Of a stretch of 64,000 nucleotides of DNA, positions 1-64,000 are shown in pieces. The position numbers and the translations under genes are program-made. The DNA is taken from the IMG/VR virus record IMGVR_UViG_3300032323_001800, positions 62,001 through 126,000 of that record; one strand, written 5' to 3'. The notes under the pieces were generated by a model. That model searched no databases, was not told the origin of the DNA, and saw nothing but the letters and a program-made list of their open reading frames with translations. Each line of letters starts with the position of its first letter. Positions within the stretch are counted from its first letter, which is position 1. The stretch is from a virus.

Positions 1-295
1 CAACACTTACGTATCTGTCATTTAACTCTACCATTCCTCCACCAATACTATCAATATAGATAATCTCTCCTGGAACTAAATTGTGTCGAACATTAGTCGT
101 TACAGTAGCTTGCGAGGCTTTGCTCACACTTGTAATTTGTGCTGTAGAAAATGGATATTGTTCAGAAACAATAGTAGCTTGTCCGTAGCCTGTATCTACA
201 GGGATAGTACCGGATGTAGGTCCAATTAGTGTTGCTACCGTGCTTTGTATAGCATTGTATTCAGAGAAAATAACCGTAGATCCAAGACTTGCCAT
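1..295 (-). CDS. Virion protein with FCCH-like module (partial)
   Basis: The start codon is the ATG at 295 and the frame is open to the window edge, so only about 98 N-terminal residues are visible. The stretch from ITSVSKASQATVTT through NLVPGEIIYIDSIGG to MVELNDRYVSV has the layout of the small beta module annotated in many phage structural proteins as E1 FCCH-like (a TT-x-HxL-xxGD-x-I-xG-M-xELN pattern). It lies 9 bases downstream of a fibre gene on the same strand, so it probably continues the tail-fibre or adhesin operon. The module assignment rests on pattern recognition, and the role of the whole protein cannot be judged from this fragment. Confidence 0.6.
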   Translation of the reverse strand, partial: MASLGSTVIFSEYNAIQSTVATLIGPTSGTIPVDTGYGQATIVSEQYPFSTAQITSVSKASQATVTTNVRHNLVPGEIIYIDSIGGGMVELNDRYVSV

Positions 296-304
296 TTCTA
301 ATCC

Positions 305-2092
305 TTAAAGTATAATTGCTTCAATTAATTTTACATCGGTGTTTTCGCTAGATTCTAACGCTATAGCAAATACATCTGCGTATTGGTGTAGAGTAGCAAG
401 TACAGCACAGCCGTTATTTGTTGCTACAAGACGATCACCTTTCTTTATAGATCCAACCACCTTAACAGGTACTCTGCCCTTTAGTGCTACTGCCTGTCCT
501 TCTGCTTTAGAATTCATCAAATAAGCAGGCTTTTCACTAACGGCTCCAATTGCTCTATCACCAAAAACAGACGATCTAGCTTCTGCTTCACCACCGATCG
601 ATATAACAGTACCGACCTCATACTCTTTATCAGTTTTATATATTTCAGCAAGGTCAGCATAGTTAGCAGATGTGGCTGTACCGTCAAAGAATCTAGCAGA
701 AACATCTCCTGCTGAATTTCTTAAAACTACAGTATCTGGTAATTTATTAGTCGATGGTAGTTTGCCATCAAGTCTTAACGAATCTGATGCTATACCGTCA
801 AATTGAATTGCTTTAATAACACCGCTAGCATCACGAATTGGGATCGTAACTGATCCGGGATTTGCTACTGCTGACGGCGAGTAAGTTGCTAGCCTCAATG
901 AGTCTAACGAGCTGCCAGCTTGACCGGAACAATCGCCAACTACGTTACCAGTTAAATTTCCGCTAAAAATTTTATTAACTGAATCGTATGCTATAGCACC
1001 CGACGAATCTGTTATATTACCTTGGTGTGTGCCTGCAGTGTTTCCTAATACGTTGCCTGTTAAGTTACCAAATAACGAAACAGCATAAACATTTTTCCAT
1101 GTTCTAGCTGCTGATCCTAAATTAATTCTATTAGTTTGTCCAGGGGCAATTGTAAGTGCCGGAAATGCCGAGGCTAACGCACCGGAGAACGCCGATCTTG
1201 TAATAACAAACATGTCATCAAAATCTTCAGTGGATCCAGCGTTACTAATTCTTAAACGCAATGGGCCATTATTTAAATTTTCTATAATCGGAGATGAGTT
1301 ACCGATATAAATTCCTAAATCGTTTCGTGTGCCGATCGTTAAACCTGCATCACCGAACGCAGTTCTAGTTGTAAAACCAACCGAGTCGCCTGTTCTTCTA
1401 ACAAATGAATCTACTGGCAGACCGCCTAATCTTTCCGAGTTTGATGCAGTTCCCCAAAATTTAAAACCTGCCGACGTATCACTAACACCGTTTTGATCAA
1501 CTGAGTTAAGTGTTATACCTTTGTTAATTCTGTTGTTGGCTAAAGAGAATCCGCTAATTTGATTTGTATCAGATAGTGTAAAAGTCGGATCATTACTGAA
1601 AATCGCAGTAGTTATACCACCAACCACTGATCTTAAAATAACATGAGATGCGTTACTCGTATCTTTAACAACCTGAGTAATAATTTGCGAGGTACCAAAT
1701 CCTGGCGCACTCTGGGGACCAACTAACACAAAGCTAGATCCGGTCCAAACAGAAACTTGACTTGTAGTAGAATCATACCACAAATCGCCTTGAGTCAATC
1801 CAATCGGGGGTGTGTCGGATACTTCGGGACTACTGGCTGTTTTAAATTTAGAGCCGTCAAAAAACTTTATTTTTTTATTTCCACTATCATACCAAATTTG
1901 GCCTGATACTGGTTTTGACGGTGCTATGGTATTAGCAAAATTTTCTAACAGATATAAAAAATTTTCGTTCTGAACTTCACCGTATCCGGCATAATTTTGA
2001 CCGATAAAACTTAAATCAGTAGTTCGATCAACTGTGCCCGGGGCAACAGTTGTTAAAAATGTTCCGCTATATCTATCAACTCTATATGACAT
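305..2092 (-). CDS. Tail fibre paralogue 1 with YADLAE-type C-terminal domain
   Basis: This 595-residue protein is one of five paralogues in a row. Residues 1-130 carry the shared head: a YRVDRYSGT-like opening, then IGQNYAGYGEVQNENF, LLENFA, GQIWYDSGNKKIKFFDG, a second GDLWYDS copy and VGP. The middle has a tract of GN[LV]xG tetrapeptides. The last ~120 residues run from YADLAEIY through GTVISIGGEAEA, IGAVSEKPAYLMNS and KGRVPVKVVGSIKKGD. That domain is found at the C-terminus of many T4-like and cyanophage fibre proteins and resembles peptidase_G2 or chaperone-like trimerising ends. By analogy the shared head anchors the protein to the particle and the rest varies. A late-promoter octamer lies 18 bases upstream with GGAA between. 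The host receptor is unknown. Confidence 0.8.
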   Translation of the reverse strand: MSYRVDRYSGTFLTTVAPGTVDRTTDLSFIGQNYAGYGEVQNENFLYLLENFANTIAPSKPVSGQIWYDSGNKKIKFFDGSKFKTASSPEVSDTPPIGLTQGDLWYDSTTSQVSVWTGSSFVLVGPQSAPGFGTSQIITQVVKDTSNASHVILRSVVGGITTAIFSNDPTFTLSDTNQISGFSLANNRINKGITLNSVDQNGVSDTSAGFKFWGTASNSERLGGLPVDSFVRRTGDSVGFTTRTAFGDAGLTIGTRNDLGIYIGNSSPIIENLNNGPLRLRISNAGSTEDFDDMFVITRSAFSGALASAFPALTIAPGQTNRINLGSAARTWKNVYAVSLFGNLTGNVLGNTAGTHQGNITDSSGAIAYDSVNKIFSGNLTGNVVGDCSGQAGSSLDSLRLATYSPSAVANPGSVTIPIRDASGVIKAIQFDGIASDSLRLDGKLPSTNKLPDTVVLRNSAGDVSARFFDGTATSANYADLAEIYKTDKEYEVGTVISIGGEAEARSSVFGDRAIGAVSEKPAYLMNSKAEGQAVALKGRVPVKVVGSIKKGDRLVATNNGCAVLATLHQYADVFAIALESSENTDVKLIEAIIL

Positions 2093-2126
2093 GTTAGTTC
2101 CAGTTTCGTTTATTTATCGGCTTATT

Positions 2127-2597
2127 TTATTCTAAATTTAGCTTTTTACTTGTTGTGGTTTTTTCTTCTTCTAAAGAAACCCAAGTATAAGCGTTGGTAT
2201 TAGTAGAATAGGCTGCTATCTGTTCTTGGTGTGTAGATCTAATTGTATCTAAAAATTCTTTCATTTCTGTAAATTTTTCAGTTTTTGGTATGTCGGATTG
2301 AGCTAACATATCAATAATAATATTCAATTGAGAATGTATAGGATATTTGTCTAAAACAGTAACGTTGGTTGTGTATCTAACATAGGACTCAGTTATTACT
2401 GGTTTATCTGTTCTTGCTCTAATTTCACCTGAAGCAAAATCTCCGTACCAATACTCTCCGAGAGATTCGTCAAGCTCGACTATTTTAGTATCAAATTTAG
2501 TTAAATCTAATTTTGATTTGTCATTGTCACTGGTTAATTCACCTATAAAAACCCCAGTGCTCTTTAAAAATAGTAATTCTCTAGATTGCTTTGCCAT
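2127..2597 (-). CDS. Putative tail-fibre assembly or accessory protein
   Basis: This 156-residue soluble protein has no signal peptide or membrane segment and sits between a 2OG oxygenase and fibre paralogue 1. The second half is helical and charged (MKEFLDTIRSTHQEQIAAY) and ends in a Lys/Glu-rich tail. Small proteins between fibre genes are commonly fibre-folding chaperones, and its size and layout resemble the 119-residue ORF at 4838-5197, which also lies between two fibre paralogues. I see no strong sequence match between the two. The function is inferred from position only. It could also be a minor structural protein. Confidence 0.5.
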   Translation of the reverse strand: MAKQSRELLFLKSTGVFIGELTSDNDKSKLDLTKFDTKIVELDESLGEYWYGDFASGEIRARTDKPVITESYVRYTTNVTVLDKYPIHSQLNIIIDMLAQSDIPKTEKFTEMKEFLDTIRSTHQEQIAAYSTNTNAYTWVSLEEEKTTTSKKLNLE

Positions 2598-2598
2598 T

Positions 2599-3099
2599 TT
2601 AATTTCCTATATTTCCCCAAGCTAGCACTAAACTGTACTTAGGGGTTTCATTCTCTGTTATCTTTGTAACTTCATGTTCTATGTGTATGGGCATTTCCAA
2701 TAACGCACCCGGTTCTTCTTGCACAAGGTTAGCGTTTCCGTTTTCATCAAACCATTGAAAATGAGGTTTATCGCTTTGAAGAAAAATTAGTTTAAACTTC
2801 CAATAGCCGCCTGCACTGTCTCGGTGTCGCAACAAATAATCACCCGGGTCATATCTGTTAATTGTAAAGCTCGTTACAGTTTTCTTATTATCGGGAATTG
2901 TTTTAAAAATAGCATCAATTAATTCGTCATTCATATTAAAATGAAATAAACTTTTTATTTTGCTATCTCCGTATGCCGTTGAAAAATTATATGTTTTACC
3001 TAAACTCCTGTCAGAAAATTTATCTCTATGCTTTTCAGCAATAGCTATAATTTCATCAGAATTAGTAAGATAATTTTTCACAAGATTAACCTGATACAT
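2599..3099 (-). CDS. 2OG-Fe(II) oxygenase family protein
   Basis: Residues 75-160 contain the iron- and 2-oxoglutarate-binding pattern of the prolyl-4-hydroxylase-like family: an H-x-D at H92/D94 (LLRHRDSAG), a distal histidine at H142 (HIEHEV) and K154 before YSLVLAW in the position of the 2OG-binding Arg/Lys. The family hydroxylates proteins, nucleic acids or small molecules; the substrate here is unknown. The ATG at 3099 is preferred. A TTG at 3117 in the same frame is possible, and both starts overlap the end of the preceding fibre gene (stop at 3086), suggesting translational coupling. The position inside a fibre cassette suggests modification of a virion or host-surface protein, but that is inference. 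A second, divergent family member is at 40642. Confidence 0.8.
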   Translation of the reverse strand: MYQVNLVKNYLTNSDEIIAIAEKHRDKFSDRSLGKTYNFSTAYGDSKIKSLFHFNMNDELIDAIFKTIPDNKKTVTSFTINRYDPGDYLLRHRDSAGGYWKFKLIFLQSDKPHFQWFDENGNANLVQEEPGALLEMPIHIEHEVTKITENETPKYSLVLAWGNIGN

Positions 3100-4825
3100 A
3101 TTCCCAACTTGTTCCAATACTATTAACTCTAAACACTAAATTATTAATTCTAGTTGGGTTATTCACTGTTGTAGTTACAGATACCGCATTAACAAAACTT
3201 ACGCTAATCCATCCGCCATACCCTAAACTAACAGCACTAGAAACATTCTGAACTGTTCCGGCTATTCTTGCTTGTTGGCCTGGTTGATAATTTCCGGTAG
3301 GTGCTAGTGTATTCAACAATGAAGCTATATTTGTATTTGTAAGTCCTCTAACATCTAAAGAAAATACCAAAGGTTTTAATGTATAGAAATCTTGCACATA
3401 CTCATCAACATATTGTTTAGTTGCAGCGTGATTTGGTTCTACTGGATCTCCGGGAAGTGTTAGATATCCGGTCATAACGCTACCAGACTTGGCAACTTTA
3501 GTATTATCAAATACTGTTATGTTTTGAGTGCCGTCAAATTCTTCGCCATTTATAAAAACTTCAGATGCCAATCTTACTGCTGAATCGGCTCGACCTTGAA
3601 ATTCTACCCCTATAAAAGTTTTTGTAACATGGTTATAAGCTAGGTCATCGTTAATATCAAACAGATCGCCTGTATGGTCGCCTTCGGTATCACCGATTAA
3701 ATTACCTGCTACATTACCTGTTAAGTTTCCTGAAAAATTTCCAATGAATGTTTTAGTAGAAGAATTATACGATACACTTAAATCTTGTGCTTGAATATTT
3801 CCTCTATGAGTGCCTATCGAATTGCCAGTAAGACTACCAACAACATTGCCTTGAACATTACCTTCAACATCTGCTAGTATGTTTGTAGCATATATATTGT
3901 TCCATCGCTTACTGACGCTTCCGATGTTTAAATTACCGTTAGTTCCGGGTATAAATCCGTCCGGATTAAAAACGTAATCTAATACTTCAGTATTATCGAC
4001 TATTCTTAAAACAAAATCTGTTCCTGATAGGTTACTAAGAACAGGACTATTACCGTTTTCGACATATATTCTTAAATCGCTTCCGTCACCTACATAGAAT
4101 CCAGCATCATCAAAACCTGATCCATTATTGGTTCGCAATACAAAACTTTCTATACCGTAGCCGTCTAATTTTTTTGAATTACTCGATGATCCCCAATACC
4201 AATAATCCCCCGATGTTACTCCAGATGATCCTGTATTGATTAGCGTGAAGCCCTTTTTAATTGTTGTAAAACCAGTTATTCCCTCAATAATTCCAATATC
4301 AAATTGGTCATTAGATATCGTTGCAATTACATCACTGTCCATAAACACTTTAACAATAGCATGTTCAGTGTTTCCGTTGTCTCGAATAGTGTCCGAAACT
4401 AGTCTAGTAACTCCAAATCCTGGAGATTGTTCTGGCCCAACAGTGACAAATTCTATACCATTCCATACGCTGACTTGATTTTTATTCGAATCAAACCAAA
4501 GATTTCCTTGATCTTTAATAGTAAGACCAGTTGGCGGTGTAGCTTCAACTTCAGTAACCGTTAAACTTCTCCATGCGTTTGTAGAATCTCTATATTTTAT
4601 TTTATTGTTTGCTTCGTCAAACCATAGTTGCCCAATTACTGGTTTTCTAGGAGCTGTGGTATTTCTAAAATTTTCTAATAAATGTAGAAAGTTTTCGTTC
4701 TGAACTTCACCATACCCGGCATAGTTTTTACCAATTAGTTTTAAATCACTACTGGTTGTATCGACTGTTTGATCAGGGACCGTTGTAAATACAGTTCCGT
4801 TAAATCTATCAATTTGGTATGGCAT
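3086..4825 (-). CDS. Tail fibre paralogue 2
   Basis: This 579-residue protein has the same N-terminal head as its four neighbours (IGKNYAGYGEVQNENF, LLENFRNTTAPRKPVIGQ, LWFDEANNKIKY, a second NLWFDSNKNQ copy, VGPEQSPGFG). The centre has a GN-x-x-G tetrapeptide tract. This is followed by MTGYLTLPGDP and HAATKQYVD, a motif common in phage fibre proteins. The ~90 C-terminal residues, starting near KPLVFSLDVRG, match the layout of the C-terminus of paralogue 4 (APTGNYQPGQQARI against APTTEYDVGTETRI). Its 3' end overlaps the 2OG oxygenase gene. It is probably a tail or baseplate fibre; oligomeric state and receptor are unknown. Confidence 0.78.
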   Translation of the reverse strand: MPYQIDRFNGTVFTTVPDQTVDTTSSDLKLIGKNYAGYGEVQNENFLHLLENFRNTTAPRKPVIGQLWFDEANNKIKYRDSTNAWRSLTVTEVEATPPTGLTIKDQGNLWFDSNKNQVSVWNGIEFVTVGPEQSPGFGVTRLVSDTIRDNGNTEHAIVKVFMDSDVIATISNDQFDIGIIEGITGFTTIKKGFTLINTGSSGVTSGDYWYWGSSSNSKKLDGYGIESFVLRTNNGSGFDDAGFYVGDGSDLRIYVENGNSPVLSNLSGTDFVLRIVDNTEVLDYVFNPDGFIPGTNGNLNIGSVSKRWNNIYATNILADVEGNVQGNVVGSLTGNSIGTHRGNIQAQDLSVSYNSSTKTFIGNFSGNLTGNVAGNLIGDTEGDHTGDLFDINDDLAYNHVTKTFIGVEFQGRADSAVRLASEVFINGEEFDGTQNITVFDNTKVAKSGSVMTGYLTLPGDPVEPNHAATKQYVDEYVQDFYTLKPLVFSLDVRGLTNTNIASLLNTLAPTGNYQPGQQARIAGTVQNVSSAVSLGYGGWISVSFVNAVSVTTTVNNPTRINNLVFRVNSIGTSWEYVSG

Positions 4826-4837
4826 CTGTTCGCTCCG

Positions 4838-5197
4838 TTATTCTGTTATACTTTTAGCAATTTCTTGACGTTGATTTTCTAAATCTAAATATTCTTGCTC
4901 GGTCATAGTTGTGTCAATAGTTAATGCTTTTTCTCTTAGGTGTCTTAATATTTTCCAATCAGTAGAATTTAAAAATTCACGTTTTTCATTATTTTCATTG
5001 AAAGTTTGTTGTTGTATTAATTGTTCTGGTGGTATAGTATCTACTGTTCTAGAATTTATATTAAAGTAGTGAGTTTTATTTTCAATTTTAGTAAAATCAT
5101 TGTCAGAAATCTCTACAACAGTAACAGTTTGTGGCACCGACGGTTGATAATTTAATATCGATATAACTTGATTATTTTCTAAACATACGTAGTGCAT
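4838..5197 (-). CDS. Tail-fibre assembly chaperone-like protein
   Basis: This 119-residue protein starts at the ATG at 5197, preceded by GGAG at six bases spacing. An in-frame TTG at 5209 lies within the preceding gene and is less likely. The N-terminal half is beta-rich and opens MHYVCLENNQVISI. The C-terminal half is helical (REFLNSTDWKILRHLREKAL, then TMTEQEYLDLENQRQEIAKS). A short beta region followed by a helical DW-containing tail is the layout of phage tail-fibre assembly or XkdW-like chaperones. It lies between fibre paralogues 2 and 3, three bases after the stop of paralogue 3. Such chaperones usually fold the neighbouring fibre. Confidence 0.62.
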   Translation of the reverse strand: MHYVCLENNQVISILNYQPSVPQTVTVVEISDNDFTKIENKTHYFNINSRTVDTIPPEQLIQQQTFNENNEKREFLNSTDWKILRHLREKALTIDTTMTEQEYLDLENQRQEIAKSITE

Positions 5198-5199
5198 TT

Positions 5200-7164
5200 T
5201 TAACTCCAAATAGCTAGCCAGTTGGCTGCAGGTGTTGATCTTTGTTCTGTATTTTGTACATAAACTCTAATTCTATCTCCCAAATTACTCCAAGTACAAC
5301 GTAAAGAGTCGTTACCATCAACTCGTCCGGCATAATGAATCACTGCTATACTAGGTATAAAAGCTACTAAATTAGACATAGTTTTATTTCCAGTACCGGA
5401 TACTGAAAAATCATACATTATAACTGTATGTTGATATGTTCCACTTCCAAGAGTAAATTCGAAAACTCCAGAAAAAACTATCGACCCTCTAGTATATCGT
5501 CTTTCACTATCACTTAGAATTGTAGCTGTTTGCAACGGAGAAGACACTTCAAATGTATTATTAAAATTTACATAGGTAGCCACGCCGTAAAATTCTGTTC
5601 CTAAAAATTCAGGAGCAGACAATGGAGGATCTATTACTATCCATTCGTTTGGAACTACAGAATTAACGTCGTTTAATGCTGCTGCATAATCGTTAATATT
5701 TCTTATTGTTGATGTAACTGACACAGTTGGTTGAGAACCTGGAGGAAATACATCAAAAAAGTTTGCACTATTATTCCAAGAACCTACTTGATTAGTAAAT
5801 CCAGCTGTGCTATACGTTGTGTTTCCGTACGTTATTGTATAATTGGATGGTATAGCTGCTAGTGCTCCTTGAAGCACTATATTATCACGAGTATCAACAT
5901 ATCGCTTAGTGGCAGCATGTAAGGCAGATGTAGGATCAACTGGTAACGTTAATATTCCAGTCAATGTTCCACCGTTGATAGGAAGCTTTGTGTTATCGAC
6001 AATTGTTATATTTCCAGTACCATCAAACGCTTCACCGTTTATTGTTCTTGGTGTTTGTAATCTAGTAGCGGTTGTAGAATTTCCAGAAACATCTCCAGTA
6101 ACATTACCTATAACATTCCCTGTGACATTTCCTAGATGATCTCCTGCTAGATTTCCTGTAACGTTACCTGTTAAATTACCAGTGACGGTGCCTGTAACAT
6201 TACCTGTAACATTACCTGTAACATTACCCTGTAAATTTCCAACCACATCACCTTGAACATCACCAAACACTGCTACAGCAGATGCTCCTGTTAATGTTCC
6301 TACAAAGTTATTTGCTGTGATTGTTCCTGCAGAAAAATTTCCGCTGCTATCACGTTTAACAATAGTATCATCTAAATTATTCGAACTAGCATCTACTGAC
6401 CAAGTAACCGATGTTGATCCAGTATAATTACTGCCAATCAAATGCTCCCCTGGAATTAACGGATTTGGAGATACAGCATTAATTGTTATATCTGCTGATC
6501 CGTTAAATGCTACTCCATTTATATTTCTAGCAGTTGCTAATGCAGTAGCGGTAGTAGCATTGCCATTGACCTGTCCGTTAAAAACTGACGTTGAGGAAAC
6601 TGTTATACCTTTTTTAAGATTAGTAAATCCTGCTACGGCATCCAAGGAATTAATTTCAAAATCTCTTTCGGCAAATATTGCTACCACAGTATCATTAAGA
6701 GTAGCCTTTATAATCGGCCAATAATTTCCAGATATATCTCGAGCCTTAGACGATATCAATCTAGTATCGCCAAATCCAAGCACTATCTCGGGCCCAATAA
6801 ATTGCCAAGCAGTTCCTGTATAAACATATAATTTTTTATTACCATCTAACCATTGGTCGCCTGCTGCCGGTGTGGTTGGTTGAGTTGATGATATTTCTAC
6901 ACCGCCAATAGTGTTCCACTCGTTGCCGCTATAGACCTTAATTCTTCCCTCGGTAGCATTGAACCATAATTGTCCAATTATTGGTCTGCCAGGTGCGTTT
7001 TCACCAGCAAAATTTTCTAGTAACCATAGGAAATTTTCGTTTTGAATTTCTCCATATCCGGCAAAGTTTTTTCCTACTAGTCCAACACTGGTAGTTGAGT
7101 CCAAAGTACCATCTTCTAGTACAACTAGAGGGTCTCCGTTAAATTTATTAATTTGATATGGCAT
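5200..7164 (-). CDS. Tail fibre paralogue 3 with GNVT tetrapeptide tract
   Basis: This 654-residue protein has the shared head domain (VGKNFAGYGEIQNENF, LLENFAGENAPGRPIIGQ, LWFNATEGRIKVYSG, a second GDQWLDGNKKLYVYTG copy, IGPEIVLGFG). Its centre has about a dozen consecutive GN[VL]x tetrapeptides encoded by a near-perfect 12-base DNA repeat around 6191-6226. Motifs LTLPVDPTSALHAATKRYVD and two copies of a NGxAFxGxxxITI unit follow. The ~170 C-terminal residues are beta-rich with no domain I recognise, and are unlike those of the neighbours. It is probably a fibre whose C-terminus binds the receptor or caps the trimer. Start: ATG at 7164 after GGAT. Confidence 0.78.
   Translation of the reverse strand: MPYQINKFNGDPLVVLEDGTLDSTTSVGLVGKNFAGYGEIQNENFLWLLENFAGENAPGRPIIGQLWFNATEGRIKVYSGNEWNTIGGVEISSTQPTTPAAGDQWLDGNKKLYVYTGTAWQFIGPEIVLGFGDTRLISSKARDISGNYWPIIKATLNDTVVAIFAERDFEINSLDAVAGFTNLKKGITVSSTSVFNGQVNGNATTATALATARNINGVAFNGSADITINAVSPNPLIPGEHLIGSNYTGSTSVTWSVDASSNNLDDTIVKRDSSGNFSAGTITANNFVGTLTGASAVAVFGDVQGDVVGNLQGNVTGNVTGNVTGTVTGNLTGNVTGNLAGDHLGNVTGNVIGNVTGDVSGNSTTATRLQTPRTINGEAFDGTGNITIVDNTKLPINGGTLTGILTLPVDPTSALHAATKRYVDTRDNIVLQGALAAIPSNYTITYGNTTYSTAGFTNQVGSWNNSANFFDVFPPGSQPTVSVTSTIRNINDYAAALNDVNSVVPNEWIVIDPPLSAPEFLGTEFYGVATYVNFNNTFEVSSPLQTATILSDSERRYTRGSIVFSGVFEFTLGSGTYQHTVIMYDFSVSGTGNKTMSNLVAFIPSIAVIHYAGRVDGNDSLRCTWSNLGDRIRVYVQNTEQRSTPAANWLAIWS
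6191..6226. repeat. 12-base tandem repeat inside fibre paralogue 3
   Basis: Three perfect tandem copies of CCTGTAACATTA (plus-strand reading), with degenerate copies on both sides between about 6060 and 6260. On the coding strand each unit encodes the tetrapeptide GNVT. The unit is a multiple of three, so copy-number change by slippage would lengthen or shorten the fibre shaft without breaking the frame. Confidence 0.9.
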
Positions 7165-7193
7165 GGTTTAATCCGCTGTTTGTAATATTTAAC

Positions 7194-9173
7194 TTAAACA
7201 TAAGTTCCAAAAAGTGCTGAGTTAGTTGTTGTTGGAGAATCGTCTTCATCAATAAAGGTTCTTACCCAAGATTTGCCGCTAGGTGCTCCAGATGCTGTTA
7301 ATGTAAATACCTGACGACCTCTTCTTACTAACGGTCTAGCAAATGCTCGTCTTGGAAACTCTTCAGCTGCTACTGTTTGAATATATCCGTCAGCAGTAGT
7401 CGTTAAAAGATTTATCTGCATAGGTAATTGATCAGGCAAATAATATCTCATAGTTGATATTCTTGTTTCTGTACCCACATCGTATTCTGTAGTTGGTGCT
7501 ATGCTTTCAATGATAGCAGCAATTTCAGATTCAGTTAATGGAGTATCAATTAACGGATCGTCGCCTGTGATGTCTAATGTCAAAGGAATATTTCTTGTTC
7601 TTACTAGTCCAGCAACGTATTTTTTAGATGTTGCTTCCGAAAGCTCTGTTGATGTTAAAATATTTCCCGCTTCAACTGTTTGATCAATACTGTCTTCGCT
7701 AGTAGTTTGCACACCAATAATTTTTGGTTTTGTTGCGCCTTCTAAAATTACATTGCCTAACGGTTCTATAATTATATTGGCAGGATTAGCACTACCGCCA
7801 TCTATGTAAGCCGCAGATCTAGCATTATTAGAAATTCTATTATTATTAATTGTAATGTTATCAGATGTAACAGAAGTTTGAGCACCGAATGATGTTAATC
7901 CTGGAGCAGAACTAACTGCGCTGGTTAATTCTATACCCGACCCAGTATCTCTTAGTACTTCAATTCCGCCAATTTTATAAGATTTAAGTGCTGGAATATC
8001 GATAGTTTCTGTAAAGTCCCAATCGCTTGTAGATTGATTCCATAGAATTGAATGATCGGTTGTGCCTTTTAGAACAATGCCGCCGCCATTAGCAGTGGTG
8101 TCTGTAGCAGATCCAGATTCTGGTACTCCTAATTCTATTGTCTTATCTAATAATCGTATAGTCTCTGATGCTACAAAAACAGTAGATCCTTCTACTGTTA
8201 AATTACCTTTTACTGTTAGTGCGCCGCCGACTGTGGTAATACTGTTTAAGTTTGATGGATATATATTAAACTCGTCTGGATTGCTTGTTAAAAGATCACC
8301 AGGTTTAATCACTAACGAATTTCCAACAATATTATCTCTAGTAGTTCTAAAAACTATCTGTCTATTATCGGAAATGTTTGACATAATTACATCGCCGGAT
8401 CCCTCTACTGATAAGTTACCTTGTGGCCCAGGACCCCACGATATTCCAGCAACGTTTTGAATAGTAATTGGTTGAGTGAATGTATTAGCAATGCCCTTTC
8501 TAGGATATTCGGCTGCTACGTAAGTTCCTAGTCTTTCTGCATCTTCTACTATCCCTCGATATTTAAAATCAGCAGGGTTAGCTGGATTGAATCCAATTCT
8601 GATAACAGGGCTCGGATTCGATGGATCTGCATTATATCCTGCTGGTCTGGTTCTAATAACAAATTCAACTGAACTAAAATAACCGGACAGCGAACCTGCT
8701 GTATATAATGATGTTACTGTTCTAAATCGTCGATTATTATCTTCAATCTGTTCAACCCGAATTCCACTGATACCTTGATTGAATGAAAAATCAGGACCTA
8801 ACAAGTAATCACGGACTCCGTCAAAGAAATATAATTGTTTATCTACACTGTTAAACCAAAAATCACCAACACCTACTTGTAATGGTCTAGATTCCGATAA
8901 TACCGCAGTTCCAATTGATTTCCAACCCGAACCGGAATATACTTTAATTCTTGCTTCTGCTGTATCATACCATAGTTGTCCTTCTAACGGATTACCTGGT
9001 TGTGACTGGCTGGCGAAGTTTTCTAATATTTTAACAAAATTTTCATTGATAAATTCACCAAACCCACTGTAATTTTTTCCAACCAACGTTATATCAGTAG
9101 TTGCTTGATCGATTTGACCGTCAGCAACTACTACTATTGGTGTTCCGTCAGTTTTATTAATTGTATATGCCAT
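7194..9173 (-). CDS. Tail fibre paralogue 4
   Basis: This 659-residue protein has a diverged copy of the shared head (VGKNYSGFGEFINENF, LENFASQSQPGNPLEGQ, LWYDTAEARIKVYSG, GDFWFNSVDKQLYFFDG). The middle contains the module NLTVEGSTVFVASETIRL followed by DKTIELG and later TTDHSILWNQ. A related module occurs in the protein at 54688-56220 (LLVEGEQLTINTTDLFVEDN), so building blocks are shared between separate operons. The C-terminal part (from RNIPLTLDITG) resembles that of paralogue 2. The last ~40 residues, rich in Arg and aromatics, are unlike those of the other paralogues. It is probably a baseplate-attached fibre or fibre hinge. No enzymatic motif is seen. Confidence 0.76.
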   Translation of the reverse strand: MAYTINKTDGTPIVVVADGQIDQATTDITLVGKNYSGFGEFINENFVKILENFASQSQPGNPLEGQLWYDTAEARIKVYSGSGWKSIGTAVLSESRPLQVGVGDFWFNSVDKQLYFFDGVRDYLLGPDFSFNQGISGIRVEQIEDNNRRFRTVTSLYTAGSLSGYFSSVEFVIRTRPAGYNADPSNPSPVIRIGFNPANPADFKYRGIVEDAERLGTYVAAEYPRKGIANTFTQPITIQNVAGISWGPGPQGNLSVEGSGDVIMSNISDNRQIVFRTTRDNIVGNSLVIKPGDLLTSNPDEFNIYPSNLNSITTVGGALTVKGNLTVEGSTVFVASETIRLLDKTIELGVPESGSATDTTANGGGIVLKGTTDHSILWNQSTSDWDFTETIDIPALKSYKIGGIEVLRDTGSGIELTSAVSSAPGLTSFGAQTSVTSDNITINNNRISNNARSAAYIDGGSANPANIIIEPLGNVILEGATKPKIIGVQTTSEDSIDQTVEAGNILTSTELSEATSKKYVAGLVRTRNIPLTLDITGDDPLIDTPLTESEIAAIIESIAPTTEYDVGTETRISTMRYYLPDQLPMQINLLTTTADGYIQTVAAEEFPRRAFARPLVRRGRQVFTLTASGAPSGKSWVRTFIDEDDSPTTTNSALFGTYV

Positions 9174-9183
9174 ATTTTATACC

Positions 9184-11391
9184 TTAAACAGTTTGTTCTT
9201 CAATTGGTTTTCCAGATCTAATAATGTAATTTAAAGTTATAAAAGGATTTAACACTTCAAACGGACGACCTGTTAATGATGTTGATGCGCCAGGAGCTCT
9301 TCTATTTTCATCAGCGATCCTAACAAGTCCTGAAGATGTCATTTTTCTACTTTGATTAATCAATGTACCATATGCTGTAGATGAGTTTGGCACCTGTGGA
9401 GGACCAATCGGTGTTTGTGGTGTAAAATCAACCACCGATGTTGCTCGATCATGCAGTACATAATATTGAATGTTAGACGGTTGATTGTCAGATCGTCTTC
9501 CTTGTAAATCATGATCGTGATCTGGAATATTAAATGGTTCAATGATATACTCAGATGCTCCGCCGCTGTCACCTAAAATGTTAGCTGCGCCGTCACTCTT
9601 AACTCTATATGTTGTAGCTGTTAGATCAATTGTAGCTGGGATTCCGCCCGGAAACGGCATGTCTAAATCGTTGTTCATGGTCTGCAGACCGAGAACAAAT
9701 CGTCCTCGTAAATCAGGTAATCTAAAAGATCCACCCGATGTAGTAACAGGTGTTAATGGAACCGATCCGTTATAAATTGAACCGATAACTTCAAAAAGTG
9801 CTCGATATCGATATACTTCAACTTCCGACCCGTCACATAATAAGTAACCGGGTGGTAAATTTCTCCAGGCATCTGAGCCCGATCCTTGACCAGCATAAGG
9901 TAAAATTGTTCCAATCGGAACTGATAAGTCATCAAAAAACACCGCTCTGGTTGTTTTTCTTAAACCTGTACTTGATCTATAGACTAGAATTTCATCTGAA
10001 TCTTTAGACGTTCCTATTGATGGTTTATTTGAAATAATATCAGCAGTAAGCTGAGTAGTAAAAACTTTGTTTAAATTACCAGTACCATTAAAAGAAACAA
10101 CGTTACTTTGTACGTCGCCCTCAAGTTTAAAGTTAGTAGCAGATCTTAGACTTGTTGCCGAATTGGCATTACCGCCAATGTCTCCATCTAAGTTTCCTTC
10201 GATAGTGTTTGCTACAATAGTGTCAGCATAAATTGTGTTGTATCTATTTGTTACTTTTCCAATTGTTTCTGATGCTGTTCTTGGTTCTAAAGATTTAGTT
10301 TTTAATGTACCATTTAATAATTCAAGATCACCGCCGACGATAATATTCTTAGAAACTGCTAGTCCGCCTAATGTTCTTACTGATCCATTTTCTAAGTTAG
10401 TTGCATCGTCTGTAGAATTACTTAAAATTGTACCAGTTAATTCTAGATTTCCTAAAATGTCTAATGCTTCAGTAGGAGACTGAGTATTAATTCCAACCTT
10501 GTCCTCAACTACACGAATAATTGTATTGGGCTGACCTGATCGACTTGTTTGGATATCAATAGCAGCACCTGCTGTTGAATTGTAAATTGTAGAATTAGCA
10601 TTTGAAACACTTAAACGGAAGTTACCGTCAGTACCAACAGTAAGCCCTGCGTTATCCTTAACGTTAAATTGCTTTTGAATTGTTCCGATTTCGTCAGTTC
10701 TTAAAAAACTTGTAGAAGGAATTGTATTTGTACCAACTACTAGTCCTTCAGCTGATGTAGCAATACCAACAAACTTTGGTGTAAAAGCTCCTGCGCCAAT
10801 GTCTGTTCTAGTTGTTAAGTTAATACCTGTTCTAATTAAAGAAAATCCCTGAATTGATATTTTTGGTACAAACTGATCTCTACTGATAATAGATACTGGG
10901 ATGTCATCAGTATAGAATATGATAACTGTTCTTTTTAAGTTATCGATGTCGAACAACGATTCAACTAGCGGGCCTGAACGTGTGCCTTCGCTGAATTGCG
11001 GGCCAACTAATATCCAGTTTGTGCCCGACCAAAGATATAACTGTTGAGTTGATGTATTGACCCACAAGTCGCCCACATCAGCATCTGTCGGTTCATTAAC
11101 CGCAGTCTTAATGTTACTGGTGGTTTTCCAACCAATACCATCAAAAACAAATAATCTGTTTTCATTAGAATTATACCACAGTTGCCCAATTACTGCTTTT
11201 GCTGTAGAAGGTGCAACATCACTGGCAAAATTTTCTAATAAATGTAAAAAGTTTTCAGCAATTAATTTACCATATCCTGTTTGATTTCTTCCAGGCAACG
11301 TTAAACTAGTTGCTGTATTTGGTGTGTTATCAACGACTTCTAACGGTTCTGGATTTAAATTGTCGTCTGTAAAGAATACGCTATATGTCAT
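9184..11391 (-). CDS. Tail fibre paralogue 5 with phage tail collar domain
   Basis: This 735-residue protein is the first fibre gene after the giant-protein region and the longest of the five paralogues. It has the shared head (LPGRNQTGYGKLIAENF, LLENFASDVAP, GQLWYNSNENRLFVFDG, GDLWVNTSTQQLYLWSG). Around residues 480-560 is a tail collar domain: VPIGTILPYAGQGS, PPGYLLCDGSEV, FRLPDLRGRFVLG. This domain occurs in T4 short tail fibre gp12 and many other fibres, where it lies near the receptor-binding tip. The C-terminus has an HDHDLQGR stretch and ends with VLNPFITLNYIIRSG, the usual end of collar proteins. It is the best candidate here for a gp12-like short fibre. Start: ATG at 11391 after GAGG. 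Confidence 0.85.
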   Translation of the reverse strand: MTYSVFFTDDNLNPEPLEVVDNTPNTATSLTLPGRNQTGYGKLIAENFLHLLENFASDVAPSTAKAVIGQLWYNSNENRLFVFDGIGWKTTSNIKTAVNEPTDADVGDLWVNTSTQQLYLWSGTNWILVGPQFSEGTRSGPLVESLFDIDNLKRTVIIFYTDDIPVSIISRDQFVPKISIQGFSLIRTGINLTTRTDIGAGAFTPKFVGIATSAEGLVVGTNTIPSTSFLRTDEIGTIQKQFNVKDNAGLTVGTDGNFRLSVSNANSTIYNSTAGAAIDIQTSRSGQPNTIIRVVEDKVGINTQSPTEALDILGNLELTGTILSNSTDDATNLENGSVRTLGGLAVSKNIIVGGDLELLNGTLKTKSLEPRTASETIGKVTNRYNTIYADTIVANTIEGNLDGDIGGNANSATSLRSATNFKLEGDVQSNVVSFNGTGNLNKVFTTQLTADIISNKPSIGTSKDSDEILVYRSSTGLRKTTRAVFFDDLSVPIGTILPYAGQGSGSDAWRNLPPGYLLCDGSEVEVYRYRALFEVIGSIYNGSVPLTPVTTSGGSFRLPDLRGRFVLGLQTMNNDLDMPFPGGIPATIDLTATTYRVKSDGAANILGDSGGASEYIIEPFNIPDHDHDLQGRRSDNQPSNIQYYVLHDRATSVVDFTPQTPIGPPQVPNSSTAYGTLINQSRKMTSSGLVRIADENRRAPGASTSLTGRPFEVLNPFITLNYIIRSGKPIEEQTV

Positions 11392-11393
11392 TT

Positions 11394-12050
11394 TTATACC
11401 TCAGTAAAACCGGTTAAGCTTTGTACTCGAACGGTATAATCTATTTGAATTAATCGATTTAATGATTTTTGCACAGGGTGAAAAATAACATGAGTTAAAA
11501 GCCTGCCAGTTCCGGCTGCTTTTAATCCCAATTCATCAAATACAAATTCGCCGGACAAGTCAGTTGAATTGTCAAACGCCTCTTGGCCGCTTGGTTCGCC
11601 GTAGTCTAATAAACAGGAAACTAAAATATCAGAATAAGTTGCTCCGCTGATATGTCTAACTTCCATTTTATTTCTAATGTTATCAGTATTAATAGCAGAA
11701 TTTTGATCAACAACTTTTAGATAAGTTTGATTATATAAACTTGAATTTATACCCACAGTGTTTGGAGTCAAATAGGTAATTAACCCTGTTGGATCTACCA
11801 CTGTACCTCCGTTGCCAAATACCATTTCTGATATCCATCCTTGACCTTGGTTTGATAACGCACTAGCCATTGCTACTGACATATTTTCGTAGTGTATAGC
11901 GTTTCGTTTATCTATGAAAACTTCTTTAGTTTCAGGGTCAAATATTTTAATATGACCTTCAACATGAAATCCCATATTCTCGTCAGGGCGAGAAATTGGT
12001 ATATTTTTATCTGTATTTTGTGGCATAATTTTAGACTCGTCTTTTTCCAT
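11394..12050 (-). CDS. Conserved T4-like virion protein downstream of the giant protein
   Basis: A 218-residue protein if the ATG at 12050 is used, 210 if translation begins at the ATG at 12026 (MPQNTDKN). A late-type octamer at 12056-12063 would start a transcript close to 12050, which favours 12026 for that message; readthrough from upstream could use either. Features include GHIKIFDPETKEVFIDKRNA, IHYENMS, WISEMVFGNGGTVVDPTG and a beta-rich C-terminus. I recall similar proteins among structural genes of marine T4-like phages, without a defined role. It sits between the giant protein and the first fibre, so a fibre-attachment or wedge role is plausible but unproven. Confidence 0.65.
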   Translation of the reverse strand: MEKDESKIMPQNTDKNIPISRPDENMGFHVEGHIKIFDPETKEVFIDKRNAIHYENMSVAMASALSNQGQGWISEMVFGNGGTVVDPTGLITYLTPNTVGINSSLYNQTYLKVVDQNSAINTDNIRNKMEVRHISGATYSDILVSCLLDYGEPSGQEAFDNSTDLSGEFVFDELGLKAAGTGRLLTHVIFHPVQKSLNRLIQIDYTVRVQSLTGFTEV

Positions 12051-12055
12051 ATATG

Positions 12056-12063
12056 TATTTATT
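12056..12063 (-). promoter_or_regulatory. Candidate late promoter octamer AATAAATA
   Basis: AATAAATA read on the minus strand overlaps the stop codon of the giant gene and lies 29 bases before the ATG at 12026, but only 5 before the ATG at 12050. It matches the T4-type late -10 octamer (TATAAATA) at seven of eight positions. Confidence 0.45.
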
Positions 12064-15000
12064 AGAGCAATTTTGTTGTTCGCTGTTGCAGGAATTTAGC
12101 AATAGGTGTAGTATTTTGGCTCAGCGTAACGCCTGTTGTAACTTCGTCGGCGCCTTGATTATACCAAACTTTTCCAGTTCGTTTAATAACTGTAATACGT
12201 GCTCCGGCTGGCGGAGTTTGGGTAATTCTTATAGCATTTGTTTGATTATCAACTGAAAATTCTGCTTCTAAAGTGACATCTCCCGCTGGACTGTAAGATC
12301 CTACTGTAGAATCATACACTGTAATTGGATCCTTTCTCAAGCGGCGACCTTGAACAAAAACTTCAATAGTATCGCAAGGATAAAAATTGTCCGGAATAGA
12401 ATTTGTATATGTAAATTCTACTAAGATTCCTTGCTGATTTTTTCTTGCTGCTGGAACAAACGGTAATCCTGTATAAATTTCAGAACTACCATCTGCTACA
12501 AAATCGTACCTATCTTGTGATTCTTTGTAAGGAACAATTTCTCGATATCCTACATCCACAACATAAGATTCTACAGGATGGGTAATTGCTATAGAAGTTC
12601 CTAATGTTCCTCTTCTTAGATCCTTTAACACATTTCCAACTTTGCGTAGATACTCAATTCTTTCACCGTTAATTGTTACAATTCCCGGCAATTTTAATTG
12701 AGGAGTACTTAATGTAGTAGCATCATTAACTTCCATTTCGTCATCGTAATAGTTAAGTTCTTTAGTTAGCTTAACATCCGTAACTGTATATCTATTATAG
12801 TGATGACTATTTAAAATATCTTTAAAAATTTCAAAAGCAAATGGTTGTTTATAAACCTCAGTAGCAAAAGAAATTATTTCTATTTCATCATCTTCTGTAT
12901 TACTATCTTTTAGATAAACAGTATTTCTTGGATAGTCAATATAGAAATCCACATCTGGAGTTAATCTGTCTCCGTTTTTATAAACCCAAACATAAGACAC
13001 TCCTAACGGAGCTCGTTGAAGTGGGTAATTTAATTGGCCACCAGTTCTAACATCTTTAACTAAATCTACTGACGAGTAACGATCAAACCAAATAATATCA
13101 ATTTTATCACCGGCTGTTAAAATTACATCATTAGATAACACAAGATTATTATCAATAATTTCATATTGCACTGCTTCGTATGTTTCTACTCGGATAACAT
13201 CACCGTGGTTTATATTTTGTTTAATAACATTAACACTGTTTGTAGCAGCTGAGAATTCATATTCAATACCAAATATTAGTGGAATATTGTTAATATAAGC
13301 TCTTACCTGAGCTTGAACAATTCCGCCAAATGTTTTTAATGGATCTCGTCCAACATTAACTATTCTATTTGTTCCGTCATATGTCTGTATAACGGTGTCA
13401 GCACATCTTAACAACTTATTGTTTAACTCAACAATAACGTTACCTGTAGCTGACGCTTGTAATTCAACAAAATCAGTCACAGCATATGTACGCTGAGAAG
13501 TATTAGTAACTGTTATAGTTTGATAGTTTGCTCTCACAATAGAATTGTCAGTTCCTGATTCGCCTGAAAGAACAATAATAGATACTTTAGATCCATTAGG
13601 TGGGGCAATACCAAACTCAACTAATGCTTTGTCGATATTATTAACAACACCGTTACTGTTAACAAATGCTACAGGAGTTGTTGAATAATCCACGGTAGCA
13701 AACACTCGACCGGCTTCTGCGTAAGATGCTGCTGTTAAGAAATATCGATTTGAACCGTCGCCTACAAATTCTCTATAATCTAAAATTTCAACACCGCCGA
13801 TACTTATTGAAAATATTTCAATTAATGAATTATTAATCGGTGCTGTTAAAAATCTTATTTGTTGTGTATCTGATACAAATGTATAATCAACATCAACTTC
13901 TTGTTTCACCTTATCAACAAACACAATAACAGAAGAATTTTCAAGAATAGTTTGTCCTATATTGTATAAAATAGTTGTGCCATCAGCGGTATAAATTCTT
14001 GACAATATCGCAGGTGCTCCTTGTCGATCTGAATGGAATACTTTTATGCTTACAGATTCTAGTACTTGCCCCGGAATGTTTTCTTCAGGAGCAGGAACTT
14101 GATCAGGACTTATAAACTTATCACCTTCGATAACTATCTCAGCTGCGGTTAACCCTGTTGCCGTTGAATAGGCTCCATTAATTGCGTTTGGTGCAACTAA
14201 GTTTCCTGTAGTATTGCTAGATAACAATCCACCGCTAACGTCGGCGTCGATTAGGTTAGCGTCTGTAATTGATAAAGAACCATCGCTAGTATCTGGACGG
14301 AATATCAGCACGTCGCCGTCTTGTATCGTTACCGCTGGAGGAATTACTATTGACCGCGTTGATCCATCACCAATAAATGTATCCATTACTGCTGTATCTA
14401 TCGGAGCATCACTCAATACTAGTATATTTTGCAATACTTGATCTAATGTTTGTTCCAACAAAACTACTGACTGAGTAGCGGTATTGTATTCTGTAGTTGC
14501 CGTTGCTAGTGCTGAATTAGCATTAGATAATGCTAAAATCAACGGTGCTTCAGCAGCCTCTAATGCGTCTAAAGTTACATTTAACGCATCAATTTCATCT
14601 TGCTTATCATTGATTTCTGTTTGTTTATCATCAATTGCAGAAACTATAGCATCAAGTTGATTCACCAATGTCTGATATGCTGGATTAGGAATAACATTCG
14701 ATGGTGGAACAAAAATTGTAGGCGGAGTTGAAGCAATTTGTATTTCTATCGACGATTTTTGATTATTTAAAACACTCAACTCGACCTGTAAATCTCCTCG
14801 ATCGTTTTCGGCCTGTGTAATGTCGCTTTCAATAGATGAAATTTCTAGTTGTTTGTTCAACAATAGTGTATTAGCAGAATTTCTATCAATCTGAGCTTGA
14901 TTTAACAAATTTAATTTTTGTTGTTTAATAAGATTTTGATTAATAATTTGAGATTCTAATGTAGTCTGTTGATCTTCTAAATTGTTTCTTCTCTCATTTA

Positions 15001-18000
15001 AATTTTGTCCCTGAAGAACTGTCACAAACTCAGTATAATTTGTATCGTCAATTCTTTCGTAAATTCCTGTAACAGAATTTCTTAGATAAATGTTGATTGC
15101 TTGCCCATCTAGTGGCACTTCGGGCAATACAAACATATTTGTAGTTCCGTCGGCAGTAATATAAAAATCTGAATTTAAAGAATCAACGCTATCCCAGCCT
15201 TCCGTAAACCAAGGCAGTGCATCCCAGCCGCCGCTGACGTCTAGTGTGGCACCTTGAACTACTACTCCACCAAAGTCTATTCCTGTTATTAGTTGAGAAT
15301 AGTCGTAATCAATCTTAATGATTTCTTGCGTAATATCATCTCTAATAACAGTTTTTTCTAATCCTATCATTCCATCTGTAGGATTATAATATTTGTCTAT
15401 CCTGTTGAGAGAATCTAATGATTGGTCATTTTTCTCATATTCAACAGTTACAAGAATGGTTTTTGCTGGTGCTGAATTAAGTGTTAGTTTTCCTACTTGG
15501 ATAGTTAATCCATTAACTTTAGTAGTATCAATAGATACACTGTACTGGCCGGTTAATAGCTTTTGTCCTGGTGAAGTAGTTGTATCAGTTATTAATTTTG
15601 TATAGACATTTACCTTTGTCTTGTCAAGTGCTGCAGGATATTTTAACTCAAATACAGTCTTACTTCCAGTGCCAGTAAAGGTTTGAATTTCTTTAAATTT
15701 CTCATCCAACGCCTTGGCTGTAAATGTAGATGATTTACTTACTCTATCAAATTTCATCGATACATCAAAAGTTCTTGCTTTTGTGTTTCCAATTACCGCA
15801 ATAGCAGTTGCAGCGTTTGATAAGTTAGTTCCAACCCCGCCTACTAATTTTACCGTTGGCGCAGAAATATATCCAGTTCCGCTGTTAGTTAATACTATTC
15901 GACTAACTTTTCCATTAGAGATAAATGCTCTAGCAGACGCACCTGTGCCACCGCCTCCTTCAAATACCACAATCGGAACAGTTTTATATCCGGATCCAAC
16001 GTTAGATATTTGAATGTCTATTACTGAGTATTTGTAATTGTCTAACCAGTATTTCCATGGATATGTATCAATTTCAGTAGAAATAATTTTAACAGGTTCA
16101 ATACTGTTAGTATCAGGATTATATACCGAAGGAACATCGAAGTCGCTGAAACTTGTCGATGTATTTTCAGTTCTAATATATCTACTTGTATATTCTCGTA
16201 TCTTAGTTCGGTACGGTTTGACTTCTTCTATATACTTTTGATAGCTAGGTAAATTGTCACTCTTGTAAGTGATCTTTTGTGTTAAATTTCCAACGTTATG
16301 GATGGCATTAACAAAACTTGTTTTAAACGCCCAATCTACATATAACTGTTCTGAAAATGCATAATGAATATTAGCAAAGAAAAGTTTATTCCATTCTACT
16401 CGCAGATCATCTAAGAAAATATCATTCTTAACAGATTCTAAAATAATTCTAAACTCTCTAGCCGAAGACTGATCGTATCCATTACTATCAAATGATGTAG
16501 TCTTATCATATCCTGTAGAATTACTTTCAGTGTTTATAAAACTGTCATTTATTTGTATTGTTCCGTTTGATCTACCAACAAGTCGATACTTATCGAGTAT
16601 AGTTGAATTTTCTATAGACGTTCTTTCTAGTACTGCCCAGTTGCCAGCACCATACTCTCGTATTCTTAGCAATTGACCAATTGTTAAATTAACTTCAGAT
16701 TCTTGATATAGTCCTACAATTTCATTAGTGATTCTAGATTTTTCTGAGAACCCTTCAGCCCACCAATCAATAGTAGTCCAGTAATTTCTTGTGTTGTATG
16801 ATTGAGTAGCAGTTCTATAAAACTCTTTTGCTTTTTCATTCCAGCTGTAGATGCTCCAATAATTTCTCACAGTTGAATCAGATTTAACTAAAACTGCAAA
16901 TTGTCTAACAGACAACGCTGCTGAAAGATATTTTGCTCCAGAATTTACAACAGTCACAGATATTACTCTACCCAATCGATCAATGTTGGCACGCAATATC
17001 GCGCCTGATCCTGATCCAGTAACTATAATTGGAGGAGATACCCTATATCCATATCCGGCTTCAATAACATCTACAGTATCAATTTTTCCATTAGCAATAT
17101 TTGCTTTTAAAATTGCGGGAGATATCTTTGACGTAGAAACTAATGCTAATTCTTCTTTAGTTTCTACCGTTCTATCATATAGATTTTTAACATCTGCCGG
17201 GGCAACTTCAAAAGAATTTAATCTAGTAGTATTAATAATTTCTGCAAACGGTCTTGTTTTTAAAATATTATTAATAAAATCTAAAGTTATTTGTGTTGCT
17301 TTGTTTCTATCAACAAACATACTCTGACGAGGTCTGCTTGATAAACCATACTTAAATTTTGTTGGCAGTTTAAAATCTGGAACATCTTTTCCTGTAATAT
17401 CGTAACCAATTAATGAATCAATCCATTTATTTTCTAGTTCAGGAGACGGCAGGCTGTCTGCTACTCCTTCGGTTAGAAGCTGATATTCTCTATGGACTTG
17501 ATTAATTTGTTTGCTGTTTTTATAGAACTGAATAGTAACAGATACATTATTTCCAGTAATTGCTATTGTCGGATTATATACTGCAATTTTTTCGTTGTCT
17601 ATTAATGCCGCAAAAGTTATTCCTGTACCTAAAGGATTTTGAATGTATTGAGCTACTGAACTTGCAGCAATCTTTCTAAAGTTTTTATTAGTTGGTAACG
17701 TTATTTTATCTTTAACCCAGTAATAATAAATTCGAGAACTTACTCTTCCAGTCAAAATATCTACATTTTCTTTAACAGAGTATGAACTATTATCAGGGTA
17801 TAGTGGTGTTCCCGATACTCCAACACTGAATGCGTCAGCTGTGACTGTTATATCAGCCCACTCACTAGGAAGATATTCAGTTTCAACCCATTCATACACA
17901 TCAATCGACGATCCGTATGCTAAAGAGTTCCATCCTCCTAACTTGTAAGAAATGTCACCCTGGTTATAATTTGCCCACTTAACTGTGCTTGTGTCCCACC

Positions 18001-21000
18001 ACAAATAACCTACCATGTTGTCAAACCAGGCTCTAGATGCGTCAGCAGAAGTACCAACTGAATAAACTGCAGGATCGTAGGATGTTTTAAATTTTAATTC
18101 TTGTTCAGCGACTGATAAAATTTTTCCGTTTAACGGATCTATTACATCAACGTCTAATAGTTTAATATTTGAATCGGAATCGAATAAAGATAACGATTTT
18201 AATAATGTTAAATCAACTACAGGCTCTTGGCTACGTAACGGTGACCAGGCATTGATATTTTTATATTTTCTAAATGTTTGAACCTTACCTATGACTGAAC
18301 CAAGAAATGCATCTTCCGAAGATGTAAATGCAGGAGATCCTATAATCACTCGATCGTCAAAACATGCTAAAGATTTTCCAAAATTTTCTCCAGTGATTAA
18401 ACCTTCATCAAAAGATTCAGATAATATAAACGTATCACCGTATCTATTATAGATATAAACTTTACCAGTAATTCCTACCGGGTCTCTAAATCTTGTTAGC
18501 AAGTAGTCAAAGTTAGTTTCGCCTCTATCAAAATTTATTAATGTAGATGCTACAGCCGAACCTGCAGTAATGGCTATTGTGTCAGCCGTTGGAGATACTG
18601 ATATTTCGTCTCCGAATCTTTCAAAGAAATCAAAAGAGTAACTTTCTAATCGTTGAATATATTCAAATCTATTATTAACATTTTTAAAGACGAACACAGC
18701 ACCTTTGTCTTTTTCTTTAATGTCGGCATCCGGAGCTGAAACAAATAATAAATTTCCTTCACGGCTTAATACAACCTTAAATCCAAGCTCGTCTCCGGAC
18801 TCTAGATCGTCAGTGATAATATCATTATCGTCGATCGTTTGAACTAGTTCATAAATGTTTTCTTGATTTTTTAGATAAACAAATACTGCTCCAGTATTAT
18901 ATTCAGATGCGTTCGATACCTTTTCCCATACTGTTCCACTAACTGGAAGTTGATTTAAACTTTCAATAGCTAGTAATTTATAATATGTTGGTTGTGCTGA
19001 CTCGACAATTTTTACAACATCGTTACGATTATATTCTTGATAAGACTTCCATGTACCTTTATAATTTTCTAAATCCGCAGTATCGGCAAACGGAGCTCCT
19101 ACTACTAACAACGACGCATCTGAGGACATTGTTGTAGAATATCCATATCGATCTCCTACATTTAATAACTCAGGAGTTTGATCTCCAACCAAACCAACTT
19201 CAATAGATGAACCATCATTCGGATAAGCAGGCTGTATTGGCAATATACCAGCATTGAGAGAATTAACTAATTCCCAACCAACTGTGTCTGTTGTAATCGT
19301 TGTACCGCTATTTTTAAAATACGGAACAGTTGATCTCCAATAGTTATTATTATACCATACTATCGATCCAGTTGCATAATCGTTGGCTGGGTTAAAAATC
19401 CCTACAAAGTTATTATCATCCGATTGTGTCCAATTAATACCGTCAAAACTGTATAGATAAATTCTTCCTTTGCTATCTAACGCACCAGGAGCAGAAATAG
19501 CCATATAATATGCTTCTGATGCTCCTCCTATGTTAGATCCTAAAATTCTAATTTGGTCTCCAACGTTATATCGTGTTCCTCGAACATTAACCGTAGCAGC
19601 ATATCTGCCGTTAGATCTAACCAGTTCAAAAATTGCTCCTGAACCGCTTTGACTAATGTCAGTACCAATAATATCCGAATATGACCCTAACCCTACTGAT
19701 GTTCCTACGAAACTAACTCCGGATTTAGCAACACCTGAGATAGTAAAGTTTCTGATACTGTTATCAATAAACTTCATTGGATTAGCAGATGGCGATGATG
19801 CTGATGTTAAAGTTACAATTTGTTTTGTTAAAGGGTCACTGTAAATTGTAAAAGATGTACTGTTAATAATCTCTTTTACAAAGTACTGGCTTCCTGAAGA
19901 AATCCCGCCGACCGCACTGCCTGTAAAGACAATAGGCATATCAACTCTTAATGTAGCTGTAGATCCTACAACAACCGTTGAGTTAGTTTCAAATGTTCCA
20001 ACAGTGGTTATTGGTAAGTTTGGGCTTACTCTAATTAAAAGATCGTTAGCCGGTGTGTCACCGCCCAGTGTTGTACCCGGAACCAAAATAGTAGATCCCG
20101 ATCTATATTTTGTCAAGTCTCCTAAATTGCCATCCGATGTTGATGTTACATAGGCTTTCCATGGAGTTGCTAAACTTAAAAATGTGCCTGCTGAAACTTC
20201 TTCCCAATATTCAAGATTAGTAGGGAGAATCGGTTCTGATACTTCCCAATAGTCAGTATCAGTTGGTAACACAAATTGTACTTCTTGTATTGATCCATCC
20301 AGTCCATTTTTAACTCTATAGTACGAAGACGATCTAAACGGATACTTAACCACATCTCCTGTATAGTAAGTGGCGTTCGAGTCCCACACACCTCGATCTG
20401 TCTGGGTATCTTTTATACAGCCATAATATCTTAAACCTAATCCTGGAGCAGAATATGAAACAATACTTCTTCCAGTGTATCCCACACCTCTGTTGATTAT
20501 TGCTACTGCGTATGTATTTCTAGTACGTGTTACATTAAACACAGCCTCATTAGTTGGAATAGTGGAGTTAATACCTGTAAGATTAGAATATGTTTCAGAT
20601 CCAATAATTGAACCGCCGGTGTCAATGGCTGTTACTGTAATTAACAAATCGTTTTCTGGAGACGACCCACCTACCTGTGTTCCTAATACATTTATTTGAT
20701 CACCTAACGCATATCTTGTACCGCCGTTTCTCACGGTTACTACATATGTGCCACCGGATTTTGTAATGTTAAACGAAGCGCCATTTCCTGAATCACTGAT
20801 GTCTGTACCACCAATGTTTTGGTATGTGGCATCTTTTAATCCGCTAGTTCCCACAGCATCAACAATAGTAATACCGCCGTTAGGGTCAATTGCTTTAACA
20901 ATTAACGTTACATCACCGCTGGTGCCTTCAATACCTTCTTGTTTTCCGATTGAAACACTGCTACCAAATAGTTCGTTAGCTTCCGGGCGAGGACTGATAA

Positions 21001-24000
21001 TTGTTTTTCTATATGTCCATTGACCTTGTGTAAATTCAAAAATATCAACACATCCCTGTTTAGGGTATCCTGGATTAGTACCTATTAAGTTCTTAGCTGC
21101 AGGTTGTGCTTCATGTAGATCAACTGGGCTCCAGTCATCGCTACTTAGGTTGATTGTGCTGCCGTCACCTAAAATAGGTTTGTTAGCTTTCCATAATTTT
21201 CCTGTGTAAATCACAGTGTCGTTGGTATTATATTCTGCCGAGGTACTATACTGCCCTTTAAATCCAGAAGGAATTCCAGAAGCAGTTGGTGACGCAACAA
21301 GTAACCATCTTCCGTCCGGACTTACCGATAACACAGTTCCGTATGATCCTAATAGCTCAGGTGCAATTTCAAATATAGGACTTAATACTTGACTAGGTAC
21401 TAGGCCGTCTAAACTCTGTGTATAAACAATTACAGCAGAATCTCTCGATGTATCGTTAGAAGCAACTCTAGCACCAGGATTAGACACAATAGTCTGATCC
21501 CTTGACGGAACGTAAGCAACCGCACTGCCCATGCTTGCTGGGAACGAAACACCATATTCTGATATTCCTGTTTTAGAATATTGTTTTGTACGCTGTAATA
21601 CTTCCCAATTTCCGGTAGCATTTTTATCTAACCATACTTTAGAACCTAATGGAAGAATTGAAAAATCTTCCTTTATTAATTCGTCAGTGCTGGATATTCT
21701 CGCTGGCAGGAAAACACCAACATTACAGAAAGAACTTTGATCTATTTCTGGTGGTTCTTCAAATCCCAATACCTCTATAACGATTGTTGTAGTGTTTGAC
21801 GCTTTAATTTTATAAAAACCTGTCAACCCTTTAATATTTGTTAAACCAATAATAGTTCCGGTTGTTAAACGATGTGGTCTGTTAGTTGTTATAACTGCAT
21901 TTCGTTGATCAATGGCCGCAACCGCAATTACTGTTACATTGGTTATTTTATATCGTAAAATATCCCAACCACCCGTTTCATACGTTATCCAAATTACAGA
22001 ACCATCATTAAACTGTGTTACATCGTTTCCGATTAATTCATCAAAATTCTTAATTACAAAATCTACGTCATCGACATTAACATACCCTGCTCCGGAATTA
22101 GGAACAGAAATATTTTTAGTTTGAATAATTTGATTTTTACTATCACCAATTTGATAATTTTGGTCTGATAATACTATGTAATTTTTATATTCATTTTGAT
22201 CAATTGAACGATCATTTAAAATAATAGGTTGAGGATTTAGTTTAAATTGGTCTTTGCCTATTTTAAATTCAATTTCATTAAATTGATCTGTTCCACCAAT
22301 TTGTCCTAATCTAAATGCCCATTCTTCATTTATTTCAATAGCATCGCTATCAACAGAACTTATTTTATCAAATATTTTTTTGATAGAATTGTTAGTTCCT
22401 TTTTCTCTAATAAATCCTTGATATAATCTGTATTGTGTTACATCGTCTTCGGCAAGATCTCGTAGATAATCTCTAGATTGATATCCAATAGAATGTCTAG
22501 CTAATTCTCGCTGACTAGATCCCAACCCTTCCGAATCTAAATCATAAAAGTCTTCAAACTGACTTATCCTATAATCAAAATTTGCTACTAAACCAGTTTC
22601 AGGACGACTATCTAATTTTTCCCAGTTGCTAGGATTAAATTCAGCCTCTCCCGATTGTGCTACTTTGCTTACGTAATTAAATTCTTTATAGGTAGCAATA
22701 TCTCCTAATTTGTAATCAACAAACGGTGACCACGGTTGGATATTGACATCGTCGAATAAAAATCCAGGGCTAGTATAATCGCCATCCCAATCAGTTGTTC
22801 TAAAACCTAAAACTTTGATTCTCTGCTGTCTATATCCTGGACCCTTGTCAAACATGACATCATTGAACATAGTTCTATCAGAAAATACAACTACGTGTTC
22901 TTTTAACACATAGTTAATTCTAGCAAAATATATGCCGTCTCTGATATTAACTGGAGCTATAGCAAATTCGTTGTATCGTCTTATAACATCAATGTTTGCC
23001 GGTAATAATTTAGTTCCGTCGCTCTTTAAAATTGTATATTCATAAAATGAATCTAAAAGGTTATCTGCAACTCCGCCGGTAGATATTAATTTTAATTTAA
23101 TGGCTGCAGGGCTTACTGATAAGATTGCTCCCGGTGCCCAGTTATGACTGGTCCAGAACATAAATTCTTTTGATGTAGTTTCCCAGTTAGCAACTGATTG
23201 AAGTTCGCTGCTGAACTCGTCGAATACAAATCCAAGATCTTTTAATCGTTCTCCGTATCCTAATAAGAAATCAACAACATCTTGAACTGTTTCTAACGCT
23301 GTTCCGTATGATAATCTCTTTAAATCTGTCTTGTCAAAATATGTTCTTTTGGTTGCTTCAATAGCACCAACAAGAGGAATTTGAGTTATTCTAACCCATT
23401 TAGTTGCATCAAACTGGTCTTCCGATGTGTGGGCTGTTACAGATCTAAAAAATTGCTCGTTGTATCTTACAATTATACCTTTGGTATAGAATTGATTGTT
23501 TTGCCACGCAACGTATGTTTCGCTAACACCGCCTACAAATATTTTAGGATCTGCGTTGGTTGGTAACGAAGGATAATATTCAAAATATGTGTTTAGTCGA
23601 TCATATCCTCTAATAATCCATGCTCTAGCCGACTTTTCAAGTATAACTCCGGAATATGTAAGACTCTGTACAGATGATCCGATGTTAAAAAATATGTCAT
23701 AATTTTCTGGAGGTATAAAAACACTGCTTGTAGATGCCTGTGGATTTTTAGAATCTAAAATATATTTCTGTTGTGACTTATCAACAAATCCGCCAATTCT
23801 ATTAGACATGTTAATATCAAAATTTTCTAATTTTTCAATTAATGATGTTTTGTCTTTTAGATCAACTTTTAAATAATTGTCAATATAGTAAAACAATCCA
23901 GACGGAGTAATATCGCCATTAAGGATTTCCAGTAAGTCAGAAATTTTAACAAAATAATTACTGTTAGAACTTACAAGCTGACCTAATTTATTTTTCTTAA

Positions 24001-27000
24001 CTTTAGTTTTATCTAAACTTGCAGGAATAAATTCAAAAGGTCTTAATAAGCACAAAGCAAAAATAACACTGAACGGATAAGCAGAACTTTTTCTCCAAGC
24101 ATACTCTGCCGGAGCGACATCACCAAATTTAAAATCTAGTTGATTATTAAATGTAGAATAATTGTCAAGAACATTTAATAGTAACGGATTTTTTAATTCA
24201 CCGTCTTCATCTGTAGGAATAATATCTAGTAAATTAGATCTCTTATATCTGTCATGCTGGCCGGCTCGTGGGCCTTGACGAATTATACCGTCCTTTAAGT
24301 CTTCCCATAAAATTAAGTTTCCGCTGGTATATGGAGCAGGACCGTATTCATCTTCCCACCATAGTGGTTTTTGTGTAAAGCCCAACATTTCCCAAGGTGA
24401 AATATGTGGTCTGTCAGTATCATATAAAGATAAAAACATACCTCGCCAAAAGCTAGGCAATTCTTCTCGAGTAGTTTTATCGACTACTTGAGAATATGTA
24501 TAAGTGAATGGGTTTGACACTTGATAAAAATTATTACCAAATAGATCAATGTCAGTAGTGGATGCCCATCTTAAAAATTCTTGATTTATTACTGTATTAA
24601 AATTAGACTGTGTAAAGATTCCAGTTTTATAAAATGACGATAATGTTTTATCAATATCAAATGTTTCTTCGTCATATTCAATTTTTATGTTATTATAAAT
24701 TCGTTTTTCTAATTCTAATAATAAATCGTCTCTAAAGTCGTTGAATGCAATTGTTATACTGCCGTCGTGGCCTCTTATTACCTTTTTAGGTTCTAGGTAT
24801 GTAGTATCAACATAGATTTCTGGTTCGTATTTTTTATACATTCCCATCTTGGTAGGTGTGGGAGGTACAAAGTTAAATGCTGTTGAAAAATATTCTTTAA
24901 TTTGAATATTATCGTTTTCATTTAATGGTTTTAAAATTTTAACAAAACCAAACGTAGCATCAAACTCGTAGTCTTTACCGTTAATGCCTTGTTGATTGTT
25001 TATATACACATAGGTTGCTTTCGATGATATTACCGATAGATCAAATTTGTCACCTAAGGAAAACACATTGATACCAGTGTCTTCAACAGTATAATCAATA
25101 GTCGTAAACGCACCAGAACCTACCATGTCAGAATCAACAAATGGTGATTTAATTGTTTTTGCCTGAGAAATAGTTGTTAAAATATCATCAACAAATTTAA
25201 CAGGATCTCCGTTATCATATGGCAATTCTATAGCTAATGTTAAAAAATTATTTTTAAACTTTTCGTATTCAGCTGAAGCAAATCTAATCGAATTTATTAT
25301 ATTTGTTTCTTTATTGCACAACAAATTAATCGACAAAGTTGGAATACCGGAATGTTTTAAAAATCTTCTTCCGTACTGTTCATAATCAATTAAATCTCTT
25401 AAATTGCCGCTACCGGGATATGTTCCTTCAAATCCATCGACTAGCTCAACCATTGATCCTAAATGATCGTTAAGCTGTCCTAAAGTAAATGACTGTAGAT
25501 CTTGATTTAACGGATTTCTTTCAAGACCAAACGGGATTTCATAATAACCATCAACTGGTTCAGCGTCTGAATAAACTTTAAAGGTCACAGTGTCACCTGA
25601 TATCAGTTTATTACTAACAGTTATTTTCTTTTTATTGTTTTCAATAACAGTACTAATAGGAGTTACTAAATTTCCATTAACATAGCAAATTGTTTTATCT
25701 CTAGTAGATGAATTCCAATCACATGCTGTTGAAATTACAACATTGGTATCTTCTAATACTGTAATCGTTTGAATAATTGCCTGCAAATATTTGCTGTCAA
25801 TCAGTGTCCATCCGTTTTCGTATGTGTATTCAGTTAATGATCTATTATTTCTATAATACCCTTTATTCACTAATTCTGTGATAATTTGAAAATTTTCTTG
25901 GTATGAGAAGTTATCACGGTCCCAGTCAAATTCAAACTGGATGTCTCCTGAATTGTTAATATTCAGATAGCTTAATGGAAACTCGAGTTCGGTATCATTA
26001 TTTCCCGTACCAATCACATAACTAATAATTTCTGATCCAGTAAATGACGAAGTGTTGTACTTTGTTAAATCTCCTACAGATACCCCGTCAATGTCAAATA
26101 CATCAAATAGTGGCGGTTGATTTACCTTTGTTTTTTCTTGGCTTCTAATCCATGATTCACCGTTAAAGTGAAACATCTTATTTCTATTTTCTACACCACG
26201 TTTAACAACCAGCCCTTCACCGGGATTAGAAACAGTGTCTGTAGTCTCTATCAAACTAATTTGTCGTCTATTAACAATATTAGTACTAGCTTGTACTGTA
26301 ATAAATTTAACTTCAAATATTTTATTTTTTACTAAAGGATCAGTGTCTGCTGTAAAAAGAATTCGATATCCGTCTGTTAAAGGCTCTCCGTCAATGTTAT
26401 AACCAGATGACCCTTCGATGACTGAAAATATATCAGTAGTAAAGTCGTCAATTAAATCAACACTGGTTTTAGCAACAACGCCATGATTAAACAGTTGAAG
26501 GTCGGCATTAAATTCAATAATTGGTCTTTTTGCTCTTAGATTTTCATCTATTTTTGCATCAGTGTTATTGAGCTCTCCGGTATATTCTAATACAGATCTA
26601 TGGAACCATCTATTATATCTGCTCCATGGATTTTTATCTAAACTAGATCGATTAATTGTGATATAGTCTTTGCTTCTTGGATACGATAGTGATTCATCAA
26701 ACGGTTGGTCATCGAATCCGCCATCGTCAAACAACACTTCTGGATTAGGATTCGAAATAGGTGGAAGTTCAATGGTTTCCCAATTAATTAATCGTATAGC
26801 ATCTCCAACACCCTCGATTACCCAAGATCCTTGTTTATAAATTGAAGGTGATGTTTGTCCTTCAAATTTAACTCTTAGACCATTGGTAAATTTAACTCCG
26901 TTCGAACTAATATATTTTTGCTTGCCTATAACATCTTTCTCAATATCTAAGAAAGTGTTTTCTTTAATTTCAGCGATCCTAAATGTTCCAACTCTATCTC

Positions 27001-27760
27001 GAGTGGTCGAACTTTGATAATATAATAATTCAGGAGCATCGTTAGGTACTTCAAATATAACTTTTCCTACTTGAGTTCCGCTGTTAGTCACTCCCTTGGT
27101 ATAATTTGATTGCTCACCTAATACATTTGAGGTTCTGATAAAAAACGGGTCGCCTGGCGAATTTACGTCAAATTCGTAAGTTTGGCCGCGGTATAAAGTA
27201 ATTGACGGATTTTTCTTAAGTCCGTCTGGATAAAAAATCCACTCTGATGTTCCGCTGGTTCTCACACGGTACGATGATATTGTTTCTCTTGCTTGTCCTT
27301 GAACAGCAACCGAATCAACTCCAACTGGTTGCCAATAATATTCTCTGTAATTAACAAATTTGTCCCAGTCAATAGGAGGAGCCCAAGCATATGAATCATT
27401 GCCTGTAATTTGATCATCTCTTTCTAGACTGTTGCCAAAGAATTTTAATTGATTTTTAAAATCAATATAATCGTTGAATTCAGAGATTCTATTGTTTTTT
27501 CTAACAACTACAGCAGGTTCTAATTGATAAGCATCACGTAATGTATCGGCTCTATCTATATAGACATCAGTCGAGTTAAAAGTTTTTCCGTACTTTCTTC
27601 CAATGTATCCAGATAACTTTTCTAAAGTACCTGGTTGTACAAGAGCGTCTAACGTAGCACCTAAGAATTTTTCATTGGCGTTAGTCTGAAAAATATCAGG
27701 TAACAGTTCAATAGTTCTTCTAATAGGCAATCCGCTAGATTTAAAAACTTTATTTTCCAT
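12062..27760 (-). CDS. Giant 5232-residue tail/baseplate protein
   Basis: One uninterrupted frame follows gp6, where T4 has gp7 (about 1030 residues). The N-terminus (SSGLPIRRTIELLPDIFQTN, LGATLDALVQPGTLEKL, YIGRKYGKTF, WDKFVNYREYYWQPVG) resembles a large virion protein I recall from T4-like cyanophages. Visible parts: about six CBM5/12-like modules between residues 1415 and 2953 (pattern Y-x-x-GD-x-V-x-Y...Y...W); FG-GAP-like blades between about 2070 and 3160 (SVSPDGRWLLVASP, MSSDASLLVVGAPFAD, LSREGNLLFVSAPDAD); G-x-GY beta repeats; a long helical hairpin near 4250-4450; and C-terminal GDGSxR-type fibre repeats. It probably encircles or decorates the baseplate and may bind surface glycans. 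No enzymatic motif is recognised. Start: ATG at 27760, two bases after gp6. Confidence 0.85.
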   Translation of the reverse strand: MENKVFKSSGLPIRRTIELLPDIFQTNANEKFLGATLDALVQPGTLEKLSGYIGRKYGKTFNSTDVYIDRADTLRDAYQLEPAVVVRKNNRISEFNDYIDFKNQLKFFGNSLERDDQITGNDSYAWAPPIDWDKFVNYREYYWQPVGVDSVAVQGQARETISSYRVRTSGTSEWIFYPDGLKKNPSITLYRGQTYEFDVNSPGDPFFIRTSNVLGEQSNYTKGVTNSGTQVGKVIFEVPNDAPELLYYQSSTTRDRVGTFRIAEIKENTFLDIEKDVIGKQKYISSNGVKFTNGLRVKFEGQTSPSIYKQGSWVIEGVGDAIRLINWETIELPPISNPNPEVLFDDGGFDDQPFDESLSYPRSKDYITINRSSLDKNPWSRYNRWFHRSVLEYTGELNNTDAKIDENLRAKRPIIEFNADLQLFNHGVVAKTSVDLIDDFTTDIFSVIEGSSGYNIDGEPLTDGYRILFTADTDPLVKNKIFEVKFITVQASTNIVNRRQISLIETTDTVSNPGEGLVVKRGVENRNKMFHFNGESWIRSQEKTKVNQPPLFDVFDIDGVSVGDLTKYNTSSFTGSEIISYVIGTGNNDTELEFPLSYLNINNSGDIQFEFDWDRDNFSYQENFQIITELVNKGYYRNNRSLTEYTYENGWTLIDSKYLQAIIQTITVLEDTNVVISTACDWNSSTRDKTICYVNGNLVTPISTVIENNKKKITVSNKLISGDTVTFKVYSDAEPVDGYYEIPFGLERNPLNQDLQSFTLGQLNDHLGSMVELVDGFEGTYPGSGNLRDLIDYEQYGRRFLKHSGIPTLSINLLCNKETNIINSIRFASAEYEKFKNNFLTLAIELPYDNGDPVKFVDDILTTISQAKTIKSPFVDSDMVGSGAFTTIDYTVEDTGINVFSLGDKFDLSVISSKATYVYINNQQGINGKDYEFDATFGFVKILKPLNENDNIQIKEYFSTAFNFVPPTPTKMGMYKKYEPEIYVDTTYLEPKKVIRGHDGSITIAFNDFRDDLLLELEKRIYNNIKIEYDEETFDIDKTLSSFYKTGIFTQSNFNTVINQEFLRWASTTDIDLFGNNFYQVSNPFTYTYSQVVDKTTREELPSFWRGMFLSLYDTDRPHISPWEMLGFTQKPLWWEDEYGPAPYTSGNLILWEDLKDGIIRQGPRAGQHDRYKRSNLLDIIPTDEDGELKNPLLLNVLDNYSTFNNQLDFKFGDVAPAEYAWRKSSAYPFSVIFALCLLRPFEFIPASLDKTKVKKNKLGQLVSSNSNYFVKISDLLEILNGDITPSGLFYYIDNYLKVDLKDKTSLIEKLENFDINMSNRIGGFVDKSQQKYILDSKNPQASTSSVFIPPENYDIFFNIGSSVQSLTYSGVILEKSARAWIIRGYDRLNTYFEYYPSLPTNADPKIFVGGVSETYVAWQNNQFYTKGIIVRYNEQFFRSVTAHTSEDQFDATKWVRITQIPLVGAIEATKRTYFDKTDLKRLSYGTALETVQDVVDFLLGYGERLKDLGFVFDEFSSELQSVANWETTSKEFMFWTSHNWAPGAILSVSPAAIKLKLISTGGVADNLLDSFYEYTILKSDGTKLLPANIDVIRRYNEFAIAPVNIRDGIYFARINYVLKEHVVVFSDRTMFNDVMFDKGPGYRQQRIKVLGFRTTDWDGDYTSPGFLFDDVNIQPWSPFVDYKLGDIATYKEFNYVSKVAQSGEAEFNPSNWEKLDSRPETGLVANFDYRISQFEDFYDLDSEGLGSSQRELARHSIGYQSRDYLRDLAEDDVTQYRLYQGFIREKGTNNSIKKIFDKISSVDSDAIEINEEWAFRLGQIGGTDQFNEIEFKIGKDQFKLNPQPIILNDRSIDQNEYKNYIVLSDQNYQIGDSKNQIIQTKNISVPNSGAGYVNVDDVDFVIKNFDELIGNDVTQFNDGSVIWITYETGGWDILRYKITNVTVIAVAAIDQRNAVITTNRPHRLTTGTIIGLTNIKGLTGFYKIKASNTTTIVIEVLGFEEPPEIDQSSFCNVGVFLPARISSTDELIKEDFSILPLGSKVWLDKNATGNWEVLQRTKQYSKTGISEYGVSFPASMGSAVAYVPSRDQTIVSNPGARVASNDTSRDSAVIVYTQSLDGLVPSQVLSPIFEIAPELLGSYGTVLSVSPDGRWLLVASPTASGIPSGFKGQYSTSAEYNTNDTVIYTGKLWKANKPILGDGSTINLSSDDWSPVDLHEAQPAAKNLIGTNPGYPKQGCVDIFEFTQGQWTYRKTIISPRPEANELFGSSVSIGKQEGIEGTSGDVTLIVKAIDPNGGITIVDAVGTSGLKDATYQNIGGTDISDSGNGASFNITKSGGTYVVTVRNGGTRYALGDQINVLGTQVGGSSPENDLLITVTAIDTGGSIIGSETYSNLTGINSTIPTNEAVFNVTRTRNTYAVAIINRGVGYTGRSIVSYSAPGLGLRYYGCIKDTQTDRGVWDSNATYYTGDVVKYPFRSSSYYRVKNGLDGSIQEVQFVLPTDTDYWEVSEPILPTNLEYWEEVSAGTFLSLATPWKAYVTSTSDGNLGDLTKYRSGSTILVPGTTLGGDTPANDLLIRVSPNLPITTVGTFETNSTVVVGSTATLRVDMPIVFTGSAVGGISSGSQYFVKEIINSTSFTIYSDPLTKQIVTLTSASSPSANPMKFIDNSIRNFTISGVAKSGVSFVGTSVGLGSYSDIIGTDISQSGSGAIFELVRSNGRYAATVNVRGTRYNVGDQIRILGSNIGGASEAYYMAISAPGALDSKGRIYLYSFDGINWTQSDDNNFVGIFNPANDYATGSIVWYNNNYWRSTVPYFKNSGTTITTDTVGWELVNSLNAGILPIQPAYPNDGSSIEVGLVGDQTPELLNVGDRYGYSTTMSSDASLLVVGAPFADTADLENYKGTWKSYQEYNRNDVVKIVESAQPTYYKLLAIESLNQLPVSGTVWEKVSNASEYNTGAVFVYLKNQENIYELVQTIDDNDIITDDLESGDELGFKVVLSREGNLLFVSAPDADIKEKDKGAVFVFKNVNNRFEYIQRLESYSFDFFERFGDEISVSPTADTIAITAGSAVASTLINFDRGETNFDYLLTRFRDPVGITGKVYIYNRYGDTFILSESFDEGLITGENFGKSLACFDDRVIIGSPAFTSSEDAFLGSVIGKVQTFRKYKNINAWSPLRSQEPVVDLTLLKSLSLFDSDSNIKLLDVDVIDPLNGKILSVAEQELKFKTSYDPAVYSVGTSADASRAWFDNMVGYLWWDTSTVKWANYNQGDISYKLGGWNSLAYGSSIDVYEWVETEYLPSEWADITVTADAFSVGVSGTPLYPDNSSYSVKENVDILTGRVSSRIYYYWVKDKITLPTNKNFRKIAASSVAQYIQNPLGTGITFAALIDNEKIAVYNPTIAITGNNVSVTIQFYKNSKQINQVHREYQLLTEGVADSLPSPELENKWIDSLIGYDITGKDVPDFKLPTKFKYGLSSRPRQSMFVDRNKATQITLDFINNILKTRPFAEIINTTRLNSFEVAPADVKNLYDRTVETKEELALVSTSKISPAILKANIANGKIDTVDVIEAGYGYRVSPPIIVTGSGSGAILRANIDRLGRVISVTVVNSGAKYLSAALSVRQFAVLVKSDSTVRNYWSIYSWNEKAKEFYRTATQSYNTRNYWTTIDWWAEGFSEKSRITNEIVGLYQESEVNLTIGQLLRIREYGAGNWAVLERTSIENSTILDKYRLVGRSNGTIQINDSFINTESNSTGYDKTTSFDSNGYDQSSAREFRIILESVKNDIFLDDLRVEWNKLFFANIHYAFSEQLYVDWAFKTSFVNAIHNVGNLTQKITYKSDNLPSYQKYIEEVKPYRTKIREYTSRYIRTENTSTSFSDFDVPSVYNPDTNSIEPVKIISTEIDTYPWKYWLDNYKYSVIDIQISNVGSGYKTVPIVVFEGGGGTGASARAFISNGKVSRIVLTNSGTGYISAPTVKLVGGVGTNLSNAATAIAVIGNTKARTFDVSMKFDRVSKSSTFTAKALDEKFKEIQTFTGTGSKTVFELKYPAALDKTKVNVYTKLITDTTTSPGQKLLTGQYSVSIDTTKVNGLTIQVGKLTLNSAPAKTILVTVEYEKNDQSLDSLNRIDKYYNPTDGMIGLEKTVIRDDITQEIIKIDYDYSQLITGIDFGGVVVQGATLDVSGGWDALPWFTEGWDSVDSLNSDFYITADGTTNMFVLPEVPLDGQAINIYLRNSVTGIYERIDDTNYTEFVTVLQGQNLNERRNNLEDQQTTLESQIINQNLIKQQKLNLLNQAQIDRNSANTLLLNKQLEISSIESDITQAENDRGDLQVELSVLNNQKSSIEIQIASTPPTIFVPPSNVIPNPAYQTLVNQLDAIVSAIDDKQTEINDKQDEIDALNVTLDALEAAEAPLILALSNANSALATATTEYNTATQSVVLLEQTLDQVLQNILVLSDAPIDTAVMDTFIGDGSTRSIVIPPAVTIQDGDVLIFRPDTSDGSLSITDANLIDADVSGGLLSSNTTGNLVAPNAINGAYSTATGLTAAEIVIEGDKFISPDQVPAPEENIPGQVLESVSIKVFHSDRQGAPAILSRIYTADGTTILYNIGQTILENSSVIVFVDKVKQEVDVDYTFVSDTQQIRFLTAPINNSLIEIFSISIGGVEILDYREFVGDGSNRYFLTAASYAEAGRVFATVDYSTTPVAFVNSNGVVNNIDKALVEFGIAPPNGSKVSIIVLSGESGTDNSIVRANYQTITVTNTSQRTYAVTDFVELQASATGNVIVELNNKLLRCADTVIQTYDGTNRIVNVGRDPLKTFGGIVQAQVRAYINNIPLIFGIEYEFSAATNSVNVIKQNINHGDVIRVETYEAVQYEIIDNNLVLSNDVILTAGDKIDIIWFDRYSSVDLVKDVRTGGQLNYPLQRAPLGVSYVWVYKNGDRLTPDVDFYIDYPRNTVYLKDSNTEDDEIEIISFATEVYKQPFAFEIFKDILNSHHYNRYTVTDVKLTKELNYYDDEMEVNDATTLSTPQLKLPGIVTINGERIEYLRKVGNVLKDLRRGTLGTSIAITHPVESYVVDVGYREIVPYKESQDRYDFVADGSSEIYTGLPFVPAARKNQQGILVEFTYTNSIPDNFYPCDTIEVFVQGRRLRKDPITVYDSTVGSYSPAGDVTLEAEFSVDNQTNAIRITQTPPAGARITVIKRTGKVWYNQGADEVTTGVTLSQNTTPIAKFLQQRTTKLL

Positions 27761-27762
27761 CT

Positions 27763-30700
27763 TTATCTACTCGTTGTTGTAATGATTTGATTTGCTGACA
27801 AATTTAATTCAGTAGCTGTGATATTTGAAATAATTTCAATATTATCAACGTTTGCTGAACTAATAAAAATTTCATCGGGCCTTGATTGAATTTCTAACAA
27901 ACTTCCAAACACTTGATTAGGCTGTTTAGGTACTAACACCATGTTACTAATGTCAGGTGAATTTTGTGTAATAACGTATGTAATCAATTCGCTGGCAAAA
28001 AACTTATCGCCAAAGTCCCAATTTTCAATTGAAAAGAACTGTGCTATAGAGTTAATTATCCTAACTTTAAGGTCGTTATTATTAATCGACTTGGATGGAT
28101 TCTTGACCACTTTAAACGTAGCTTGAAACTCTGATTGTGCTATGTCACCAAACAATGAAAAATATCTCACCGGATGATAAACGATTTCATCACTGAGTGA
28201 TTTAATATCGTCTAATGTTGATCCAAACTGGATTTTTAATTCTTCGCTTGTTGGCGATGGCGGTTCAATGGTTCGATTTCCAGCAATCCACTGTCTGTAT
28301 TCAGTATCGTAAATTCTTGTTAGAAGATAGATATCAATAATATTACTTGAGCTAGGATCTATTCTTCTATCAACTCCGGCATTATGTATATACTGAAACT
28401 TAAGATTTGATCGGCCAACATATGCTACATATACTGGTTCTAATATAAAGGATCTTGTGATTAGGTCAGTTCTTTTAATAACATTTTCAGCAGAGTCGTA
28501 GAAATAAACTAGCTGGTTGTGCTCAAAGTCATTAACATTTGTATTAACTTCTCTATCACGAATAATGATTAGGCCATTTACATTAGGAACGTAAATTAAT
28601 TGTTTAGAACCAAAATCATCTAATTCTTCTTTAAAGAACAAATATCTATCGTTGTTATCAAATCCAACAACTTCGTCAAAACTATCTGGATTGTCAATTA
28701 CTCCGTCGTTGTCGGAATCATAATAGACAACTTTTATCGAATCAGTACTTTGATATCCATCATCATATCTCACAGAATCATAAATTTCAAAAGGCACGTC
28801 TTGTTTTAATACTTGATTTTGATCAACAATAGCCAACACCTCGTTAAACGTAAATGTTGGATTTGCGTTTCTTAATGTAACAATGTCTTGAGCAATCTCA
28901 ATAATGCTGCGATCTCTTCCTTCTGGAACTCTATTAATTCCTAGAATCTTAATTTGATCTTTAATTACCTGTCTAGTTTTACTATCATAAATTTTTTCAT
29001 TTTTGTCAAAATAGAATCTATTTTGTAGTTCGCTGGCAAAAATATAGTCAGATGATCTAACTCTAATAATATATTCGTCACCATCAAAAATAAACGCAGC
29101 TAACCACGAACTATCAATATTTGTATTTCGAGTGTCGCCTGCTTGTCCTAAACTAAAATTACCATTTAAGTCAAGATTTGAGCTTGTTACAATTTTCCAT
29201 TGTCTTGTTGATATGTCATATCGAATACCAAAAATTCTTGACGCAAACATCAACTCCACTACTTCAGTTTCAAACTCCGATGAAAAGTTATTAACAAACT
29301 TAGGGACTACTTGTGTAGGTAGAGCATTCGATGGAATTGGATCGCTTAATATGATTGGTCCAAATCCAGTATTAAGATTACCGCGACCGGCGTTAGTTCC
29401 GTCTCCAGCAACGCTAACAATTTTAGTCCATATATATTTTCTTTGATCTACATCAGCAGGATCGTATTCTACAACTTCATTATTTTTAAATGCTTGAGAT
29501 TCTTGAGGTGGAATAAATTTTACCAATGCGCCGGCTTCGACAAATCTCATGTTACTATTTGTGTAGATGCCTACCTGAACTGGTGTTCTATCAAACACAT
29601 TACCAAAATATCCGGTTGTTGATGTTTCGTCTGTAGTAGTTTGACTCCACGATACATTAACGTCAGATGTAAAAATTTTATCAAAGTTAGTAATGTAAAA
29701 ATTATAAATTTCACCTGAATCAATTATAGGCTCAAATGTATTTCTTATAAAATTTAAAATTGTATTTTTATTTTTTGATTTAAATGTAAAAGTTTTTTCG
29801 TAGTTTTTTCTATAAATTAACCCATCATCAGCAAACACATTTACCTTAGAATATTTTCCAGAGGCATCGATAATATCAAAATTTCTACTAATTCCACTGC
29901 TGGTTCTGTTAATGGATTTTACTTTTAAAATCTCTTGCGAACTGCCTAACGGAGCAAGATTATAATCTTCTCCGGTAATCATTCTGTTCTGTGTATAATA
30001 TATTGCCGGAGCATTGGTTCTTATTGATTCGATATCTTCCGACGGAGCACTGTTAGCTACGGTATAATTTAAACTCAATGAAAGTGTTAGAGTATGCTGT
30101 ATTCCTAACTTATTGACATAAGGTACCGCAATTGCAATTCCCTTAACTTCGCTTGGCTCTATTGAATATCTTAAACCATTCGATACTCTATAATAAACTC
30201 GCATAGCGCCAACTGGTAAATTTCCATATACACCGTCAGCAAAATTTAAATCAACAGCATCATCAGTTTTAGTAATAATTGAATAGATGTTTCGTTGATT
30301 ATTTTTTAAACTGTTGTAAGCAATATTGTTACCAACTACAGCCGAAACTTGTGTCCATAAATCTGTTTCAATATTTTGAGAATCAAGTTTGTACAGCCAT
30401 ATATCGTTGTTGTTAATCCCTGTGGTGTTTATGCTTACTTTTTCGTTAGGTACGGGCTGTGTTACCTGGAAGTCAGCAAGTTCTAAACTTCCTTGTTTAA
30501 ACATCATAAAGAATCCAGTATTAGGACTGGCATTACCTTTGCCGTCTTGTTTATAAACAAACCCTAATTTATTTCCTGGAAACGGTGCTTCTTCATAAAT
30601 TTTATTTTCGTCTTTGAATGTTGTACTAACGATTTCAAAGGCCATAAAGCGGCCGGCCACTGTCTTACTAAACGTATAAACAGGAACGTCTGCTGTAGAT

Positions 30701-31272
30701 GTATTAAATCTGTATTGATCAGTTTGAATACCGTCAATAACTGATGATAATTGGCTTCTGCCGAATTCTACATTATCGACCATCGATGAATTCATAACCA
30801 ACAAAAACTGTTCGAACCAGTTAGGGTTAGTAGGATCATTCCATTGGACTGACTGTCTTGCTAAATTTCTTCCGTTACTATCAATTAATGTGTCCGTGGT
30901 GCTGATAGTATCAAATTTTAATAGGCCACTAGCTCCGATATTTCTTTTAGCGTTATATGCCAATGTTCTGGCAAGTCGTAAAACACTTTCTTTACGTTCT
31001 GCTAGTTCAATAAAGTTTTCTCTAGATGCTAGATCAATGCGGAATGAAAGGCTTTGCCCTAAGAATGCAATTAAGTCAATTAAAGCAACATATTCGGAAC
31101 TTTCAATGTAATCGTTAAAATCTTCGGGATAGTTTTCTCTGAGATAAGAAATCATAACACGACGAAGATTTTCAAAATCGTATGATTTGAAATCTGCGTT
31201 TTTAAATGTTTGATAAACTCTAGTCCAATCTTCTGCTAGAATTAAATTATTTTGCCTTGCTGTTGTGGTCAT
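27763..31272 (-). CDS. 6: Baseplate wedge protein gp6
   Basis: This 1169-residue protein is recognised by its N-terminal signature: DFKSYDFENLRRVMISYLRE, then NYPEDFNDYIESSEYVALID, LIAFLGQSLSFRIDL, ENFIELAERKESVLRLAR. gp6 forms the ring of the T4 baseplate wedge together with gp25 and gp53, both encoded just upstream. T4 gp6 is about 660 residues, so this is an enlarged version. The C-terminal ~150 residues, with YHPVRYFSLFGDIAQSEFQ and WDFGDKFFASELITYVI, resemble the gp6/baseplate-J core fold, so the extra length is in the middle. A late octamer lies 18 bases upstream with AGGAT between, so it probably heads its own late transcript. Confidence 0.92.
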   Translation of the reverse strand: MTTTARQNNLILAEDWTRVYQTFKNADFKSYDFENLRRVMISYLRENYPEDFNDYIESSEYVALIDLIAFLGQSLSFRIDLASRENFIELAERKESVLRLARTLAYNAKRNIGASGLLKFDTISTTDTLIDSNGRNLARQSVQWNDPTNPNWFEQFLLVMNSSMVDNVEFGRSQLSSVIDGIQTDQYRFNTSTADVPVYTFSKTVAGRFMAFEIVSTTFKDENKIYEEAPFPGNKLGFVYKQDGKGNASPNTGFFMMFKQGSLELADFQVTQPVPNEKVSINTTGINNNDIWLYKLDSQNIETDLWTQVSAVVGNNIAYNSLKNNQRNIYSIITKTDDAVDLNFADGVYGNLPVGAMRVYYRVSNGLRYSIEPSEVKGIAIAVPYVNKLGIQHTLTLSLSLNYTVANSAPSEDIESIRTNAPAIYYTQNRMITGEDYNLAPLGSSQEILKVKSINRTSSGISRNFDIIDASGKYSKVNVFADDGLIYRKNYEKTFTFKSKNKNTILNFIRNTFEPIIDSGEIYNFYITNFDKIFTSDVNVSWSQTTTDETSTTGYFGNVFDRTPVQVGIYTNSNMRFVEAGALVKFIPPQESQAFKNNEVVEYDPADVDQRKYIWTKIVSVAGDGTNAGRGNLNTGFGPIILSDPIPSNALPTQVVPKFVNNFSSEFETEVVELMFASRIFGIRYDISTRQWKIVTSSNLDLNGNFSLGQAGDTRNTNIDSSWLAAFIFDGDEYIIRVRSSDYIFASELQNRFYFDKNEKIYDSKTRQVIKDQIKILGINRVPEGRDRSIIEIAQDIVTLRNANPTFTFNEVLAIVDQNQVLKQDVPFEIYDSVRYDDGYQSTDSIKVVYYDSDNDGVIDNPDSFDEVVGFDNNDRYLFFKEELDDFGSKQLIYVPNVNGLIIIRDREVNTNVNDFEHNQLVYFYDSAENVIKRTDLITRSFILEPVYVAYVGRSNLKFQYIHNAGVDRRIDPSSSNIIDIYLLTRIYDTEYRQWIAGNRTIEPPSPTSEELKIQFGSTLDDIKSLSDEIVYHPVRYFSLFGDIAQSEFQATFKVVKNPSKSINNNDLKVRIINSIAQFFSIENWDFGDKFFASELITYVITQNSPDISNMVLVPKQPNQVFGSLLEIQSRPDEIFISSANVDNIEIISNITATELNLSANQIITTTSR

Positions 31273-31290
31273 ATTTCTTATCCTGTCTAA

Positions 31291-31298
31291 TATTTATT
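31291..31298 (-). promoter_or_regulatory. Late promoter octamer before gp6
   Basis: AATAAATA on the minus strand, 18 bases before the gp6 ATG, with a Shine-Dalgarno-like AGGAT in between. The spacing matches the octamers before gp48 and fibre paralogue 1. Confidence 0.65.
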
Positions 31299-31319
31299 TT
31301 GATTTATTATGTACGCATA

Positions 31320-31757
31320 TTAAATCGTAGGAATATTTCTACTGTCAAAATCTAAAATCATGCTATCAACCACGTTAAATGGAAGATACATCAGTTCAAC
31401 TTGTATTCGTATGCCGTGCTCTGTAGCTTCTATTACTACGTTATTAACCTTTGTTCTAGGATCATTATTAACGATTGCTTCAACATCATCGGCAACAACT
31501 TTTTTATTTGATTCACTCATTGGTTCAAAAATCATATCCCAAATTGCTGTTCCAAACTCTGGATTTTCTACTTTCTGTCCTCGTTTGATGTGGAAATGAT
31601 TAAGCAAATCTTGTTTGATTAAATCAATATCATACTGTTTAAACCCAGCTTTAGCATTTCTAGAATTAAATCCTTTGTATGTGAATGGCTTAGGATTAAT
31701 GTTTCCTATACTAGCTTGATTTGTAGCAACTGTTTTTTGATTATATAATTTTGCCAT
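31320..31757 (-). CDS. 25: Baseplate wedge protein gp25 (GPW/gp25 family)
   Basis: A 145-residue protein, close to T4 gp25 (132). Residues 40-130 match the gp25-like family: DIDLIKQDLLNHFHIKRGQK, ENPEFGTAIWDMIFEPM and a terminal beta-alpha region ending VDSMILDFDSR. gp25 joins gp6 and gp53 to form the inner wedge and connects the baseplate to the sheath; homologues occur in contractile injection systems. The gene lies directly after the spike gene (1-base gap) and before gp6, a typical T4-like order. Start: ATG at 31757 after AGGAGA. Confidence 0.92.
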   Translation of the reverse strand: MAKLYNQKTVATNQASIGNINPKPFTYKGFNSRNAKAGFKQYDIDLIKQDLLNHFHIKRGQKVENPEFGTAIWDMIFEPMSESNKKVVADDVEAIVNNDPRTKVNNVVIEATEHGIRIQVELMYLPFNVVDSMILDFDSRNIPTI

Positions 31758-31758
31758 A

Positions 31759-33384
31759 TTATTCTCCTGTTACATCTCGGTCTGTTTTTTCTGGTGTAAC
31801 TTTTGTAGGGTCTAGATGTTCATGATCTGCCCACGGTTCGTGCATTGGTATTCTTTTCATTATAGATAATACAGTTTCTTGGCTCTTGTACTGTGTGTCT
31901 TTCCATGTCAATGTATCATCAATAACTGCTAGATTAAATGTTGTTAGTGCTGTCGGCTTAACTGATGCTGTTGCGACTTCTGCTGCTGATGCTGGATCGC
32001 AGTTCATTTCGATCCGTGCTGCTTCTTCGATATGTTTTCCTGCCGATTTGATATTAGTGTTTGTTCCTGCCTGTAATCTTAAATCTACAGATGTTTTTAA
32101 ACTAATTGTTCCAGTTGAAGAAATTTTAATTTTTCCATCGACTGTAGAATTACTATCGCCCATCACTTTAGAAAAAACATTAGTATCTACAGTTTGATGA
32201 TAGTTTCCTTTAATATATTCTTTTACATCCTTAGTAACAATGTTAATTAAATCAGTAGCTACTTCTGTCTGTACTCTACCTTCAAGAGTTTTAATATTAA
32301 TATTTCTTTTAGCTTCCATGTTGATATCTCGATCAGCACGAATGTTTAAATCATTTTTTGTATGAATTGAAATGCTATCTTCAGCAAAAATATCAACCTT
32401 TCCATTACTGGTTAATTCAATCCAAGTGGTTCCTTTAGCGTTACCAATGTAGATTAAATCTTCTGAGTTGTGTAATAAGATTTGATGGCCGGTGCGAGTT
32501 CTAATACGAAAGTATTCACTAGCTACTACTGTTGGGTCGCCTTTTTCATTGTTATCTAGATCAGCATATAACATCGGTCCTTCACTAGCTGGAGTTTTTC
32601 GTTGGAATCTTGAGTCACCGTCATCCATAACAAATGTGGTTCCGCCTAATCGACTTACCGGAACTTGGGTTTCGGACTTAGATTCTTTCTTACCGATATA
32701 GGCTTTTTTACCTAAGGGATCAATCGGACCGGGCGTACTGATTCCAAATACACTTCCGGGTAAATTTCTTCGCGGAGTAGAGGTTGATGGGCCCCTGATG
32801 TCATCCATTAACAGTCCCTGTTTTAGGTATGTTTCGGCAACTGGATGCACTGGTTTTTTTGCTGCGCTGATATTTGCACCAACTGCTACGTTAGCCGCTC
32901 GATTAACTTCTGCAACCGGTAATCCAACATTGGGCTCGTATTTTTGTCTATCTGCCTGAGCATAGTCAATGTTTTTACTCGACGCTATCGCAGGAACCAT
33001 GTGGTTCGCAAATCTGTCAGGAATACATGCGATCCAGTATCCTTCAGCCGGGTCACCGTCAATGAATACAACTAATACAGTAACACCGATATCTGGAGGA
33101 ACAAACCACATACCATACGATTTTTGTGTGTCGTTGAACGCTTGATCGTTGCCTTTATTTTCTCCCTGAAAAGAAAAATTTGTAACTCCGTAAAATGGAG
33201 TAGCGCATCTTACACTAAATGTTTGATTATCATTACCGAACTGATTACCGTTATCTTTTAATAAGGTAACTTCTAGTCCTCCCATGAAACTAGGATCTAG
33301 ATGGCCAACTACCTTAGCTTTGTACGGACCTCCGTTACCTAAGATAGTTTTTGAATTATACTGTTTTCTGATTTCTTGTGCCAT
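31759..33384 (-). CDS. 5: Baseplate central spike gp5-like, no lysozyme domain
   Basis: This 541-residue protein begins with an OB-fold-like region (PYKAKVVGHLDPSFMGGLEV, SYGMWFVPPDIGVTVLVVFI, GYWIACIPD). A linker follows, then a VgrG/gp5-type beta-helix of short repeats from about residue 330 (KVDIFAEDSISIHTKNDL, NIRADRDINMEAKRNINIK, then ISLKTSVDLRLQAGTNTNIK). This is the needle that pierces the outer membrane. T4 gp5 has a lysozyme domain between these parts; here the intervening ~200 residues show no lysozyme motif. The gp5 symbol reflects position and fold only. Peptidoglycan cleavage may instead come from the GH19 domain of the tape measure at 44740. Start: ATG at 33384 after AAGGA. Confidence 0.85.
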   Translation of the reverse strand: MAQEIRKQYNSKTILGNGGPYKAKVVGHLDPSFMGGLEVTLLKDNGNQFGNDNQTFSVRCATPFYGVTNFSFQGENKGNDQAFNDTQKSYGMWFVPPDIGVTVLVVFIDGDPAEGYWIACIPDRFANHMVPAIASSKNIDYAQADRQKYEPNVGLPVAEVNRAANVAVGANISAAKKPVHPVAETYLKQGLLMDDIRGPSTSTPRRNLPGSVFGISTPGPIDPLGKKAYIGKKESKSETQVPVSRLGGTTFVMDDGDSRFQRKTPASEGPMLYADLDNNEKGDPTVVASEYFRIRTRTGHQILLHNSEDLIYIGNAKGTTWIELTSNGKVDIFAEDSISIHTKNDLNIRADRDINMEAKRNINIKTLEGRVQTEVATDLINIVTKDVKEYIKGNYHQTVDTNVFSKVMGDSNSTVDGKIKISSTGTISLKTSVDLRLQAGTNTNIKSAGKHIEEAARIEMNCDPASAAEVATASVKPTALTTFNLAVIDDTLTWKDTQYKSQETVLSIMKRIPMHEPWADHEHLDPTKVTPEKTDRDVTGE

Positions 33385-33392
33385 GTTTGTCC

Positions 33393-35474
33393 TTAAGCGT
33401 ATGAGTACCCTTCGTTAGCATCCCCAGTCAATGGATTAAAGTTTGAGTTAGCAGGAACTTCTCCAATTTCTTTTGCTGGTTTAGAATCATCGTTATTACC
33501 AGCGACTGCGGTATCAAAGTCTTTAGGTTGTCCTTTCATACGAACAGCTTTAATAGTCTGTTTAAACACAGCATCTTTGGCCATTTCTGTTTCTACTTCT
33601 GTTACCATGTAGATTCCACTAAACGGACTTTCTTTTTCTTTAAAATTATATAGACCCTCATCGCCAGATTCATCGATATCTAAAGGTGTTTGAAAAGAAA
33701 CATAAACATAAACTTGATTAGTTTCATATGTCATTGCACCATCAATATTAACTGACGGATTATCTGTTGAGGGAGGTCCGTAGTAGTTGCCCACACCACT
33801 ATCGACCAAATAGTAAGGATCTCCCATAATGTCAAACTCTACTGATATCAAATCAGCATTACTGGCTAAGACTGCGTTTTGAAAATCTCTTGCTACCGCG
33901 GCCGCAACATCATCATTGTTTGCGCCACCCGGTTTATAAGCCGCCACTGAACCATCTTTGGCAAATCTAGGAGTTGCTGTTTTCGATAGCAACTGTCTGG
34001 CCGAAGGTAGTGTCGCTACCTTAACTTGATTAGAATCAGCTGCTGCTTGTTGAGAGGCATCGGTACTGGCTTTTTCTTCTTTAAGGCCGGGACTAATTGC
34101 GTTATAAAATGTGGTATCAAATCTTAAATTAAATTTTAAAAGATCGTTATTTGCACCAGTATAGATATAATTGTATTTCTTTGCAATTATTTTTTGTAAC
34201 TCACCATACCCACTACCGGCTGCGTTAGGTTTTAGAAAAATACTCGAATGGACTTTGTACGGATAGACTTCATATATTACAATTTTTTGATAGTCACCTC
34301 GAGATACATCGTATTCTTTTAATTGAATTTTGACATTGATTTTAAACCAGTCAATTAATCCTTTTCCGTCTGCCTTTTCTATAGCTTTTTTTCCGTACTC
34401 ACTAGCTAAGATAACTTCTGTAATGATATCTACAATAGTTTGTCCTTGGCCAAACTGAAATGCTCTAGACTTAGGATCAATAGTTATTTGTGATGATCTA
34501 ACCCGACCGTCTGGAGATACTACCTCTGATTCTTTTCCAAATGTGTAATTGCCGCCCCTTGTCATGTCAAATGCCATACTAGTTTCTGCTATAGGGTTAT
34601 CACCTTTTGATTTTCCATCTAGTGTTGGAAATGTAATTACAAATGTATCTGCTAATGCCTGTTGAGCGTTTGCTGCCATTCTTTTACTTTCCTTTGTTAA
34701 TGCCACTGACAATGAATTTTCTCCTGTGGAAAGTAACTCTTTAATTGTGCCGCCCTGTATTCTAATATCTGTCCAAACACTATTAATGATAGTGGTAAAT
34801 CCCTTATGATTGTGGGGAGATAACTCCATTTTATATCTGCTACCGCCCTCATCAACATCAAAATCAATACCTATTAGTGTTACGCCGAATTGTCTAGTTA
34901 GATTTTTTACTACAAAGCTATTTCCATTTTCATCAAACCCTAAAAAGTCTATCTGTATAAGATAAGGAGCATTATTCAGATAGTTAATATAGCCTGCATT
35001 TAAAGCAGCTACCTGCAGAGATTGTAGAAATAATCCCATACTATAAGGTTCATAAATTTCTAGAGTAAATCCAATAGCATTTGTATTTCCTAATTCTTTT
35101 CTTGGAGAAATAAGATTGGTCATCTTAAAGCTTTCTACAAAATATTCGGGTCGGAGACCCGGCTCTGCTAATACTCTTTCTTTATCATATCTGCCAGCAG
35201 ATGAAAATATAACATTTTTAAGAGATGCTGGATTATTTCTTAGCGTGATAGGGTTGTTATACTGCTCAGGATCTAATGCTGCCATCGTGAATAATGTAGT
35301 ATAAGACGCAAATTTTTCTAAAGGATTAGGAACAAGATTTGGAAAATTATAATCTCTAATTCTATTTGCGGTGACCACAACTGTATCAAGCCGCTGATTC
35401 CCATTCACATCAACAGTTGCTTTTTTTACTTCTCCTTCCACATTAACTGATGCGGAACCAACATTAACTGGCAT
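33393..35474 (-). CDS. Baseplate hub protein, gp27-like position
   Basis: This 693-residue protein lies between gp53 and the spike. Its conserved-looking stretch spans residues ~48-260: NPLEKFASYTTLFTMAALDP, SLQVAALNAGYINYLNNAP, IQIDFLGFDENGNSFVV, and FGVTLIGIDFDVDEGGSRY. I recall similar proteins before gp5 in T4-like marine phages. In T4 the gp5 spike is held by the gp27 trimer (391 residues), so a hub role fits, but the protein is much longer and I see no gp27-specific motif. An Ala/Gln-rich low-complexity region near residues 470-540 suggests a flexible linker between two folded parts. The C-terminus (from YVSFQTPLDIDESGDEG) includes GIYMVTEVETEM, typical of hub or tube-like domains. Confidence 0.6.
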   Translation of the reverse strand: MPVNVGSASVNVEGEVKKATVDVNGNQRLDTVVVTANRIRDYNFPNLVPNPLEKFASYTTLFTMAALDPEQYNNPITLRNNPASLKNVIFSSAGRYDKERVLAEPGLRPEYFVESFKMTNLISPRKELGNTNAIGFTLEIYEPYSMGLFLQSLQVAALNAGYINYLNNAPYLIQIDFLGFDENGNSFVVKNLTRQFGVTLIGIDFDVDEGGSRYKMELSPHNHKGFTTIINSVWTDIRIQGGTIKELLSTGENSLSVALTKESKRMAANAQQALADTFVITFPTLDGKSKGDNPIAETSMAFDMTRGGNYTFGKESEVVSPDGRVRSSQITIDPKSRAFQFGQGQTIVDIITEVILASEYGKKAIEKADGKGLIDWFKINVKIQLKEYDVSRGDYQKIVIYEVYPYKVHSSIFLKPNAAGSGYGELQKIIAKKYNYIYTGANNDLLKFNLRFDTTFYNAISPGLKEEKASTDASQQAAADSNQVKVATLPSARQLLSKTATPRFAKDGSVAAYKPGGANNDDVAAAVARDFQNAVLASNADLISVEFDIMGDPYYLVDSGVGNYYGPPSTDNPSVNIDGAMTYETNQVYVYVSFQTPLDIDESGDEGLYNFKEKESPFSGIYMVTEVETEMAKDAVFKQTIKAVRMKGQPKDFDTAVAGNNDDSKPAKEIGEVPANSNFNPLTGDANEGYSYA

Positions 35475-35475
35475 A

Positions 35476-35775
35476 TTAATTTCCTAGATATTTGTTAAGG
35501 TTGCTTTGTTTTGGTATTTTAATTTTTTTACCTGGTTCAAAATCGTATATAGGATCTTTTAGTACATCCATATTTCGTTGAACAAATACCCACCATAATC
35601 TGGATGTTCCATACAGGTCGTATGCCAGTAGATCGGGGCGATGTCTATATTGAGGTTCAATTGTATATACAAAATCGTCAGCATCGGACGGGACCGGTCT
35701 AATTTCCAGCATTTCGAGATATAAACTATTCGACGCTGTGTTATACCAAGGACTAGTTGAACTATACTTTGCCAT
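35476..35775 (-). CDS. 53: Baseplate wedge protein gp53
   Basis: A 99-residue protein with the gp53 core: YTIEPQYRHRPDLLAYDLYG, TSRLWWVFVQRNMDVLKDPI, then YDFEPGKKIKIPKQ. The pattern of initial residues matches the N-terminal half of T4 gp53 (196 residues), and the terminal IKIP resembles the end of LysM-like modules. gp53 clamps neighbouring wedges together with gp6 and gp25. The short form suggests the second T4 domain is absent. It begins one base after the gp48 stop region and ends one base before the hub gene, so it is translationally embedded in the baseplate operon. Confidence 0.88.
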   Translation of the reverse strand: MAKYSSTSPWYNTASNSLYLEMLEIRPVPSDADDFVYTIEPQYRHRPDLLAYDLYGTSRLWWVFVQRNMDVLKDPIYDFEPGKKIKIPKQSNLNKYLGN

Positions 35776-35776
35776 A

Positions 35777-36871
35777 TTACATCATTCCTTTTGATAGAGC
35801 GCCACCTTGGGCAAAATCTTGGAGGCTAAACGATCTTATTTTTTCTCTGCTATAGACAGGAGCCACTGTTACTGATATTGTGCTAACTGCAGGAACCCAT
35901 TGATTAGAATTATTAATAGATACATTAATATAATTTACATCTTCTGGCATTTCAACAGAATACGATTTAACCACAACCGGAACGTTATTAAAAATAAAAC
36001 TACCGTAACCGTTTAATCTACAAATAACCGGCGGGTTTCCTTGAAGGCCACCGCTGCCTGTTCCATAAAACATTTTAGTTGAAGTTTTTAAGAAGTGGGT
36101 GGCAGCAATCCAGTATCTAGCATCATCTTCAGTCTGCACTGAAAATTCTCCAGATATTTGAACATCATCGACTGCGCTGTTTTTATATGCTTGGAACGGA
36201 AAGTTTGAATGCACTGGGTCAATTGTAGAATAGTTTGCTTTGTATGCTATAGTCACTCTAGGAACAAATGGCCAGGCTACCCCGGATGTTTTTTTAAGCG
36301 GATCAAAAATAGTCGAAGAGGCTTCTAAAAACGGTGACGATATTCTTACACGCCAGTCTCGATCGTTAGTTGCTAACACTCTTGTTGAAGCAGTTTGCTG
36401 CATTAACTGACCGCCCTGAGGCAATGCCTTTGCTCTAGCGGCACTAACTGCATCATTGGCTTTACCGGCTGCTGCCGTGATTCCAGCTTGTGCTTCAGCG
36501 ATACCTGCTCCAATTTTTTTAGCAGCTCCTATTAATCCTAATCCTAATCCAATAGCACCTAACACTTTATCAATTCCTGAGGTGCCGCCTCTACCACCGG
36601 ATACTGCGCCCGATCCAGAAGATCCAGTAGCAGCGGTTGTTGCTACTGTATTAACACCAGTAGAATTATTATTTTGGTTGGGGGCTCCGTTAGCTATATA
36701 ATTAATGTTTGATCCCGGACCGCCGGATAAATTAGCAATTTTTTGATCTAGTTCAAATTGAGTAGTACCACCATAAGGTATATTTCCCCCTCCGTTAGCT
36801 TGGGAGATTGCATCAACAGTGGCCCACGAAGTACCGACATATTGAAAGTCTGGATTTGTTGGTAATGGCAT
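35777..36871 (-). CDS. 48: Baseplate tail-tube cap protein gp48-like
   Basis: This 364-residue protein has the same length as T4 gp48. The N-terminal ~160 residues are low-complexity and Gly/Ala-rich, including a hydrophobic glycine-rich stretch (VLGAIGLGLGLIGAAKKIG) that could insert into the tube lumen or membrane. The C-terminal ~200 residues look like a tube-type domain: VHSNFPFQAYKNSAVDDVQI, DARYWIAATHFLKTSTKMFY, PPVICRLNGYGSFIFNNVP, VKSYSVEMPEDVNYI. gp48 and gp54 form the platform on which the tail tube polymerises. gp54 is its paralogue and cannot be fully excluded. It is the first gene of the minus-strand operon, preceded by a late octamer and AAGGAT. Confidence 0.8.
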   Translation of the reverse strand: MPLPTNPDFQYVGTSWATVDAISQANGGGNIPYGGTTQFELDQKIANLSGGPGSNINYIANGAPNQNNNSTGVNTVATTAATGSSGSGAVSGGRGGTSGIDKVLGAIGLGLGLIGAAKKIGAGIAEAQAGITAAAGKANDAVSAARAKALPQGGQLMQQTASTRVLATNDRDWRVRISSPFLEASSTIFDPLKKTSGVAWPFVPRVTIAYKANYSTIDPVHSNFPFQAYKNSAVDDVQISGEFSVQTEDDARYWIAATHFLKTSTKMFYGTGSGGLQGNPPVICRLNGYGSFIFNNVPVVVKSYSVEMPEDVNYINVSINNSNQWVPAVSTISVTVAPVYSREKIRSFSLQDFAQGGALSKGMM

Positions 36872-36888
36872 TTTGGTATCCTTTTTAC

Positions 36889-36896
36889 TATTTATT
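36889..36896 (-). promoter_or_regulatory. Late promoter octamer before gp48
   Basis: AATAAATA on the minus strand, 17 bases before the gp48 start, with AAGGAT between. It heads the long baseplate-to-fibre operon and lies in the 69-base divergent gap with gp55. Confidence 0.65.
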
Positions 36897-36940
36897 CGAC
36901 AAAAAATGTGCTATTATATTACTAATAGAGGAAAAAATTA

Positions 36941-37828
36941 ATGACGACATTAGTACAACCAAAAGTAAAATATCTAACAAATAAAGACCTTTTAAAAGAA
37001 ATACACAGAAGCAAAAACACATATTGTTCATACATACAAAAAGAGTACGGTGATTATGATCTCATTTTACCTAATTTAAGTAAAATCAATGTAAGAACAG
37101 TAGCCGAAGCTAAAAGAAATAGAGCAATATTAATGGGCAAACAAGCACATGCCCAAGCACAGCTTACAGATAAAAAAGCTTCAGCAAAAGATTTTGAAGT
37201 TGATTATAAAAAAGTTAATAAAAAAGATTTAATTTTTAGAATCATGACATTTGAACACATCCCGCTTGCTCCGGGTCGTAAAAAGACGTTAAAGAATACT
37301 GCAGACAGTCACGAAAAAGTAAATTTTCCTCCGTTCCAACATTGGAAGTTCGACGATAACGATAACCTTGTATGCGTGGGCAAAAGTCACTGGAAGGGCG
37401 ATTTATCAATTGGACAATTTAGCAAGGACCACGGTCAAATGACTAATGACCTAGCTAGGATGTTTATCAAACTATGCGAACGATATGCTACTAGAGGCAA
37501 CGTTCGAGGCTATACCTACAACGACGAAATGCGGGGACAAGCTATTTTACAACTAACTCAGATAGGACTACAATTTGATGAGAGCAAATCTAATAATCCT
37601 TTTGCTTACTATACTGCTGCTGTCACTAATTCATTCGTTAGAATTATCAACATTGAGAAACGCAATCAAAACATTCGAGACGACATTCTCGAAATGAATG
37701 GTATGAATCCAAGTTGGACTAGACAAAACAGCGGAGGGGGTGGGGCTGCATATCCTGCGTCTGGGGTTGATGCAAACTATGATGGTGGTGGTGGCGGTGG
37801 TGGCGGTGGCAGCATCGATTGGGATTGA
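36941..37828 (+). CDS. 55: Late-transcription sigma factor gp55
   Basis: This 295-residue protein holds a sigma region-2-like core at about 165-250: MTNDLARMFIKLCERYATRG, YTYNDEMRGQAILQ, FDESKSNNPFAYYTAAVTNS, FVRIINIEKRNQN. T4 gp55 (185 residues) directs host RNA polymerase to TATAAATA late promoters and is coupled to the sliding clamp through a short C-terminal peptide. Here the protein ends with nine consecutive glycines (282-290) and SIDWD, which looks like a flexible linker plus an acidic/aromatic clamp-binding tip. The first ~160 residues (LTNKDLLKEIHRSKNTY, DLIFRIMTFEHIPLAPGRKK) are an extension relative to T4. GAGG lies nine bases before the ATG. Several matching octamers occur in this window. 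Confidence 0.88.
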   Translation: MTTLVQPKVKYLTNKDLLKEIHRSKNTYCSYIQKEYGDYDLILPNLSKINVRTVAEAKRNRAILMGKQAHAQAQLTDKKASAKDFEVDYKKVNKKDLIFRIMTFEHIPLAPGRKKTLKNTADSHEKVNFPPFQHWKFDDNDNLVCVGKSHWKGDLSIGQFSKDHGQMTNDLARMFIKLCERYATRGNVRGYTYNDEMRGQAILQLTQIGLQFDESKSNNPFAYYTAAVTNSFVRIINIEKRNQNIRDDILEMNGMNPSWTRQNSGGGGAAYPASGVDANYDGGGGGGGGGSIDWD

Positions 37829-37859
37829 CCTTAACCTCTATAACTGTTATAATAACTCT

Positions 37860-38870
37860 ATGAATCTATTCAAAAAAGCAGCATGTTTTACAGATATACA
37901 TTTTGGACTAAAGTCAGGCAGCAGAACACATAATACAGATTGTGAAGATTTTGTTAAATGGTTCTGCGATACTGCTCAGGCAGAAGGATGTGAAACTGCC
38001 ATATTTTTAGGCGACTGGCATCATAATCGTGCGACCACTGATGTCAGCACGATGAATTATACTGTTTCAAATTTAGAACGGTTAAGCCAGAGCTTTGAAA
38101 AAGTCTATTTCATATTAGGCAATCATGATTTGTTCTATAAAGACAAACGTGAAATTAACTCTATTGAGTTTATGCGACTATTTCCTAATGTTATTCCTAT
38201 TAAAGAAACACTCACAGAAGGTGATGTTACAATCATGCCTTGGTTAGTGGGTGAAGAATGGAAAAACATTCCTAACATTAAGAGTCGGTATATATTTGGT
38301 CATTTAGAATTGCCTAGCTTTTATATGAATGCTATGGTACAGATGCCAGATCACGGTCAATTGCAGAGCACACATTTTGTAAATCAAGAATATGTGTTTA
38401 GTGGCCACTTTCATAAACGCCAAACTGGTCGCAATATCACTTATATTGGTAATGCGTTTCCTCACAACTATGCCGATGCCGGTGACGATGATCGAGGCAT
38501 GATGATTCTAGACTGGGGCAAAGAACCAGAATATCGATCATGGCCTGATCAGCCTGTGTATAGAGTTTATAAACTTAGTCAAATTATTGATCAACCCGAT
38601 AAGCTACTTCGTGAAAAGATGCATTGTCGTGTTACTATCGATTTGCCTATCACGTTTGAAGAAGCAAACTTCATCAAAGAACAGTTTATTCCTCAATACA
38701 AACTACGTGAGCTCATGCTGATACCAGAGAAGGTAGAGGTTGAATCTAATGCGGTGTCTATCGACATTAACTTCGAATCAGTAGATACTATTGTTATGAA
38801 TCAGATCAACGCTATCGAAAGCGAAAATTACGATAAAAAAATGCTTTTGGATATCTATAAAGACTTATGA
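37860..38870 (+). CDS. 47: Recombination endonuclease subunit gp47 (Mre11-like)
   Basis: A 336-residue protein from the ATG at 37860; T4 gp47 has 339. A longer in-frame reading from 37740 overlaps gp55 and is not protein-like. Metallophosphoesterase motifs are in order: TDIHFG (D12/H14), GDWHHNR (D52/H54), GNHD (88-90), FGHLE, and FSGHFHKRQ. With gp46 it forms the SbcCD/Mre11-Rad50-type complex that resects DNA ends for recombination-dependent replication and degrades host DNA. It overlaps gp46 by ATGA. No clear Shine-Dalgarno precedes the start, so translation may be weak or coupled to gp55, which ends 32 bases upstream. A TATAAT-like hexamer is in that gap. Confidence 0.95.
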   Translation: MNLFKKAACFTDIHFGLKSGSRTHNTDCEDFVKWFCDTAQAEGCETAIFLGDWHHNRATTDVSTMNYTVSNLERLSQSFEKVYFILGNHDLFYKDKREINSIEFMRLFPNVIPIKETLTEGDVTIMPWLVGEEWKNIPNIKSRYIFGHLELPSFYMNAMVQMPDHGQLQSTHFVNQEYVFSGHFHKRQTGRNITYIGNAFPHNYADAGDDDRGMMILDWGKEPEYRSWPDQPVYRVYKLSQIIDQPDKLLREKMHCRVTIDLPITFEEANFIKEQFIPQYKLRELMLIPEKVEVESNAVSIDINFESVDTIVMNQINAIESENYDKKMLLDIYKDL

Positions 38871-40645
38871 TTAAAATAAAAAATTTAACAGTTCGTAACT
38901 TCATGAGTGTGGGTAATCAAACCCAAGCAATTGACTTTGACAAAGGACAATTAACTCTAGTCTTAGGTGAGAACCTGGATCTAGGCGGTGACGATAGCGG
39001 AGCCCGTAATGGTACGGGTAAGACTACTATTATTAACGGCCTTAGCTACGCTATCTACGGCCAAGCATTGACGAACATTAAGCGTGATAACTTAATCAAT
39101 AAAATTAACAGCAAAGGCATGTTGGTTACTGTTACCTTTGAAAAAGACGGAGTTGAATATCACATTGAACGCGGTCGCAAACCTAATTTATTGAAGTTTA
39201 GTATTAACGGTCATGAGCAAGAGCTTAAGGATCTAGACGAATCACAAGGTGATAGTAGAGAAACACAAAAAGCCATTGACGAAATGATGGGCATGAGTCA
39301 CGAAATGTTCAAACATCTCGTAGCATTAAACACATATACCGAGCCGTTTCTATCAATGAAGGCTGCTGATCAACGTGCCATCATTGAACAACTTTTAGGT
39401 ATTACTCTTTTATCAGAAAAAGCCGATGCTCTTAAAGATTCTATTAAGATTTCTAAAGAAGCAATTGCCACTGAGAACACACGAATTGAAACTGTTAAAG
39501 TTAGTAACGAAAGAATACAGCAAAGTATCGACGCACTAATTAGAAAACAAAAGATTTGGGAAGATACTAAAGAGAAAGCTCTTGAAGATCTTAGAAAGAG
39601 TATTGATGTTTTAGAAACTATCGATATTGACAAAGAAGTTATCGCACAAAAAGCACTAGTTGAATGGAATAAAAATAAAAAAGAACATACTAATTTAACA
39701 TCTATGATTGCTAAACAAACAGCAACATTAGAAAAAGAACAAAAAAACTTAGAAAAGTTAGAAAAAGAATTAGTAAGTCTCGCCGATCATAAGTGTCATG
39801 CGTGTGGGCAGGATCTGCATGACACAAAACATGAAGATATGCTTGCTTCTAAAGTTAAACAAGTCGAAGAAACGGCAGAATCTGTCAAGGAACATTTAAC
39901 AGAACTTAACGCACTCAATGAAGCAGTATCGTTATTAGGCGAGTTGGGTGTATGTCCTAGTGTTACGTATGATAATTTAGAAGAAGCACTTAATCATAAA
40001 AATACATTAGCTGGTTTAGAAAAAGATCTTTCTATCAAAGAAGTAGAAACTAATCCATACGAAGAACAAATTACAGAACTCCAATCAACTGCTGTTCAAG
40101 AAATAGACTGGAACACAGTAAATGACTTAACCAAAGTAAAAGATCATCAAGAATTTTTATATAAACTGCTGACTAACAAAGATAGTTTCGTAAGAAAACG
40201 TATTATTGATCAAAACTTAGCATTCCTAAATCAAAGACTAACGTATTATCTTGATAAGATCGGGTTGCCGCATCTTGTTGAATTCCAAAACGATCTAAGT
40301 GTTATTATCACTCAGCTAGGACAAGATTTGGACTTTGATAATTTAAGTCGTGGCGAACGCAATAGATTAATTTTAAGTATGAGTTGGGCTTTCCGCGATG
40401 TGTGGGAAAATCTATATCATCCTATCAACTTGTTATTCATTGACGAATTAGTAGATAGCGGAATGGATGCTAGTGGTGTTGAATCAAGTATTGCCGTACT
40501 TAAAAAGATGACTAGAGAGCGAAATAAGAATGTATTTTTAATTAGCCATCGAGACGATTTAACAAGCAGGGTAAATCATGTGCTTAAAGTTATTAAAGAA
40601 AACGGATTTACTAGTTACTCTAACGATGTAGAGATTGTTGAATGA
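38867..40645 (+). CDS. 46: Recombination endonuclease subunit gp46 (Rad50/SbcC-like)
   Basis: This 592-residue SMC-type ATPase has a Walker A near residues 45-54 (GARNGTGKTT). A coiled coil is interrupted by the zinc hook CHAC at about 315. The signature motif LSRGERNRL and Walker B LLFIDELVDSG follow, then a switch histidine in LISHRDD. T4 gp46 has 560 residues. It partners gp47. An unusual detail is the acidic insertion LDLGGDDSG just before the P-loop. The start overlaps gp47 and the end overlaps the 2OG oxygenase, both as ATGA, so the four downstream ORFs appear translationally coupled. Confidence 0.95.
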   Translation: MIKIKNLTVRNFMSVGNQTQAIDFDKGQLTLVLGENLDLGGDDSGARNGTGKTTIINGLSYAIYGQALTNIKRDNLINKINSKGMLVTVTFEKDGVEYHIERGRKPNLLKFSINGHEQELKDLDESQGDSRETQKAIDEMMGMSHEMFKHLVALNTYTEPFLSMKAADQRAIIEQLLGITLLSEKADALKDSIKISKEAIATENTRIETVKVSNERIQQSIDALIRKQKIWEDTKEKALEDLRKSIDVLETIDIDKEVIAQKALVEWNKNKKEHTNLTSMIAKQTATLEKEQKNLEKLEKELVSLADHKCHACGQDLHDTKHEDMLASKVKQVEETAESVKEHLTELNALNEAVSLLGELGVCPSVTYDNLEEALNHKNTLAGLEKDLSIKEVETNPYEEQITELQSTAVQEIDWNTVNDLTKVKDHQEFLYKLLTNKDSFVRKRIIDQNLAFLNQRLTYYLDKIGLPHLVEFQNDLSVIITQLGQDLDFDNLSRGERNRLILSMSWAFRDVWENLYHPINLLFIDELVDSGMDASGVESSIAVLKKMTRERNKNVFLISHRDDLTSRVNHVLKVIKENGFTSYSNDVEIVE

Positions 40646-41193
40646 AATATCAATACTATCTAATTTCAGATTTTTTAGATTGTGAAGAAATTAAAGAACT
40701 TAATCGAACATTAGAAAATAATGTTTCTAAAAATAATCAAGAAGTGCTGTTTGATGGAAACTATAAAAAAACTAGTGTTGTGTATTCTATACAACACAGC
40801 CATGTCTGGGATCAACTTGATAGATTTAGAAATATGATTCATTACACGAACAGAAATTATTTTGGATTAGATCTTTTTGAAATTTCAAAATATAGTACAG
40901 TAAATTATAATGTATATAATGGAGATGACTATGGTCAATATACATGGCATTCTGATGCTGAATTTAATCAATGTTATGACTTAAAATTAACTGCATTATT
41001 AAATTTATCAACTGAAGAGTTTTTAGGTGGTGATCTTATTTTATTTTTATCAGGCGAATATAAGATAGACGATTTTAATAAACCGGGATCATTATTAATT
41101 TTTCCAGCATGGACCCAACATAAAGTTACTCCCGTTACCAGTGGGGTTAGAAAAACGTTAAGTTTTTGGGCAGCAGGACCAAATTTGAAATGA
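40642..41193 (+). CDS. 2OG-Fe(II) oxygenase (prolyl hydroxylase-like)
   Basis: A 183-residue protein with a complete facial triad: H103 and D105 (YTWHSDAEF), H160 (FPAWTQHKVTPV) and R170 (GVRKTLSFWA) for 2-oxoglutarate. The ending GSLLIFPAWTQHKV and LSFWAAGP are typical of P4H-like enzymes, which occur widely in T4-like marine phages. Substrate unknown; protein prolyl or nucleobase hydroxylation are possibilities. It is not a close duplicate of the enzyme at 2599, whose triad lies in a differently spaced frame. It is translationally coupled to gp46 (ATGA) and to the following small gene. Confidence 0.88.
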   Translation: MKYQYYLISDFLDCEEIKELNRTLENNVSKNNQEVLFDGNYKKTSVVYSIQHSHVWDQLDRFRNMIHYTNRNYFGLDLFEISKYSTVNYNVYNGDDYGQYTWHSDAEFNQCYDLKLTALLNLSTEEFLGGDLILFLSGEYKIDDFNKPGSLLIFPAWTQHKVTPVTSGVRKTLSFWAAGPNLK

Positions 41194-41426
41194 GCACGGA
41201 CAGTCACGATCGAATGATCAAAGCATTTCAAGAATATTTCAAATGGCAAGAGCGATTTGAATACAAAGGCTCAGACGAAGCAGGCATCAAGGCACGATAT
41301 TGGTTATCAGAAATACGTAACGAGGCATCAACTAGGCGTGTAGAAATACAAGATAAAAGAGAACAAAGAAAAGCAGCCAGAAAAGGCATACTAGGCAGAC
41401 CTCCCAAGGTAACTAAAGGTACATGA
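41190..41426 (+). CDS. Small basic conserved protein with GRPPK tail
   Basis: A 78-residue protein starting at the ATG that overlaps the previous stop (ATGA). It is helical and highly charged (YWLSEIRNEASTRRVEIQDK, REQRKAARKG), ending GILGRPPKVTKGT. The GRPPK core recalls an AT-hook, so DNA binding is possible. I recall similarly small proteins after gp46 in marine T4-like phages, all unnamed. Its place between the recombination operon and a GIY-YIG nuclease suggests a nucleic-acid role. That is inference only. Confidence 0.65.
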   Translation: MSTDSHDRMIKAFQEYFKWQERFEYKGSDEAGIKARYWLSEIRNEASTRRVEIQDKREQRKAARKGILGRPPKVTKGT

Positions 41427-41911
41427 CATGGATATATCAGAATCAAACTGTAGAAGAACTACCCGAAGAATGCGTGGGCTTCGTCTATGTCATTGTCAAT
41501 AATATCTCTGGTAGAAAATACATAGGCAAAAAATTAGCAAAGTTTGCAAAAACTACCTACAAAGTAGTCAAACTAAAGAACGGAACTAAGAAAAAGAAAA
41601 AAATTAGAGGCAAAATAGAAAGCGATTGGCGTGATTATTACGGTTCAAACATAGAACTTAATAAGGACGTTGAACAGCTAGGCAAAGAAAACTTCACCAG
41701 AGAAATCATCTATTACTGTAATTCTAAAGCAGAATGCAGTTACATCGAGGCAAGAGAACAATTTAATCGTAAAGTTTTAGAATCTAATGACTGGTACAAC
41801 GGTCATATACAGGTTCGAGTTCATGGCTCTCACATAATAAAATCCCAACTTTTAATAGAATCACAGACAGACCAAAGTACTACACAGGCTCAAGAGAAAA
41901 AGGCAAAATAA
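41423..41911 (+). CDS. GIY-YIG-type putative endonuclease
   Basis: This 162-residue protein has the GIY-YIG-like start GFVYVIVNNISGRKYIGKK (residues 19-37). A lysine-rich insertion (KKKKK) follows, then DYYGSN, LGKENFTREII and a Glu in CSYIEAREQFN (about E109) where the family has its catalytic glutamate. The first motif reads V-Y-V rather than G-I-Y, so activity is uncertain. Such proteins are either homing enzymes or repair nucleases in phages. It is coupled by ATGA to the basic protein and is followed by a 500-base gene-free region. The C-terminal ~25 residues are Gln/Thr-rich and unlike the family. Confidence 0.75.
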   Translation: MTWIYQNQTVEELPEECVGFVYVIVNNISGRKYIGKKLAKFAKTTYKVVKLKNGTKKKKKIRGKIESDWRDYYGSNIELNKDVEQLGKENFTREIIYYCNSKAECSYIEAREQFNRKVLESNDWYNGHIQVRVHGSHIIKSQLLIESQTDQSTTQAQEKKAK

Positions 41912-42084
41912 AGCGGTTTTTTGGCTTGCGCAGGCCTAAGTTCGTGCGCTCTAAACCTGGTCAATCGTGGTCACAGGGACGGAATTCCATGCCGCAATGG
42001 TACTCAGCAACTACCCATAATGGATGAAGATCGCTCAAAGCCTGCGATTGTGCTGTTTGAAAAGGAAAAACAAAGGTAAAATGA
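41912..42084 (+). other. Gene-free stretch, unassigned
   Basis: This is the first part of a 500-base gap between the GIY-YIG gene and the next CDS. No ATG-initiated frame of useful length is found. A frame offset by -1 from the GIY-YIG gene stays open from about 41793 to 42024 without a convincing start; see the findings. It holds a GGAATTCC palindrome near 41982 but no promoter or terminator I can support. Confidence 0.4.
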
Positions 42085-42372
42085 GGGGAGAGAAACCCCG
42101 GATTATTAGATCAGTTAGCGTTGATTTAATAATTGCCGTCATATAAAGACGCAGCTCGTGGTACAGGATGACCGCCACTGTAATGCTGTAACGCTAAGTG
42201 ATATTGTTCGACTCGGATAATGTTTTTATCTTTGCCCGGCCTGGGCAAAGTGTGACTGAACGATCTGGATAATACTTAAAATGCTTCGCATACTATAAGT
42301 ACATCAGTATTAAAGAAAGAAACAAAATGTGTTTGAGCGAAGCGATAAACACGAGTGAGCGTAAGCTCACTC
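42085..42372 (+). ncRNA. Candidate structured noncoding RNA
   Basis: A dense series of inverted repeats in otherwise AT-rich DNA. They are GGGG/CCCC (42085-42099); an 8-base outer stem TTAGCGTT/AACGCTAA (42115-42122 with 42190-42197) enclosing nested CAGC/GCTG and GTGG/CCAC; CTTTGCCC/GGGCAAAG (42230-42250); ATGC/GCAT (42281-42291); GTGTTT/AAACAC (42329-42352); and directly after it GAGTGAGC-GTAA-GCTCACTC (42353-42372), a stable hairpin with a GNRA loop followed by TTATAAT. The last hairpin may end a transcript just before the late promoter at 42377. No match to tRNA, tmRNA or a group I intron core was found. Whether it is transcribed is unknown. Confidence 0.4.
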
Positions 42373-42376
42373 TTAT

Positions 42377-42384
42377 AATAAATA
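42377..42384 (+). promoter_or_regulatory. Late promoter octamer before the internal-head-protein candidate
   Basis: AATAAATA, 27 bases upstream of the ATG at 42412, immediately after the 42353-42372 hairpin. AGGAA lies between it and the start codon. Confidence 0.55.
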
Positions 42385-42411
42385 AGACTATTATCTTGCA
42401 GGAAATATAAA

Positions 42412-43590
42412 ATGAAAATTACTGACTTAATCGTAGAACAACAATTAGATGAAAAGCCTATGGGAGCTCTATCTGGTATAGGAAATAAAATAGCTTCTAA
42501 ATTTGGTAGTGGCAAAGCTATAGGTAAGTTAGATACTGGGAAGATCGCTAACGATTTAAGAAAGCAGTTTGACATATATCTAGGAAAGACTGGAGAACCA
42601 GCTGAACCTCAAGCTATTATTGATTTCTTATCATCAATGGGGTTACCTACTGATGCTGTTAATGCTAGCTCTGCTGCTGCAACAACAACAGCTCCTGCTA
42701 AAGATATGAAATCAACATTGGGTATCGGTAAAAATGCCGGACAACCAATGGCAACACCTAATCAACCTAAACGAGTTGATCCTACATTAGATCCTAGCGC
42801 ACCAATAGCAGCACCAAATCAACCATCAAGAGTTGATCCTACATTAGATCCTGCTGCGGGTGATACAACCAACTACGATATTCCTACCTTCCAACGCAAG
42901 GGCATGGCACCTCCTGTAACACAGCCAATGGATAAAAATAAATTTAATCAATCTGCTCTTAAAGCTAGATTAAAAGCAGGCTCTGGTGCTGGAAAAGTTA
43001 AAACAGGATTTGGTGGTTACAAAGCTGCCGCGGCTGCTAAAGGACTAAAAGCAGGCATGTATGACTCTGTGTCATACGACGATCTTAAACAAGAATTATT
43101 TTTAACAGAAGCACTAAGCGGTGGGCAAATAGATAAAATATTTCTTGCTACAGCACAATTAATGGCCAAACAAGGATTTGCAGGCGGAAATAACGCAGCA
43201 GCACCGGGTTCTAGCGCAGCAGCACCATCCGGCGCATCAAATACAGCAGCACCGGGTCCAGGCAGCAATCCTCAAAGTTTAGCAAAATCATTCTTGCAAG
43301 GATATAAAGATACACCTGGTGGCCAAAAAGGACAATCTAGTGCCTTTAATAAAACACAAGATCCAAACCAAGACTTTGCTGGAAATTTAAATTTCAATCA
43401 ATTGGCAAAACTATTGCCTAACACTGATCAACAAACATTAATCAGAGCACTGCGATTAGTTATTGGTGGTGGAAAATTAAATCAACAGCAGCTAGGTGTG
43501 TTAGGTGTTGCGATGACAGACATTGTTAAAGCAGATGCCCAAACAACTACTAAAATTATGCAGACTTTGAAAAGAATTAGTGCTGAATAA
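42412..43590 (+). CDS. Candidate internal head protein with capsid-targeting-like N-terminus
   Basis: This 392-residue protein opens MKITDLIVEQQLDEKP. T4 internal head proteins begin with a ~10-residue targeting peptide ending in a gp21 cleavage motif ([LI]-x-E), and here IVE (7-9) and LDE (12-14) fit that position. A further LTE is at 231-233. The rest is low-complexity: Ala/Pro/Gly-rich linkers, two copies of a PNQPxRVDPTLDP unit at about 116-147, and an AAP repeat near 265-285. Folded-looking segments are GGQIDKIFLATAQLM and a C-terminal helical region ending KIMQTLKRISAE. It could be packed into the prohead and ejected with DNA. A tail protein is the alternative. Preceded by a late octamer and AGGAA. 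Confidence 0.6.
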   Translation: MKITDLIVEQQLDEKPMGALSGIGNKIASKFGSGKAIGKLDTGKIANDLRKQFDIYLGKTGEPAEPQAIIDFLSSMGLPTDAVNASSAAATTTAPAKDMKSTLGIGKNAGQPMATPNQPKRVDPTLDPSAPIAAPNQPSRVDPTLDPAAGDTTNYDIPTFQRKGMAPPVTQPMDKNKFNQSALKARLKAGSGAGKVKTGFGGYKAAAAAKGLKAGMYDSVSYDDLKQELFLTEALSGGQIDKIFLATAQLMAKQGFAGGNNAAAPGSSAAAPSGASNTAAPGPGSNPQSLAKSFLQGYKDTPGGQKGQSSAFNKTQDPNQDFAGNLNFNQLAKLLPNTDQQTLIRALRLVIGGGKLNQQQLGVLGVAMTDIVKADAQTTTKIMQTLKRISAE

Positions 43591-43767
43591 TTAAAAGAAC
43601 GGTAGTCCTGATTTTTTAGTTGTTTCAAAATTTTCTTTGATTATATCGTCTATAATATCTCTTTCGTCAGAAGTTAAATTCATAGACTCGGCGTAGCTAA
43701 TACCGCCTCTCATATACCAAACAGTTCTAAGAGCGTTAGCTTTTATTATCTTGACTTCTTTTTCCAT
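43591..43767 (-). CDS. Short ORF fused by frameshift to gp26-like protein (T-type extension)
   Basis: The ORF gives 58 residues from the ATG at 43767 or 64 from a TTG at 43785. Its core is ANALRTVWYMRGGISYAESM followed by NLTSDERDIIDDIIKENFET and a terminal GLPFF. It is read in the -1 frame of the gp26-like gene, and that frame is open from the heptamer at 43821 through to this ORF's stop. The natural product may therefore be a ~360-residue fusion, like lambda gpG-T and other tail assembly chaperones. Independent translation is also possible (GGAGG lies near the ATG). The 3' end abuts the convergent gene at 43590. Confidence 0.75.
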   Translation of the reverse strand: MEKEVKIIKANALRTVWYMRGGISYAESMNLTSDERDIIDDIIKENFETTKKSGLPFF

Positions 43768-43805
43768 GGCCTCCGACTCCGCCAAGATGCTAGGGATATC
43801 TAGTG

Positions 43806-44672
43806 TCAGGAGGCGGCGCCGAAAAAATCGGCTTGGTCAAACGATAAATTAACTTGATACTGATGCTTACAATGTGGGCATTCAGTTGATAACGCATCAA
43901 TCTTTCCAGCATCTCTTGATTTAGATACAGCATCCTGTACTAAAGAAAATATCTTTTTATCTGTGTTAGCTAAAAATTCTTTAATAAACGCAGTATCAGT
44001 AACAATACCCGCAGAACATTCAATCTTGTCAATTGAATCAGACACAGTGTCTATGGTTAATTCAGTTAATTTAATAAAACTAGTTTGAAATAATTCTAAT
44101 TTTTTATCATCGGATATTGATTCATCATTGACGATTGAAAAAATTCTCTGTTGTTCAAAGGTTTTTAATGCTGTTCTTGTAATTTGATCATAGGTTAAAG
44201 GTCTGATCCAAAGCAGCATGTCATTATCTACTTCAAGACGAGTTGAAAACTCTATCTGTCTTAGGCTGTCTAATAGATTTCGAAGATCAACCATTTTTTC
44301 GTCTTGCTCATTACAGTTAGGACATGTAGTACCTACCTCCATTTCTTGACCAAATGTAGCATATCTTATAGATATTAGTACTGCATCGACGTCGATAGCT
44401 GGCATGAACCAAGGATTTTTAATATTGGGCACACAGCTTTTTATAACTTCGACCGTTGAAGCGCCATTCATAAGCGCATCCGGTGTGCGCATCAACAGCT
44501 CGTCTTTAGCAGTCATGGCAAACACCGGTAACTCTCCATTTTCCGGCATGTCTAATGCGTTTGGTGGATAGAATTTTCCTTTGCTAGGCAAGGTCATATA
44601 GATCTTTGGTTGTCTAAAAAACTGCGATAGCGGATTTTTTACCTGATTGTTTTGTTCCATTTTTTTATCCAT
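43806..44672 (-). CDS. 26: Baseplate hub / tail assembly protein gp26-like
   Basis: A 288-residue protein from the ATG at 44672; the ATG at 44660 (MEQNNQVKN) is an alternative. It contains FFRQPKIYMTLPSKGKFYPP, then MPENGELPVFAMTAKDELLM, RTPDALMNGASTVEVIKSC, VPNIKNPWFMPAIDVDAVLI and IRYATFGQEMEVGTTCPNC. I recognise this as the T4 gp26-type hub family (T4 gp26: 208 residues). Two CPxC pairs (TTCPNC and ECPHCKHQ) suggest a zinc-binding insertion and end. T4 gp26 and gp51 assist hub and tape-measure assembly. The last codons contain the slippery heptamer TTTTTTC. The gene is divergent from the tape measure, with its own TATAAATA late octamer 23 bases upstream. Confidence 0.82.
   Translation of the reverse strand: MDKKMEQNNQVKNPLSQFFRQPKIYMTLPSKGKFYPPNALDMPENGELPVFAMTAKDELLMRTPDALMNGASTVEVIKSCVPNIKNPWFMPAIDVDAVLISIRYATFGQEMEVGTTCPNCNEQDEKMVDLRNLLDSLRQIEFSTRLEVDNDMLLWIRPLTYDQITRTALKTFEQQRIFSIVNDESISDDKKLELFQTSFIKLTELTIDTVSDSIDKIECSAGIVTDTAFIKEFLANTDKKIFSLVQDAVSKSRDAGKIDALSTECPHCKHQYQVNLSFDQADFFGAAS
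43821..43827 (-). promoter_or_regulatory. Programmed -1 frameshift site (TTTTTTC)
   Basis: The minus-strand heptamer T TTT TTC is in the correct phase of the gp26-like frame (GAT TTT TTC) four codons before its stop. A -1 slip continues as CGG CGC CGC CTC and stays open into the 58-residue ORF. Downstream, GCCTCC can pair with GGAGGC about 6 bases after the heptamer, with a nested CTAG/CTAG hairpin in the loop. The region is GC-rich against an AT-rich background. Confidence 0.75.
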
Positions 44673-44677
44673 AAATA
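44670..44677 (+). promoter_or_regulatory. Late promoter octamer before the tape measure
   Basis: CATAAATA on the plus strand, 62 bases before the ATG at 44740. It overlaps the start codon of the divergent gp26-like gene. Confidence 0.5.
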
Positions 44678-44695
44678 AGTGTATATCTTGAAAAG

Positions 44696-44703
44696 TATTT
44701 ATA
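44696..44703 (-). promoter_or_regulatory. Late promoter TATAAATA before gp26-like gene
   Basis: A perfect TATAAATA on the minus strand, 23 bases before the ATG at 44672. Together with the plus-strand octamer at 44670 it forms a divergent promoter pair within 34 bases. Confidence 0.65.
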
Positions 44704-44739
44704 TACGTAGTTTTCAGTGAAAAATATTTAGGACTATAA

Positions 44740-47427
44740 ATGACCGGAAGAGTTGAAATATTTGGTGGGCAATTAGATGGATCAGTGTTATCCAATGCTG
44801 CTACCGAATCTACCTTAAGAGAATTAGTTAATGCCATTAACGGGGTTACTGGCGCAGGTGGTCAAGGCGGTGGCGCTGGCGGAGGTGGTAGCGGAGCTGC
44901 TGGTGGAGTTACCGGTGGGTTTAAAGGCATATCAAAAGTAGCATCAACACTAGCTGGCAGTTTAGGTTCTATGACTAAACTTGTGGTTTCTGGAAATCAA
45001 AGCTTAGGCACATTTGTAGGATCATTAAAAACCGGTATCAAAGGTATTGATAAATTTACAGATGCTGCCGCAGGATTTGTAAAATACTTTGAAGAAGCAC
45101 AGGGAACTTTAAGAGATTTAAGTAAAAACGGTGCTGCATTTAATAACAGTGTATTAGATTTAAAAGAAGCAGCCAGCACAGCTGAAATGGAATTAACACA
45201 ATTTCAAAAGGCTATTCAAATGAACGCCAAAGGATTGCTAGGATACGGTTTAACTTTAACACAGAGTGCGCAACGTGCCTCTAGAATTATCAAAGCAGGC
45301 AGCGATTCAGGTGTAACTACTGCTTTGATGAATTTGGGAATGAGTTCCGAAGAAAGCAGAGAATACATTATGGAATTTTCTGCGTCATTGGCAAAAAGTA
45401 ATAGAGTTCGTGCAACATCGGACGTAACGTTAGCACAAGCATCATTATCATATTATAAAGAACTTGATGCTATAGCAAAAATTACGGGTAAGTCACGCGA
45501 GCAGCAAGAAGAACAACTGAAAGAATTAACTGCTGAAGCAGTGTTTAAATCAAAATTAGCTAGATTAGATGTAGATAAACAGAAAGAAATTCGAATAACA
45601 ATGGCTAAGATACAGGCCAAACAAGGAATGGAAGCAGCACGAATATATAGAGACCAGATAATCGGAGTTTCAGTTCCATTAAGAAAGGCTGCTAGAATGC
45701 AGACAGCATTGTTTAGTGACTCAACAGAAGCTAATAGAAGATTAGCAGATGCTCAATTACGAGGTGTTGTTGGTCAAGAACGAATTAATGAAGTTGTGAA
45801 TAACGGAACAGTTACTAACGCAAAAGCTGCACAGGGATTAGAACATCTTGCTGCCGTAGGAGTAGCAGGTGGCGAATCTGCTGCTGCGGTAGCGGACGCA
45901 TACAAGAGTGTTGTTACACCTATTCTAGACATGGGTGAAAACGTCGATGAAGTTAGTAACGCATCGTTGACGGCTAAAGATAAAGAAGCAAAGGCAGAAC
46001 AGGAACGTATAGGAGTAATGGATAAGACCTTAAATCAATTCCAGGACGCAGTCACACGAGTTCAGGCAGCTCTTGAACGATTAAAAAATACAATTATGCG
46101 AGTAACTACTGAGGCATTAGAACCATTAATTACATGGGCTGGAGAGTTTTTTACAAAAGCATCTCATCTAGCGTCGCAGGGATTAGACAAATTAGCAGAT
46201 TGGATCGAAAGATCGTCTCATCAGTTTGGAACATATGTCGATAAATGGTGGTTTTCTATTAAAGAATTCTTTGGGCCTAAGCTTTTTGTTAAGGTAGGGT
46301 TAGTTTTAGAAAATGGATTTTTAAATATCATGGCCAATGTCATGGAAGCAATTGGAAAGCAGCTCGATAGGGTTGGGTTAGGCGGGCCTATGCTACGGGC
46401 TGCTAAAAATATGAGAGATGCTATAGTAGAAAATACCAGAGCATTTGAGGAAGCTAAGGAAGCAGAAAAGGATCAACTAACTAAAGACAAAGAAGCATTA
46501 GATGCTAGGTTGAGAGTTAGAGAAGCTGAACAAAGAGCAATTGTAGCTGCGCAGCAACAAAGAAGTGCAGGCCGGAGGGAAGCTGCTAGCGCAAGAACTG
46601 CTCCGGCAGAAGCGCAAGCAGGAGTTATTGCTCATTTACAAAAATCAGGTATAACAGATCCTAGAGCAATCGCTAACGTTCTAGCAATGATTCAGGGTGA
46701 AACTGGATTTAGACAAAGAAGTGAGGATTCGCTTGCCGGCACATCAGTTGGTGATATTAGAAATCGAATATTTAAAGGTAATCGAGGTATAGCATCACTA
46801 ACTGATGATCAAATCAACGAAATGAAAAAAGGTGATTCTGCTGGAATATACAATATTGCCTATGACGACAAATATAGAGATCCAAAACATAGACTGGGCA
46901 ATACACAATATGGAGAAGGATTTAAATATCGAGGACGAGGATACCATCAACTTACTGGCAAAGGAAATTACGCAGCAGCATCTAAAGCATTGTTTGGAGA
47001 TGATAGATTAGTTCAAAATCCAGATTTAGTTAATGATCCAAAAATAGCCGGAATGGTAGCAGGTTGGTATTACTCAACAAGCAGTCATGCTAAGGGAAGA
47101 GATCTTACTAATTTTAAAGATGTATACGGTATGACTTCGGGCAACAGTAATAACACCGCTGAGTTATCACGAAGACAGGGATATGCTGACCAATTTTTAC
47201 AACAAATGGGTCCTCAACGAATGGGAAATACCAATCAAGGACCTGCAATTACTGTACCGCCTCCACAATCATCAACAAACCAAGAATCAGCAGTAAATCC
47301 TGTTGCTAATTTAAATAGTAGTATAGACAATATGGTTGCTCTGATGCGAGAACAAATTACACAACAGAAAAATTTAGTTACTGCTGTCAAACGATTAAAC
47401 GGTAATGTACAGACATCAGTTACATAA
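44740..47427 (+). CDS. Tape-measure protein with C-terminal GH19 hydrolase domain
   Basis: An 895-residue protein. After a Gly-rich N-terminus come ~550 helical residues with hydrophobic patches (ITWAGEFFTKASHLASQG, FFGPKLFVKVGLVLENGFLN) and charged coiled coil (REAEQRAIVAAQQQRS), as in tape measures. From about residue 625 is a GH19-like domain: ANVLAMIQGETGF with a candidate catalytic E654, then GEGFKYRGRGYHQLTGKGNY with E726, and LVQNPDLV. GH19 phage domains cut peptidoglycan. T4's tape measure gp29 has no such domain; here it likely replaces the lysozyme missing from the gp5 homologue and would be delivered to the cell wall at infection. It is divergent from the gp26-like gene and 14 bases upstream of the portal gene. 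Confidence 0.85.
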   Translation: MTGRVEIFGGQLDGSVLSNAATESTLRELVNAINGVTGAGGQGGGAGGGGSGAAGGVTGGFKGISKVASTLAGSLGSMTKLVVSGNQSLGTFVGSLKTGIKGIDKFTDAAAGFVKYFEEAQGTLRDLSKNGAAFNNSVLDLKEAASTAEMELTQFQKAIQMNAKGLLGYGLTLTQSAQRASRIIKAGSDSGVTTALMNLGMSSEESREYIMEFSASLAKSNRVRATSDVTLAQASLSYYKELDAIAKITGKSREQQEEQLKELTAEAVFKSKLARLDVDKQKEIRITMAKIQAKQGMEAARIYRDQIIGVSVPLRKAARMQTALFSDSTEANRRLADAQLRGVVGQERINEVVNNGTVTNAKAAQGLEHLAAVGVAGGESAAAVADAYKSVVTPILDMGENVDEVSNASLTAKDKEAKAEQERIGVMDKTLNQFQDAVTRVQAALERLKNTIMRVTTEALEPLITWAGEFFTKASHLASQGLDKLADWIERSSHQFGTYVDKWWFSIKEFFGPKLFVKVGLVLENGFLNIMANVMEAIGKQLDRVGLGGPMLRAAKNMRDAIVENTRAFEEAKEAEKDQLTKDKEALDARLRVREAEQRAIVAAQQQRSAGRREAASARTAPAEAQAGVIAHLQKSGITDPRAIANVLAMIQGETGFRQRSEDSLAGTSVGDIRNRIFKGNRGIASLTDDQINEMKKGDSAGIYNIAYDDKYRDPKHRLGNTQYGEGFKYRGRGYHQLTGKGNYAAASKALFGDDRLVQNPDLVNDPKIAGMVAGWYYSTSSHAKGRDLTNFKDVYGMTSGNSNNTAELSRRQGYADQFLQQMGPQRMGNTNQGPAITVPPPQSSTNQESAVNPVANLNSSIDNMVALMREQITQQKNLVTAVKRLNGNVQTSVT

Positions 47428-47441
47428 AATAGGACAATGAC

Positions 47442-49151
47442 ATGAGTTGGAAAAAACATTTTACACCTGTATCAACAGGCAAACAATCTGGATCGCTAAG
47501 TCCGTTAGGAAATGGATCGCGTCCCGGGCCAGCTCGTGCTAATTATTCCAGTTACCTACCAGATGTGTATGCAGGTACACCTAATCGTGTTGAACGATAC
47601 ACGCAGTATGACACAATGGATATGGACAGCGAAGTTAATGCTGCTCTAGACATTCTAGCAGAGTTTTGTACGCAGGCAAACAAAGAAAACAACACACCGT
47701 TTCAAATTTTCTTTAAAGGATCACCTACTTCAACTGAAGTTAAAATTCTCAAAGAAGGTCTTCAAAAATGGTCTAAGACACAGCAATTTGAAACTCGCAT
47801 GTTTAGAATTTTAAGAAGTACGTTCAAATATGGAGATATGTTTTTTATTAGAGATCCAGAAACACAAAAATGGTTCTATGTTGATCCTGCTAAAGTTGTA
47901 AAAATTATTGTTAATGAAAGCGAAGGTAAGAAGCCCGAGCAATATGTAATTCGAGATATCAATATTAATTTTAGAGATTTAGTTGCTACATCAATAGCAC
48001 CTAACACTAACTCAACACCATCAGGCACATCTTCGTATGTTAGTGGTGGTGCCTTTGGTCGCGGCATGGTTGGATCAGCTCCACAACAAACCGGATCAAG
48101 ATTTTCAACAGGGACTAATGAATTTCCAATTGATGCTAAACATATAATTCATTTAAGCATGAGTGAAGGATTAGATAATAATTATCCTTTTGGTAACTCA
48201 TTATTAGAATCAGTTTTTAAAGTTTATAAACAAAAAGAATTGTTAGAAGATGCGATTATTATCTATCGTGTCCAACGTGCTCCTGAACGTAGAGTGTTTT
48301 ACGTTGATGTAGGTAACATGCCAGCACACATGGCTATGAGTTTCGTTGAACGTGTTAAAAATGAAATACACCAAAGACGCATTCCAAGTCAAACTGGCGG
48401 CGGATCTTCAGTAGTTGATGCTAGTTACAATCCACTAAGCATTTCAGAAGACTACTTCTTTCCGCAAACAGCAGAAGGTCGTGGATCTAAAGTTGATACA
48501 CTACCGGGCGGTACTAATCTAGGTGAAATTGACGATTTAAAATTCTTTACAAACAAATTGTTTAGAGCGTTACGTATTCCTAGCAGCTATTTGCCTACTG
48601 GACCAGACGATGGCCAAGCAGCATTTACTGACGGTAAAGTAGGCACAGCATATATTCAAGAATTAAGATTTAACGAATATTGTAAAAGATTACAAAATAG
48701 CGTTATTGGTGAGTTTGATACAGAATTTAAATTATGGTTGATCAACAGCGGAATCACTATTGACAACAGTTTATTTGAACTAAAATTAAATCCCCCACAA
48801 AACTTTGCTGCGTATCGTCAATCAGAATTAGATAATGCTCGAGTACAGACTTTTGCTGCTTTACAAGAAGTTCCGTACATGAGTAAGAGATTTGCTCTTA
48901 AACGATTCTTAGGTTTAACCCAAGAAGAAATTACGGAAAACGAACGCCAATGGAAAGAAGAAAACGGTGCTAAGATTGCTGCCGATCTTGATGCAGCAGC
49001 CGAAATGCGATCAGTTGGAGTAAGTCCAGCTGGTATATCTGCTGATATGGAAGCATCAGCAGCCGAAGCACCAGACGATCTTGCTGCTCAAGCAGCACCA
49101 GCTGATGGCGGAATAGATCAAACAGCAGCACCAGCTACTCCTGCAGCCTAA
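47442..49151 (+). CDS. 20: Portal vertex protein gp20
   Basis: A 569-residue protein, near T4 gp20 (524). Key parts are PNRVERYTQYDTMDMDSEVN, AALDILAEFCTQ, FKYGDMFFIRDPETQKWFYV, then YPFGNSLLESVFKVYKQKEL, IIYRVQRAPERRVFYVDVG, IDDLKFFTNKLFRALRIPSS and LPTGPDDGQAAF, all characteristic of T4-like portals. The dodecamer forms the head vertex, initiates prohead assembly and gates DNA. An Ala/Pro-rich tail follows the conserved region (about 520-569). AGGA lies eight bases before the ATG. Downstream, small head genes follow in the T4-like order toward gp21, gp22 and gp23. Confidence 0.96.
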   Translation: MSWKKHFTPVSTGKQSGSLSPLGNGSRPGPARANYSSYLPDVYAGTPNRVERYTQYDTMDMDSEVNAALDILAEFCTQANKENNTPFQIFFKGSPTSTEVKILKEGLQKWSKTQQFETRMFRILRSTFKYGDMFFIRDPETQKWFYVDPAKVVKIIVNESEGKKPEQYVIRDININFRDLVATSIAPNTNSTPSGTSSYVSGGAFGRGMVGSAPQQTGSRFSTGTNEFPIDAKHIIHLSMSEGLDNNYPFGNSLLESVFKVYKQKELLEDAIIIYRVQRAPERRVFYVDVGNMPAHMAMSFVERVKNEIHQRRIPSQTGGGSSVVDASYNPLSISEDYFFPQTAEGRGSKVDTLPGGTNLGEIDDLKFFTNKLFRALRIPSSYLPTGPDDGQAAFTDGKVGTAYIQELRFNEYCKRLQNSVIGEFDTEFKLWLINSGITIDNSLFELKLNPPQNFAAYRQSELDNARVQTFAALQEVPYMSKRFALKRFLGLTQEEITENERQWKEENGAKIAADLDAAAEMRSVGVSPAGISADMEASAAEAPDDLAAQAAPADGGIDQTAAPATPAA

Positions 49152-49153
49152 AC

Positions 49154-49161
49154 GATAAATA
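49154..49161 (+). promoter_or_regulatory. Late-type octamer after gp20, position odd
   Basis: GATAAATA lies just after the gp20 stop codon. It is only four bases before the ATG at 49166, so a message starting downstream of it would lack a leader for that gene. It may serve the next genes or be chance. Confidence 0.3.
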
Positions 49162-49165
49162 CAAG

Positions 49166-49411
49166 ATGAAACTTTTAGAATTCTTTTATTTTAACGATCA
49201 AGCAAACGATTTTATCGATGATAAACGTTATGATAGCAGTCGCGACTCTGATGTAATGCAGAAAAGTGATACTAGAAAAGTTCGTTTGACACTAAAAGAC
49301 ATCAATATGCTTCGCAAACAAAGCGAAGCTCATCAGTTTGAGCAGGAGTCCGAAATGGAATTTGTAAGACAAATGTATGGACAACCACCTGCAGAACAAG
49401 CCCCAGTATAA
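49166..49411 (+). CDS. Small head-operon protein (gp67/68 position)
   Basis: An 81-residue charged protein: MKLLEFFYFNDQANDF, KVRLTLKDINMLRKQSEAH, then an acidic C-terminus. T4 places the small core proteins gp67 and gp68 between gp20 and gp21, and this gene lies in the same interval. I see no direct sequence match to either. A [LI]-x-E gp21 cleavage motif is not obvious apart from LLE at residues 3-5. It overlaps the following ORF by 35 bases. Confidence 0.6.
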   Translation: MKLLEFFYFNDQANDFIDDKRYDSSRDSDVMQKSDTRKVRLTLKDINMLRKQSEAHQFEQESEMEFVRQMYGQPPAEQAPV

Positions 49412-50000
49412 TACAGCATTCGTTTTAGGTAATGGTAAAAGTAGGTTACGTCTAAAGTTAGACGAACTTAAATTTCACGCATCTGTATATGGGTGTAATG
49501 CTTTATTTCGTGAATACACTCCTGATTATCTCATAGCCGTTGATGAAAAAATGGTTAGAGAAATAGAAAAAACTGGATACCATTTAAAGAACACAGTTTG
49601 GACTAACCCCAATAAAGGGGTATTAAAAATTTCTGGTTTAAACTATTTTAAACCTCATAAGGGATGGAGCAGTGGGCCAACAGCATTATGGTTAGCAGCA
49701 AAAAACAATCATGAAACAATATATATTTTTGGATTTGATTACGAGGGTATCGATCGAAAAGTAAATAATGTTTATGCTGATACAGCAAATTATAAAAAAA
49801 GCACAGATATTGCTACATATTATGGTAACTGGTTACATCAAACTGAACAGGTGATTCGAGACAATAAACACATTAAATTTGTTAGAGTTATTGATACACT
49901 TAACTTTAGACCACCAACGTTAAATCAAATTACCACTAACTTTGAACATATAAGTTATGATGAGTTTGAAAAGAAATTTCCAGGAATAATAATTAAATAA
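49377..50000 (+). CDS. DUF115 / sialyltransferase-like protein
   Basis: A 207-residue protein with the pattern FVLGNGKSRLRL (residues 15-26), VYGCNALFREYTPDYLIAVD, an aromatic/basic middle with PHKGWSSGPTALWLAAKN, then IYIFGFDYEG. The GNG-loop, the YGxN and DYxxxxD positions, the SSGxxA helix and the GFD strand are the layout of DUF115 and GT42-type sialyltransferase folds. It may transfer a sugar nucleotide-derived residue to a glycan or to a virion protein; donor and acceptor are unknown. Its start overlaps the preceding small gene and it lies inside the head operon, an odd place for a glycan enzyme. A weak terminator follows. Confidence 0.65.
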   Translation: MDNHLQNKPQYNTAFVLGNGKSRLRLKLDELKFHASVYGCNALFREYTPDYLIAVDEKMVREIEKTGYHLKNTVWTNPNKGVLKISGLNYFKPHKGWSSGPTALWLAAKNNHETIYIFGFDYEGIDRKVNNVYADTANYKKSTDIATYYGNWLHQTEQVIRDNKHIKFVRVIDTLNFRPPTLNQITTNFEHISYDEFEKKFPGIIIK

Positions 50001-50011
50001 GCAGAAACGAT

Positions 50012-50041
50012 CAAAAAAGCGTCATTTGACGCTGATTTTTA
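50012..50041 (+). terminator. Intrinsic terminator after DUF115-like gene
   Basis: Stem AGCGTC / GACGCT with loop ATTT, preceded by a run of six A and followed by GATTTTT. It separates the upstream gp20 part from the acidic core gene, although the stem is short. Confidence 0.55.
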
Positions 50042-50096
50042 ATCTACGTAGTAAATAAAACTGACAGCTTTATAACCAATTTTTAGGAGGAATACC

Positions 50097-50909
50097 ATGG
50101 CAGATCAAAACAAAATTGCCGAGATGTTAGAACATCTTGTTAATGACGACCAAGCAAAAGCAGAAGAGCTTTTCCACGAATACATTGTTGCAAAATCAAG
50201 AGAAATCTATGAAGATTTAATTGAATCAGAAATTGAAGAAGTTTCTGACGAAGAAGTTGATGAAGCAGCAGAAAAAGACGAAGATCAAGAAGATGAAGAT
50301 CTTGACGAGAATTTTGAAGATTTAAATTTCGCTGAAGCCGACGACGAAACAGACGACCTAGTAGCTGATACAGAAATGGACGGTGAAGAAGACGGTGAAG
50401 AAATGGGCGACGAAGAAGGCGATGAGTCTGACGACAGCATTGAAGACCGTGTTATGGATTTAGAAGATCACATGGCAGAATTAGAAGCAGAATTTGCTAA
50501 ACTACAGGGCGATGAAGAAGGTGAAGAGCACATGGGCGGTGATGACATGGGCGACATGGGCGACATGCCAATGAAAGACGAGTTCGAACTATCAACTGTT
50601 CGTGAATACGTTGAAAAAGTTGCACCAGCTAAAATGGGCGACAACGGCACAAACGCTAAGAGCACTGTAGCAGGCAAGAACGATATGGGTGGCACTACTG
50701 CAAATATTGCTAAAGGCGGAGAGTCTAAAGGCGAAGGTACTAAAGGCGGTTTATTAAATCCTGCAACTAAGGAAGATAACGCTGGCAATATCAACGTTCC
50801 AGGCGGCAAAGCAGGTAATTCTTTTAGCAAGAAAGAACCAGGTCATGGCGCAGAAAAGAAAGGCGCAGCTGAACAAGCTGAAAACAAGCAAAGTCTTTTC
50901 CGTAAGTGA
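50097..50909 (+). CDS. Acidic prohead core protein (gp67/68-like)
   Basis: A 270-residue protein whose first ~55 residues (KIAEMLEHLVNDDQAKAEEL, FHEYIVAKSREIYEDLIE) form a helical region I recall from core proteins of T4-like phages. About 130 residues extremely rich in Asp/Glu follow, with a short helix (EDRVMDLEDHMAELEAEFAK) and repeats of GDMGD. The final ~80 residues are Gly/Asn/Lys-rich linker. The gene is directly upstream of gp21 with an ideal AGGAGG six bases before the ATG, indicating high expression. A scaffold core or DNA-mimicking role is likely. LAELEAEF and LE-type motifs could be gp21 sites. Confidence 0.72.
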   Translation: MADQNKIAEMLEHLVNDDQAKAEELFHEYIVAKSREIYEDLIESEIEEVSDEEVDEAAEKDEDQEDEDLDENFEDLNFAEADDETDDLVADTEMDGEEDGEEMGDEEGDESDDSIEDRVMDLEDHMAELEAEFAKLQGDEEGEEHMGGDDMGDMGDMPMKDEFELSTVREYVEKVAPAKMGDNGTNAKSTVAGKNDMGGTTANIAKGGESKGEGTKGGLLNPATKEDNAGNINVPGGKAGNSFSKKEPGHGAEKKGAAEQAENKQSLFRK

Positions 50910-50922
50910 TTGGAGCGAATAG

Positions 50923-51558
50923 GTGAAAAACTATCTTAGAGAAAATTTGAGTTTTGACCAAGCTGGTCTGGTCCTTGAGAGTACCGAAGATGACAAGGGA
51001 GGAAAAACTCTCCATCTAAATGGTATTTGCATTCAAGGCGACATCAGGAATGCTAATCAGAGAGTTTATCCATCTTCTGAAATTGGTAGGGCTGTCAAAA
51101 CTGTCAATGAACAGATTGCTGGCGGGTACTCAGTTCTCGGAGAAGTCGATCACCCTGCAGATTTACGCATTAACTTAGACCGTGTATCACACATGATTAC
51201 AAAAATGTGGATGGACGGTCCTAATGGTTACGGCAAAATGAAGATTCTACCAACTCCTATGGGACAATTAATTCAAACCATGTTGGAGAGTGGAGTCAAA
51301 CTAGGCGTATCAAGCAGAGGATCAGGTAACGTATCAGAAGACGGTGATGGCAAAGTTTCTGACTTTGAAATCATCACTGTTGATATTGTTGCTCAACCAT
51401 CTGCTCCTGGTGCTTACCCAACCCCAGTTTATGAACACCTAATGAATAATGTAGGTGGTATGAAGGCATTTAATATAGCAAGGGAAGTTCAAGGCGACTC
51501 TAAGGCACAGCAATACATAGCAGAAAGTCTTAAGAAAATTATTTCGAGACTAAACTAA
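50923..51558 (+). CDS. 21: Prohead core protease gp21
   Basis: A 211-residue protein matching T4 gp21 (212). It begins with GTG at 50923, preceded by GGAG. The S80-family catalytic regions are visible: H77 in GEVDHP and the serine in GVSSRGSG (S130/S131), plus DFEIITVDIVAQPSAPGA near residue 148. It cleaves scaffold, core and capsid precursors after [LI]-x-E motifs during head maturation. The substrates gp22 and gp23 follow directly. An ATG-less start in a strongly expressed operon is notable, but GTG is common. Confidence 0.95.
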   Translation: MKNYLRENLSFDQAGLVLESTEDDKGGKTLHLNGICIQGDIRNANQRVYPSSEIGRAVKTVNEQIAGGYSVLGEVDHPADLRINLDRVSHMITKMWMDGPNGYGKMKILPTPMGQLIQTMLESGVKLGVSSRGSGNVSEDGDGKVSDFEIITVDIVAQPSAPGAYPTPVYEHLMNNVGGMKAFNIAREVQGDSKAQQYIAESLKKIISRLN

Positions 51559-51573
51559 CAGTAGGAGAATCAC

Positions 51574-52665
51574 ATGCTAGATTTTGTAAAACAACTCTTT
51601 GAAAACAATGTGATTTCCGAAGAAATGAAATCGGAAATTGAAACCGCTTGGCAAAGCAGAATTCAAGAGAACCGTGATCATGTCACAGCAGAACTACGTG
51701 AAGAATTTGCTCAGAAATATGAGCATGACAAACAAGCTATGGTTGAAGCCGTAGATAAGATGATCGTTGATCGCCTTAACACTGAAATTTCAGAGTTAGC
51801 CGAAGACCGCAATCAACTAATCGAAGCTAAAGCCAAGTACGCTAAGAAAATGAAAGATGATGCTAAGAAAATGGAAGAATTCGTTCTCCGTAAATTAGCA
51901 ACAGAACTTTCTGAACTTCACGAAGACCGCAAAGCAGTAGCAGATAATTTTGCTAAACTAGAGGGCTTCATTGTAGGCTCACTAGCTAAAGAAATCGCAG
52001 AATTCCACTCAGACAAGAAAGACCTAGCTGAAACAAAAGTCAAACTTGTCCGTGAAAGCAAAGCAAAATTTGAACAAGTTCGTAAGGACTTTATCTCTAA
52101 ATCATCTAAAATCGTTGAAGGTGTAGTTGCTAAAACACTACGCACTGAAATGGTTCAATTAAAAGAAGATATTGAAGCTGCTCGTAAAAATGACTTTGGT
52201 CGCAGAATCTTTGAAAGCTTCGCAAGCGAATATGCTTCAAGCCACTTGAATGAGAAGTCTGAAACAGCAAAACTATTAAAAGTAGTTGCTGAAAAAGAAG
52301 CTGCTCTAAAAGAAGCTAAGAAAGCAGTTGCTGAAAAAGAAACAATTGTTGAAAGCAAGGAAAAAGAAATCCGTGTCGCAAATGACATGGCAGCTCGTAA
52401 AGAAGTAATGAGCGAATTACTTGGACCTTTAGCTAGAGATAGTAAAGCAGTAATGTCAGAGTTGCTAGAATCTGTAGCAACAGACAAGTTACGAGGAGCA
52501 TACGATAAGTATCTACCAGCTGTAATGGCCGGCGACGCTCCAAAGAAAAAGGCATTAGTCGAAGGCAAAGAAATTACAGGCAATAAAGAGGCTACACAGC
52601 ACAGCGGAGAGGAAAAAACCGCTGAAATATTTACAATCCGCAAGCTCGCGGGACTTAAAGTTTAA
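51574..52665 (+). CDS. 22: Prohead core scaffold protein gp22
   Basis: A 363-residue protein dominated by charged heptad coiled coil, opening MLDFVKQLFENNVISEEMKS. Recurrent segments LNTEISELAEDRNQL, LATELSELHEDRKAV, LAKEIAEFHSDKKDL and LRTEMVQLKEDIEA suggest an internal ~30-residue repeat of scaffold helices. T4 gp22 (269 residues) is the main scaffold core and is digested by gp21; SELLGPLA and MSELLESVA motifs near 285-315 could be such sites. It is 12 bases from gp23 and 15 from gp21. Confidence 0.92.
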   Translation: MLDFVKQLFENNVISEEMKSEIETAWQSRIQENRDHVTAELREEFAQKYEHDKQAMVEAVDKMIVDRLNTEISELAEDRNQLIEAKAKYAKKMKDDAKKMEEFVLRKLATELSELHEDRKAVADNFAKLEGFIVGSLAKEIAEFHSDKKDLAETKVKLVRESKAKFEQVRKDFISKSSKIVEGVVAKTLRTEMVQLKEDIEAARKNDFGRRIFESFASEYASSHLNEKSETAKLLKVVAEKEAALKEAKKAVAEKETIVESKEKEIRVANDMAARKEVMSELLGPLARDSKAVMSELLESVATDKLRGAYDKYLPAVMAGDAPKKKALVEGKEITGNKEATQHSGEEKTAEIFTIRKLAGLKV

Positions 52666-52677
52666 GGAGAACTACAA

Positions 52678-53847
52678 ATGTCAGAACTACTCGAGTCACG
52701 CTGGCAGGAAACCAGAGAGGCACTATTAGAAGGCCTTCAAGGTACAAAGCGTACAGTAATGGCGACTACTCTAGAAAATACCCGCAAGTATTTGTCGGAG
52801 AGTGCTACTGCTGGTGCTACATCTGCCGGTAACGTTGCAACCCTAAATCGTGTGATCCTTCCAGTGATCAGACGTGTGATGCCTACGGTCATCGCTAATG
52901 AATTAGTTGGCGTACAGCCAATGACTGGCCCAGTTGGTCAAATCCACACTCTACGTGTTCGCTATGCAGATACATTTGCTGGCAGCACTGGTGGTGCGAC
53001 TACAGCAGGTGAAGAAGCACTAAGCCCATTCAAAATTGCTGAAGGCTATGCTGGTACAACTTCTGGTAAGGCCGCTGCTACTGCTGCCCTAGAAGGTAAT
53101 GCTGGTAACAAGATGAGCATTCAAATCTTGAAACAAACTGTTGAAGCAAAGACACGCAAGCTATCAGCTCGCTGGACTTTCGAAGCAGCTCAAGATGCAC
53201 AAGCTCAACAAGGTATTGATATCGAAGCAGAAATCATGGCTGCTCTTGCACAAGAGATTACAGCTGAGATCGATCAAGAAGTTCTACGTAGCCTACGCAC
53301 TTTAGCAGGCTCACAGAACAATATCAACTACAACCAAGCAGCAGTTTCTGGTACAGCTACATTCGTCGGTGACGAACACGCTGCTCTAGCAGTTGCTATT
53401 AACCGTGTTGCTAACACAATCGCTCAACGCACACGTCGTGGTGCAGGTAACTGGGCAGTTGTTTCCCCAACAGCATTAACAATTCTTCAATCTGCTACTA
53501 CTAGCGCATTTGCTCGTACAACAGAAGGCACTTTCGAAGCACCTACAAACACTAAGTTTGCTGGTACATTGAACAATGCTATGAAGATCTATGTTAATAC
53601 ATATGCTGAAGATGACACAGTTCTAGTTGGTTACAAAGGCTCTTCTGAGTCTGATGCAGCAGCATTCTATTGCCCATACATTCCATTGATGAGCAGTGGT
53701 GTTGTTCTTGATCCATCAACTTTTGAACCAGTTGTAAGCTTCATGACAAGATATGGCTATGTTGAATTAACTAACACAGCATCATCTCTTGGTAACGCAG
53801 CTGACTACTTAGGTACTGTTGGTATTTCCAACGCTTCATTCACCTAA
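52678..53847 (+). CDS. 23: Major capsid protein gp23
   Basis: A 389-residue HK97-fold protein, shorter than T4 gp23 (521). The N-terminus is a cleavable helix ending in KYLSE/SATAG, an [LI]-x-E gp21 site giving a mature N-terminus at S42. After it: LNRVILPVIRRVMPTVIANE, then GVQPMTGPVGQIHTLRVRYA, a hallmark of T4-like capsids, and later AEIDQEVLRSLRTLA and FMTRYGYVELTNTASSLG. It assembles around gp22 on the gp20 portal. The codons are richer in GC and CGT/CTA-type than the fibre genes, consistent with high expression. A strong SD AAGGAGA precedes it and a terminator follows. Confidence 0.97.
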   Translation: MSELLESRWQETREALLEGLQGTKRTVMATTLENTRKYLSESATAGATSAGNVATLNRVILPVIRRVMPTVIANELVGVQPMTGPVGQIHTLRVRYADTFAGSTGGATTAGEEALSPFKIAEGYAGTTSGKAAATAALEGNAGNKMSIQILKQTVEAKTRKLSARWTFEAAQDAQAQQGIDIEAEIMAALAQEITAEIDQEVLRSLRTLAGSQNNINYNQAAVSGTATFVGDEHAALAVAINRVANTIAQRTRRGAGNWAVVSPTALTILQSATTSAFARTTEGTFEAPTNTKFAGTLNNAMKIYVNTYAEDDTVLVGYKGSSESDAAAFYCPYIPLMSSGVVLDPSTFEPVVSFMTRYGYVELTNTASSLGNAADYLGTVGISNASFT

Positions 53848-53874
53848 TCAAAGGTCAAACGTTTTATACGTTTC

Positions 53875-53902
53875 AAAAAGGCTCTTCGGAGCCTTTTTGT
53901 TT
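53875..53902 (+). terminator. Strong intrinsic terminator after gp23
   Basis: AAAAAGGCTC-TTCG-GAGCCTTTTT: ten-base stem, TTCG tetraloop, then GTTTG. It lies 28 bases after the gp23 stop and is the clearest terminator in the window. Confidence 0.9.
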
Positions 53903-53920
53903 GACTTAAATATCTGAGAT

Positions 53921-54190
53921 ATGCAGATAGAATCGGATAAAGATTTCCCTCAATTACGAAAACAATTTGATGTTTGGCGCAAACGATTTCCTATGTTTAA
54001 ACATGATGTAACACATATAGAAAAAATCATAGAAACACACATTCAAAATCACAGTATTATTATGGTACATTATCGACAGACAAAAAGTAAGTCGTGGTTA
54101 GAAAAAGCACAGAACGAAATTAATGAAATTAATCGGGTTGTTAATACTGTGGAAAAAATTGAGTTGATGTCAATGCTGAGCCGTGGATAA
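53921..54190 (+). CDS. Small conserved hypothetical protein after gp23
   Basis: An 89-residue helical, basic protein (FDVWRKRFPMFKHDVTHIEK, SWLEKAQNEINEINRVVNTV, KIELMSMLSRG). I recall unnamed short ORFs with a similar SWLEKAQ...IELM ending near gp23 in marine T4-like phages. It has no signal peptide or membrane segment. It starts 19 bases beyond the gp23 terminator, so it may be expressed by readthrough at a low level or from an unseen promoter. Its stop codon overlaps the late octamer for the next gene. Function unknown. Confidence 0.6.
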   Translation: MQIESDKDFPQLRKQFDVWRKRFPMFKHDVTHIEKIIETHIQNHSIIMVHYRQTKSKSWLEKAQNEINEINRVVNTVEKIELMSMLSRG

Positions 54191-54193
54191 ATA
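54186..54193 (+). promoter_or_regulatory. Late promoter octamer before 54278 gene
   Basis: GATAAATA, 84 bases before the ATG at 54278. The leader that follows contains a small TACTTA/TAAGTA hairpin and then AAGGAGA before the start codon. Confidence 0.55.
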
Positions 54194-54277
54194 AAGTATC
54201 TAGAGCGTACTTATAGTAAGTAACTTATGGGGTAACCATCCTCGTAGACCTAGAACGTCAAATTAAGGAGAAACAAA

Positions 54278-54673
54278 ATGGGACGTCCATTAAGAAAAGA
54301 TATATTAGGTACTGATGTTATTGGTACATTCACAAGTGATACCGGTGTTAGAGTTGATTACCATGACGGTAGTTCTTTAGTAAGCACAGGTATTATCAAA
54401 AAACAACGTGGCGCAAAAACATTTGTATGCGCACCTAACGCAACACCTACAGATACTACATCATTTAGAACTGTTGTATTAACTAATGCTGCTGCTGGAG
54501 CACTAACAAGCGGCCAAATGAGATTAACTGGCTATGTTGGCGGCAACGCTGATTCAGGCCGTGCTCTAGCAAAGATTACAAAACGTGTGGCTGTTGATTT
54601 CAGCGGCAATCGTTATACCTGGGTTCTTGCTAACGATTCAACAAACGATTATATTGTTTTAACAGCTATCTAA
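54278..54673 (+). CDS. MGRPL-type virion structural protein
   Basis: A 131-residue beta-rich protein starting MGRPLRKDILGTDVIGTF, with GIIKKQRGAKTFVCAP, RTVVLTNAAAGALTSGQM and a C-terminal VAVDFSGNRYTWVLAND. The MGRPL(x)K opening is shared by small structural proteins I recall from T4-like cyanophages. It may be a head decoration or neck/fibre base protein. A strong SD (AAGGAGA) and its own late octamer upstream suggest high late expression. It is followed 14 bases later by a large fibre-type protein, so it may head a fibre operon extending to 57578. Confidence 0.68.
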   Translation: MGRPLRKDILGTDVIGTFTSDTGVRVDYHDGSSLVSTGIIKKQRGAKTFVCAPNATPTDTTSFRTVVLTNAAAGALTSGQMRLTGYVGGNADSGRALAKITKRVAVDFSGNRYTWVLANDSTNDYIVLTAI

Positions 54674-54687
54674 ATCGAGATCGATAA

Positions 54688-56220
54688 ATGAGTCAAGTAT
54701 TACAAACTAATTGCGATTATAAAATAAAGACGCAGTCCGGTGGAACAATAACACTAGACACTAGTCCAGTCGCTGGAAGTAATGGTACTGTAAGAATTAC
54801 AGGTAACTTATTAGTTGAAGGTGAGCAATTAACAATTAATACCACTGACTTGTTTGTCGAAGATAATATTATTAGATTGAACATCGGCGAAACTGGTAAC
54901 GGAGTAACTGAAGGTTACTCCGGTATTGAAATCGATCGAGGAGTTGATGGTAGCGAAACAAATCTCTATGCTACATTTTGGTTTAATGAAAGCACAGACA
55001 GCTGGGAAATCGTTCAACAATCTGGTGGTCCAACACCAGTCATACGCTTTGATAACAGTACATTAAAGCTTCGAGCAATTACTACAAATGCAACTACAGA
55101 TGAAGGCGACTTAACTCTAATAGGAGCAGGAACCGGAGTTGTTAAAGTAGAAGGTACTATTAACTACGAACAACAAGTTACCAGCGACGATGATATTCCA
55201 AACAAGAGATATGTAGATTTAACTGTTAGAAATAGAGAGCCTGCCAATAGAATTCAACGTAGCAACTCGTATGTTAAAGTTCAAGACGTTGATGGAGGTG
55301 CTACTGGCCGTGCTGTACTTGGAGTACTAGCAGGTGTTATTAACCAGCCAGGTTTAAATTACGAAGTTGGTGATTTAATTTATCTTACTTCGGGAACATA
55401 CAGCGAACCAGCCTTGTGGGAAGTAACTGGAGTTGTATTCGGTACTGGTGCTATTTCAGCAATTGATCCAATTGAACAGGGATTTTATACAGAACTTTCT
55501 GTAACAAATACCAGTTCGCCCACAACTACCGACAGTACAAATGGTTTCGGAGCTACACTAAATCTAGAATGGGTTGTAAGAACTGTTGAAATAATTAATG
55601 CTGGTAACGACTACGAAGCAGCTAACGTGTTTTTTAGTTTTAATTCACCTAGTGAAACTCAAGCAACAGGCACAGTTGTTATAGATACCGACCCGCTATC
55701 AGAAGACTATCGTAGAATTACTGACGTAACTATTGTGGGTGGTGGTGAATATTTTGCAATACCTGCAGTTACATTCTCGGCAGGATCTACAACAGATTTA
55801 ACTGAAAGTCAGATAAGCATAGTTGTTGAAGATGCAGTGTCTGCGGTGTTCTATGAAAATAGAGTTGAGATTGGTGGTCTTGAAATTATTGACAATGCTA
55901 TTGTAACTAAGGCAGGTAGAACTAACGACAACATTTTATTAGATCCTAACGGTACTGGTAAAGTTGAAATCAATTACGGTATTCAATTAAACAACGCAGA
56001 TTATGCCCTAATAGCTGTGGCAAACTCCACAGTTGTTTTTGGCGACTCTCCACTAGTTGGTGAAGCAGGAGTATTTTATAATAATACACAGCAAGAAACA
56101 AGATGGAGTCAGTGGGTAACAAACAACAATAATTTTGATGCTACGGATCTAGCAGCAAGACCGGTAAGAAACGAATTAATAAGCAAGAATAAAGCACTTG
56201 TAATGAGTATGCTATTCTAA
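54688..56220 (+). CDS. Modular virion/fibre protein
   Basis: A 510-residue beta-rich protein. It contains the module GNLLVEGEQLTINTTDLF followed by VEDNIIRLNIG, akin to that of fibre paralogue 4. A GxGY-type repeat pair (VEIINAGNDYEAANVFFSFN and VTIVGGGEYFAIPAVTF) follows, then KVEINYGIQLNNADYAL near the C-terminus, which ends LISKNKALVMSMLF. The repeats also occur in the giant protein and at 56589. No enzymatic motif. It is probably part of a fibre or a tail-attached adhesin. It is in an operon with the small gene downstream. Confidence 0.7.
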   Translation: MSQVLQTNCDYKIKTQSGGTITLDTSPVAGSNGTVRITGNLLVEGEQLTINTTDLFVEDNIIRLNIGETGNGVTEGYSGIEIDRGVDGSETNLYATFWFNESTDSWEIVQQSGGPTPVIRFDNSTLKLRAITTNATTDEGDLTLIGAGTGVVKVEGTINYEQQVTSDDDIPNKRYVDLTVRNREPANRIQRSNSYVKVQDVDGGATGRAVLGVLAGVINQPGLNYEVGDLIYLTSGTYSEPALWEVTGVVFGTGAISAIDPIEQGFYTELSVTNTSSPTTTDSTNGFGATLNLEWVVRTVEIINAGNDYEAANVFFSFNSPSETQATGTVVIDTDPLSEDYRRITDVTIVGGGEYFAIPAVTFSAGSTTDLTESQISIVVEDAVSAVFYENRVEIGGLEIIDNAIVTKAGRTNDNILLDPNGTGKVEINYGIQLNNADYALIAVANSTVVFGDSPLVGEAGVFYNNTQQETRWSQWVTNNNNFDATDLAARPVRNELISKNKALVMSMLF

Positions 56221-56229
56221 GGATTGAAA

Positions 56230-56592
56230 ATGATAGATAACGCACTTTTAACAACTAGTACAGCAACAATTTTTACAGCACCGGGCGATCCGGGAGATTT
56301 AAATGTCCAGAGCGCCATTACTACAATGATTTTTTGTAATGTACTGACACCAGATGTATCGGCTCCGATAGATGATACTACTAACGAAACATTTATCGAT
56401 GTGTATATTGTAAAATCAGGACAGGCCGCCAGTGACCTAGTTAATGCTGTTGTTAAAAATTTAAGAGTACCTGCAGGCGAAACAGTATTTTTTGATACAG
56501 AAAGATTGGTATTATCATCAGGTGATACTATACAAGCAAAAGCATTAAACAATAATACTGTAGTAGCAACTATTAGTGTATTGCCAGTATGA
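56230..56592 (+). CDS. Small beta-rich virion protein
   Basis: A 120-residue protein from the ATG at 56230 (AAGGAT seven bases before it). An in-frame TTG two codons upstream is unlikely. The sequence resembles a small beta-sandwich decoration or fibre-attachment protein: LTTSTATIFTAPGDPGD, TFIDVYIVKSGQAASDLVN, LRVPAGETVFFDTERLVL, SSGDTIQAKALNNNTVVATI. The pattern of two sheet-forming halves and a GETVFFDTERLVL motif recalls small phage structural proteins. It overlaps the next gene by ATGA. Function unproven. Confidence 0.65.
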   Translation: MIDNALLTTSTATIFTAPGDPGDLNVQSAITTMIFCNVLTPDVSAPIDDTTNETFIDVYIVKSGQAASDLVNAVVKNLRVPAGETVFFDTERLVLSSGDTIQAKALNNNTVVATISVLPV

Positions 56593-57578
56593 AATATTTA
56601 AAAACTAAAAACATTTCTAAATTTAGTATTGCCGACAGATCATTTATTGTCGAGCAGCCTAGCGGAAAAATTACCACAAACTCTCAAGATAGTATAAAAA
56701 TTCCTACAGGGTCCATAGAAAGACGACCTATCGTACCAGATCAAGGTATGATTAGATTTACCACAGACGATACTAATAATCACGAAGATGTGAATACTGC
56801 TACGTATTTTCCAACAAGACCCGTTGGAGTTGAAGCATACTTTGATGGAGAATGGCGTCCTGTAAGATTGCAAGGCCCTGCTGCTATTACTAAAACTTTA
56901 TTAGGTACAGGTAACTGGGATGCGATCCTTCAACCTAACGAAGACCTAAGTAGATTTTTTCCAGCCAGCGGCGAACCATTGGCTATCATTCCAAACAGCG
57001 GTGATAGTGTTATTGTCTTAGTTGAAAACGTATTTCAAATACACGGCGCAGGTAATAACTTTCAATTAATAGAAAGTTCTGGCCAAGTAAGAGCAGTTGA
57101 AATTACCAACGAAGGTTCTAACTATGACACACCAGGAAATGTAACAGTTGCATTTGCTGACCCCTTTACTGGAGGCGGTTGGACTTCTGGCGGAAGCGTA
57201 ACTGTGGGCGATTATGTATCATTTGTTGATAGCTCGGATAAAAACTGGTATTATGTAACTACTGGCACAACGTTAGGTACATCGGGTCCTACACATACTA
57301 GTGGTTCTGCAGCAAACGGTAATACATCTCTAACCTATGTTGGAACCACAGCCCGTGGTATTGTTACTATTGTCGCAGGTGAAATTACAGAAGTTACAAT
57401 AACTGATATCGGTGCTGGATATACAACAGTGCCGGCAGTATCATTTAACGACAGCGGAGCAGAAGGTGCAGGCGCTGCCGGAACAGCAGTGATAACTAAA
57501 CCAGGTTGGCACATTGAATTCTTCTCAGCAGTACCCGACACTAAAAAAGTATATATCTACCACGGTTTCGATCAATAA
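56589..57578 (+). CDS. Virion protein with GxGY repeat modules
   Basis: A 329-residue protein that starts on the stop of the preceding gene (ATGA). The N-terminal half contains FTTDDTNNHEDVNTATYFPT and VGVEAYFDGEWRPVRLQGP, a segment that resembles fibre-attachment domains. Two G-x-I-x-x-V-x-I-x-x-x-G-x-Y repeats (VRAVEITNEGSNYDTPGNV, then ITEVTITDIGAGYTTVPAV) follow. Between them is a CBM-like VGDYVSFVDSSDKNWYYVTT. It ends with IEFFSAVPDTKKVYIYHGFD. It shares building blocks with the giant protein. Its role is probably adhesin or fibre shaft. Confidence 0.68.
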   Translation: MKYLKTKNISKFSIADRSFIVEQPSGKITTNSQDSIKIPTGSIERRPIVPDQGMIRFTTDDTNNHEDVNTATYFPTRPVGVEAYFDGEWRPVRLQGPAAITKTLLGTGNWDAILQPNEDLSRFFPASGEPLAIIPNSGDSVIVLVENVFQIHGAGNNFQLIESSGQVRAVEITNEGSNYDTPGNVTVAFADPFTGGGWTSGGSVTVGDYVSFVDSSDKNWYYVTTGTTLGTSGPTHTSGSAANGNTSLTYVGTTARGIVTIVAGEITEVTITDIGAGYTTVPAVSFNDSGAEGAGAAGTAVITKPGWHIEFFSAVPDTKKVYIYHGFDQ

Positions 57579-57619
57579 ACTACTGCCAATCTTACGGTAA
57601 ATATCTGTAAGGAGCTCAC

Positions 57620-60600
57620 ATGGCAGATCTAGGTAGAATTTCCGGTCCAATGTTAAAAGACAACCTCTTACGAGGTGGTGTTGATCTTGTCTTTGAAAAT
57701 AGATTAGGCGATAATAATCTTTATCTTGATGTTAATACTACTAAAATTGGTATTAACACAGATTCTATTACTAGAGAATTAACAATTAATGATGCAGTAA
57801 AAACTGATTATTTGATTGTTGATAATTTATTTAGATCCAATAATGTAAGATTTGAAGCATCCTCTATAGAATCCTTGCTTGGAGATTTAGTGTTCAACCC
57901 AGCATCGGGAATTACTAATCTTTCTAGTATATCGACATATGGATTAACAATACAAGATAACATTATTCAAAGTTTAAATTCAAATGAAACTATTGAATTA
58001 AGACCCGACGGTTCAGGTGATGTAAATTTTACAACTGTCGAATTAGATATCGATGGTAATTTACATACTACCGGAGATATTACGTTAGACGGAACAATTA
58101 CTATCGGAAACAGTGATACAGATTCTGTGTCGTTTGCCTCTGATATCGACAGCGATATTATTCCAGATATAAATGAAACATTTAATTTAGGCTCAACATC
58201 TAAAAAATGGTTAGGGGTTCATACTGAATTTGTTAATGGCCAATTATTAGAGACTTCTGGAATATCGGTATCTGGTGTCAATAGTATCTCGTTACGTCAA
58301 GGTAATATTTGGTATGTTGCTGTTAATGGTTCAGACACAAACGTTGGAGATCATCAAAACGGTCCGTTCCTAACTGTTAAACACGCTTTGGAAAATGCCA
58401 ACGGCGGTGATACTGTTTATATCTACCCAGGGGAATATCAAGAAGAATTTCCACTTACGGTGCCAGATGGCGTAACAGTTCGAGGTGCCGGACTACGAGC
58501 TGTTAAAATAACACCCACAGTATTAACTCAAACTAAAGATGCGTTTTTATTACACGGTGATACAACTGTCTCTGATTTAACAGTTGGTGATTTTTATTAC
58601 AACAGTTCTCTAAACACCGGGTACGGATTTAGATTCGCACCTAATTACACAATACCATCTAGATCTCCGTACATTCAGAACATATCAGTTATAACACAAG
58701 AGGTTGCTGGAAATGTATCACCTACATCAATAACAGTGGGTCCATCATCTACCGGAGTGTCTTTAACTAGTAATAGTGTAACTTTATCTAAGACATTTTA
58801 TAGTCAATCTCTCGTAGATTCTCTAGTAGGGCAGACAGCAGTAATTGATAGATATCCTAATCCTCCGTTAATCTATACTGTCGTATCGATTGAAACAGAG
58901 TCACTATCTCCTACAGAATGGAGAATGACAGTTGATACAACTTTTAATCCAACCGGTCAAATTAAGCCTATTAGTTTTTACCCAGACGCCGGATCAATAG
59001 AGATAGTTACTAACGATATCTGGGATACTACAGGAAATTCAGTTGGAGAAAAGTGGGTAGCTTGGTTTAAAACTAATTTACCTGTGGATTTTGAAAATAC
59101 AGTAGAGCCCGGATGGACTATCAATGTAGCAGGCACTATCTATATCGTCGATTATGTAATTGAAGATCCTGTCAATACTAATATGTGGAGAATATATGTT
59201 ACTACTTCATTAGTTGCTGGTACAGGTATTCCAATTTTTTCATCTCCTACTATCGGACCCCCATTACTAGCAGGTCGAGGAGCACTAGCAGACGGAGCAT
59301 ATGCTAATACAGCAACCACTGACTTAACATCTATATCAACTGATAACATTTTTGTTACTGTTAATGGTGAACAAATCGTTACATCCTACGGCGAAGCATC
59401 GATGTTATTCCATTCTGTGACATTTATTGTTCCTAATGCTATTGGACTATATGCTACAAATGGTGTTAGAATAGAATGGTTAAACTCATTCACGTATTTT
59501 GCCAGCAAAGGTCTATATGCTGTAAATGGTGTCGAAGGCCGAGTAAGCATTGACGGTTCTTCAATCAAATACGGTGCCGAGATTCGTAGTATTGGATCAG
59601 CAAACGTGTATGGTCTAGTAGGAGCAGAAGCTGACGGTAATCAAACTTTAATGTATTTGATTAATCACAATTTTGCCTATATTGGTTCCGGACTCGATTC
59701 TACAAACAATCCTTCGAATGTGATACAGACTAACGAAACTATAGAATTAAATTCTGGAAAAATTTATTATCAAAGTTTAGATCATAAAGGCACGTATCGA
59801 GTAGGAGATGTTTTTGTTGTTGATCTAGAGACCGGAGAAATATCAATAGATGGTGTTTCAACATCTTTTGGCGGTATAACAGCACTAAATTTTGTTGACG
59901 AAGACTCCGAAACATTAATAAATGCTTCAACAGTTGATGCTAATAATATAAGAATTTCCGGAAATACAATTTCAAGCATCTCGGGCGATGTTATAATAAC
60001 ATCTCAATCAGATCAGATTAATTTAACACAAAACGTTAATATTGATAAAAACTTAGATATTTCTAATGATTTTATTATCAAAGGACAATTAACAGTTGGT
60101 AACCAACTAGTTGATACAGTTAATTTTGTATCTAAATTAGACGAAGATTTAATTCCTAAACTTGATAACACATATTCAATTGGCTCAAATTTATTAAAGT
60201 GGGATGCTTCTAATATTGAAAATATTGAATTAGACAATTTAAAGTTTTTTGATAATAGAATAAAAACCATAGAGACTAACAGCGATGTAGAATTAACAGC
60301 TCAAGGCACCGGAAGGATTTATACCAGCGTTACGGACGTAGAAATCGAACAGAGTTTAACTGTTAATGGAATTACTGATTTAAAAAATACAAATGTATTA
60401 GGTACTGTAACACATACTGGCAATACACTTCAAACAGGAAATTCTTTCCAAACTGGTGATTATAATCTAACTGGAAGCTTATCTGTAAGTAATGATTTTT
60501 TTACAGAAGATATTGCCTTTATTGACAATAGAGTCATTACTCAAAATTCCAATTCTGATTTAGATTTACGAGCAGCAGGCACTGGTAGAGTATATGTTCC

Positions 60601-61549
60601 TAACGATAATGTGCAAATTGATCAAAATCTAACAGTTACGGGTTTAACATCTACTACAAATATAACAAATTCTAATACAGTAACTTCGGATCAATTTTAT
60701 GTCGATGACGTTTTAATCAAAGACAATTACATAACAACATATAATTCAAATTCTAACTTAGAATTATTTGCTAATAATGCAGGCGGTGTATTTTTAGAAA
60801 CTTTAAAATTTACTGATAACACAATTTCAACTGTTTCTGGAAATACTAATATCAGCATTGCTACATTATCTAGTGGTAGTGTTCTTATTAATGATGAAAA
60901 AGCATTAAAAATTCCTGTAGGATCTGGATCTGCTAGACCTGTTGGAGTTCAAGGTGATTTTAGATACGATTCAACTGACGGATTGTATAGTGGTTGGAGT
61001 TCTAACAGAGTTACATTTGGTGGGGTATTTTCAGCTGATCGTAGAACAAACGTAACAGCGCATCCTACTAATAACACACTTAATTTTATTGCAAATTTAG
61101 TACCAACTATAACTATTAGTGAATCTGGTATTAGATCAAATGGATTAGGCACTGACAATAATTTGTTATTTAATGGAAATATTATTTCAACACAATTATT
61201 AAATTCAAACATTAATATAACACCAAACGGAACAGGGCAAACTGACCTAGGCGAAATACACATATATCAAAATGAGTTTATTAATCAAAATAACTCTACT
61301 CCTATAACCTTAGCGACCACTGCTGGCGGCCATGTAAAATTTAACGGAACTAAAGCAGTACAAATTCCATTTGGTCCTAGTGATGAACGCCCTTTTACTG
61401 AAGTAGGCGATATAAGATGGAATACTGATAACAATGCTACTGAGATTTTTGACGGGGTTAATTACGTCAGCATCGCTGGAGTTACTGAATCGGCCTCTCC
61501 TGAACAGGTACAAGAACTCAACGAGATCTACGCCATACTCCTTGGTTAA
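57620..61549 (+). CDS. Large beta-helix tail fibre 1 (DUF1565-like)
   Basis: A 1309-residue protein opening MADLGRISGPMLKDNLLRGG. A region near residues 228-300 (IWYVAVNGSDTNVGDHQNGP, GGDTVYIYPGEYQEEFPLTV, VTVRGAGLRAVKITP) is a right-handed beta-helix of DUF1565/pectate-lyase type. Between about residues 365 and 550 it carries a segment absent from the paralogue at 61687. The second half is composed of many NSDTDSVSF- and GTGRxY-type repeats and an SARPVGVQGDFRYDSTDGL segment, ending with a helical VQELNEIYAILL. Long fibre or tail-spike role. SD AAGGAG lies eight bases before the ATG. No catalytic residues for a lyase are evident. Confidence 0.82.
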   Translation: MADLGRISGPMLKDNLLRGGVDLVFENRLGDNNLYLDVNTTKIGINTDSITRELTINDAVKTDYLIVDNLFRSNNVRFEASSIESLLGDLVFNPASGITNLSSISTYGLTIQDNIIQSLNSNETIELRPDGSGDVNFTTVELDIDGNLHTTGDITLDGTITIGNSDTDSVSFASDIDSDIIPDINETFNLGSTSKKWLGVHTEFVNGQLLETSGISVSGVNSISLRQGNIWYVAVNGSDTNVGDHQNGPFLTVKHALENANGGDTVYIYPGEYQEEFPLTVPDGVTVRGAGLRAVKITPTVLTQTKDAFLLHGDTTVSDLTVGDFYYNSSLNTGYGFRFAPNYTIPSRSPYIQNISVITQEVAGNVSPTSITVGPSSTGVSLTSNSVTLSKTFYSQSLVDSLVGQTAVIDRYPNPPLIYTVVSIETESLSPTEWRMTVDTTFNPTGQIKPISFYPDAGSIEIVTNDIWDTTGNSVGEKWVAWFKTNLPVDFENTVEPGWTINVAGTIYIVDYVIEDPVNTNMWRIYVTTSLVAGTGIPIFSSPTIGPPLLAGRGALADGAYANTATTDLTSISTDNIFVTVNGEQIVTSYGEASMLFHSVTFIVPNAIGLYATNGVRIEWLNSFTYFASKGLYAVNGVEGRVSIDGSSIKYGAEIRSIGSANVYGLVGAEADGNQTLMYLINHNFAYIGSGLDSTNNPSNVIQTNETIELNSGKIYYQSLDHKGTYRVGDVFVVDLETGEISIDGVSTSFGGITALNFVDEDSETLINASTVDANNIRISGNTISSISGDVIITSQSDQINLTQNVNIDKNLDISNDFIIKGQLTVGNQLVDTVNFVSKLDEDLIPKLDNTYSIGSNLLKWDASNIENIELDNLKFFDNRIKTIETNSDVELTAQGTGRIYTSVTDVEIEQSLTVNGITDLKNTNVLGTVTHTGNTLQTGNSFQTGDYNLTGSLSVSNDFFTEDIAFIDNRVITQNSNSDLDLRAAGTGRVYVPNDNVQIDQNLTVTGLTSTTNITNSNTVTSDQFYVDDVLIKDNYITTYNSNSNLELFANNAGGVFLETLKFTDNTISTVSGNTNISIATLSSGSVLINDEKALKIPVGSGSARPVGVQGDFRYDSTDGLYSGWSSNRVTFGGVFSADRRTNVTAHPTNNTLNFIANLVPTITISESGIRSNGLGTDNNLLFNGNIISTQLLNSNINITPNGTGQTDLGEIHIYQNEFINQNNSTPITLATTAGGHVKFNGTKAVQIPFGPSDERPFTEVGDIRWNTDNNATEIFDGVNYVSIAGVTESASPEQVQELNEIYAILLG

Positions 61550-61560
61550 TTTACAAAACA

Positions 61561-61568
61561 TATAAATA
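61561..61568 (+). promoter_or_regulatory. Late promoter TATAAATA before fibre 2
   Basis: A perfect TATAAATA 11 bases after the stop of fibre 1 and 118 bases before the ATG of fibre 2, separating the two paralogues into distinct transcripts. Confidence 0.65.
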
Positions 61569-61576
61569 CATTTGAT

Positions 61577-61658
61577 TACGAAAAATGACCAATTTTTCGT
61601 ATGGTTAAACTGTGGTAACCCAGCAAAGAGCCCGTAAGGGATGAAAATTAGGGTAACC
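61577..61658 (+). promoter_or_regulatory. Structured 5' leader of fibre 2
   Basis: Two stems lie between the TATAAATA and the start codon. The first is a perfect 10-base TACGAAAAAT / ATTTTTCGTA with loop GACCA (61577-61601). The second is GGTAACCC / GGGTAACC (61614-61621 with 61651-61658; one A-A mismatch) enclosing CCC-GTAA-GGG. The first could terminate readthrough from fibre 1 or stabilise the leader. Confidence 0.5.
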
Positions 61659-61686
61659 GTGAAACGCGGGGTAAAAAGGAGAGCGA

Positions 61687-64000
61687 ATGAGCCAGCTTGG
61701 TCGTATTAGCGGTCCGCTCTTAAAGGCAAACCTTCTACGCCAAGGTGTGGATTTAGCTTTTGAGACCGACCTACTTTATCTTGATGTTAATAATCTCCGG
61801 GTTGGAATAAAAACAACTTCTCCTACACACGACCTACAAGTTGTCGGCACAACAAGAACCACAGATTTAGAAGTTACTAATCAAACAATAGTAGGTAACA
61901 ATCTTACTATTACCAATAACACAATTTCCACAGCTGCAGGTGATATTACAATTAATACACCTGCAGGATCAACCGTTTATAATTCTAAAATTGTTGTAGA
62001 TGATATTGATATTGAACAAAATATCATATCCACTAATGTTACAAATCAAAATTTAGAAATACGCACCAGCGGCACAGGTCAAGTTGAAATATACGCCAAT
62101 ACCTTAGTTGATGGCAATTTACATGTGACTGGAAATATTACCGCAGACGGTGATATTCAAATCGGTGACGCTAACACTGATTCTGTAACATTTAACGCAG
62201 ACGTTTCTAGTAATTTAATCCCCAATGTTAATGAATTATACAGCCTAGGTAGCAATCCTAGTACCGGTGGCAAACGTTGGAAAGACTTATGGGTTGAAAC
62301 TATCTACAGTGATGCTATAGATACAGGAACTGCCATAATTGACGGCATCGATATCGGATTAAATCAAGGAAATATTATCTATGTTGCTGCTAACGGAGAT
62401 GATCTTTATAGCGGCACACATCAAAACGATCCGTTCGCTACAATAACCAAAGCACTGAGTATAGCAACTTCCGGTGATACCGTGTTTATCTATCCAGGAA
62501 CTTATACAGAAATCTTTCCAATGACTGTTCCTGTGGGTGTTACTGTTAAAGGTGCCGGACTACGATCAGTACTGATTGTTCCTACAGTGGGAACTAACGA
62601 TAACAACGCATTTTTACTCAACGGAGAAACTACTGTTGAGGATGTAACTATAGCAGATTTCTTTTACGACAGCATAAACGATACCGGGTATGCTTTTAGC
62701 TTTGCTAACAACTTTACTGTATCTACTAGAAGTCCCTATGTTAGAAATATTTCTGTACTAACCAAAGGCAGTGTTACCAGTCCTAGCGATCCTTTGGGAT
62801 TTGATCAAGGCGATGCAGGCCGCGGAGCAAAAGCAGATGGTAGTTTAGCCAATGCTTCTAGCAACGAAGCCAGCATGTTGTTTAATTCAGTAACATTTAT
62901 CTGTCCAGCTGCAGATGCCCTAATAGGAACTAACGGTGTTAGAATTGAATGGTTAAATTCATTTACCTATTATGCAAATAAAGGTATGTACCTACTCAGC
63001 GGATCTAGTGGGTTTGCTGGCAACGGTAAAACAAAAATAAAAATATCATCTAGATCCGGAGCATGGGCCATAGGAAACACGATTACCTACTATGACACAG
63101 ACGGAACTACTGTACTAGCATCGGGTGTAATTGAAAGCATCGACGGTGATACGTTTATAATCGACGGAAAACAAGTTGGATTTGAACTGCCACAAGATCG
63201 TGCTGGCAAAACAGCAACAGTATTTGGCAATGCTCAGTTAGATACCGGAATTAAAAAATTCGGAACTGCTAGTCTGCAGTTAGACGGCACAGGAGATTAC
63301 GTTTCTTATGCCAGTCAGCCAGATTTTGAATTTGGTACTGGTGATTTTACAATCGAACTTCAGTATTATCCAAACAACTTTTCAAACTTTAGAGTCTTAT
63401 ATGATCAAAGATCGTCGGCGCCCGATAATGCTGCTTACATCGATGTTACTCCTTCGGGTACTGTAAGATACATTGTTGGAAGTTCTATAATTATTTCAAC
63501 TTCGGTTCTAAGTTTAACAGCATGGAATCATATTGCTGTTTCTAGACAATCCGGAACGACAAGATTGTTTATTAACGGAACTGTACAATCTACAACACTA
63601 AGTGATTCAACAGTCTATGCTCAACGAGGCATATATTTAGGTAGAGATTATCCCGGAAATGCTGCTTATTTTGTAAATGGCTATTTCGATGAAATTCGAA
63701 TTACAAAAGGATCAGCAAGATATACCGGAACATTTGTTCCACCGACTAATGCCTTTACTAGTGATAGTTCGACTGTTCTATTATTGCACTTTAACGGAGC
63801 AGATGGTTCAACTGTAATTACAGACGACGGAATTGGCACACAGGATTTAAGAACATCAGTAGGCGGCACTGCTTCAGCAATAGACTTTGCTGATTATTCT
63901 GAGTTTGGTGCAGAAGTTCGCAGTATTGGATCAGCAGCAGTTTATGGAAACTATGGTATATACGGTGACGGTGACGGAGTAATTGCTTACCTTATAGGTC
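61687..64000 (+). CDS. Large beta-helix tail fibre 2 with LamG-like insert (partial)
   Basis: The frame is open from the ATG at 61687 to the window edge (771 codons, no stop). It opens MSQLGRISGPLLKANLLRQG, matching fibre 1, and has the same beta-helix (IIYVAANGDDLYSGTHQNDP, GDTVFIYPGTYTEIFPMTV). At about 63000-63890 a segment with a LamG/concanavalin-type fold is inserted: KFGTASLQLDGTGDYVSYAS, FEFGTGDFTIELQYYPNN, SLTAWNHIAVSRQSGTTRLF, IYLGRDYPGNAAYFVNGYFD. The frame then rejoins the paralogous sequence at EFGAEVRSIGSAAVYG. LamG domains bind glycans, so the insert may set receptor specificity. AAGGAGAG precedes the ATG. Confidence 0.88.
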   Translation, partial: MSQLGRISGPLLKANLLRQGVDLAFETDLLYLDVNNLRVGIKTTSPTHDLQVVGTTRTTDLEVTNQTIVGNNLTITNNTISTAAGDITINTPAGSTVYNSKIVVDDIDIEQNIISTNVTNQNLEIRTSGTGQVEIYANTLVDGNLHVTGNITADGDIQIGDANTDSVTFNADVSSNLIPNVNELYSLGSNPSTGGKRWKDLWVETIYSDAIDTGTAIIDGIDIGLNQGNIIYVAANGDDLYSGTHQNDPFATITKALSIATSGDTVFIYPGTYTEIFPMTVPVGVTVKGAGLRSVLIVPTVGTNDNNAFLLNGETTVEDVTIADFFYDSINDTGYAFSFANNFTVSTRSPYVRNISVLTKGSVTSPSDPLGFDQGDAGRGAKADGSLANASSNEASMLFNSVTFICPAADALIGTNGVRIEWLNSFTYYANKGMYLLSGSSGFAGNGKTKIKISSRSGAWAIGNTITYYDTDGTTVLASGVIESIDGDTFIIDGKQVGFELPQDRAGKTATVFGNAQLDTGIKKFGTASLQLDGTGDYVSYASQPDFEFGTGDFTIELQYYPNNFSNFRVLYDQRSSAPDNAAYIDVTPSGTVRYIVGSSIIISTSVLSLTAWNHIAVSRQSGTTRLFINGTVQSTTLSDSTVYAQRGIYLGRDYPGNAAYFVNGYFDEIRITKGSARYTGTFVPPTNAFTSDSSTVLLLHFNGADGSTVITDDGIGTQDLRTSVGGTASAIDFADYSEFGAEVRSIGSAAVYGNYGIYGDGDGVIAYLIG

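Follow-up and report, generated by a model that had tools for sequence, protein, structure and literature searches.

A Giant Protein in the gp7 Position of an Environmental T4-Like Phage, Probably a gp7-Type Baseplate Wedge Protein

An environmental T4-like phage related to RaK2 and PA5oct carries, in its baseplate gene cluster, a single unbroken gene for a protein of 5,232 residues, most likely an enlarged baseplate wedge protein of the gp7 type; we consider this identification probable. It draws on the position of the gene, its family, its collinearity with known virion proteins, its domain make-up, and a match to a short gp7 core segment in the interior of the chain.

Reading Frame of the Giant Gene

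The window, that is, the whole 64,000-nucleotide stretch of DNA analyzed, was taken from an environmental virus record of 187,929 bp, in which it spans positions 62001-126000. The gene under study is as follows:

12062..27760, minus strand: giant virion/baseplate protein gene, PHROG 10938, ATG start to stop, 5,232 codons (5,232 aa)

The uninterrupted single-frame gene described in the sequence-only reading is confirmed: one frame runs from ATG to stop on the minus strand, with zero internal stops across its whole length; the predicted product has a mass of about 583 kDa and a pI of 4.7. The gene lies 2 bp from the gp6-like gene that precedes it and 11 bp from the gene that follows. Against window positions 14164-32525, the contig L061, which was assembled independently, shows only 10 mismatches in 18,362 bp, and a single unbroken ORF of 4,561-5,155 aa was found in 16 of the 16 relatives examined whole, the window protein being the longest of these 17. 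Codon-position differences from the closest relative are 0.26/0.17/0.52 overall, and a pattern of this type is kept in every 500-residue block against the same relative; the codons are under purifying selection from end to end.

Three fragmentary contigs with shortened or split frames (L011, 2,399 aa; L029, 4,049 aa; L051, 3,100 + 1,331 aa) might be taken to indicate that the long frame is a product of assembly or sequencing error. However, near-identical contigs with intact frames exist for L011 and L029 (L010 and L030, respectively), so the short frames of these two are likely sequencing or strain frameshifts. Given the near-identical independent contig, the 16 intact relatives, and the selection throughout, the artifact hypothesis is refuted, its remaining probability being vanishingly small. 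The gene is real, and chance is excluded; assembly error, a conserved internal stop, and homologues divided among several genes, each of which could have overturned the earlier claim, did not appear.

Genomic Neighborhood

The genes surrounding the giant on the minus strand are as follows:

31759..33384, minus strand: gp5-like baseplate hub protein (profile matches)
31320..31757, minus strand: gp25-like sheath initiator (profile matches)
27763..31272, minus strand: gp6-like baseplate wedge subunit, 1,169 aa (phrog_10646 E 3e-286, phrog_219 E 9e-20)
11394..12050, minus strand: conserved downstream protein, 218 aa, phrog_11259 (profile match)
305-2092, 3086-4825, 5200-7164, 7194-9173, 9184-11391, minus strand: five fiber-like genes with a common N-terminal domain

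Read along this strand, the hub, gp25-like, and gp6-like genes come before the giant, and the 218-aa protein and the five fiber-like genes come after it. The locus thus has the T4-type order gp5/gp25-gp6-gp7, which bears out the gp7 position assigned earlier, and in relatives with upstream sequence a gp6-sized gene likewise comes immediately before the giant. The gp6-like wedge protein is itself enlarged (1,169 aa, as against 660 aa for T4 gp6). The major capsid protein shares 68-69% identity with its counterparts in PA5oct and Phosso and 66% with those in CBB and GAP32, which places the phage among the T4-like phages in the wide sense, near the RaK2/PA5oct-type jumbo phages.

The domain common to the five fiber-like proteins is N-terminal and spans about 80-95 residues, with 34-52 identities over 74-95 aligned columns, and the sequences diverge beyond it; from this pattern, the genes (305-11391) look like tandem duplicates with swapped tips. 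A 12-bp/48-bp tandem repeat at 6093-6234, within the 5200-7164 gene, encodes G-N-V-T-type repeats. Also among the fiber genes is a small protein (2599-3117, minus) that resembles by eye a 2OG-Fe(II) oxygenase-like protein at 40642-41193 (plus), and that has no Pfam match. Elsewhere in the window, an 895-aa protein (44740-47427, plus) matches glycoside hydrolase 19 (chitinase/lysozyme type) close to its C-terminus and may be a tape-measure or hub protein that incorporates a wall-degrading domain, and a large protein cut by the window end (61687-64000, plus) combines a laminin-G/lectin-type domain with DUF1565. Another very long fiber-type protein lies outside the window: a frame of 2,685 aa close to the start of the record (G000), with a T4 gp9/gp10 N-terminal motif at positions 749-859.

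Homologues in Isolated Phages

Two overlapping pieces of the giant match the PHROG 10938 "virion structural protein" profile (E 1.1e-255 and 3.4e-69), and a match in the core region is present in 41 of 41 relatives. The following members come from isolated phages:

PA5oct gp355: 3,857 aa, annotated as detected in virions by ESI-MS/MS
Atu_ph07 gp180: 4,449 aa
SCTP-2 gp140: 3,807 aa
RaK2 ORF070: 3,326 aa
Phosso 294: 4,555 aa

Within this family, the mark of virion detection is attached to the PA5oct homologue only. The gene preceding the homologue is annotated as a baseplate wedge in PA5oct, Atu_ph07, RaK2, and Phosso, and in SCTP-2 an unannotated 3,096-aa protein occupies the gp6 place before gp140. 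Profile searches made chunk by chunk found residues 1-2050 and 3000-4050 to be homologous, in collinear order, to the proteins of all five isolates, the zone between these blocks measuring about 110 residues in RaK2, about 950 in the window protein, and about 1,500 in Atu_ph07. Nearly the entire AlphaFold2 (AF2) model of the N-terminal region also matches predicted structures of proteins from Atu_ph07 and uncultured phages, the nine top hits having TM 0.59-0.81. When the whole gene was compared with isolated phages by megablast, zero matches resulted; the isolates searched thus include no kin at the DNA level. Contigs with relatives of the N-terminal region of the giant (L117-L125) are binned as marine MAGs (Pelagibacter, Neomarinimicrobiota, Porticoccaceae, and others); they may be phage contigs binned alongside hosts, which is not proof of host.

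Since isolated phages carry collinear homologues, the protein has precedents, as does its size class; the giant is a new member of an already known family of giant baseplate-linked proteins. The earlier suggestion that it would be one of the largest phage proteins holds in that it is relatively large, but must be tempered by the annotated gp7 of P-SSM4 (7,312 aa, directly after gp25-gp6 in GenBank) and by the five jumbo isolates at 3,326-4,555 aa.

A gp7 Core Segment Within the Giant

The segment that links the giant to gp7 lies about one-third of the way along the chain:

22322..22471, minus strand: gp7 core segment (helix, KGT turn, helix), residues 1764-1813 (hmmsearch E 7e-6)

A helix-KG(T/I)-helix segment is common to T4 gp7, the cyanophage giants in the gp7 position, a 503-aa protein of Stenotrophomonas phage Moby located after gp6, and phi812 gp120, and PHROG models already connect T4 gp7 with the cyanophage giants through it. 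A core profile was built from 47 segments of T4-, cyanophage-, Moby-, and phi812-type gp7, with giants of the window family left out; the set was assembled by hand, phi812 being added after its resemblance had been noticed. This profile matched residues 1764-1813 with an E-value of 7e-6 among 22 proteins, and in a search of the 162 window ORFs the giant scored 5e-5 and the next best 1.8. With hhalign, the giant's segment 1741-1840 gave P 7.8e-6, as against 0.018 for the best background among 172 such segments. A first motif profile of nine sequences had ranked the correct segment first, but weakly (P 0.0016), and the larger profile made it clear. The profile scores at the aligned place in most relatives, the motif's K and G do not vary across 41 sequences (K, G, and N in A2), and the segment is among the best-conserved stretches of the giant.

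The likeness is confined to this segment. The sequence-only reading had pointed to the N-terminal 300 residues as the place to look for gp7; profile and fold searches with residues 1-300 up to 1-1,200 revealed no gp7 similarity there. The giant produced no profile match to the T4-type gp7 family phrog_964 and no full-length sequence match to T4 gp7, and long pieces of it aligned by hhalign with T4 gp7, the cyanophage giants, and phi812 gp120 were not significant except in the glycine-rich repeats. Profiles of residues 1-1199 and 1460-2060 gave only weak chitin-binding matches against PDB sequences. T4 gp7 is also absent from the listed PDB fold matches of both models (Foldseek and VIA-align), which counts neither way. 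An N-terminal helix tried as the first helix of the gp7 core bundle was not significant (rank 8 of 173 segments) and was rejected. In the AF2 model of the core region, made without partners, confidence is low (pLDDT under 50 around residues 1776-1826), as one would anticipate of a chain whose folding depends on partners. Overall, the earlier gp7 reading is supported over a core of 50 residues and finds no support in the N-terminal region: the comparisons support a gp7 core inside the giant, the gp7-like part amounting to about 50 of 5,232 residues.

Such a small fraction leaves some room for a peripheral baseplate or tail-fiber-network protein, comparable to cyanophage VrlC or gp10-type fiber adaptors, that sits in the gp7 place while the true gp7 is elsewhere or absent. 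Most recognizable domains are indeed of fiber or adhesin types, the glycine-rich repeats are common to cyanophage VrlC and gp7-position proteins alike, and PHROG labels the family merely "virion structural protein." Yet the core segment occurs in the giant and in no other window ORF, and even very distant phages retain the place immediately after gp6, so that we regard this alternative as rather unlikely and prefer the gp7-type wedge protein.

Modular Architecture

Around the core, the following modules were delimited, all encoded on the minus strand:

24164..27760, minus strand: N-terminal family-conserved region, residues 1-1199 (AF2 mean pLDDT 78.7)
26957..27286, minus strand: cupredoxin-like beta barrel, residues 159-268 (Z 10.9, rmsd 2.4, 96 aligned)
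23396..23506, minus strand: CBM5/12-like module 1, residues 1419-1455 (profile)
22616..22732, minus strand: CBM5/12-like module 2, residues 1677-1715 (profile and fold match)
18305..21346, minus strand: FG-GAP beta-propeller, five repeats detected, residues 2139-3152 (profile)
18920..21250, minus strand: CBM5/12-like modules 3-6, residues 2171-2211, 2459-2506, 2789-2830, and 2904-2947 (profile)
19511..20863, minus strand: clade-specific insert of three beta repeats, residues about 2300-2750 (conservation, iterated profile)
15830..17104, minus strand: glycine-rich repeats, residues 3553-3977, common to cyanophage gp7-position and VrlC proteins
12866..15679, minus strand: six T7-tail-fiber-N-terminal-like beta domains, residues 4028-4965 (profile)
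14423..14995, minus strand: coiled-coil-like insert, residues 4256-4446, variable among relatives (coiled coil judged by eye)

The N-terminal region matches as a whole fold a structural protein of Atu_ph07 and "YHYH domain" proteins of uncultured phages. Its cupredoxin-like barrel, whose segment gives a further match to phrog_677, a gp9-type connector family, in the C-terminal part of that family, probably represents a structural use of the fold, since the usual copper ligands seem by eye to be missing. The assignment to the chitin-binding CBM5/12 type (Pfam CBM_5_12, PF02839) has an E-value of 5.8e-12 and 45.9 bits, against a cut-off of 26.2; the six copies were counted by iterated profile, two lying before the core and four inside the FG-GAP propeller, which is broken up by CBM modules and variable inserts. 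Module 2 superposes closely on a segment (8fqc_P1) from the receptor-binding complex in the baseplate of Agrobacterium phage Milano (Z 8.2, rmsd 1.2, 45 aligned). In searches of both models against the PDB with Foldseek and VIA-align, the only standouts were the cupredoxin-like barrel, the CBM5/12 module, and a small beta barrel. Self-BLAST of the giant returned no internal repeats; these appeared by profile iteration. The three beta repeats at about 2300-2750 were found only in the five members of the nearest clade and are missing in most relatives, and this insert accounts for much of the extra length of the window protein.

Except for two variable stretches, one at about 2300-2750 and the other at about 4200-4450, conservation is even along the giant, as expected for a conserved framework bearing exposed variable modules. 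A very long modular chain with low-conservation zones (2300-2750 and 4200-4450) could alternatively be a precursor that is cut into several mature proteins during tail assembly, the 583-kDa chain being absent from the virion. However, homologues encoded as separate genes were found in none of those examined whole, and selection is similar at both ends, making such processing quite improbable.

Proposed Role in the Baseplate

As a gp7-type wedge protein, the giant would use its core near residues 1764-1813 to join two copies of the neighboring gp6 in a (gp6)2-gp7 wedge junction, a placement that follows from the known (gp6)2-gp7 architecture (PMC10457771; PMC6300606). The 1,750 residues before the core and the 3,400 after it would then form two modular, beta-rich arms pointing outward. 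The large peripheral baseplate structure suggested by the sequence-only reading is plausible. These arms may serve as docking platforms for the fiber proteins encoded just downstream, of which the five described above are candidates for attachment. Contact with glycans on the cell surface would be made through the propeller and CBM5/12 modules, glycan binding being predicted from the CBM5/12 profile, and a binding signal could be handed from the arms to the wedge to trigger contraction. The wedge stoichiometry and the two-arm geometry, like the docking, glycan binding, and signal passing, are what we infer for this assembly.

A bolder version, in which most of the T4 baseplate periphery has been merged into a single chain, its gp7 core and two arms replacing gp8, gp10, and gp11, is unlikely; gp8 and gp11 matches were not found in the record by searches that are unable to establish absence. 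If true, this chain would carry its own glycan-binding propeller, uniting receptor sensing and wedge triggering in one polypeptide.

For the "virion structural protein" giants of RaK2/PA5oct-type phages, the present analysis supplies a probable identity as gp7-type wedge proteins, one that rests on a short core common to the T4, cyanophage, and Herelleviridae gp7 types.

Comparison with Known Systems

The closest counterparts, the PHROG 10938 proteins of isolated phages, occupy the same place after a gp6-type wedge gene (annotated as such in four of the five) but are shorter than the window protein (3,326-4,555 vs. 5,232 aa) and have one or no detected CBM5/12 module, as against six; the middle zone differs, and the C-terminal array is weakly shared. 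T4 gp7 (1,032 aa; PDB 5hx2/5iv5) has a matching core segment near its residues 716-765, whereas the window protein is five times longer and shows no detectable similarity to it outside genome position and core. The cyanophage giants, P-SSM4 gp7 and S-PM2d081 (3,048 aa, in the gp7 position of cyanophage S-PM2), have the core segment and glycine-rich repeats in common with the window protein but lack overall homology to it, and they have the core near residue 700 or 195, as against 1,790 in the window protein. The segment of phi812 gp120 is one of those included in the gp7 profile.

At the other extreme of size, XM1 gp17, TssG, and P2 gpI, the expected functional equivalents as single-copy partner of a gp6-type dimer (PMC10457771; PMC6300606), are tiny beside the giant. 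In the 242-aa XM1 gp17, a gp7 orthologue, an internal loop (80-106) and the C-terminus hold two spike sets (PMC10457771), which may be viewed as a small-scale parallel to the core-plus-arms plan proposed here. The range from 242 aa (XM1) to 7,312 aa (P-SSM4) suggests that gp7-type proteins grow via modules added around a small fixed core; if so, the adaptation of environmental phages to host surfaces would be readable from such proteins.

Follow-up and report, generated by a model that had tools for sequence, protein, structure and literature searches.

The integrin-type FG-GAP propeller is best known from animal integrins, and the question raised by this locus is what such a fold would do inside a giant phage protein. 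The window analyzed here is a 64,000-nt stretch of the IMG/VR record IMGVR_UViG_3300032323_001800 (62,001 to 126,000), and all coordinates count from its first letter. It encodes a seven-bladed FG-GAP_2 propeller lacking the calcium loops of integrins, inserted in a giant protein whose gene directly follows gp25-like and gp6-like genes (Table 1). The mapped region, 18257-21586, lies close to the interval 18290-21545 for which the original prediction had claimed an FG-GAP-like propeller. The reading favored here, with a probability of roughly 0.5, is that the propeller serves the baseplate as a rigid platform for display, with loop domains touching host glycans. A group of uncultured large phages thereby gains a conserved FG-GAP propeller, and a concrete candidate for host contact appears where annotation was absent.

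Genomic context of the giant protein

The N-terminal part of the giant protein matches phrog_10938 with an E-value of 3.8e-254. The gp25-like, gp6-like, and giant genes occur in the same order in the window, PBECO4, and CBB, and the giant gene directly follows the gp6-like gene, as the gp7 gene does in the T4 order. This gene order, and not profile similarity to T4 gp7, suggests a wedge role. An N-terminal profile of 15 rows gave hhalign probabilities of 0.1% with T4 gp7 and 0.8% with P-HM2 gp7, both being weak tests with a single sequence on one side. The label "T4-like baseplate protein" in the original prediction is accordingly weaker than it was stated: its basis is the order of the genes together with PHROG labels and the mass spectrometry of homologues in virions, and no sequence similarity to T4 gp7 was found.

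The homologue CBB_236, identified as such by the comparison made here, is recorded in virions with 21 peptides and 7.72% coverage in the available text of its description (PMC5259590), and the record of a second homologue, PA5oct gp355, carries an ESI-MS/MS mark. These virion records concern the giant proteins as such and not the propeller; the PA5oct protein has no blades.

PDB searches with the N-terminal part of the giant protein alone and with the gp6-like protein returned no match. The N-terminal profile matched only chitin-binding-type and related modules in the PDB, and the N-terminal part of the window protein exceeds the Pfam PF02839 (CBM5/12) cut-off, at 34.3 bits. Just downstream of the giant gene in the window, several fibre-like genes with a common N-terminal domain lie in an array. 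Such an array needs an anchor, and the propeller may be a docking hub inside the virion for tail fibres or neighboring baseplate proteins, its inserts making assembly contacts instead of binding the host. This alternative, somewhat unlikely given the distribution of the domain described below, also draws on the matches of CBM-like modules to structural parts, namely All3316, baseplate chains of phage Milano, and tail fibres of phage 7-7-1.

Table 1. Features of the window discussed in the text, all on the minus strand
Feature	Residues	Position	Strand	Evidence
gp25-like baseplate wedge protein, 145 aa		31320..31757	-	Pfam GPW_gp25 E 2.3e-7, 30.9 bits (cut-off 27.2)
gp6-like baseplate wedge protein, 1169 aa		27763..31272	-	phrog_219 E 8.6e-20; phrog_10646 E 3.1e-286
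Giant virion protein, 5232 aa, PHROG 10938 family (virion structural protein)		12062..27760	-	single uninterrupted ORF
Whole propeller region, seven FG-GAP blades and inserts	~2059-3168	18257..21586	-	Pfam, family profile, blade HMM, AF2, structure alignment
Blade 1, degenerate FG-GAP	~2066-2133	21362..21565	-	HMM 2078-2126, 1.5 bits (not above chance alone); AF2
Blade 2 including insert	~2134-2257	20990..21361	-	HMM 2139-2182, 3.8 bits (not above chance alone); AF2
Insert in blade 2, ~66 aa, between strands 2 and 3, CBM5/12-like		21065..21262	-	Pfam CBM_5_12 E 2.5e-4, 21.4 bits (cut-off 26.2)
Blade 3 including insert	~2258-2785	19406..20989	-	HMM 2741-2784 (second half), 10.6 bits
Cassette in blade 3, ~475 aa (476-aa insert), between strands 1 and 2		19517..20941	-	insert mapping; cyanophage matches; low pLDDT
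Insert between blades 3 and 4, ~79 aa, CBM-like		19169..19405	-	insert mapping
Blade 4 including insert	~2865-2985	18806..19168	-	HMM 2868-2927 and 2953-2981, 31.9 and 7.6 bits
Insert in blade 4, ~55 aa, between strands 2 and 3, CBM-like by eye		18905..19069	-	insert mapping
Blade 5	2986-3042	18635..18805	-	HMM 2988-3037, 34.5 bits; best Pfam FG-GAP_2 stretch
Blade 6	3043-3120	18401..18634	-	HMM 3047-3113, 17.1 bits
Blade 7	3121-3168	18257..18400	-	HMM 3123-3151, 7.5 bits (chance maximum 7.7); AF2

A seven-bladed FG-GAP propeller

Pfam FG-GAP_2 matches the window protein with an E-value of 7e-11 and is found at E<=0.01 in 30 of 31 aligned family members. A profile built from 12 relatives finds integrins by sequence, with integrin alpha chains accounting for 14/14 matches in the PDB (best E 5.6e-16). 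A blade HMM for which only undecorated relatives served as input (six sequences with 21-28% identity to the window) matches all blades in order along the window protein and scores above 0 nowhere else in the 5232 residues. Chance level was set with shuffled copies of the window protein (n=200), which together gave 29 domains above 0 bits, two above 5 bits, and a maximum of 7.7 bits. Blades 3-6 each exceed chance alone. Blades 1, 2, and 7 are weak when taken singly, none of them rising above chance, and are supported by their order, by the relatives, and by the structure model. Blade 6 has a loop of the TTFDxxxT type, common to the relatives in the alignment. A strict FG-GAP regular expression, too narrow a pattern, matched neither the window nor its relatives. 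The earlier count of "seven or eight" blades resolves to seven.

An AF2 model of residues 2010-3180 has a mean pLDDT of 68.4 and a pTM of 0.59, the blades mostly reaching 75-95 and the blade 3 cassette being poor. VIA-align superposes the model on integrin alpha-L with a Z score of 37.9 and an rmsd of 3.0 Å over 361 residues, spanning model residues 50-1160 of 1171 and residues 1-591 of the integrin chain, and integrins make up 50/50 among the matches listed. A seven-bladed fold across the whole domain, as originally proposed, is thus present in the predicted structure. The modeled ring is probably closed, since the integrin match runs from end to end. Foldseek's own alignments were of poor geometry, with TM values of about 0.14 and rmsds of 9-21 Å in the integrin rows, presumably because of the inserts. 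Taken as a whole, the seven-bladed FG-GAP fold of the region is well supported.

Some propellers are catalytic, and a catalytic or enzyme-scaffolding role directed at host glycans could be envisaged. For phiKZ gp131C, speculation is reported that the domain binds a receptor or else is a cell-degrading enzyme (PMC4901313). For the window propeller such an activity is very improbable, given that the solved relatives found for it are integrins, which are non-enzymes, and that Pfam matched no catalytic family in the window or the family members.

According to the accessible part of PMC3192720, integrin propellers have seven repeats with an FG-GAP/Cage signature, and in several of their blades a calcium loop resembling DxDxDG joins strand 1 to strand 2. 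Seven units in order are found in the window. The motif D-x-[DN]-x-[DN]-G is absent from the window protein; it occurs anywhere in the region in 12 of the 62 loci in which the site is filled, and by eye it lies in the strand 1-2 loop of a blade in L053 and L055 only. The window domain thus counts as an FG-GAP propeller with an integrin-like fold but, lacking the calcium loop, is not strictly of the integrin type.

Loop domains

Four long inserts decorate the propeller. Modules had been predicted to sit between blades: the decorated loops are indeed present and one insert does separate blades 3 and 4, but the other three lie within blades. CBM_5_12 is recognized in 24 of 31 family members, whereas the window inserts do not reach the PF02839 cut-off, one remaining below it at 21.4 bits and two, the blade 4 insert and the window copy of the blade 3/4 insert, giving no Pfam match when searched alone. 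Within the family profile, the insert between blades 3 and 4 matches All3316 (7b5h_AE, E 1e-5), and the profile also matches a chitin-binding module (2rts, E 5.5e-4). The family name does not by itself imply that the CBM5/12-like inserts bind sugar.

In four pairwise comparisons the blade 4 and blade 3/4 inserts are 30-49% and 40-54% identical, respectively, against 53-72% for the N-terminal part, and are less conserved than the latter in 4/4 pairs, the blade 4 insert ranking with the least conserved segments. The effect is mild, and certain stretches of the blades reach similarly low values (33% in L037 for strands 3-4 of blade 4). The modules of the blade 3 cassette resemble cyanophage tail and gp7-labelled proteins. 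By eye the cassette contains one CBM-like stretch and two stretches that look alike; a blastp self-comparison detected no internal repeat.

Filled, bare, and empty sites

The IMG/VR loci having both flanks number 68. The site is filled in 62 (458-1259 aa) and empty in 6 (20-140 aa). Counted as blade HMM starts above 0 bits, 23/62 filled loci have exactly seven, 4/62 have eight, and 35/62 have four to six. Twenty-four of the 31 aligned rows carry three inserts, one inside blade 2, one inside blade 4, and one separating blade 3 from blade 4; L050 has a partial set and 6 bare rows have none. Between the same flanks, some relatives have an empty site, others have a bare propeller there, and those in the branch of the window have a decorated one, the series running from empty through bare propeller to three loop domains and on to a further cassette of 377-476 aa. 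With this natural series at one site, it can be traced and tested how a baseplate protein of a phage grew step by step. In a midpoint-rooted FastTree tree of one region, the empty-site loci (3 tips once near-identical ones were removed) nest among propeller bearers, so that loss of the propeller is the simpler reading of the empty site.

An AF2 model of the sequences flanking the empty site in the relative L077 has a mean pLDDT of 62.9 and is poor at query residues ~402-470, which the alignment wrongly spread over the propeller in the remaining rows. Its matches extend over no more than one CBM-like module plus a small barrel (Z 8.1 or less); T4 gp7 is not among them, which is uninformative either way.

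The PHROG 10938 giant proteins of PA5oct, Atu_ph07, SCTP-2, Vibrio phage 2.275.O, PBECO4, and Phosso have homologous flanks and also adjoin wedge genes. Unlike the window protein with its seven blades, they show no blade signal above 3 bits (6/6 scanned). The domain is hence dispensable, as the 6/68 empty loci also indicate, and both observations argue against a docking hub. The range of site lengths (20-1259 aa), the existence of bare propellers, and the likeness of the cassette to modules found in numerous cyanophage virion proteins would fit a propeller that is mainly bulk, a stable fold with no specific partner that is harmless to the wedge or stiffens it. This is improbable: divergent relatives retain both the blades and the places where inserts occur, a constancy not required of a pure spacer.

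Comparison with known propellers and proposed role

In common with the N-terminal (FG-GAP/Cage) propeller of integrin alpha, the window propeller has seven FG-GAP blades and a structural match across the whole domain. Its added domains are inserted in loops, as the alpha-I domain is in the integrin propeller. It differs in the missing DxDxDG loops, in having other inserts in other loops, and in its location within a viral tail protein. Phage proteins with FG-GAP_2 (PF14312) repeats include a 407-aa virion protein of cyanophage S-TIM5 (E 1.3e-79), UFOVP1367_22 (E 3.8e-26), and, related by similarity, a hemagglutinin-labelled protein of Atu_ph07. These stand alone at about 390-470 aa, whereas the window propeller sits inside a giant protein.

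The favored display platform can be pictured as follows. The giant protein would be a baseplate wedge component in the gp7/gpI position, several copies of which encircle the tail tip, with the propeller projecting from it as a rigid platform. In integrins, the face at the FG-GAP end is where ligands bind and where the I domain is inserted. At the same end of the phage propeller, the small CBM5/12-like loop domains (three of the four inserts) may make weak, multivalent contacts with host glycans that would help adsorption. The blade 3 cassette is predicted to exit from the opposite face, where it could form a further arm or a fibre-like contact. In this picture the propeller would have an adhesive function. 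It is tempting, if doubtful, to speculate further that an uncultured large-phage lineage evolved an equivalent of the integrin head of its own, a baseplate FG-GAP propeller that bears exchangeable glycan-binding domains on its ligand-side loops, much as alpha-I was added to integrins, and that would sense the host surface before tail contraction.

Host binding has been proposed for other phage propellers: phiKZ gp131C is a seven-bladed propeller at the baseplate periphery (PMC4901313), and propellers occur in phage tails or virions in the phi11 receptor-binding protein and the CBB Kelch proteins (PMC4901313, PMC5259590). As described in the available portions of these papers, all are separate proteins of Kelch, five-bladed, or other kind, and none is an FG-GAP propeller inserted in a protein at the gp7 position. 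Titles and abstract openings in the openly available literature yielded no description of a baseplate protein of a phage that contains an FG-GAP propeller.

The window propeller found no match in a phage collection at E 1e-5. At E 10 it gave 68 records; among the matches listed, nearly all were to the cassette, and one weak Phosso match was to the propeller end. Relatives with few or no decorations matched the same collection weakly: it returned no match at E<=0.01 for L053 and L063, 9 records at E<=1 for L081, and one record at E<=0.01 for L022. Contigs in this group of uncultured large phages reach up to 363,943 bases.

Structure of the propeller

The giant protein of the window carries an FG-GAP propeller with seven blades, as had been proposed from the sequence. 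Pfam FG-GAP_2 matches residues 2072-3157 (E 7e-11), and a blade HMM built from six relatives with bare (undecorated) propellers and run over the entire protein finds seven successive blades between residues 2078 and 3151; nothing in the rest of the protein scores above 0 bits. Blades 3, 4, 5 and 6 exceed the maximum of 7.7 bits seen in 200 shuffled copies of the protein, and blades 1, 2 and 7 fall below it. Scan and comparison together confirm the repeat, with degenerate ends and a count of seven; of the "seven or eight" segments first proposed, the lower number stands.

In the PDB, a profile built from 12 relatives hit 14 sequences (best E 5.6e-16), each of them an integrin alpha subunit. The AF2 model of residues 2010-3180 has a mean pLDDT of 68.4 and a pTM of 0.59, with pLDDT ≥70 in 601 of 1171 residues; blades lie mostly at 75-95, and the long blade 3 insert (the cassette) is poorly modeled. 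The top VIA-align match is integrin alpha-L (Z 37.9, rmsd 3.0 Å, 361 residues, model 50-1160 on chain 1-591), with integrins in 50/50 among the matches listed. Integrins also head the Foldseek ranking (E 9.5e-9), where they superpose poorly over the inserts and DDB1-type propellers appear as well. The original prediction expected a closed seven-bladed ring: the whole-domain match agrees, and its end-to-end extent supports closure indirectly. The integrin-type calcium motif is absent from the window protein. Viral models with similar folds come from giant viruses that infect eukaryotes, from uncultured Caudovirales (FG-GAP proteins), from S-TIM5 and from Atu_ph07. A further match, 23% identical across 235 columns, is to a large protein labelled YHYH from an uncultured Caudovirales phage.

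Gene neighborhood

Features of the window, which covers positions 62001-126000 of a 187,929-base IMG/VR virus record
Feature	Position	Strand	Detail
Giant protein	12062-27760	-	single ORF, 5232 aa
gp6-like protein	27763-31272	-	upstream of giant protein; phrog_219 E 8.6e-20, phrog_10646 E 3.1e-286
gp25-like protein	31320-31757	-	upstream of giant protein; GPW_gp25 E 2.3e-7
phrog_677 module	26972-27298	-	giant-protein residues ~155-263; E 4e-16
Coiled-coil-like stretch	14396-15040		residues ~4241-4455, ~215 aa
Insert			blade 2, in the loop joining strands 2 and 3
Insert (cassette)			blade 3, in the loop joining strands 1 and 2; 377-476 aa
Insert			between blades 3 and 4
Insert			blade 4, in the loop joining strands 2 and 3
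Fibre-like gene	305-2092	-	
Fibre-like gene	3086-4825	-	
Fibre-like gene	5200-7164	-	
Fibre-like gene	7194-9173	-	
Fibre-like gene	9184-11391	-	tail collar domain
Large gene	57620-61549	+	
Large gene	61687-63999	+	
895-aa protein	44740-47427	+	PHROG matches endolysin and chitinase

In both PBECO4 and CBB, gp25, gp6 and the giant protein likewise follow one another; in PA5oct, Atu_ph07 and Phosso a wedge-labelled gene directly precedes the giant protein. PHROG 10938 (virion structural protein) covers the N-terminal 2071 residues (E 3.8e-254), with which tblastn (E 1e-5) matched 85 phage records, all below 60% identity. The original label of a T4-like baseplate protein agrees with the gene order; in a weak comparison, an N-terminal profile of 15 rows gave no similarity to the single sequences of T4 gp7 and P-HM2 gp7.

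The phrog_677 module is common to gp9-type fibre connectors of cyanophages. The coiled-coil-like stretch contains a weak SbcC-like PHROG match and is nearly missing in three relatives, L009, L037 and L012 (11, 3 and 19 of 215 residues aligned).

Seven-bladed phiKZ gp131C at the baseplate rim, the five-bladed propellers of the phi11 receptor-binding protein and Kelch proteins of CBB have been described (PMC4901313, PMC5259590). Phage FG-GAP_2 proteins are known as stand-alone proteins, whereas this propeller sits inside a giant protein. New here are the insertion of an FG-GAP propeller, loop domains included, in the giant protein at the gp7 position, and a graded series at that site from empty to fully decorated.

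Filled and empty sites

An IMG/VR scan with residues ~421-1587 gave 78 loci. Both propeller-site flanks are present in 68 (including L001, from a separate search), a count in which L001 and L010 are one contig and several other loci are near-identical. The site is filled in 62/68 (458-1259 aa, in which FG-GAP blades are matched); L071-L073 and L075-L077 have only 20-140 aa. The bare propellers (L048, L053, L054, L061, L062, L081) show seven units each, by the HMM trained on them. At E<=0.01, 30 of 31 aligned sequences match FG-GAP_2 and 24 of 31 CBM_5_12.

In a midpoint-rooted tree from another region of the giant protein, six phages without blades (PA5oct, Atu_ph07, SCTP-2, Vibrio phage 2.275.O, PBECO4, Phosso) cluster, and empty-site loci nest among propeller bearers. 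Given the midpoint root, this points only tentatively to a single gain with one or more losses.

Two loci on a separate branch (L063, 14705-17314; L078, 14777-17329) have, by eye, a seven-unit propeller with different inserts, including stretches similar to fibre-type modules. The record of Sinorhizobium phage Phosso (L089) matches bare propeller L081 in 14 places; its 3693-aa hypothetical protein (7589-18667) matches L081 and may hold several propellers.

Inserts and proposed function

Scored relative to L081, inserts occupy four positions in the window and eight near relatives. Among other aligned rows, 15 have the blade 2, blade 3-4 and blade 4 inserts, L050 has a partial set and six have none. 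The window inserts are at best CBM5/12-like: one scores 21.4 bits (cut-off 26.2), two searched singly against Pfam gave no match, and the family profile matches a chitin-binding module and All3316. In four pairs, identity is 30-49% (blade 4 insert) and 40-54% (blade 3-4 insert) versus 53-72% (N-terminal part), and some blade segments are about as poorly conserved as these inserts. Such divergence would be expected of exposed host-facing parts, and also of any loop.

The giant protein very likely belongs to the virion: its homolog CBB_236 has been found in particles of CBB (PMC5259590), and the annotation of PA5oct gp355 records detection by mass spectrometry. In the blade scan, PA5oct showed no blades.

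In the integrin fold the ligand face is formed by loops 2-3 and 4-1, which bear the I domain. Integrin calcium loops and the FG-GAP motif lie at opposite ends (PMC3192720). By analogy, the ligand-type face would bear three of the four inserts and the opposite face the long cassette. From these faces and the low insert conservation, we take as most likely (probability about 0.5) that the propeller displays modules which bind glycans weakly at the tip of the tail; the main rival, that the propeller docks fibres, is less likely.

Other genes

The fibre-like genes have an N-terminal domain in common (phrog_15511, phrog_14394) and differ in their C-terminal parts. Both of the large genes, which adjoin each other, hit one set of baseplate wedge PHROG families, phrog_13163 among them, and appear to be paralogous.

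Follow-up and report, generated by a model that had tools for sequence, protein, structure and literature searches.

A probable programmed −1 frameshift in a gp26-family tail assembly chaperone gene of jumbo T4-like phages

A gene of the gp26 family in a jumbo T4-like phage is very likely a tail assembly chaperone gene of the TAC-N/TAC-NC type, whose two products would be made by programmed −1 ribosomal frameshifting. This reading comes from comparative sequence, namely the slippery site, its phase, the conserved −1 peptide, the downstream stem, the single gene copy, and a link to T4 gp51; from these features we infer that ribosomes slip at the site, how efficiently they do so, and that the products act as chaperones. 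We analyzed a 64,000-nt stretch of DNA (the window) within a virus record of 187,929 bp, itself a fragment; the window includes T4-like genes such as the portal gene. The chaperone locus lies on its minus strand. The zero-frame ORF (43806..44660, with an alternative ATG at 44672) encodes a gp26-family protein of 284 aa, the putative short chaperone form (TAC-N). Near its end it reads GAT TTT TTC GGC GCC GCC TCC TGA, which satisfies X XXY YYZ phasing and places the slippery heptamer T TTT TTC, assigned from sequence and conservation, in phase at 43821..43827, with the zero-frame stop at 43808-43806, four sense codons beyond it. All of these coordinates agree with an earlier note on this DNA, which had proposed an in-phase heptamer four codons before the gp26-like stop. 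Also as that note had it, the −1 frame runs without a stop into a 58-residue ORF: from the slip it reads TTT TTT CGG CGC CGC CTC CTG ... and stays open to the TAA at 43593-43591. This −1 frame extension (43591..43821) comprises 76 codons after FF, giving a predicted fused long form (TAC-NC) of 280 + 76 = 356 aa, close to the roughly 360 residues anticipated. The arms of the GC-rich stem that the note had placed about 6 bases past the heptamer are present as well (GCCTCC at 43814-43809, beginning after a spacer of 6 nt, and GGAGGC at 43774-43769), and the stem-loop they define (43769..43814) is a probable stimulator. The 58-aa ORF within the extension (43591..43767) opens with an ATG at 43767, preceded by a Shine-Dalgarno-like GGAGG, and this start is not conserved. 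The GGAGG coincides with the 3′ arm of the stem, a point absent from the earlier note, so translational coupling needed testing as a rival.

In the mechanism we propose, most ribosomes would read the zero frame to give the 284-aa, gp26-like short chaperone, and a minority would shift back by one base on T TTT TTC, with the stem-loop 6 nt downstream as an aid. Slipped ribosomes would bypass the stop four codons on and add a helical domain of 76 aa, yielding a 356-aa long chaperone that would be the counterpart of T4 gp51. Slippage would set the ratio of short to long form, and the two forms presumably act as lambda G and GT do, covering the tape measure protein and bringing in tail-tube subunits. 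These phages would have one slippery gene where T4 has two genes, 26 (short) and 51 (long).

We assessed the conservation of the site among protein relatives found by tblastn to 90 phage records. Relatives of the gp26-like protein occur in Rak2-like and other jumbo phages (Atu_ph07, Phosso, PA5oct, XaC1, CBB, GAP32, Vibrio 2.275, and 121Q); the eight isolate relatives share 28-36% identity with the window protein, and in all eight the heptamer is in phase and lies within an open −1 frame that begins just upstream. From an IMG/VR scan we kept the best 80 of 579 confirmed candidate loci, so that more distant members are under-sampled, and we combined these 80 with the isolates and one 595-kb metagenomic phage into a jumbo-type set of 89 loci. 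T TTT TTC is in phase and the −1 frame is open in 89/89 (79 unique −1 peptides), including one locus (L061) whose −1 ORF runs off the contig. A second scan, made with the Rak2-like set, found the site in 14 of 14 readable loci (L197-L210), 11 of them new and three of them repeats of 121Q, CBB, and GAP32. In cyanophages, all 80 readable loci have the in-phase T TTT TTC and an open −1 frame, as do Bellamy, S-8S53, and Rhizobium phage IC12. Alignment of homologues of both ORFs (27-57% protein identity) bore out the earlier reading: the homologues retain the heptamer and an open −1 frame, and none of those examined in the jumbo group and cyanophages has the two ORFs split by stops or joined at a non-slippery site. 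A search of cellular genomes returned zero relatives. Sequencing error and a pseudogene were also considered and were ruled out, since the arrangement is conserved in all relatives.

A single heptamer is weak evidence by itself, since NNT TTT TTC encodes 87 of the 218 FF dipeptides (40%) in neighbouring ORFs. The codon preceding TTT TTC is AAT, GAT, AGT, CAT, TAT, or GGT in the 79 unique sequences, always ending in T, and on this comparison chance does not account for a heptamer in every relative, even if independent lineages number only a few tens (0.4^20 = 1e-8). The six-T run is invariant, which would also suit transcriptional slippage on that run as the source of the fused product. We consider this explanation extremely unlikely. 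A run of six T's is rather short for a polymerase to slip on efficiently. In every case the run is closed by a C and codon phasing is kept, and a stem lies downstream at the spacing expected for ribosomes.

Conservation of the −1 peptide begins right at the slip, both in cyanophages and in the jumbo group, where it reads FFRxRIL...EIL...CWYMRG...EDREII..IKENLETTKKSGLPFF. Of the substitutions in the extension, 51% (662 pairs) are at −1 codon position 3, and nine base differences separate the extension of the window from that of a 95% relative (L001), 8/9 of them at position 3, with the peptide unchanged. Both marks of a programmed −1 site, heptamer phase and a coding −1 frame across relatives, are found here. 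The same comparison bears on translational coupling, a serious rival in that the window stem overlaps GGAGG: the second protein would start from its own ATG, GTG, or TTG, and ribosomes finishing the first gene would open the stem that hides the Shine-Dalgarno sequence. The window ATG at 43767 does follow the GGAGG overlapped by the 3′ arm, ATGA overlaps occur in some relatives, and the extension is annotated as a separate gene in the GenBank records of most isolates (isolate records either give it as a separate gene or omit it, and the fusion is annotated in none of those examined). On family comparison, however, coupling appears to fail. No start-codon position in the extension is common to the 79 unique sequences, four of which (L010, L021, L022, and L094) have no ATG, GTG, or TTG within the first 40 codons of the extension; the first extension residues, upstream of any shared start, are conserved; and coupling would leave the invariant T TTT TTC unexplained. 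We judge coupling very unlikely and retain −1 frameshifting as the preferred reading; in the window, a short product started on its own at ATG 43767 may still be made.

To evaluate the stimulator, we folded the 60 nt starting 3 nt after the heptamer and compared them with shuffles, using a segment from the same genes as a control. The mean fold z was −2.26 downstream of the heptamer versus 0.03 in the controls (Wilcoxon p 2e-13, uncorrected for phylogeny), with z below −2 in 52% of downstream segments versus 1% of controls. Pairing probability in the family profile reaches 0.83-0.88 at positions 14-19, which corresponds to a 6-nt spacer. The commonest stem, AGGATCTT pairing with GAGATCCT, has both-sided changes in 34 cells versus 13 expected, above all 500 shuffles, although kinship can inflate such counts, and it is 83% paired versus at most 56% when the arms are slid. 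In the window alone, the fold exceeds shuffles by a small margin (z about −1.1 to −1.3). When 73 sequences were folded jointly with RNAalifold, no single consensus structure emerged, a result probably explained by differing 3′ partners among subgroups, that of the window among them. A stimulatory structure 5-9 nt past the heptamer is evident for the family and weak in the window alone.

The 284-aa window protein matches PF12322 (T4_baseplate; E 1.1e-13, 51.8 bits versus a curated cut-off of 24.5) and phrog_150 (baseplate hub; E 7.4e-16). Comparison of the family profile with the single T4 gp26 and gp51 sequences gave weak results, so family membership rests on the PF12322 and phrog_150 matches. 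Both T4 gp26 and gp51 belong to PF12322; gp26 ends with the domain, and gp51 is about 48 residues longer. Over the 282 positions of phrog_150, the window protein and gp26 stop at 232 and 235, and gp51 reaches 280. One PF12322 copy is present in the window's own record (the 187,929-bp fragment) and in each of 20 relatives, versus two in T4, and the eight isolate records agree; no second, gp51-type PF12322 gene was found in the own record or in the 20 relatives. The heptamer is absent from the end of gene 26 at T4-type loci (L190-L192, L194, L195, and T4 itself), and the earlier statement that T4 lacks the frameshift holds, with two PF12322 genes there instead. The C-terminal part of gp51 and the cyanophage −1 ORF both match phrog_634 (1e-23 and 2e-28, respectively), and the jumbo fusions can be aligned with those of cyanophages along their full length (hhalign 97%, E 3e-11); a profile of the short −1 ORF compared directly with T4 gp51 gave no significant match. 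The most likely identity of the extension is the gp51-specific part, a link made through the cyanophages by way of phrog_634 and of full-length fusion profiles. The predicted structure of the zero-frame protein (pLDDT 85) is similar to those of other viral gp26-family proteins (TM up to 0.87), and that of the extension is a helical domain (pLDDT 91). Searches of the PDB by sequence and by fold returned nothing relevant; the model had no significant match there, nor was any resemblance seen to solved chaperones such as HK97 gp13. The two predicted products, of 284 and 356 aa, share an N terminus, and the long one carries a C-terminal domain, the pattern that defines TAC-N/TAC-NC pairs.

We also weighed whether slippage might be real and its product a component of the baseplate hub, not a tail assembly chaperone. 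The database names for the family are "baseplate hub," and older genetics placed T4 gp26 in the hub (PMC3004832). Against this, T4 gp26 and gp51 are counted among the hub assembly chaperones (PMC3004832), production of a short and a long form by a single gene is the chaperone pattern, and in one relative, CBB, neither CBB_250 (gp26-like) nor CBB_249 (the small ORF) is listed among the virion proteins (PMC5259590 Table 4). This is as expected of a chaperone, notwithstanding the RefSeq record, which names CBB gp250 "structural protein." We regard a hub component as unlikely and keep the tail assembly chaperone as the preferred identity.

The divergent neighbour on the plus strand (44740..47427; 895 aa) has a GH19-like domain at residues 725-785 and a PHROG match named "endolysin," which may mislead if the protein belongs to the tail. 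Its counterparts give weak tape-measure matches, and its positional counterpart in CBB, CBB_251, is abundant in virions, with 29 peptides (PMC5259590 Table 4). The neighbour is plausibly the tape measure, the role that the earlier note gave it; the Atu_ph07 paper predicts another gene, gp701, for that role. The chaperone gene is divergent from, not upstream of, this presumed tape measure. Elsewhere in the window, a single minus-strand ORF of 5232 aa (12062-27760) is flanked by a baseplate wedge gene and tail-fibre-like genes, a gene at 41423-41911 encodes a SegE-type GIY-YIG homing endonuclease (the name of its PHROG family, "NAD synthetase," is apparently a misnomer), and a gene downstream of the portal gene (49377-50000) has a weak sialyltransferase-like match.

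A second large marine clade of the same chaperone family (L218-L297, L212-L213, and L104) has its extension in the +1 frame, at a conserved site, TTY YTT TGG CCT. Among the 78 loci with TGG near the end (L218-L297 with L212), the codon before TGG is TTT in 65, CTT in 11, and TTC in 2, and the codon after it is CCT in 78/78. In 73/78 the +1 frame stays open for 45 codons or more; of the remaining five, three reach the end of their contig. The two loci with TTC in place of TTT before TGG (L257 and L259) have the extension in the −1 frame, and in L257 an in-phase A AAT TTC precedes it. A +1 arrangement near TTT C occurs in the Streptomyces phages BRock, LuckySocke, pSt2308, and GiJojo (L102 and L214-L216) and in Streptococcus phage GXN1 (L217). 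The +1 clade and these arrangements suggest that the direction of slippage changed and the junction stayed. Other junction variants include Alishewanella phage Slickus01 (L106), with a +1 extension; Stenotrophomonas phage CM1 (L103), in which T TTT TTT replaces T TTT TTC; and Pseudomonas phage Cygsa01 (L108), without the heptamer and with a TAATG overlap, possibly a coupled restart. We lean toward the view that slippage is usual in the family across T4-like phages and that its mechanism has changed over time, jumbo phages and cyanophages using −1 at T TTT TTC, the marine clade +1 at YTT TGG CCT, Streptomyces phages also +1, and T4 gene duplication instead, while the junction has stayed at the same Phe throughout.

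The mechanism and the role are already known for phage tail chaperones, and their occurrence in T4-like phages has been cited before. Like lambda G/GT and the TAC-N/TAC-NC pairs of long-tailed phages, the gene lies in the tail region and has a short protein, a slip near its 3′ end, and a minor long form made by slippage; it differs from them in being a PF12322 protein with CxxC pairs, in its T TTT TTC site, and in running divergently from the presumed tape measure. T4 gp26 and gp51 are of the same protein family, with gp26 ending where the slip lies and gp51 carrying a C-terminal extension, whereas in T4 they come from two divergently transcribed genes with no heptamer. The cyanophage gp26 and small "gp51" ORF have the same heptamer, the same −1 relation, and a homologous extension; they differ in being annotated as two genes and in an extension of about 60 aa versus 76. 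The chaperone genes of Vandenendeviridae and Andersonviridae (phage Adele, PMC12846349) are alike in their conserved poly-T −1 site, in a −1 frame open in every genome, and in the same inferred function, and differ in their GTTTTT motif and in belonging to an unrelated phage family (PMC12846349). The novelty implied in the earlier note does not stand, since the Adele paper (PMC12846349), citing Vladimirov et al. 2022 (pmid 34826709), describes poly-T slippery signals as known in T4-like TAC-N genes; the PRFect paper (PMC10885494), citing the same work, states that some T4-like phages use two genes, not frameshifting. For the uniform use of slippage across this jumbo-phage group, we found no account in the literature surveyed, to which Vladimirov et al. 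2022 did not belong.

For many jumbo phages and cyanophages, what has been named a "baseplate hub" gene and a small "hypothetical protein" would become a single tail chaperone gene with a frameshift. How T4 genes 26 and 51 arose also becomes testable: one slippery gene may have been duplicated into the two, or the two may have given rise to the slippery one.
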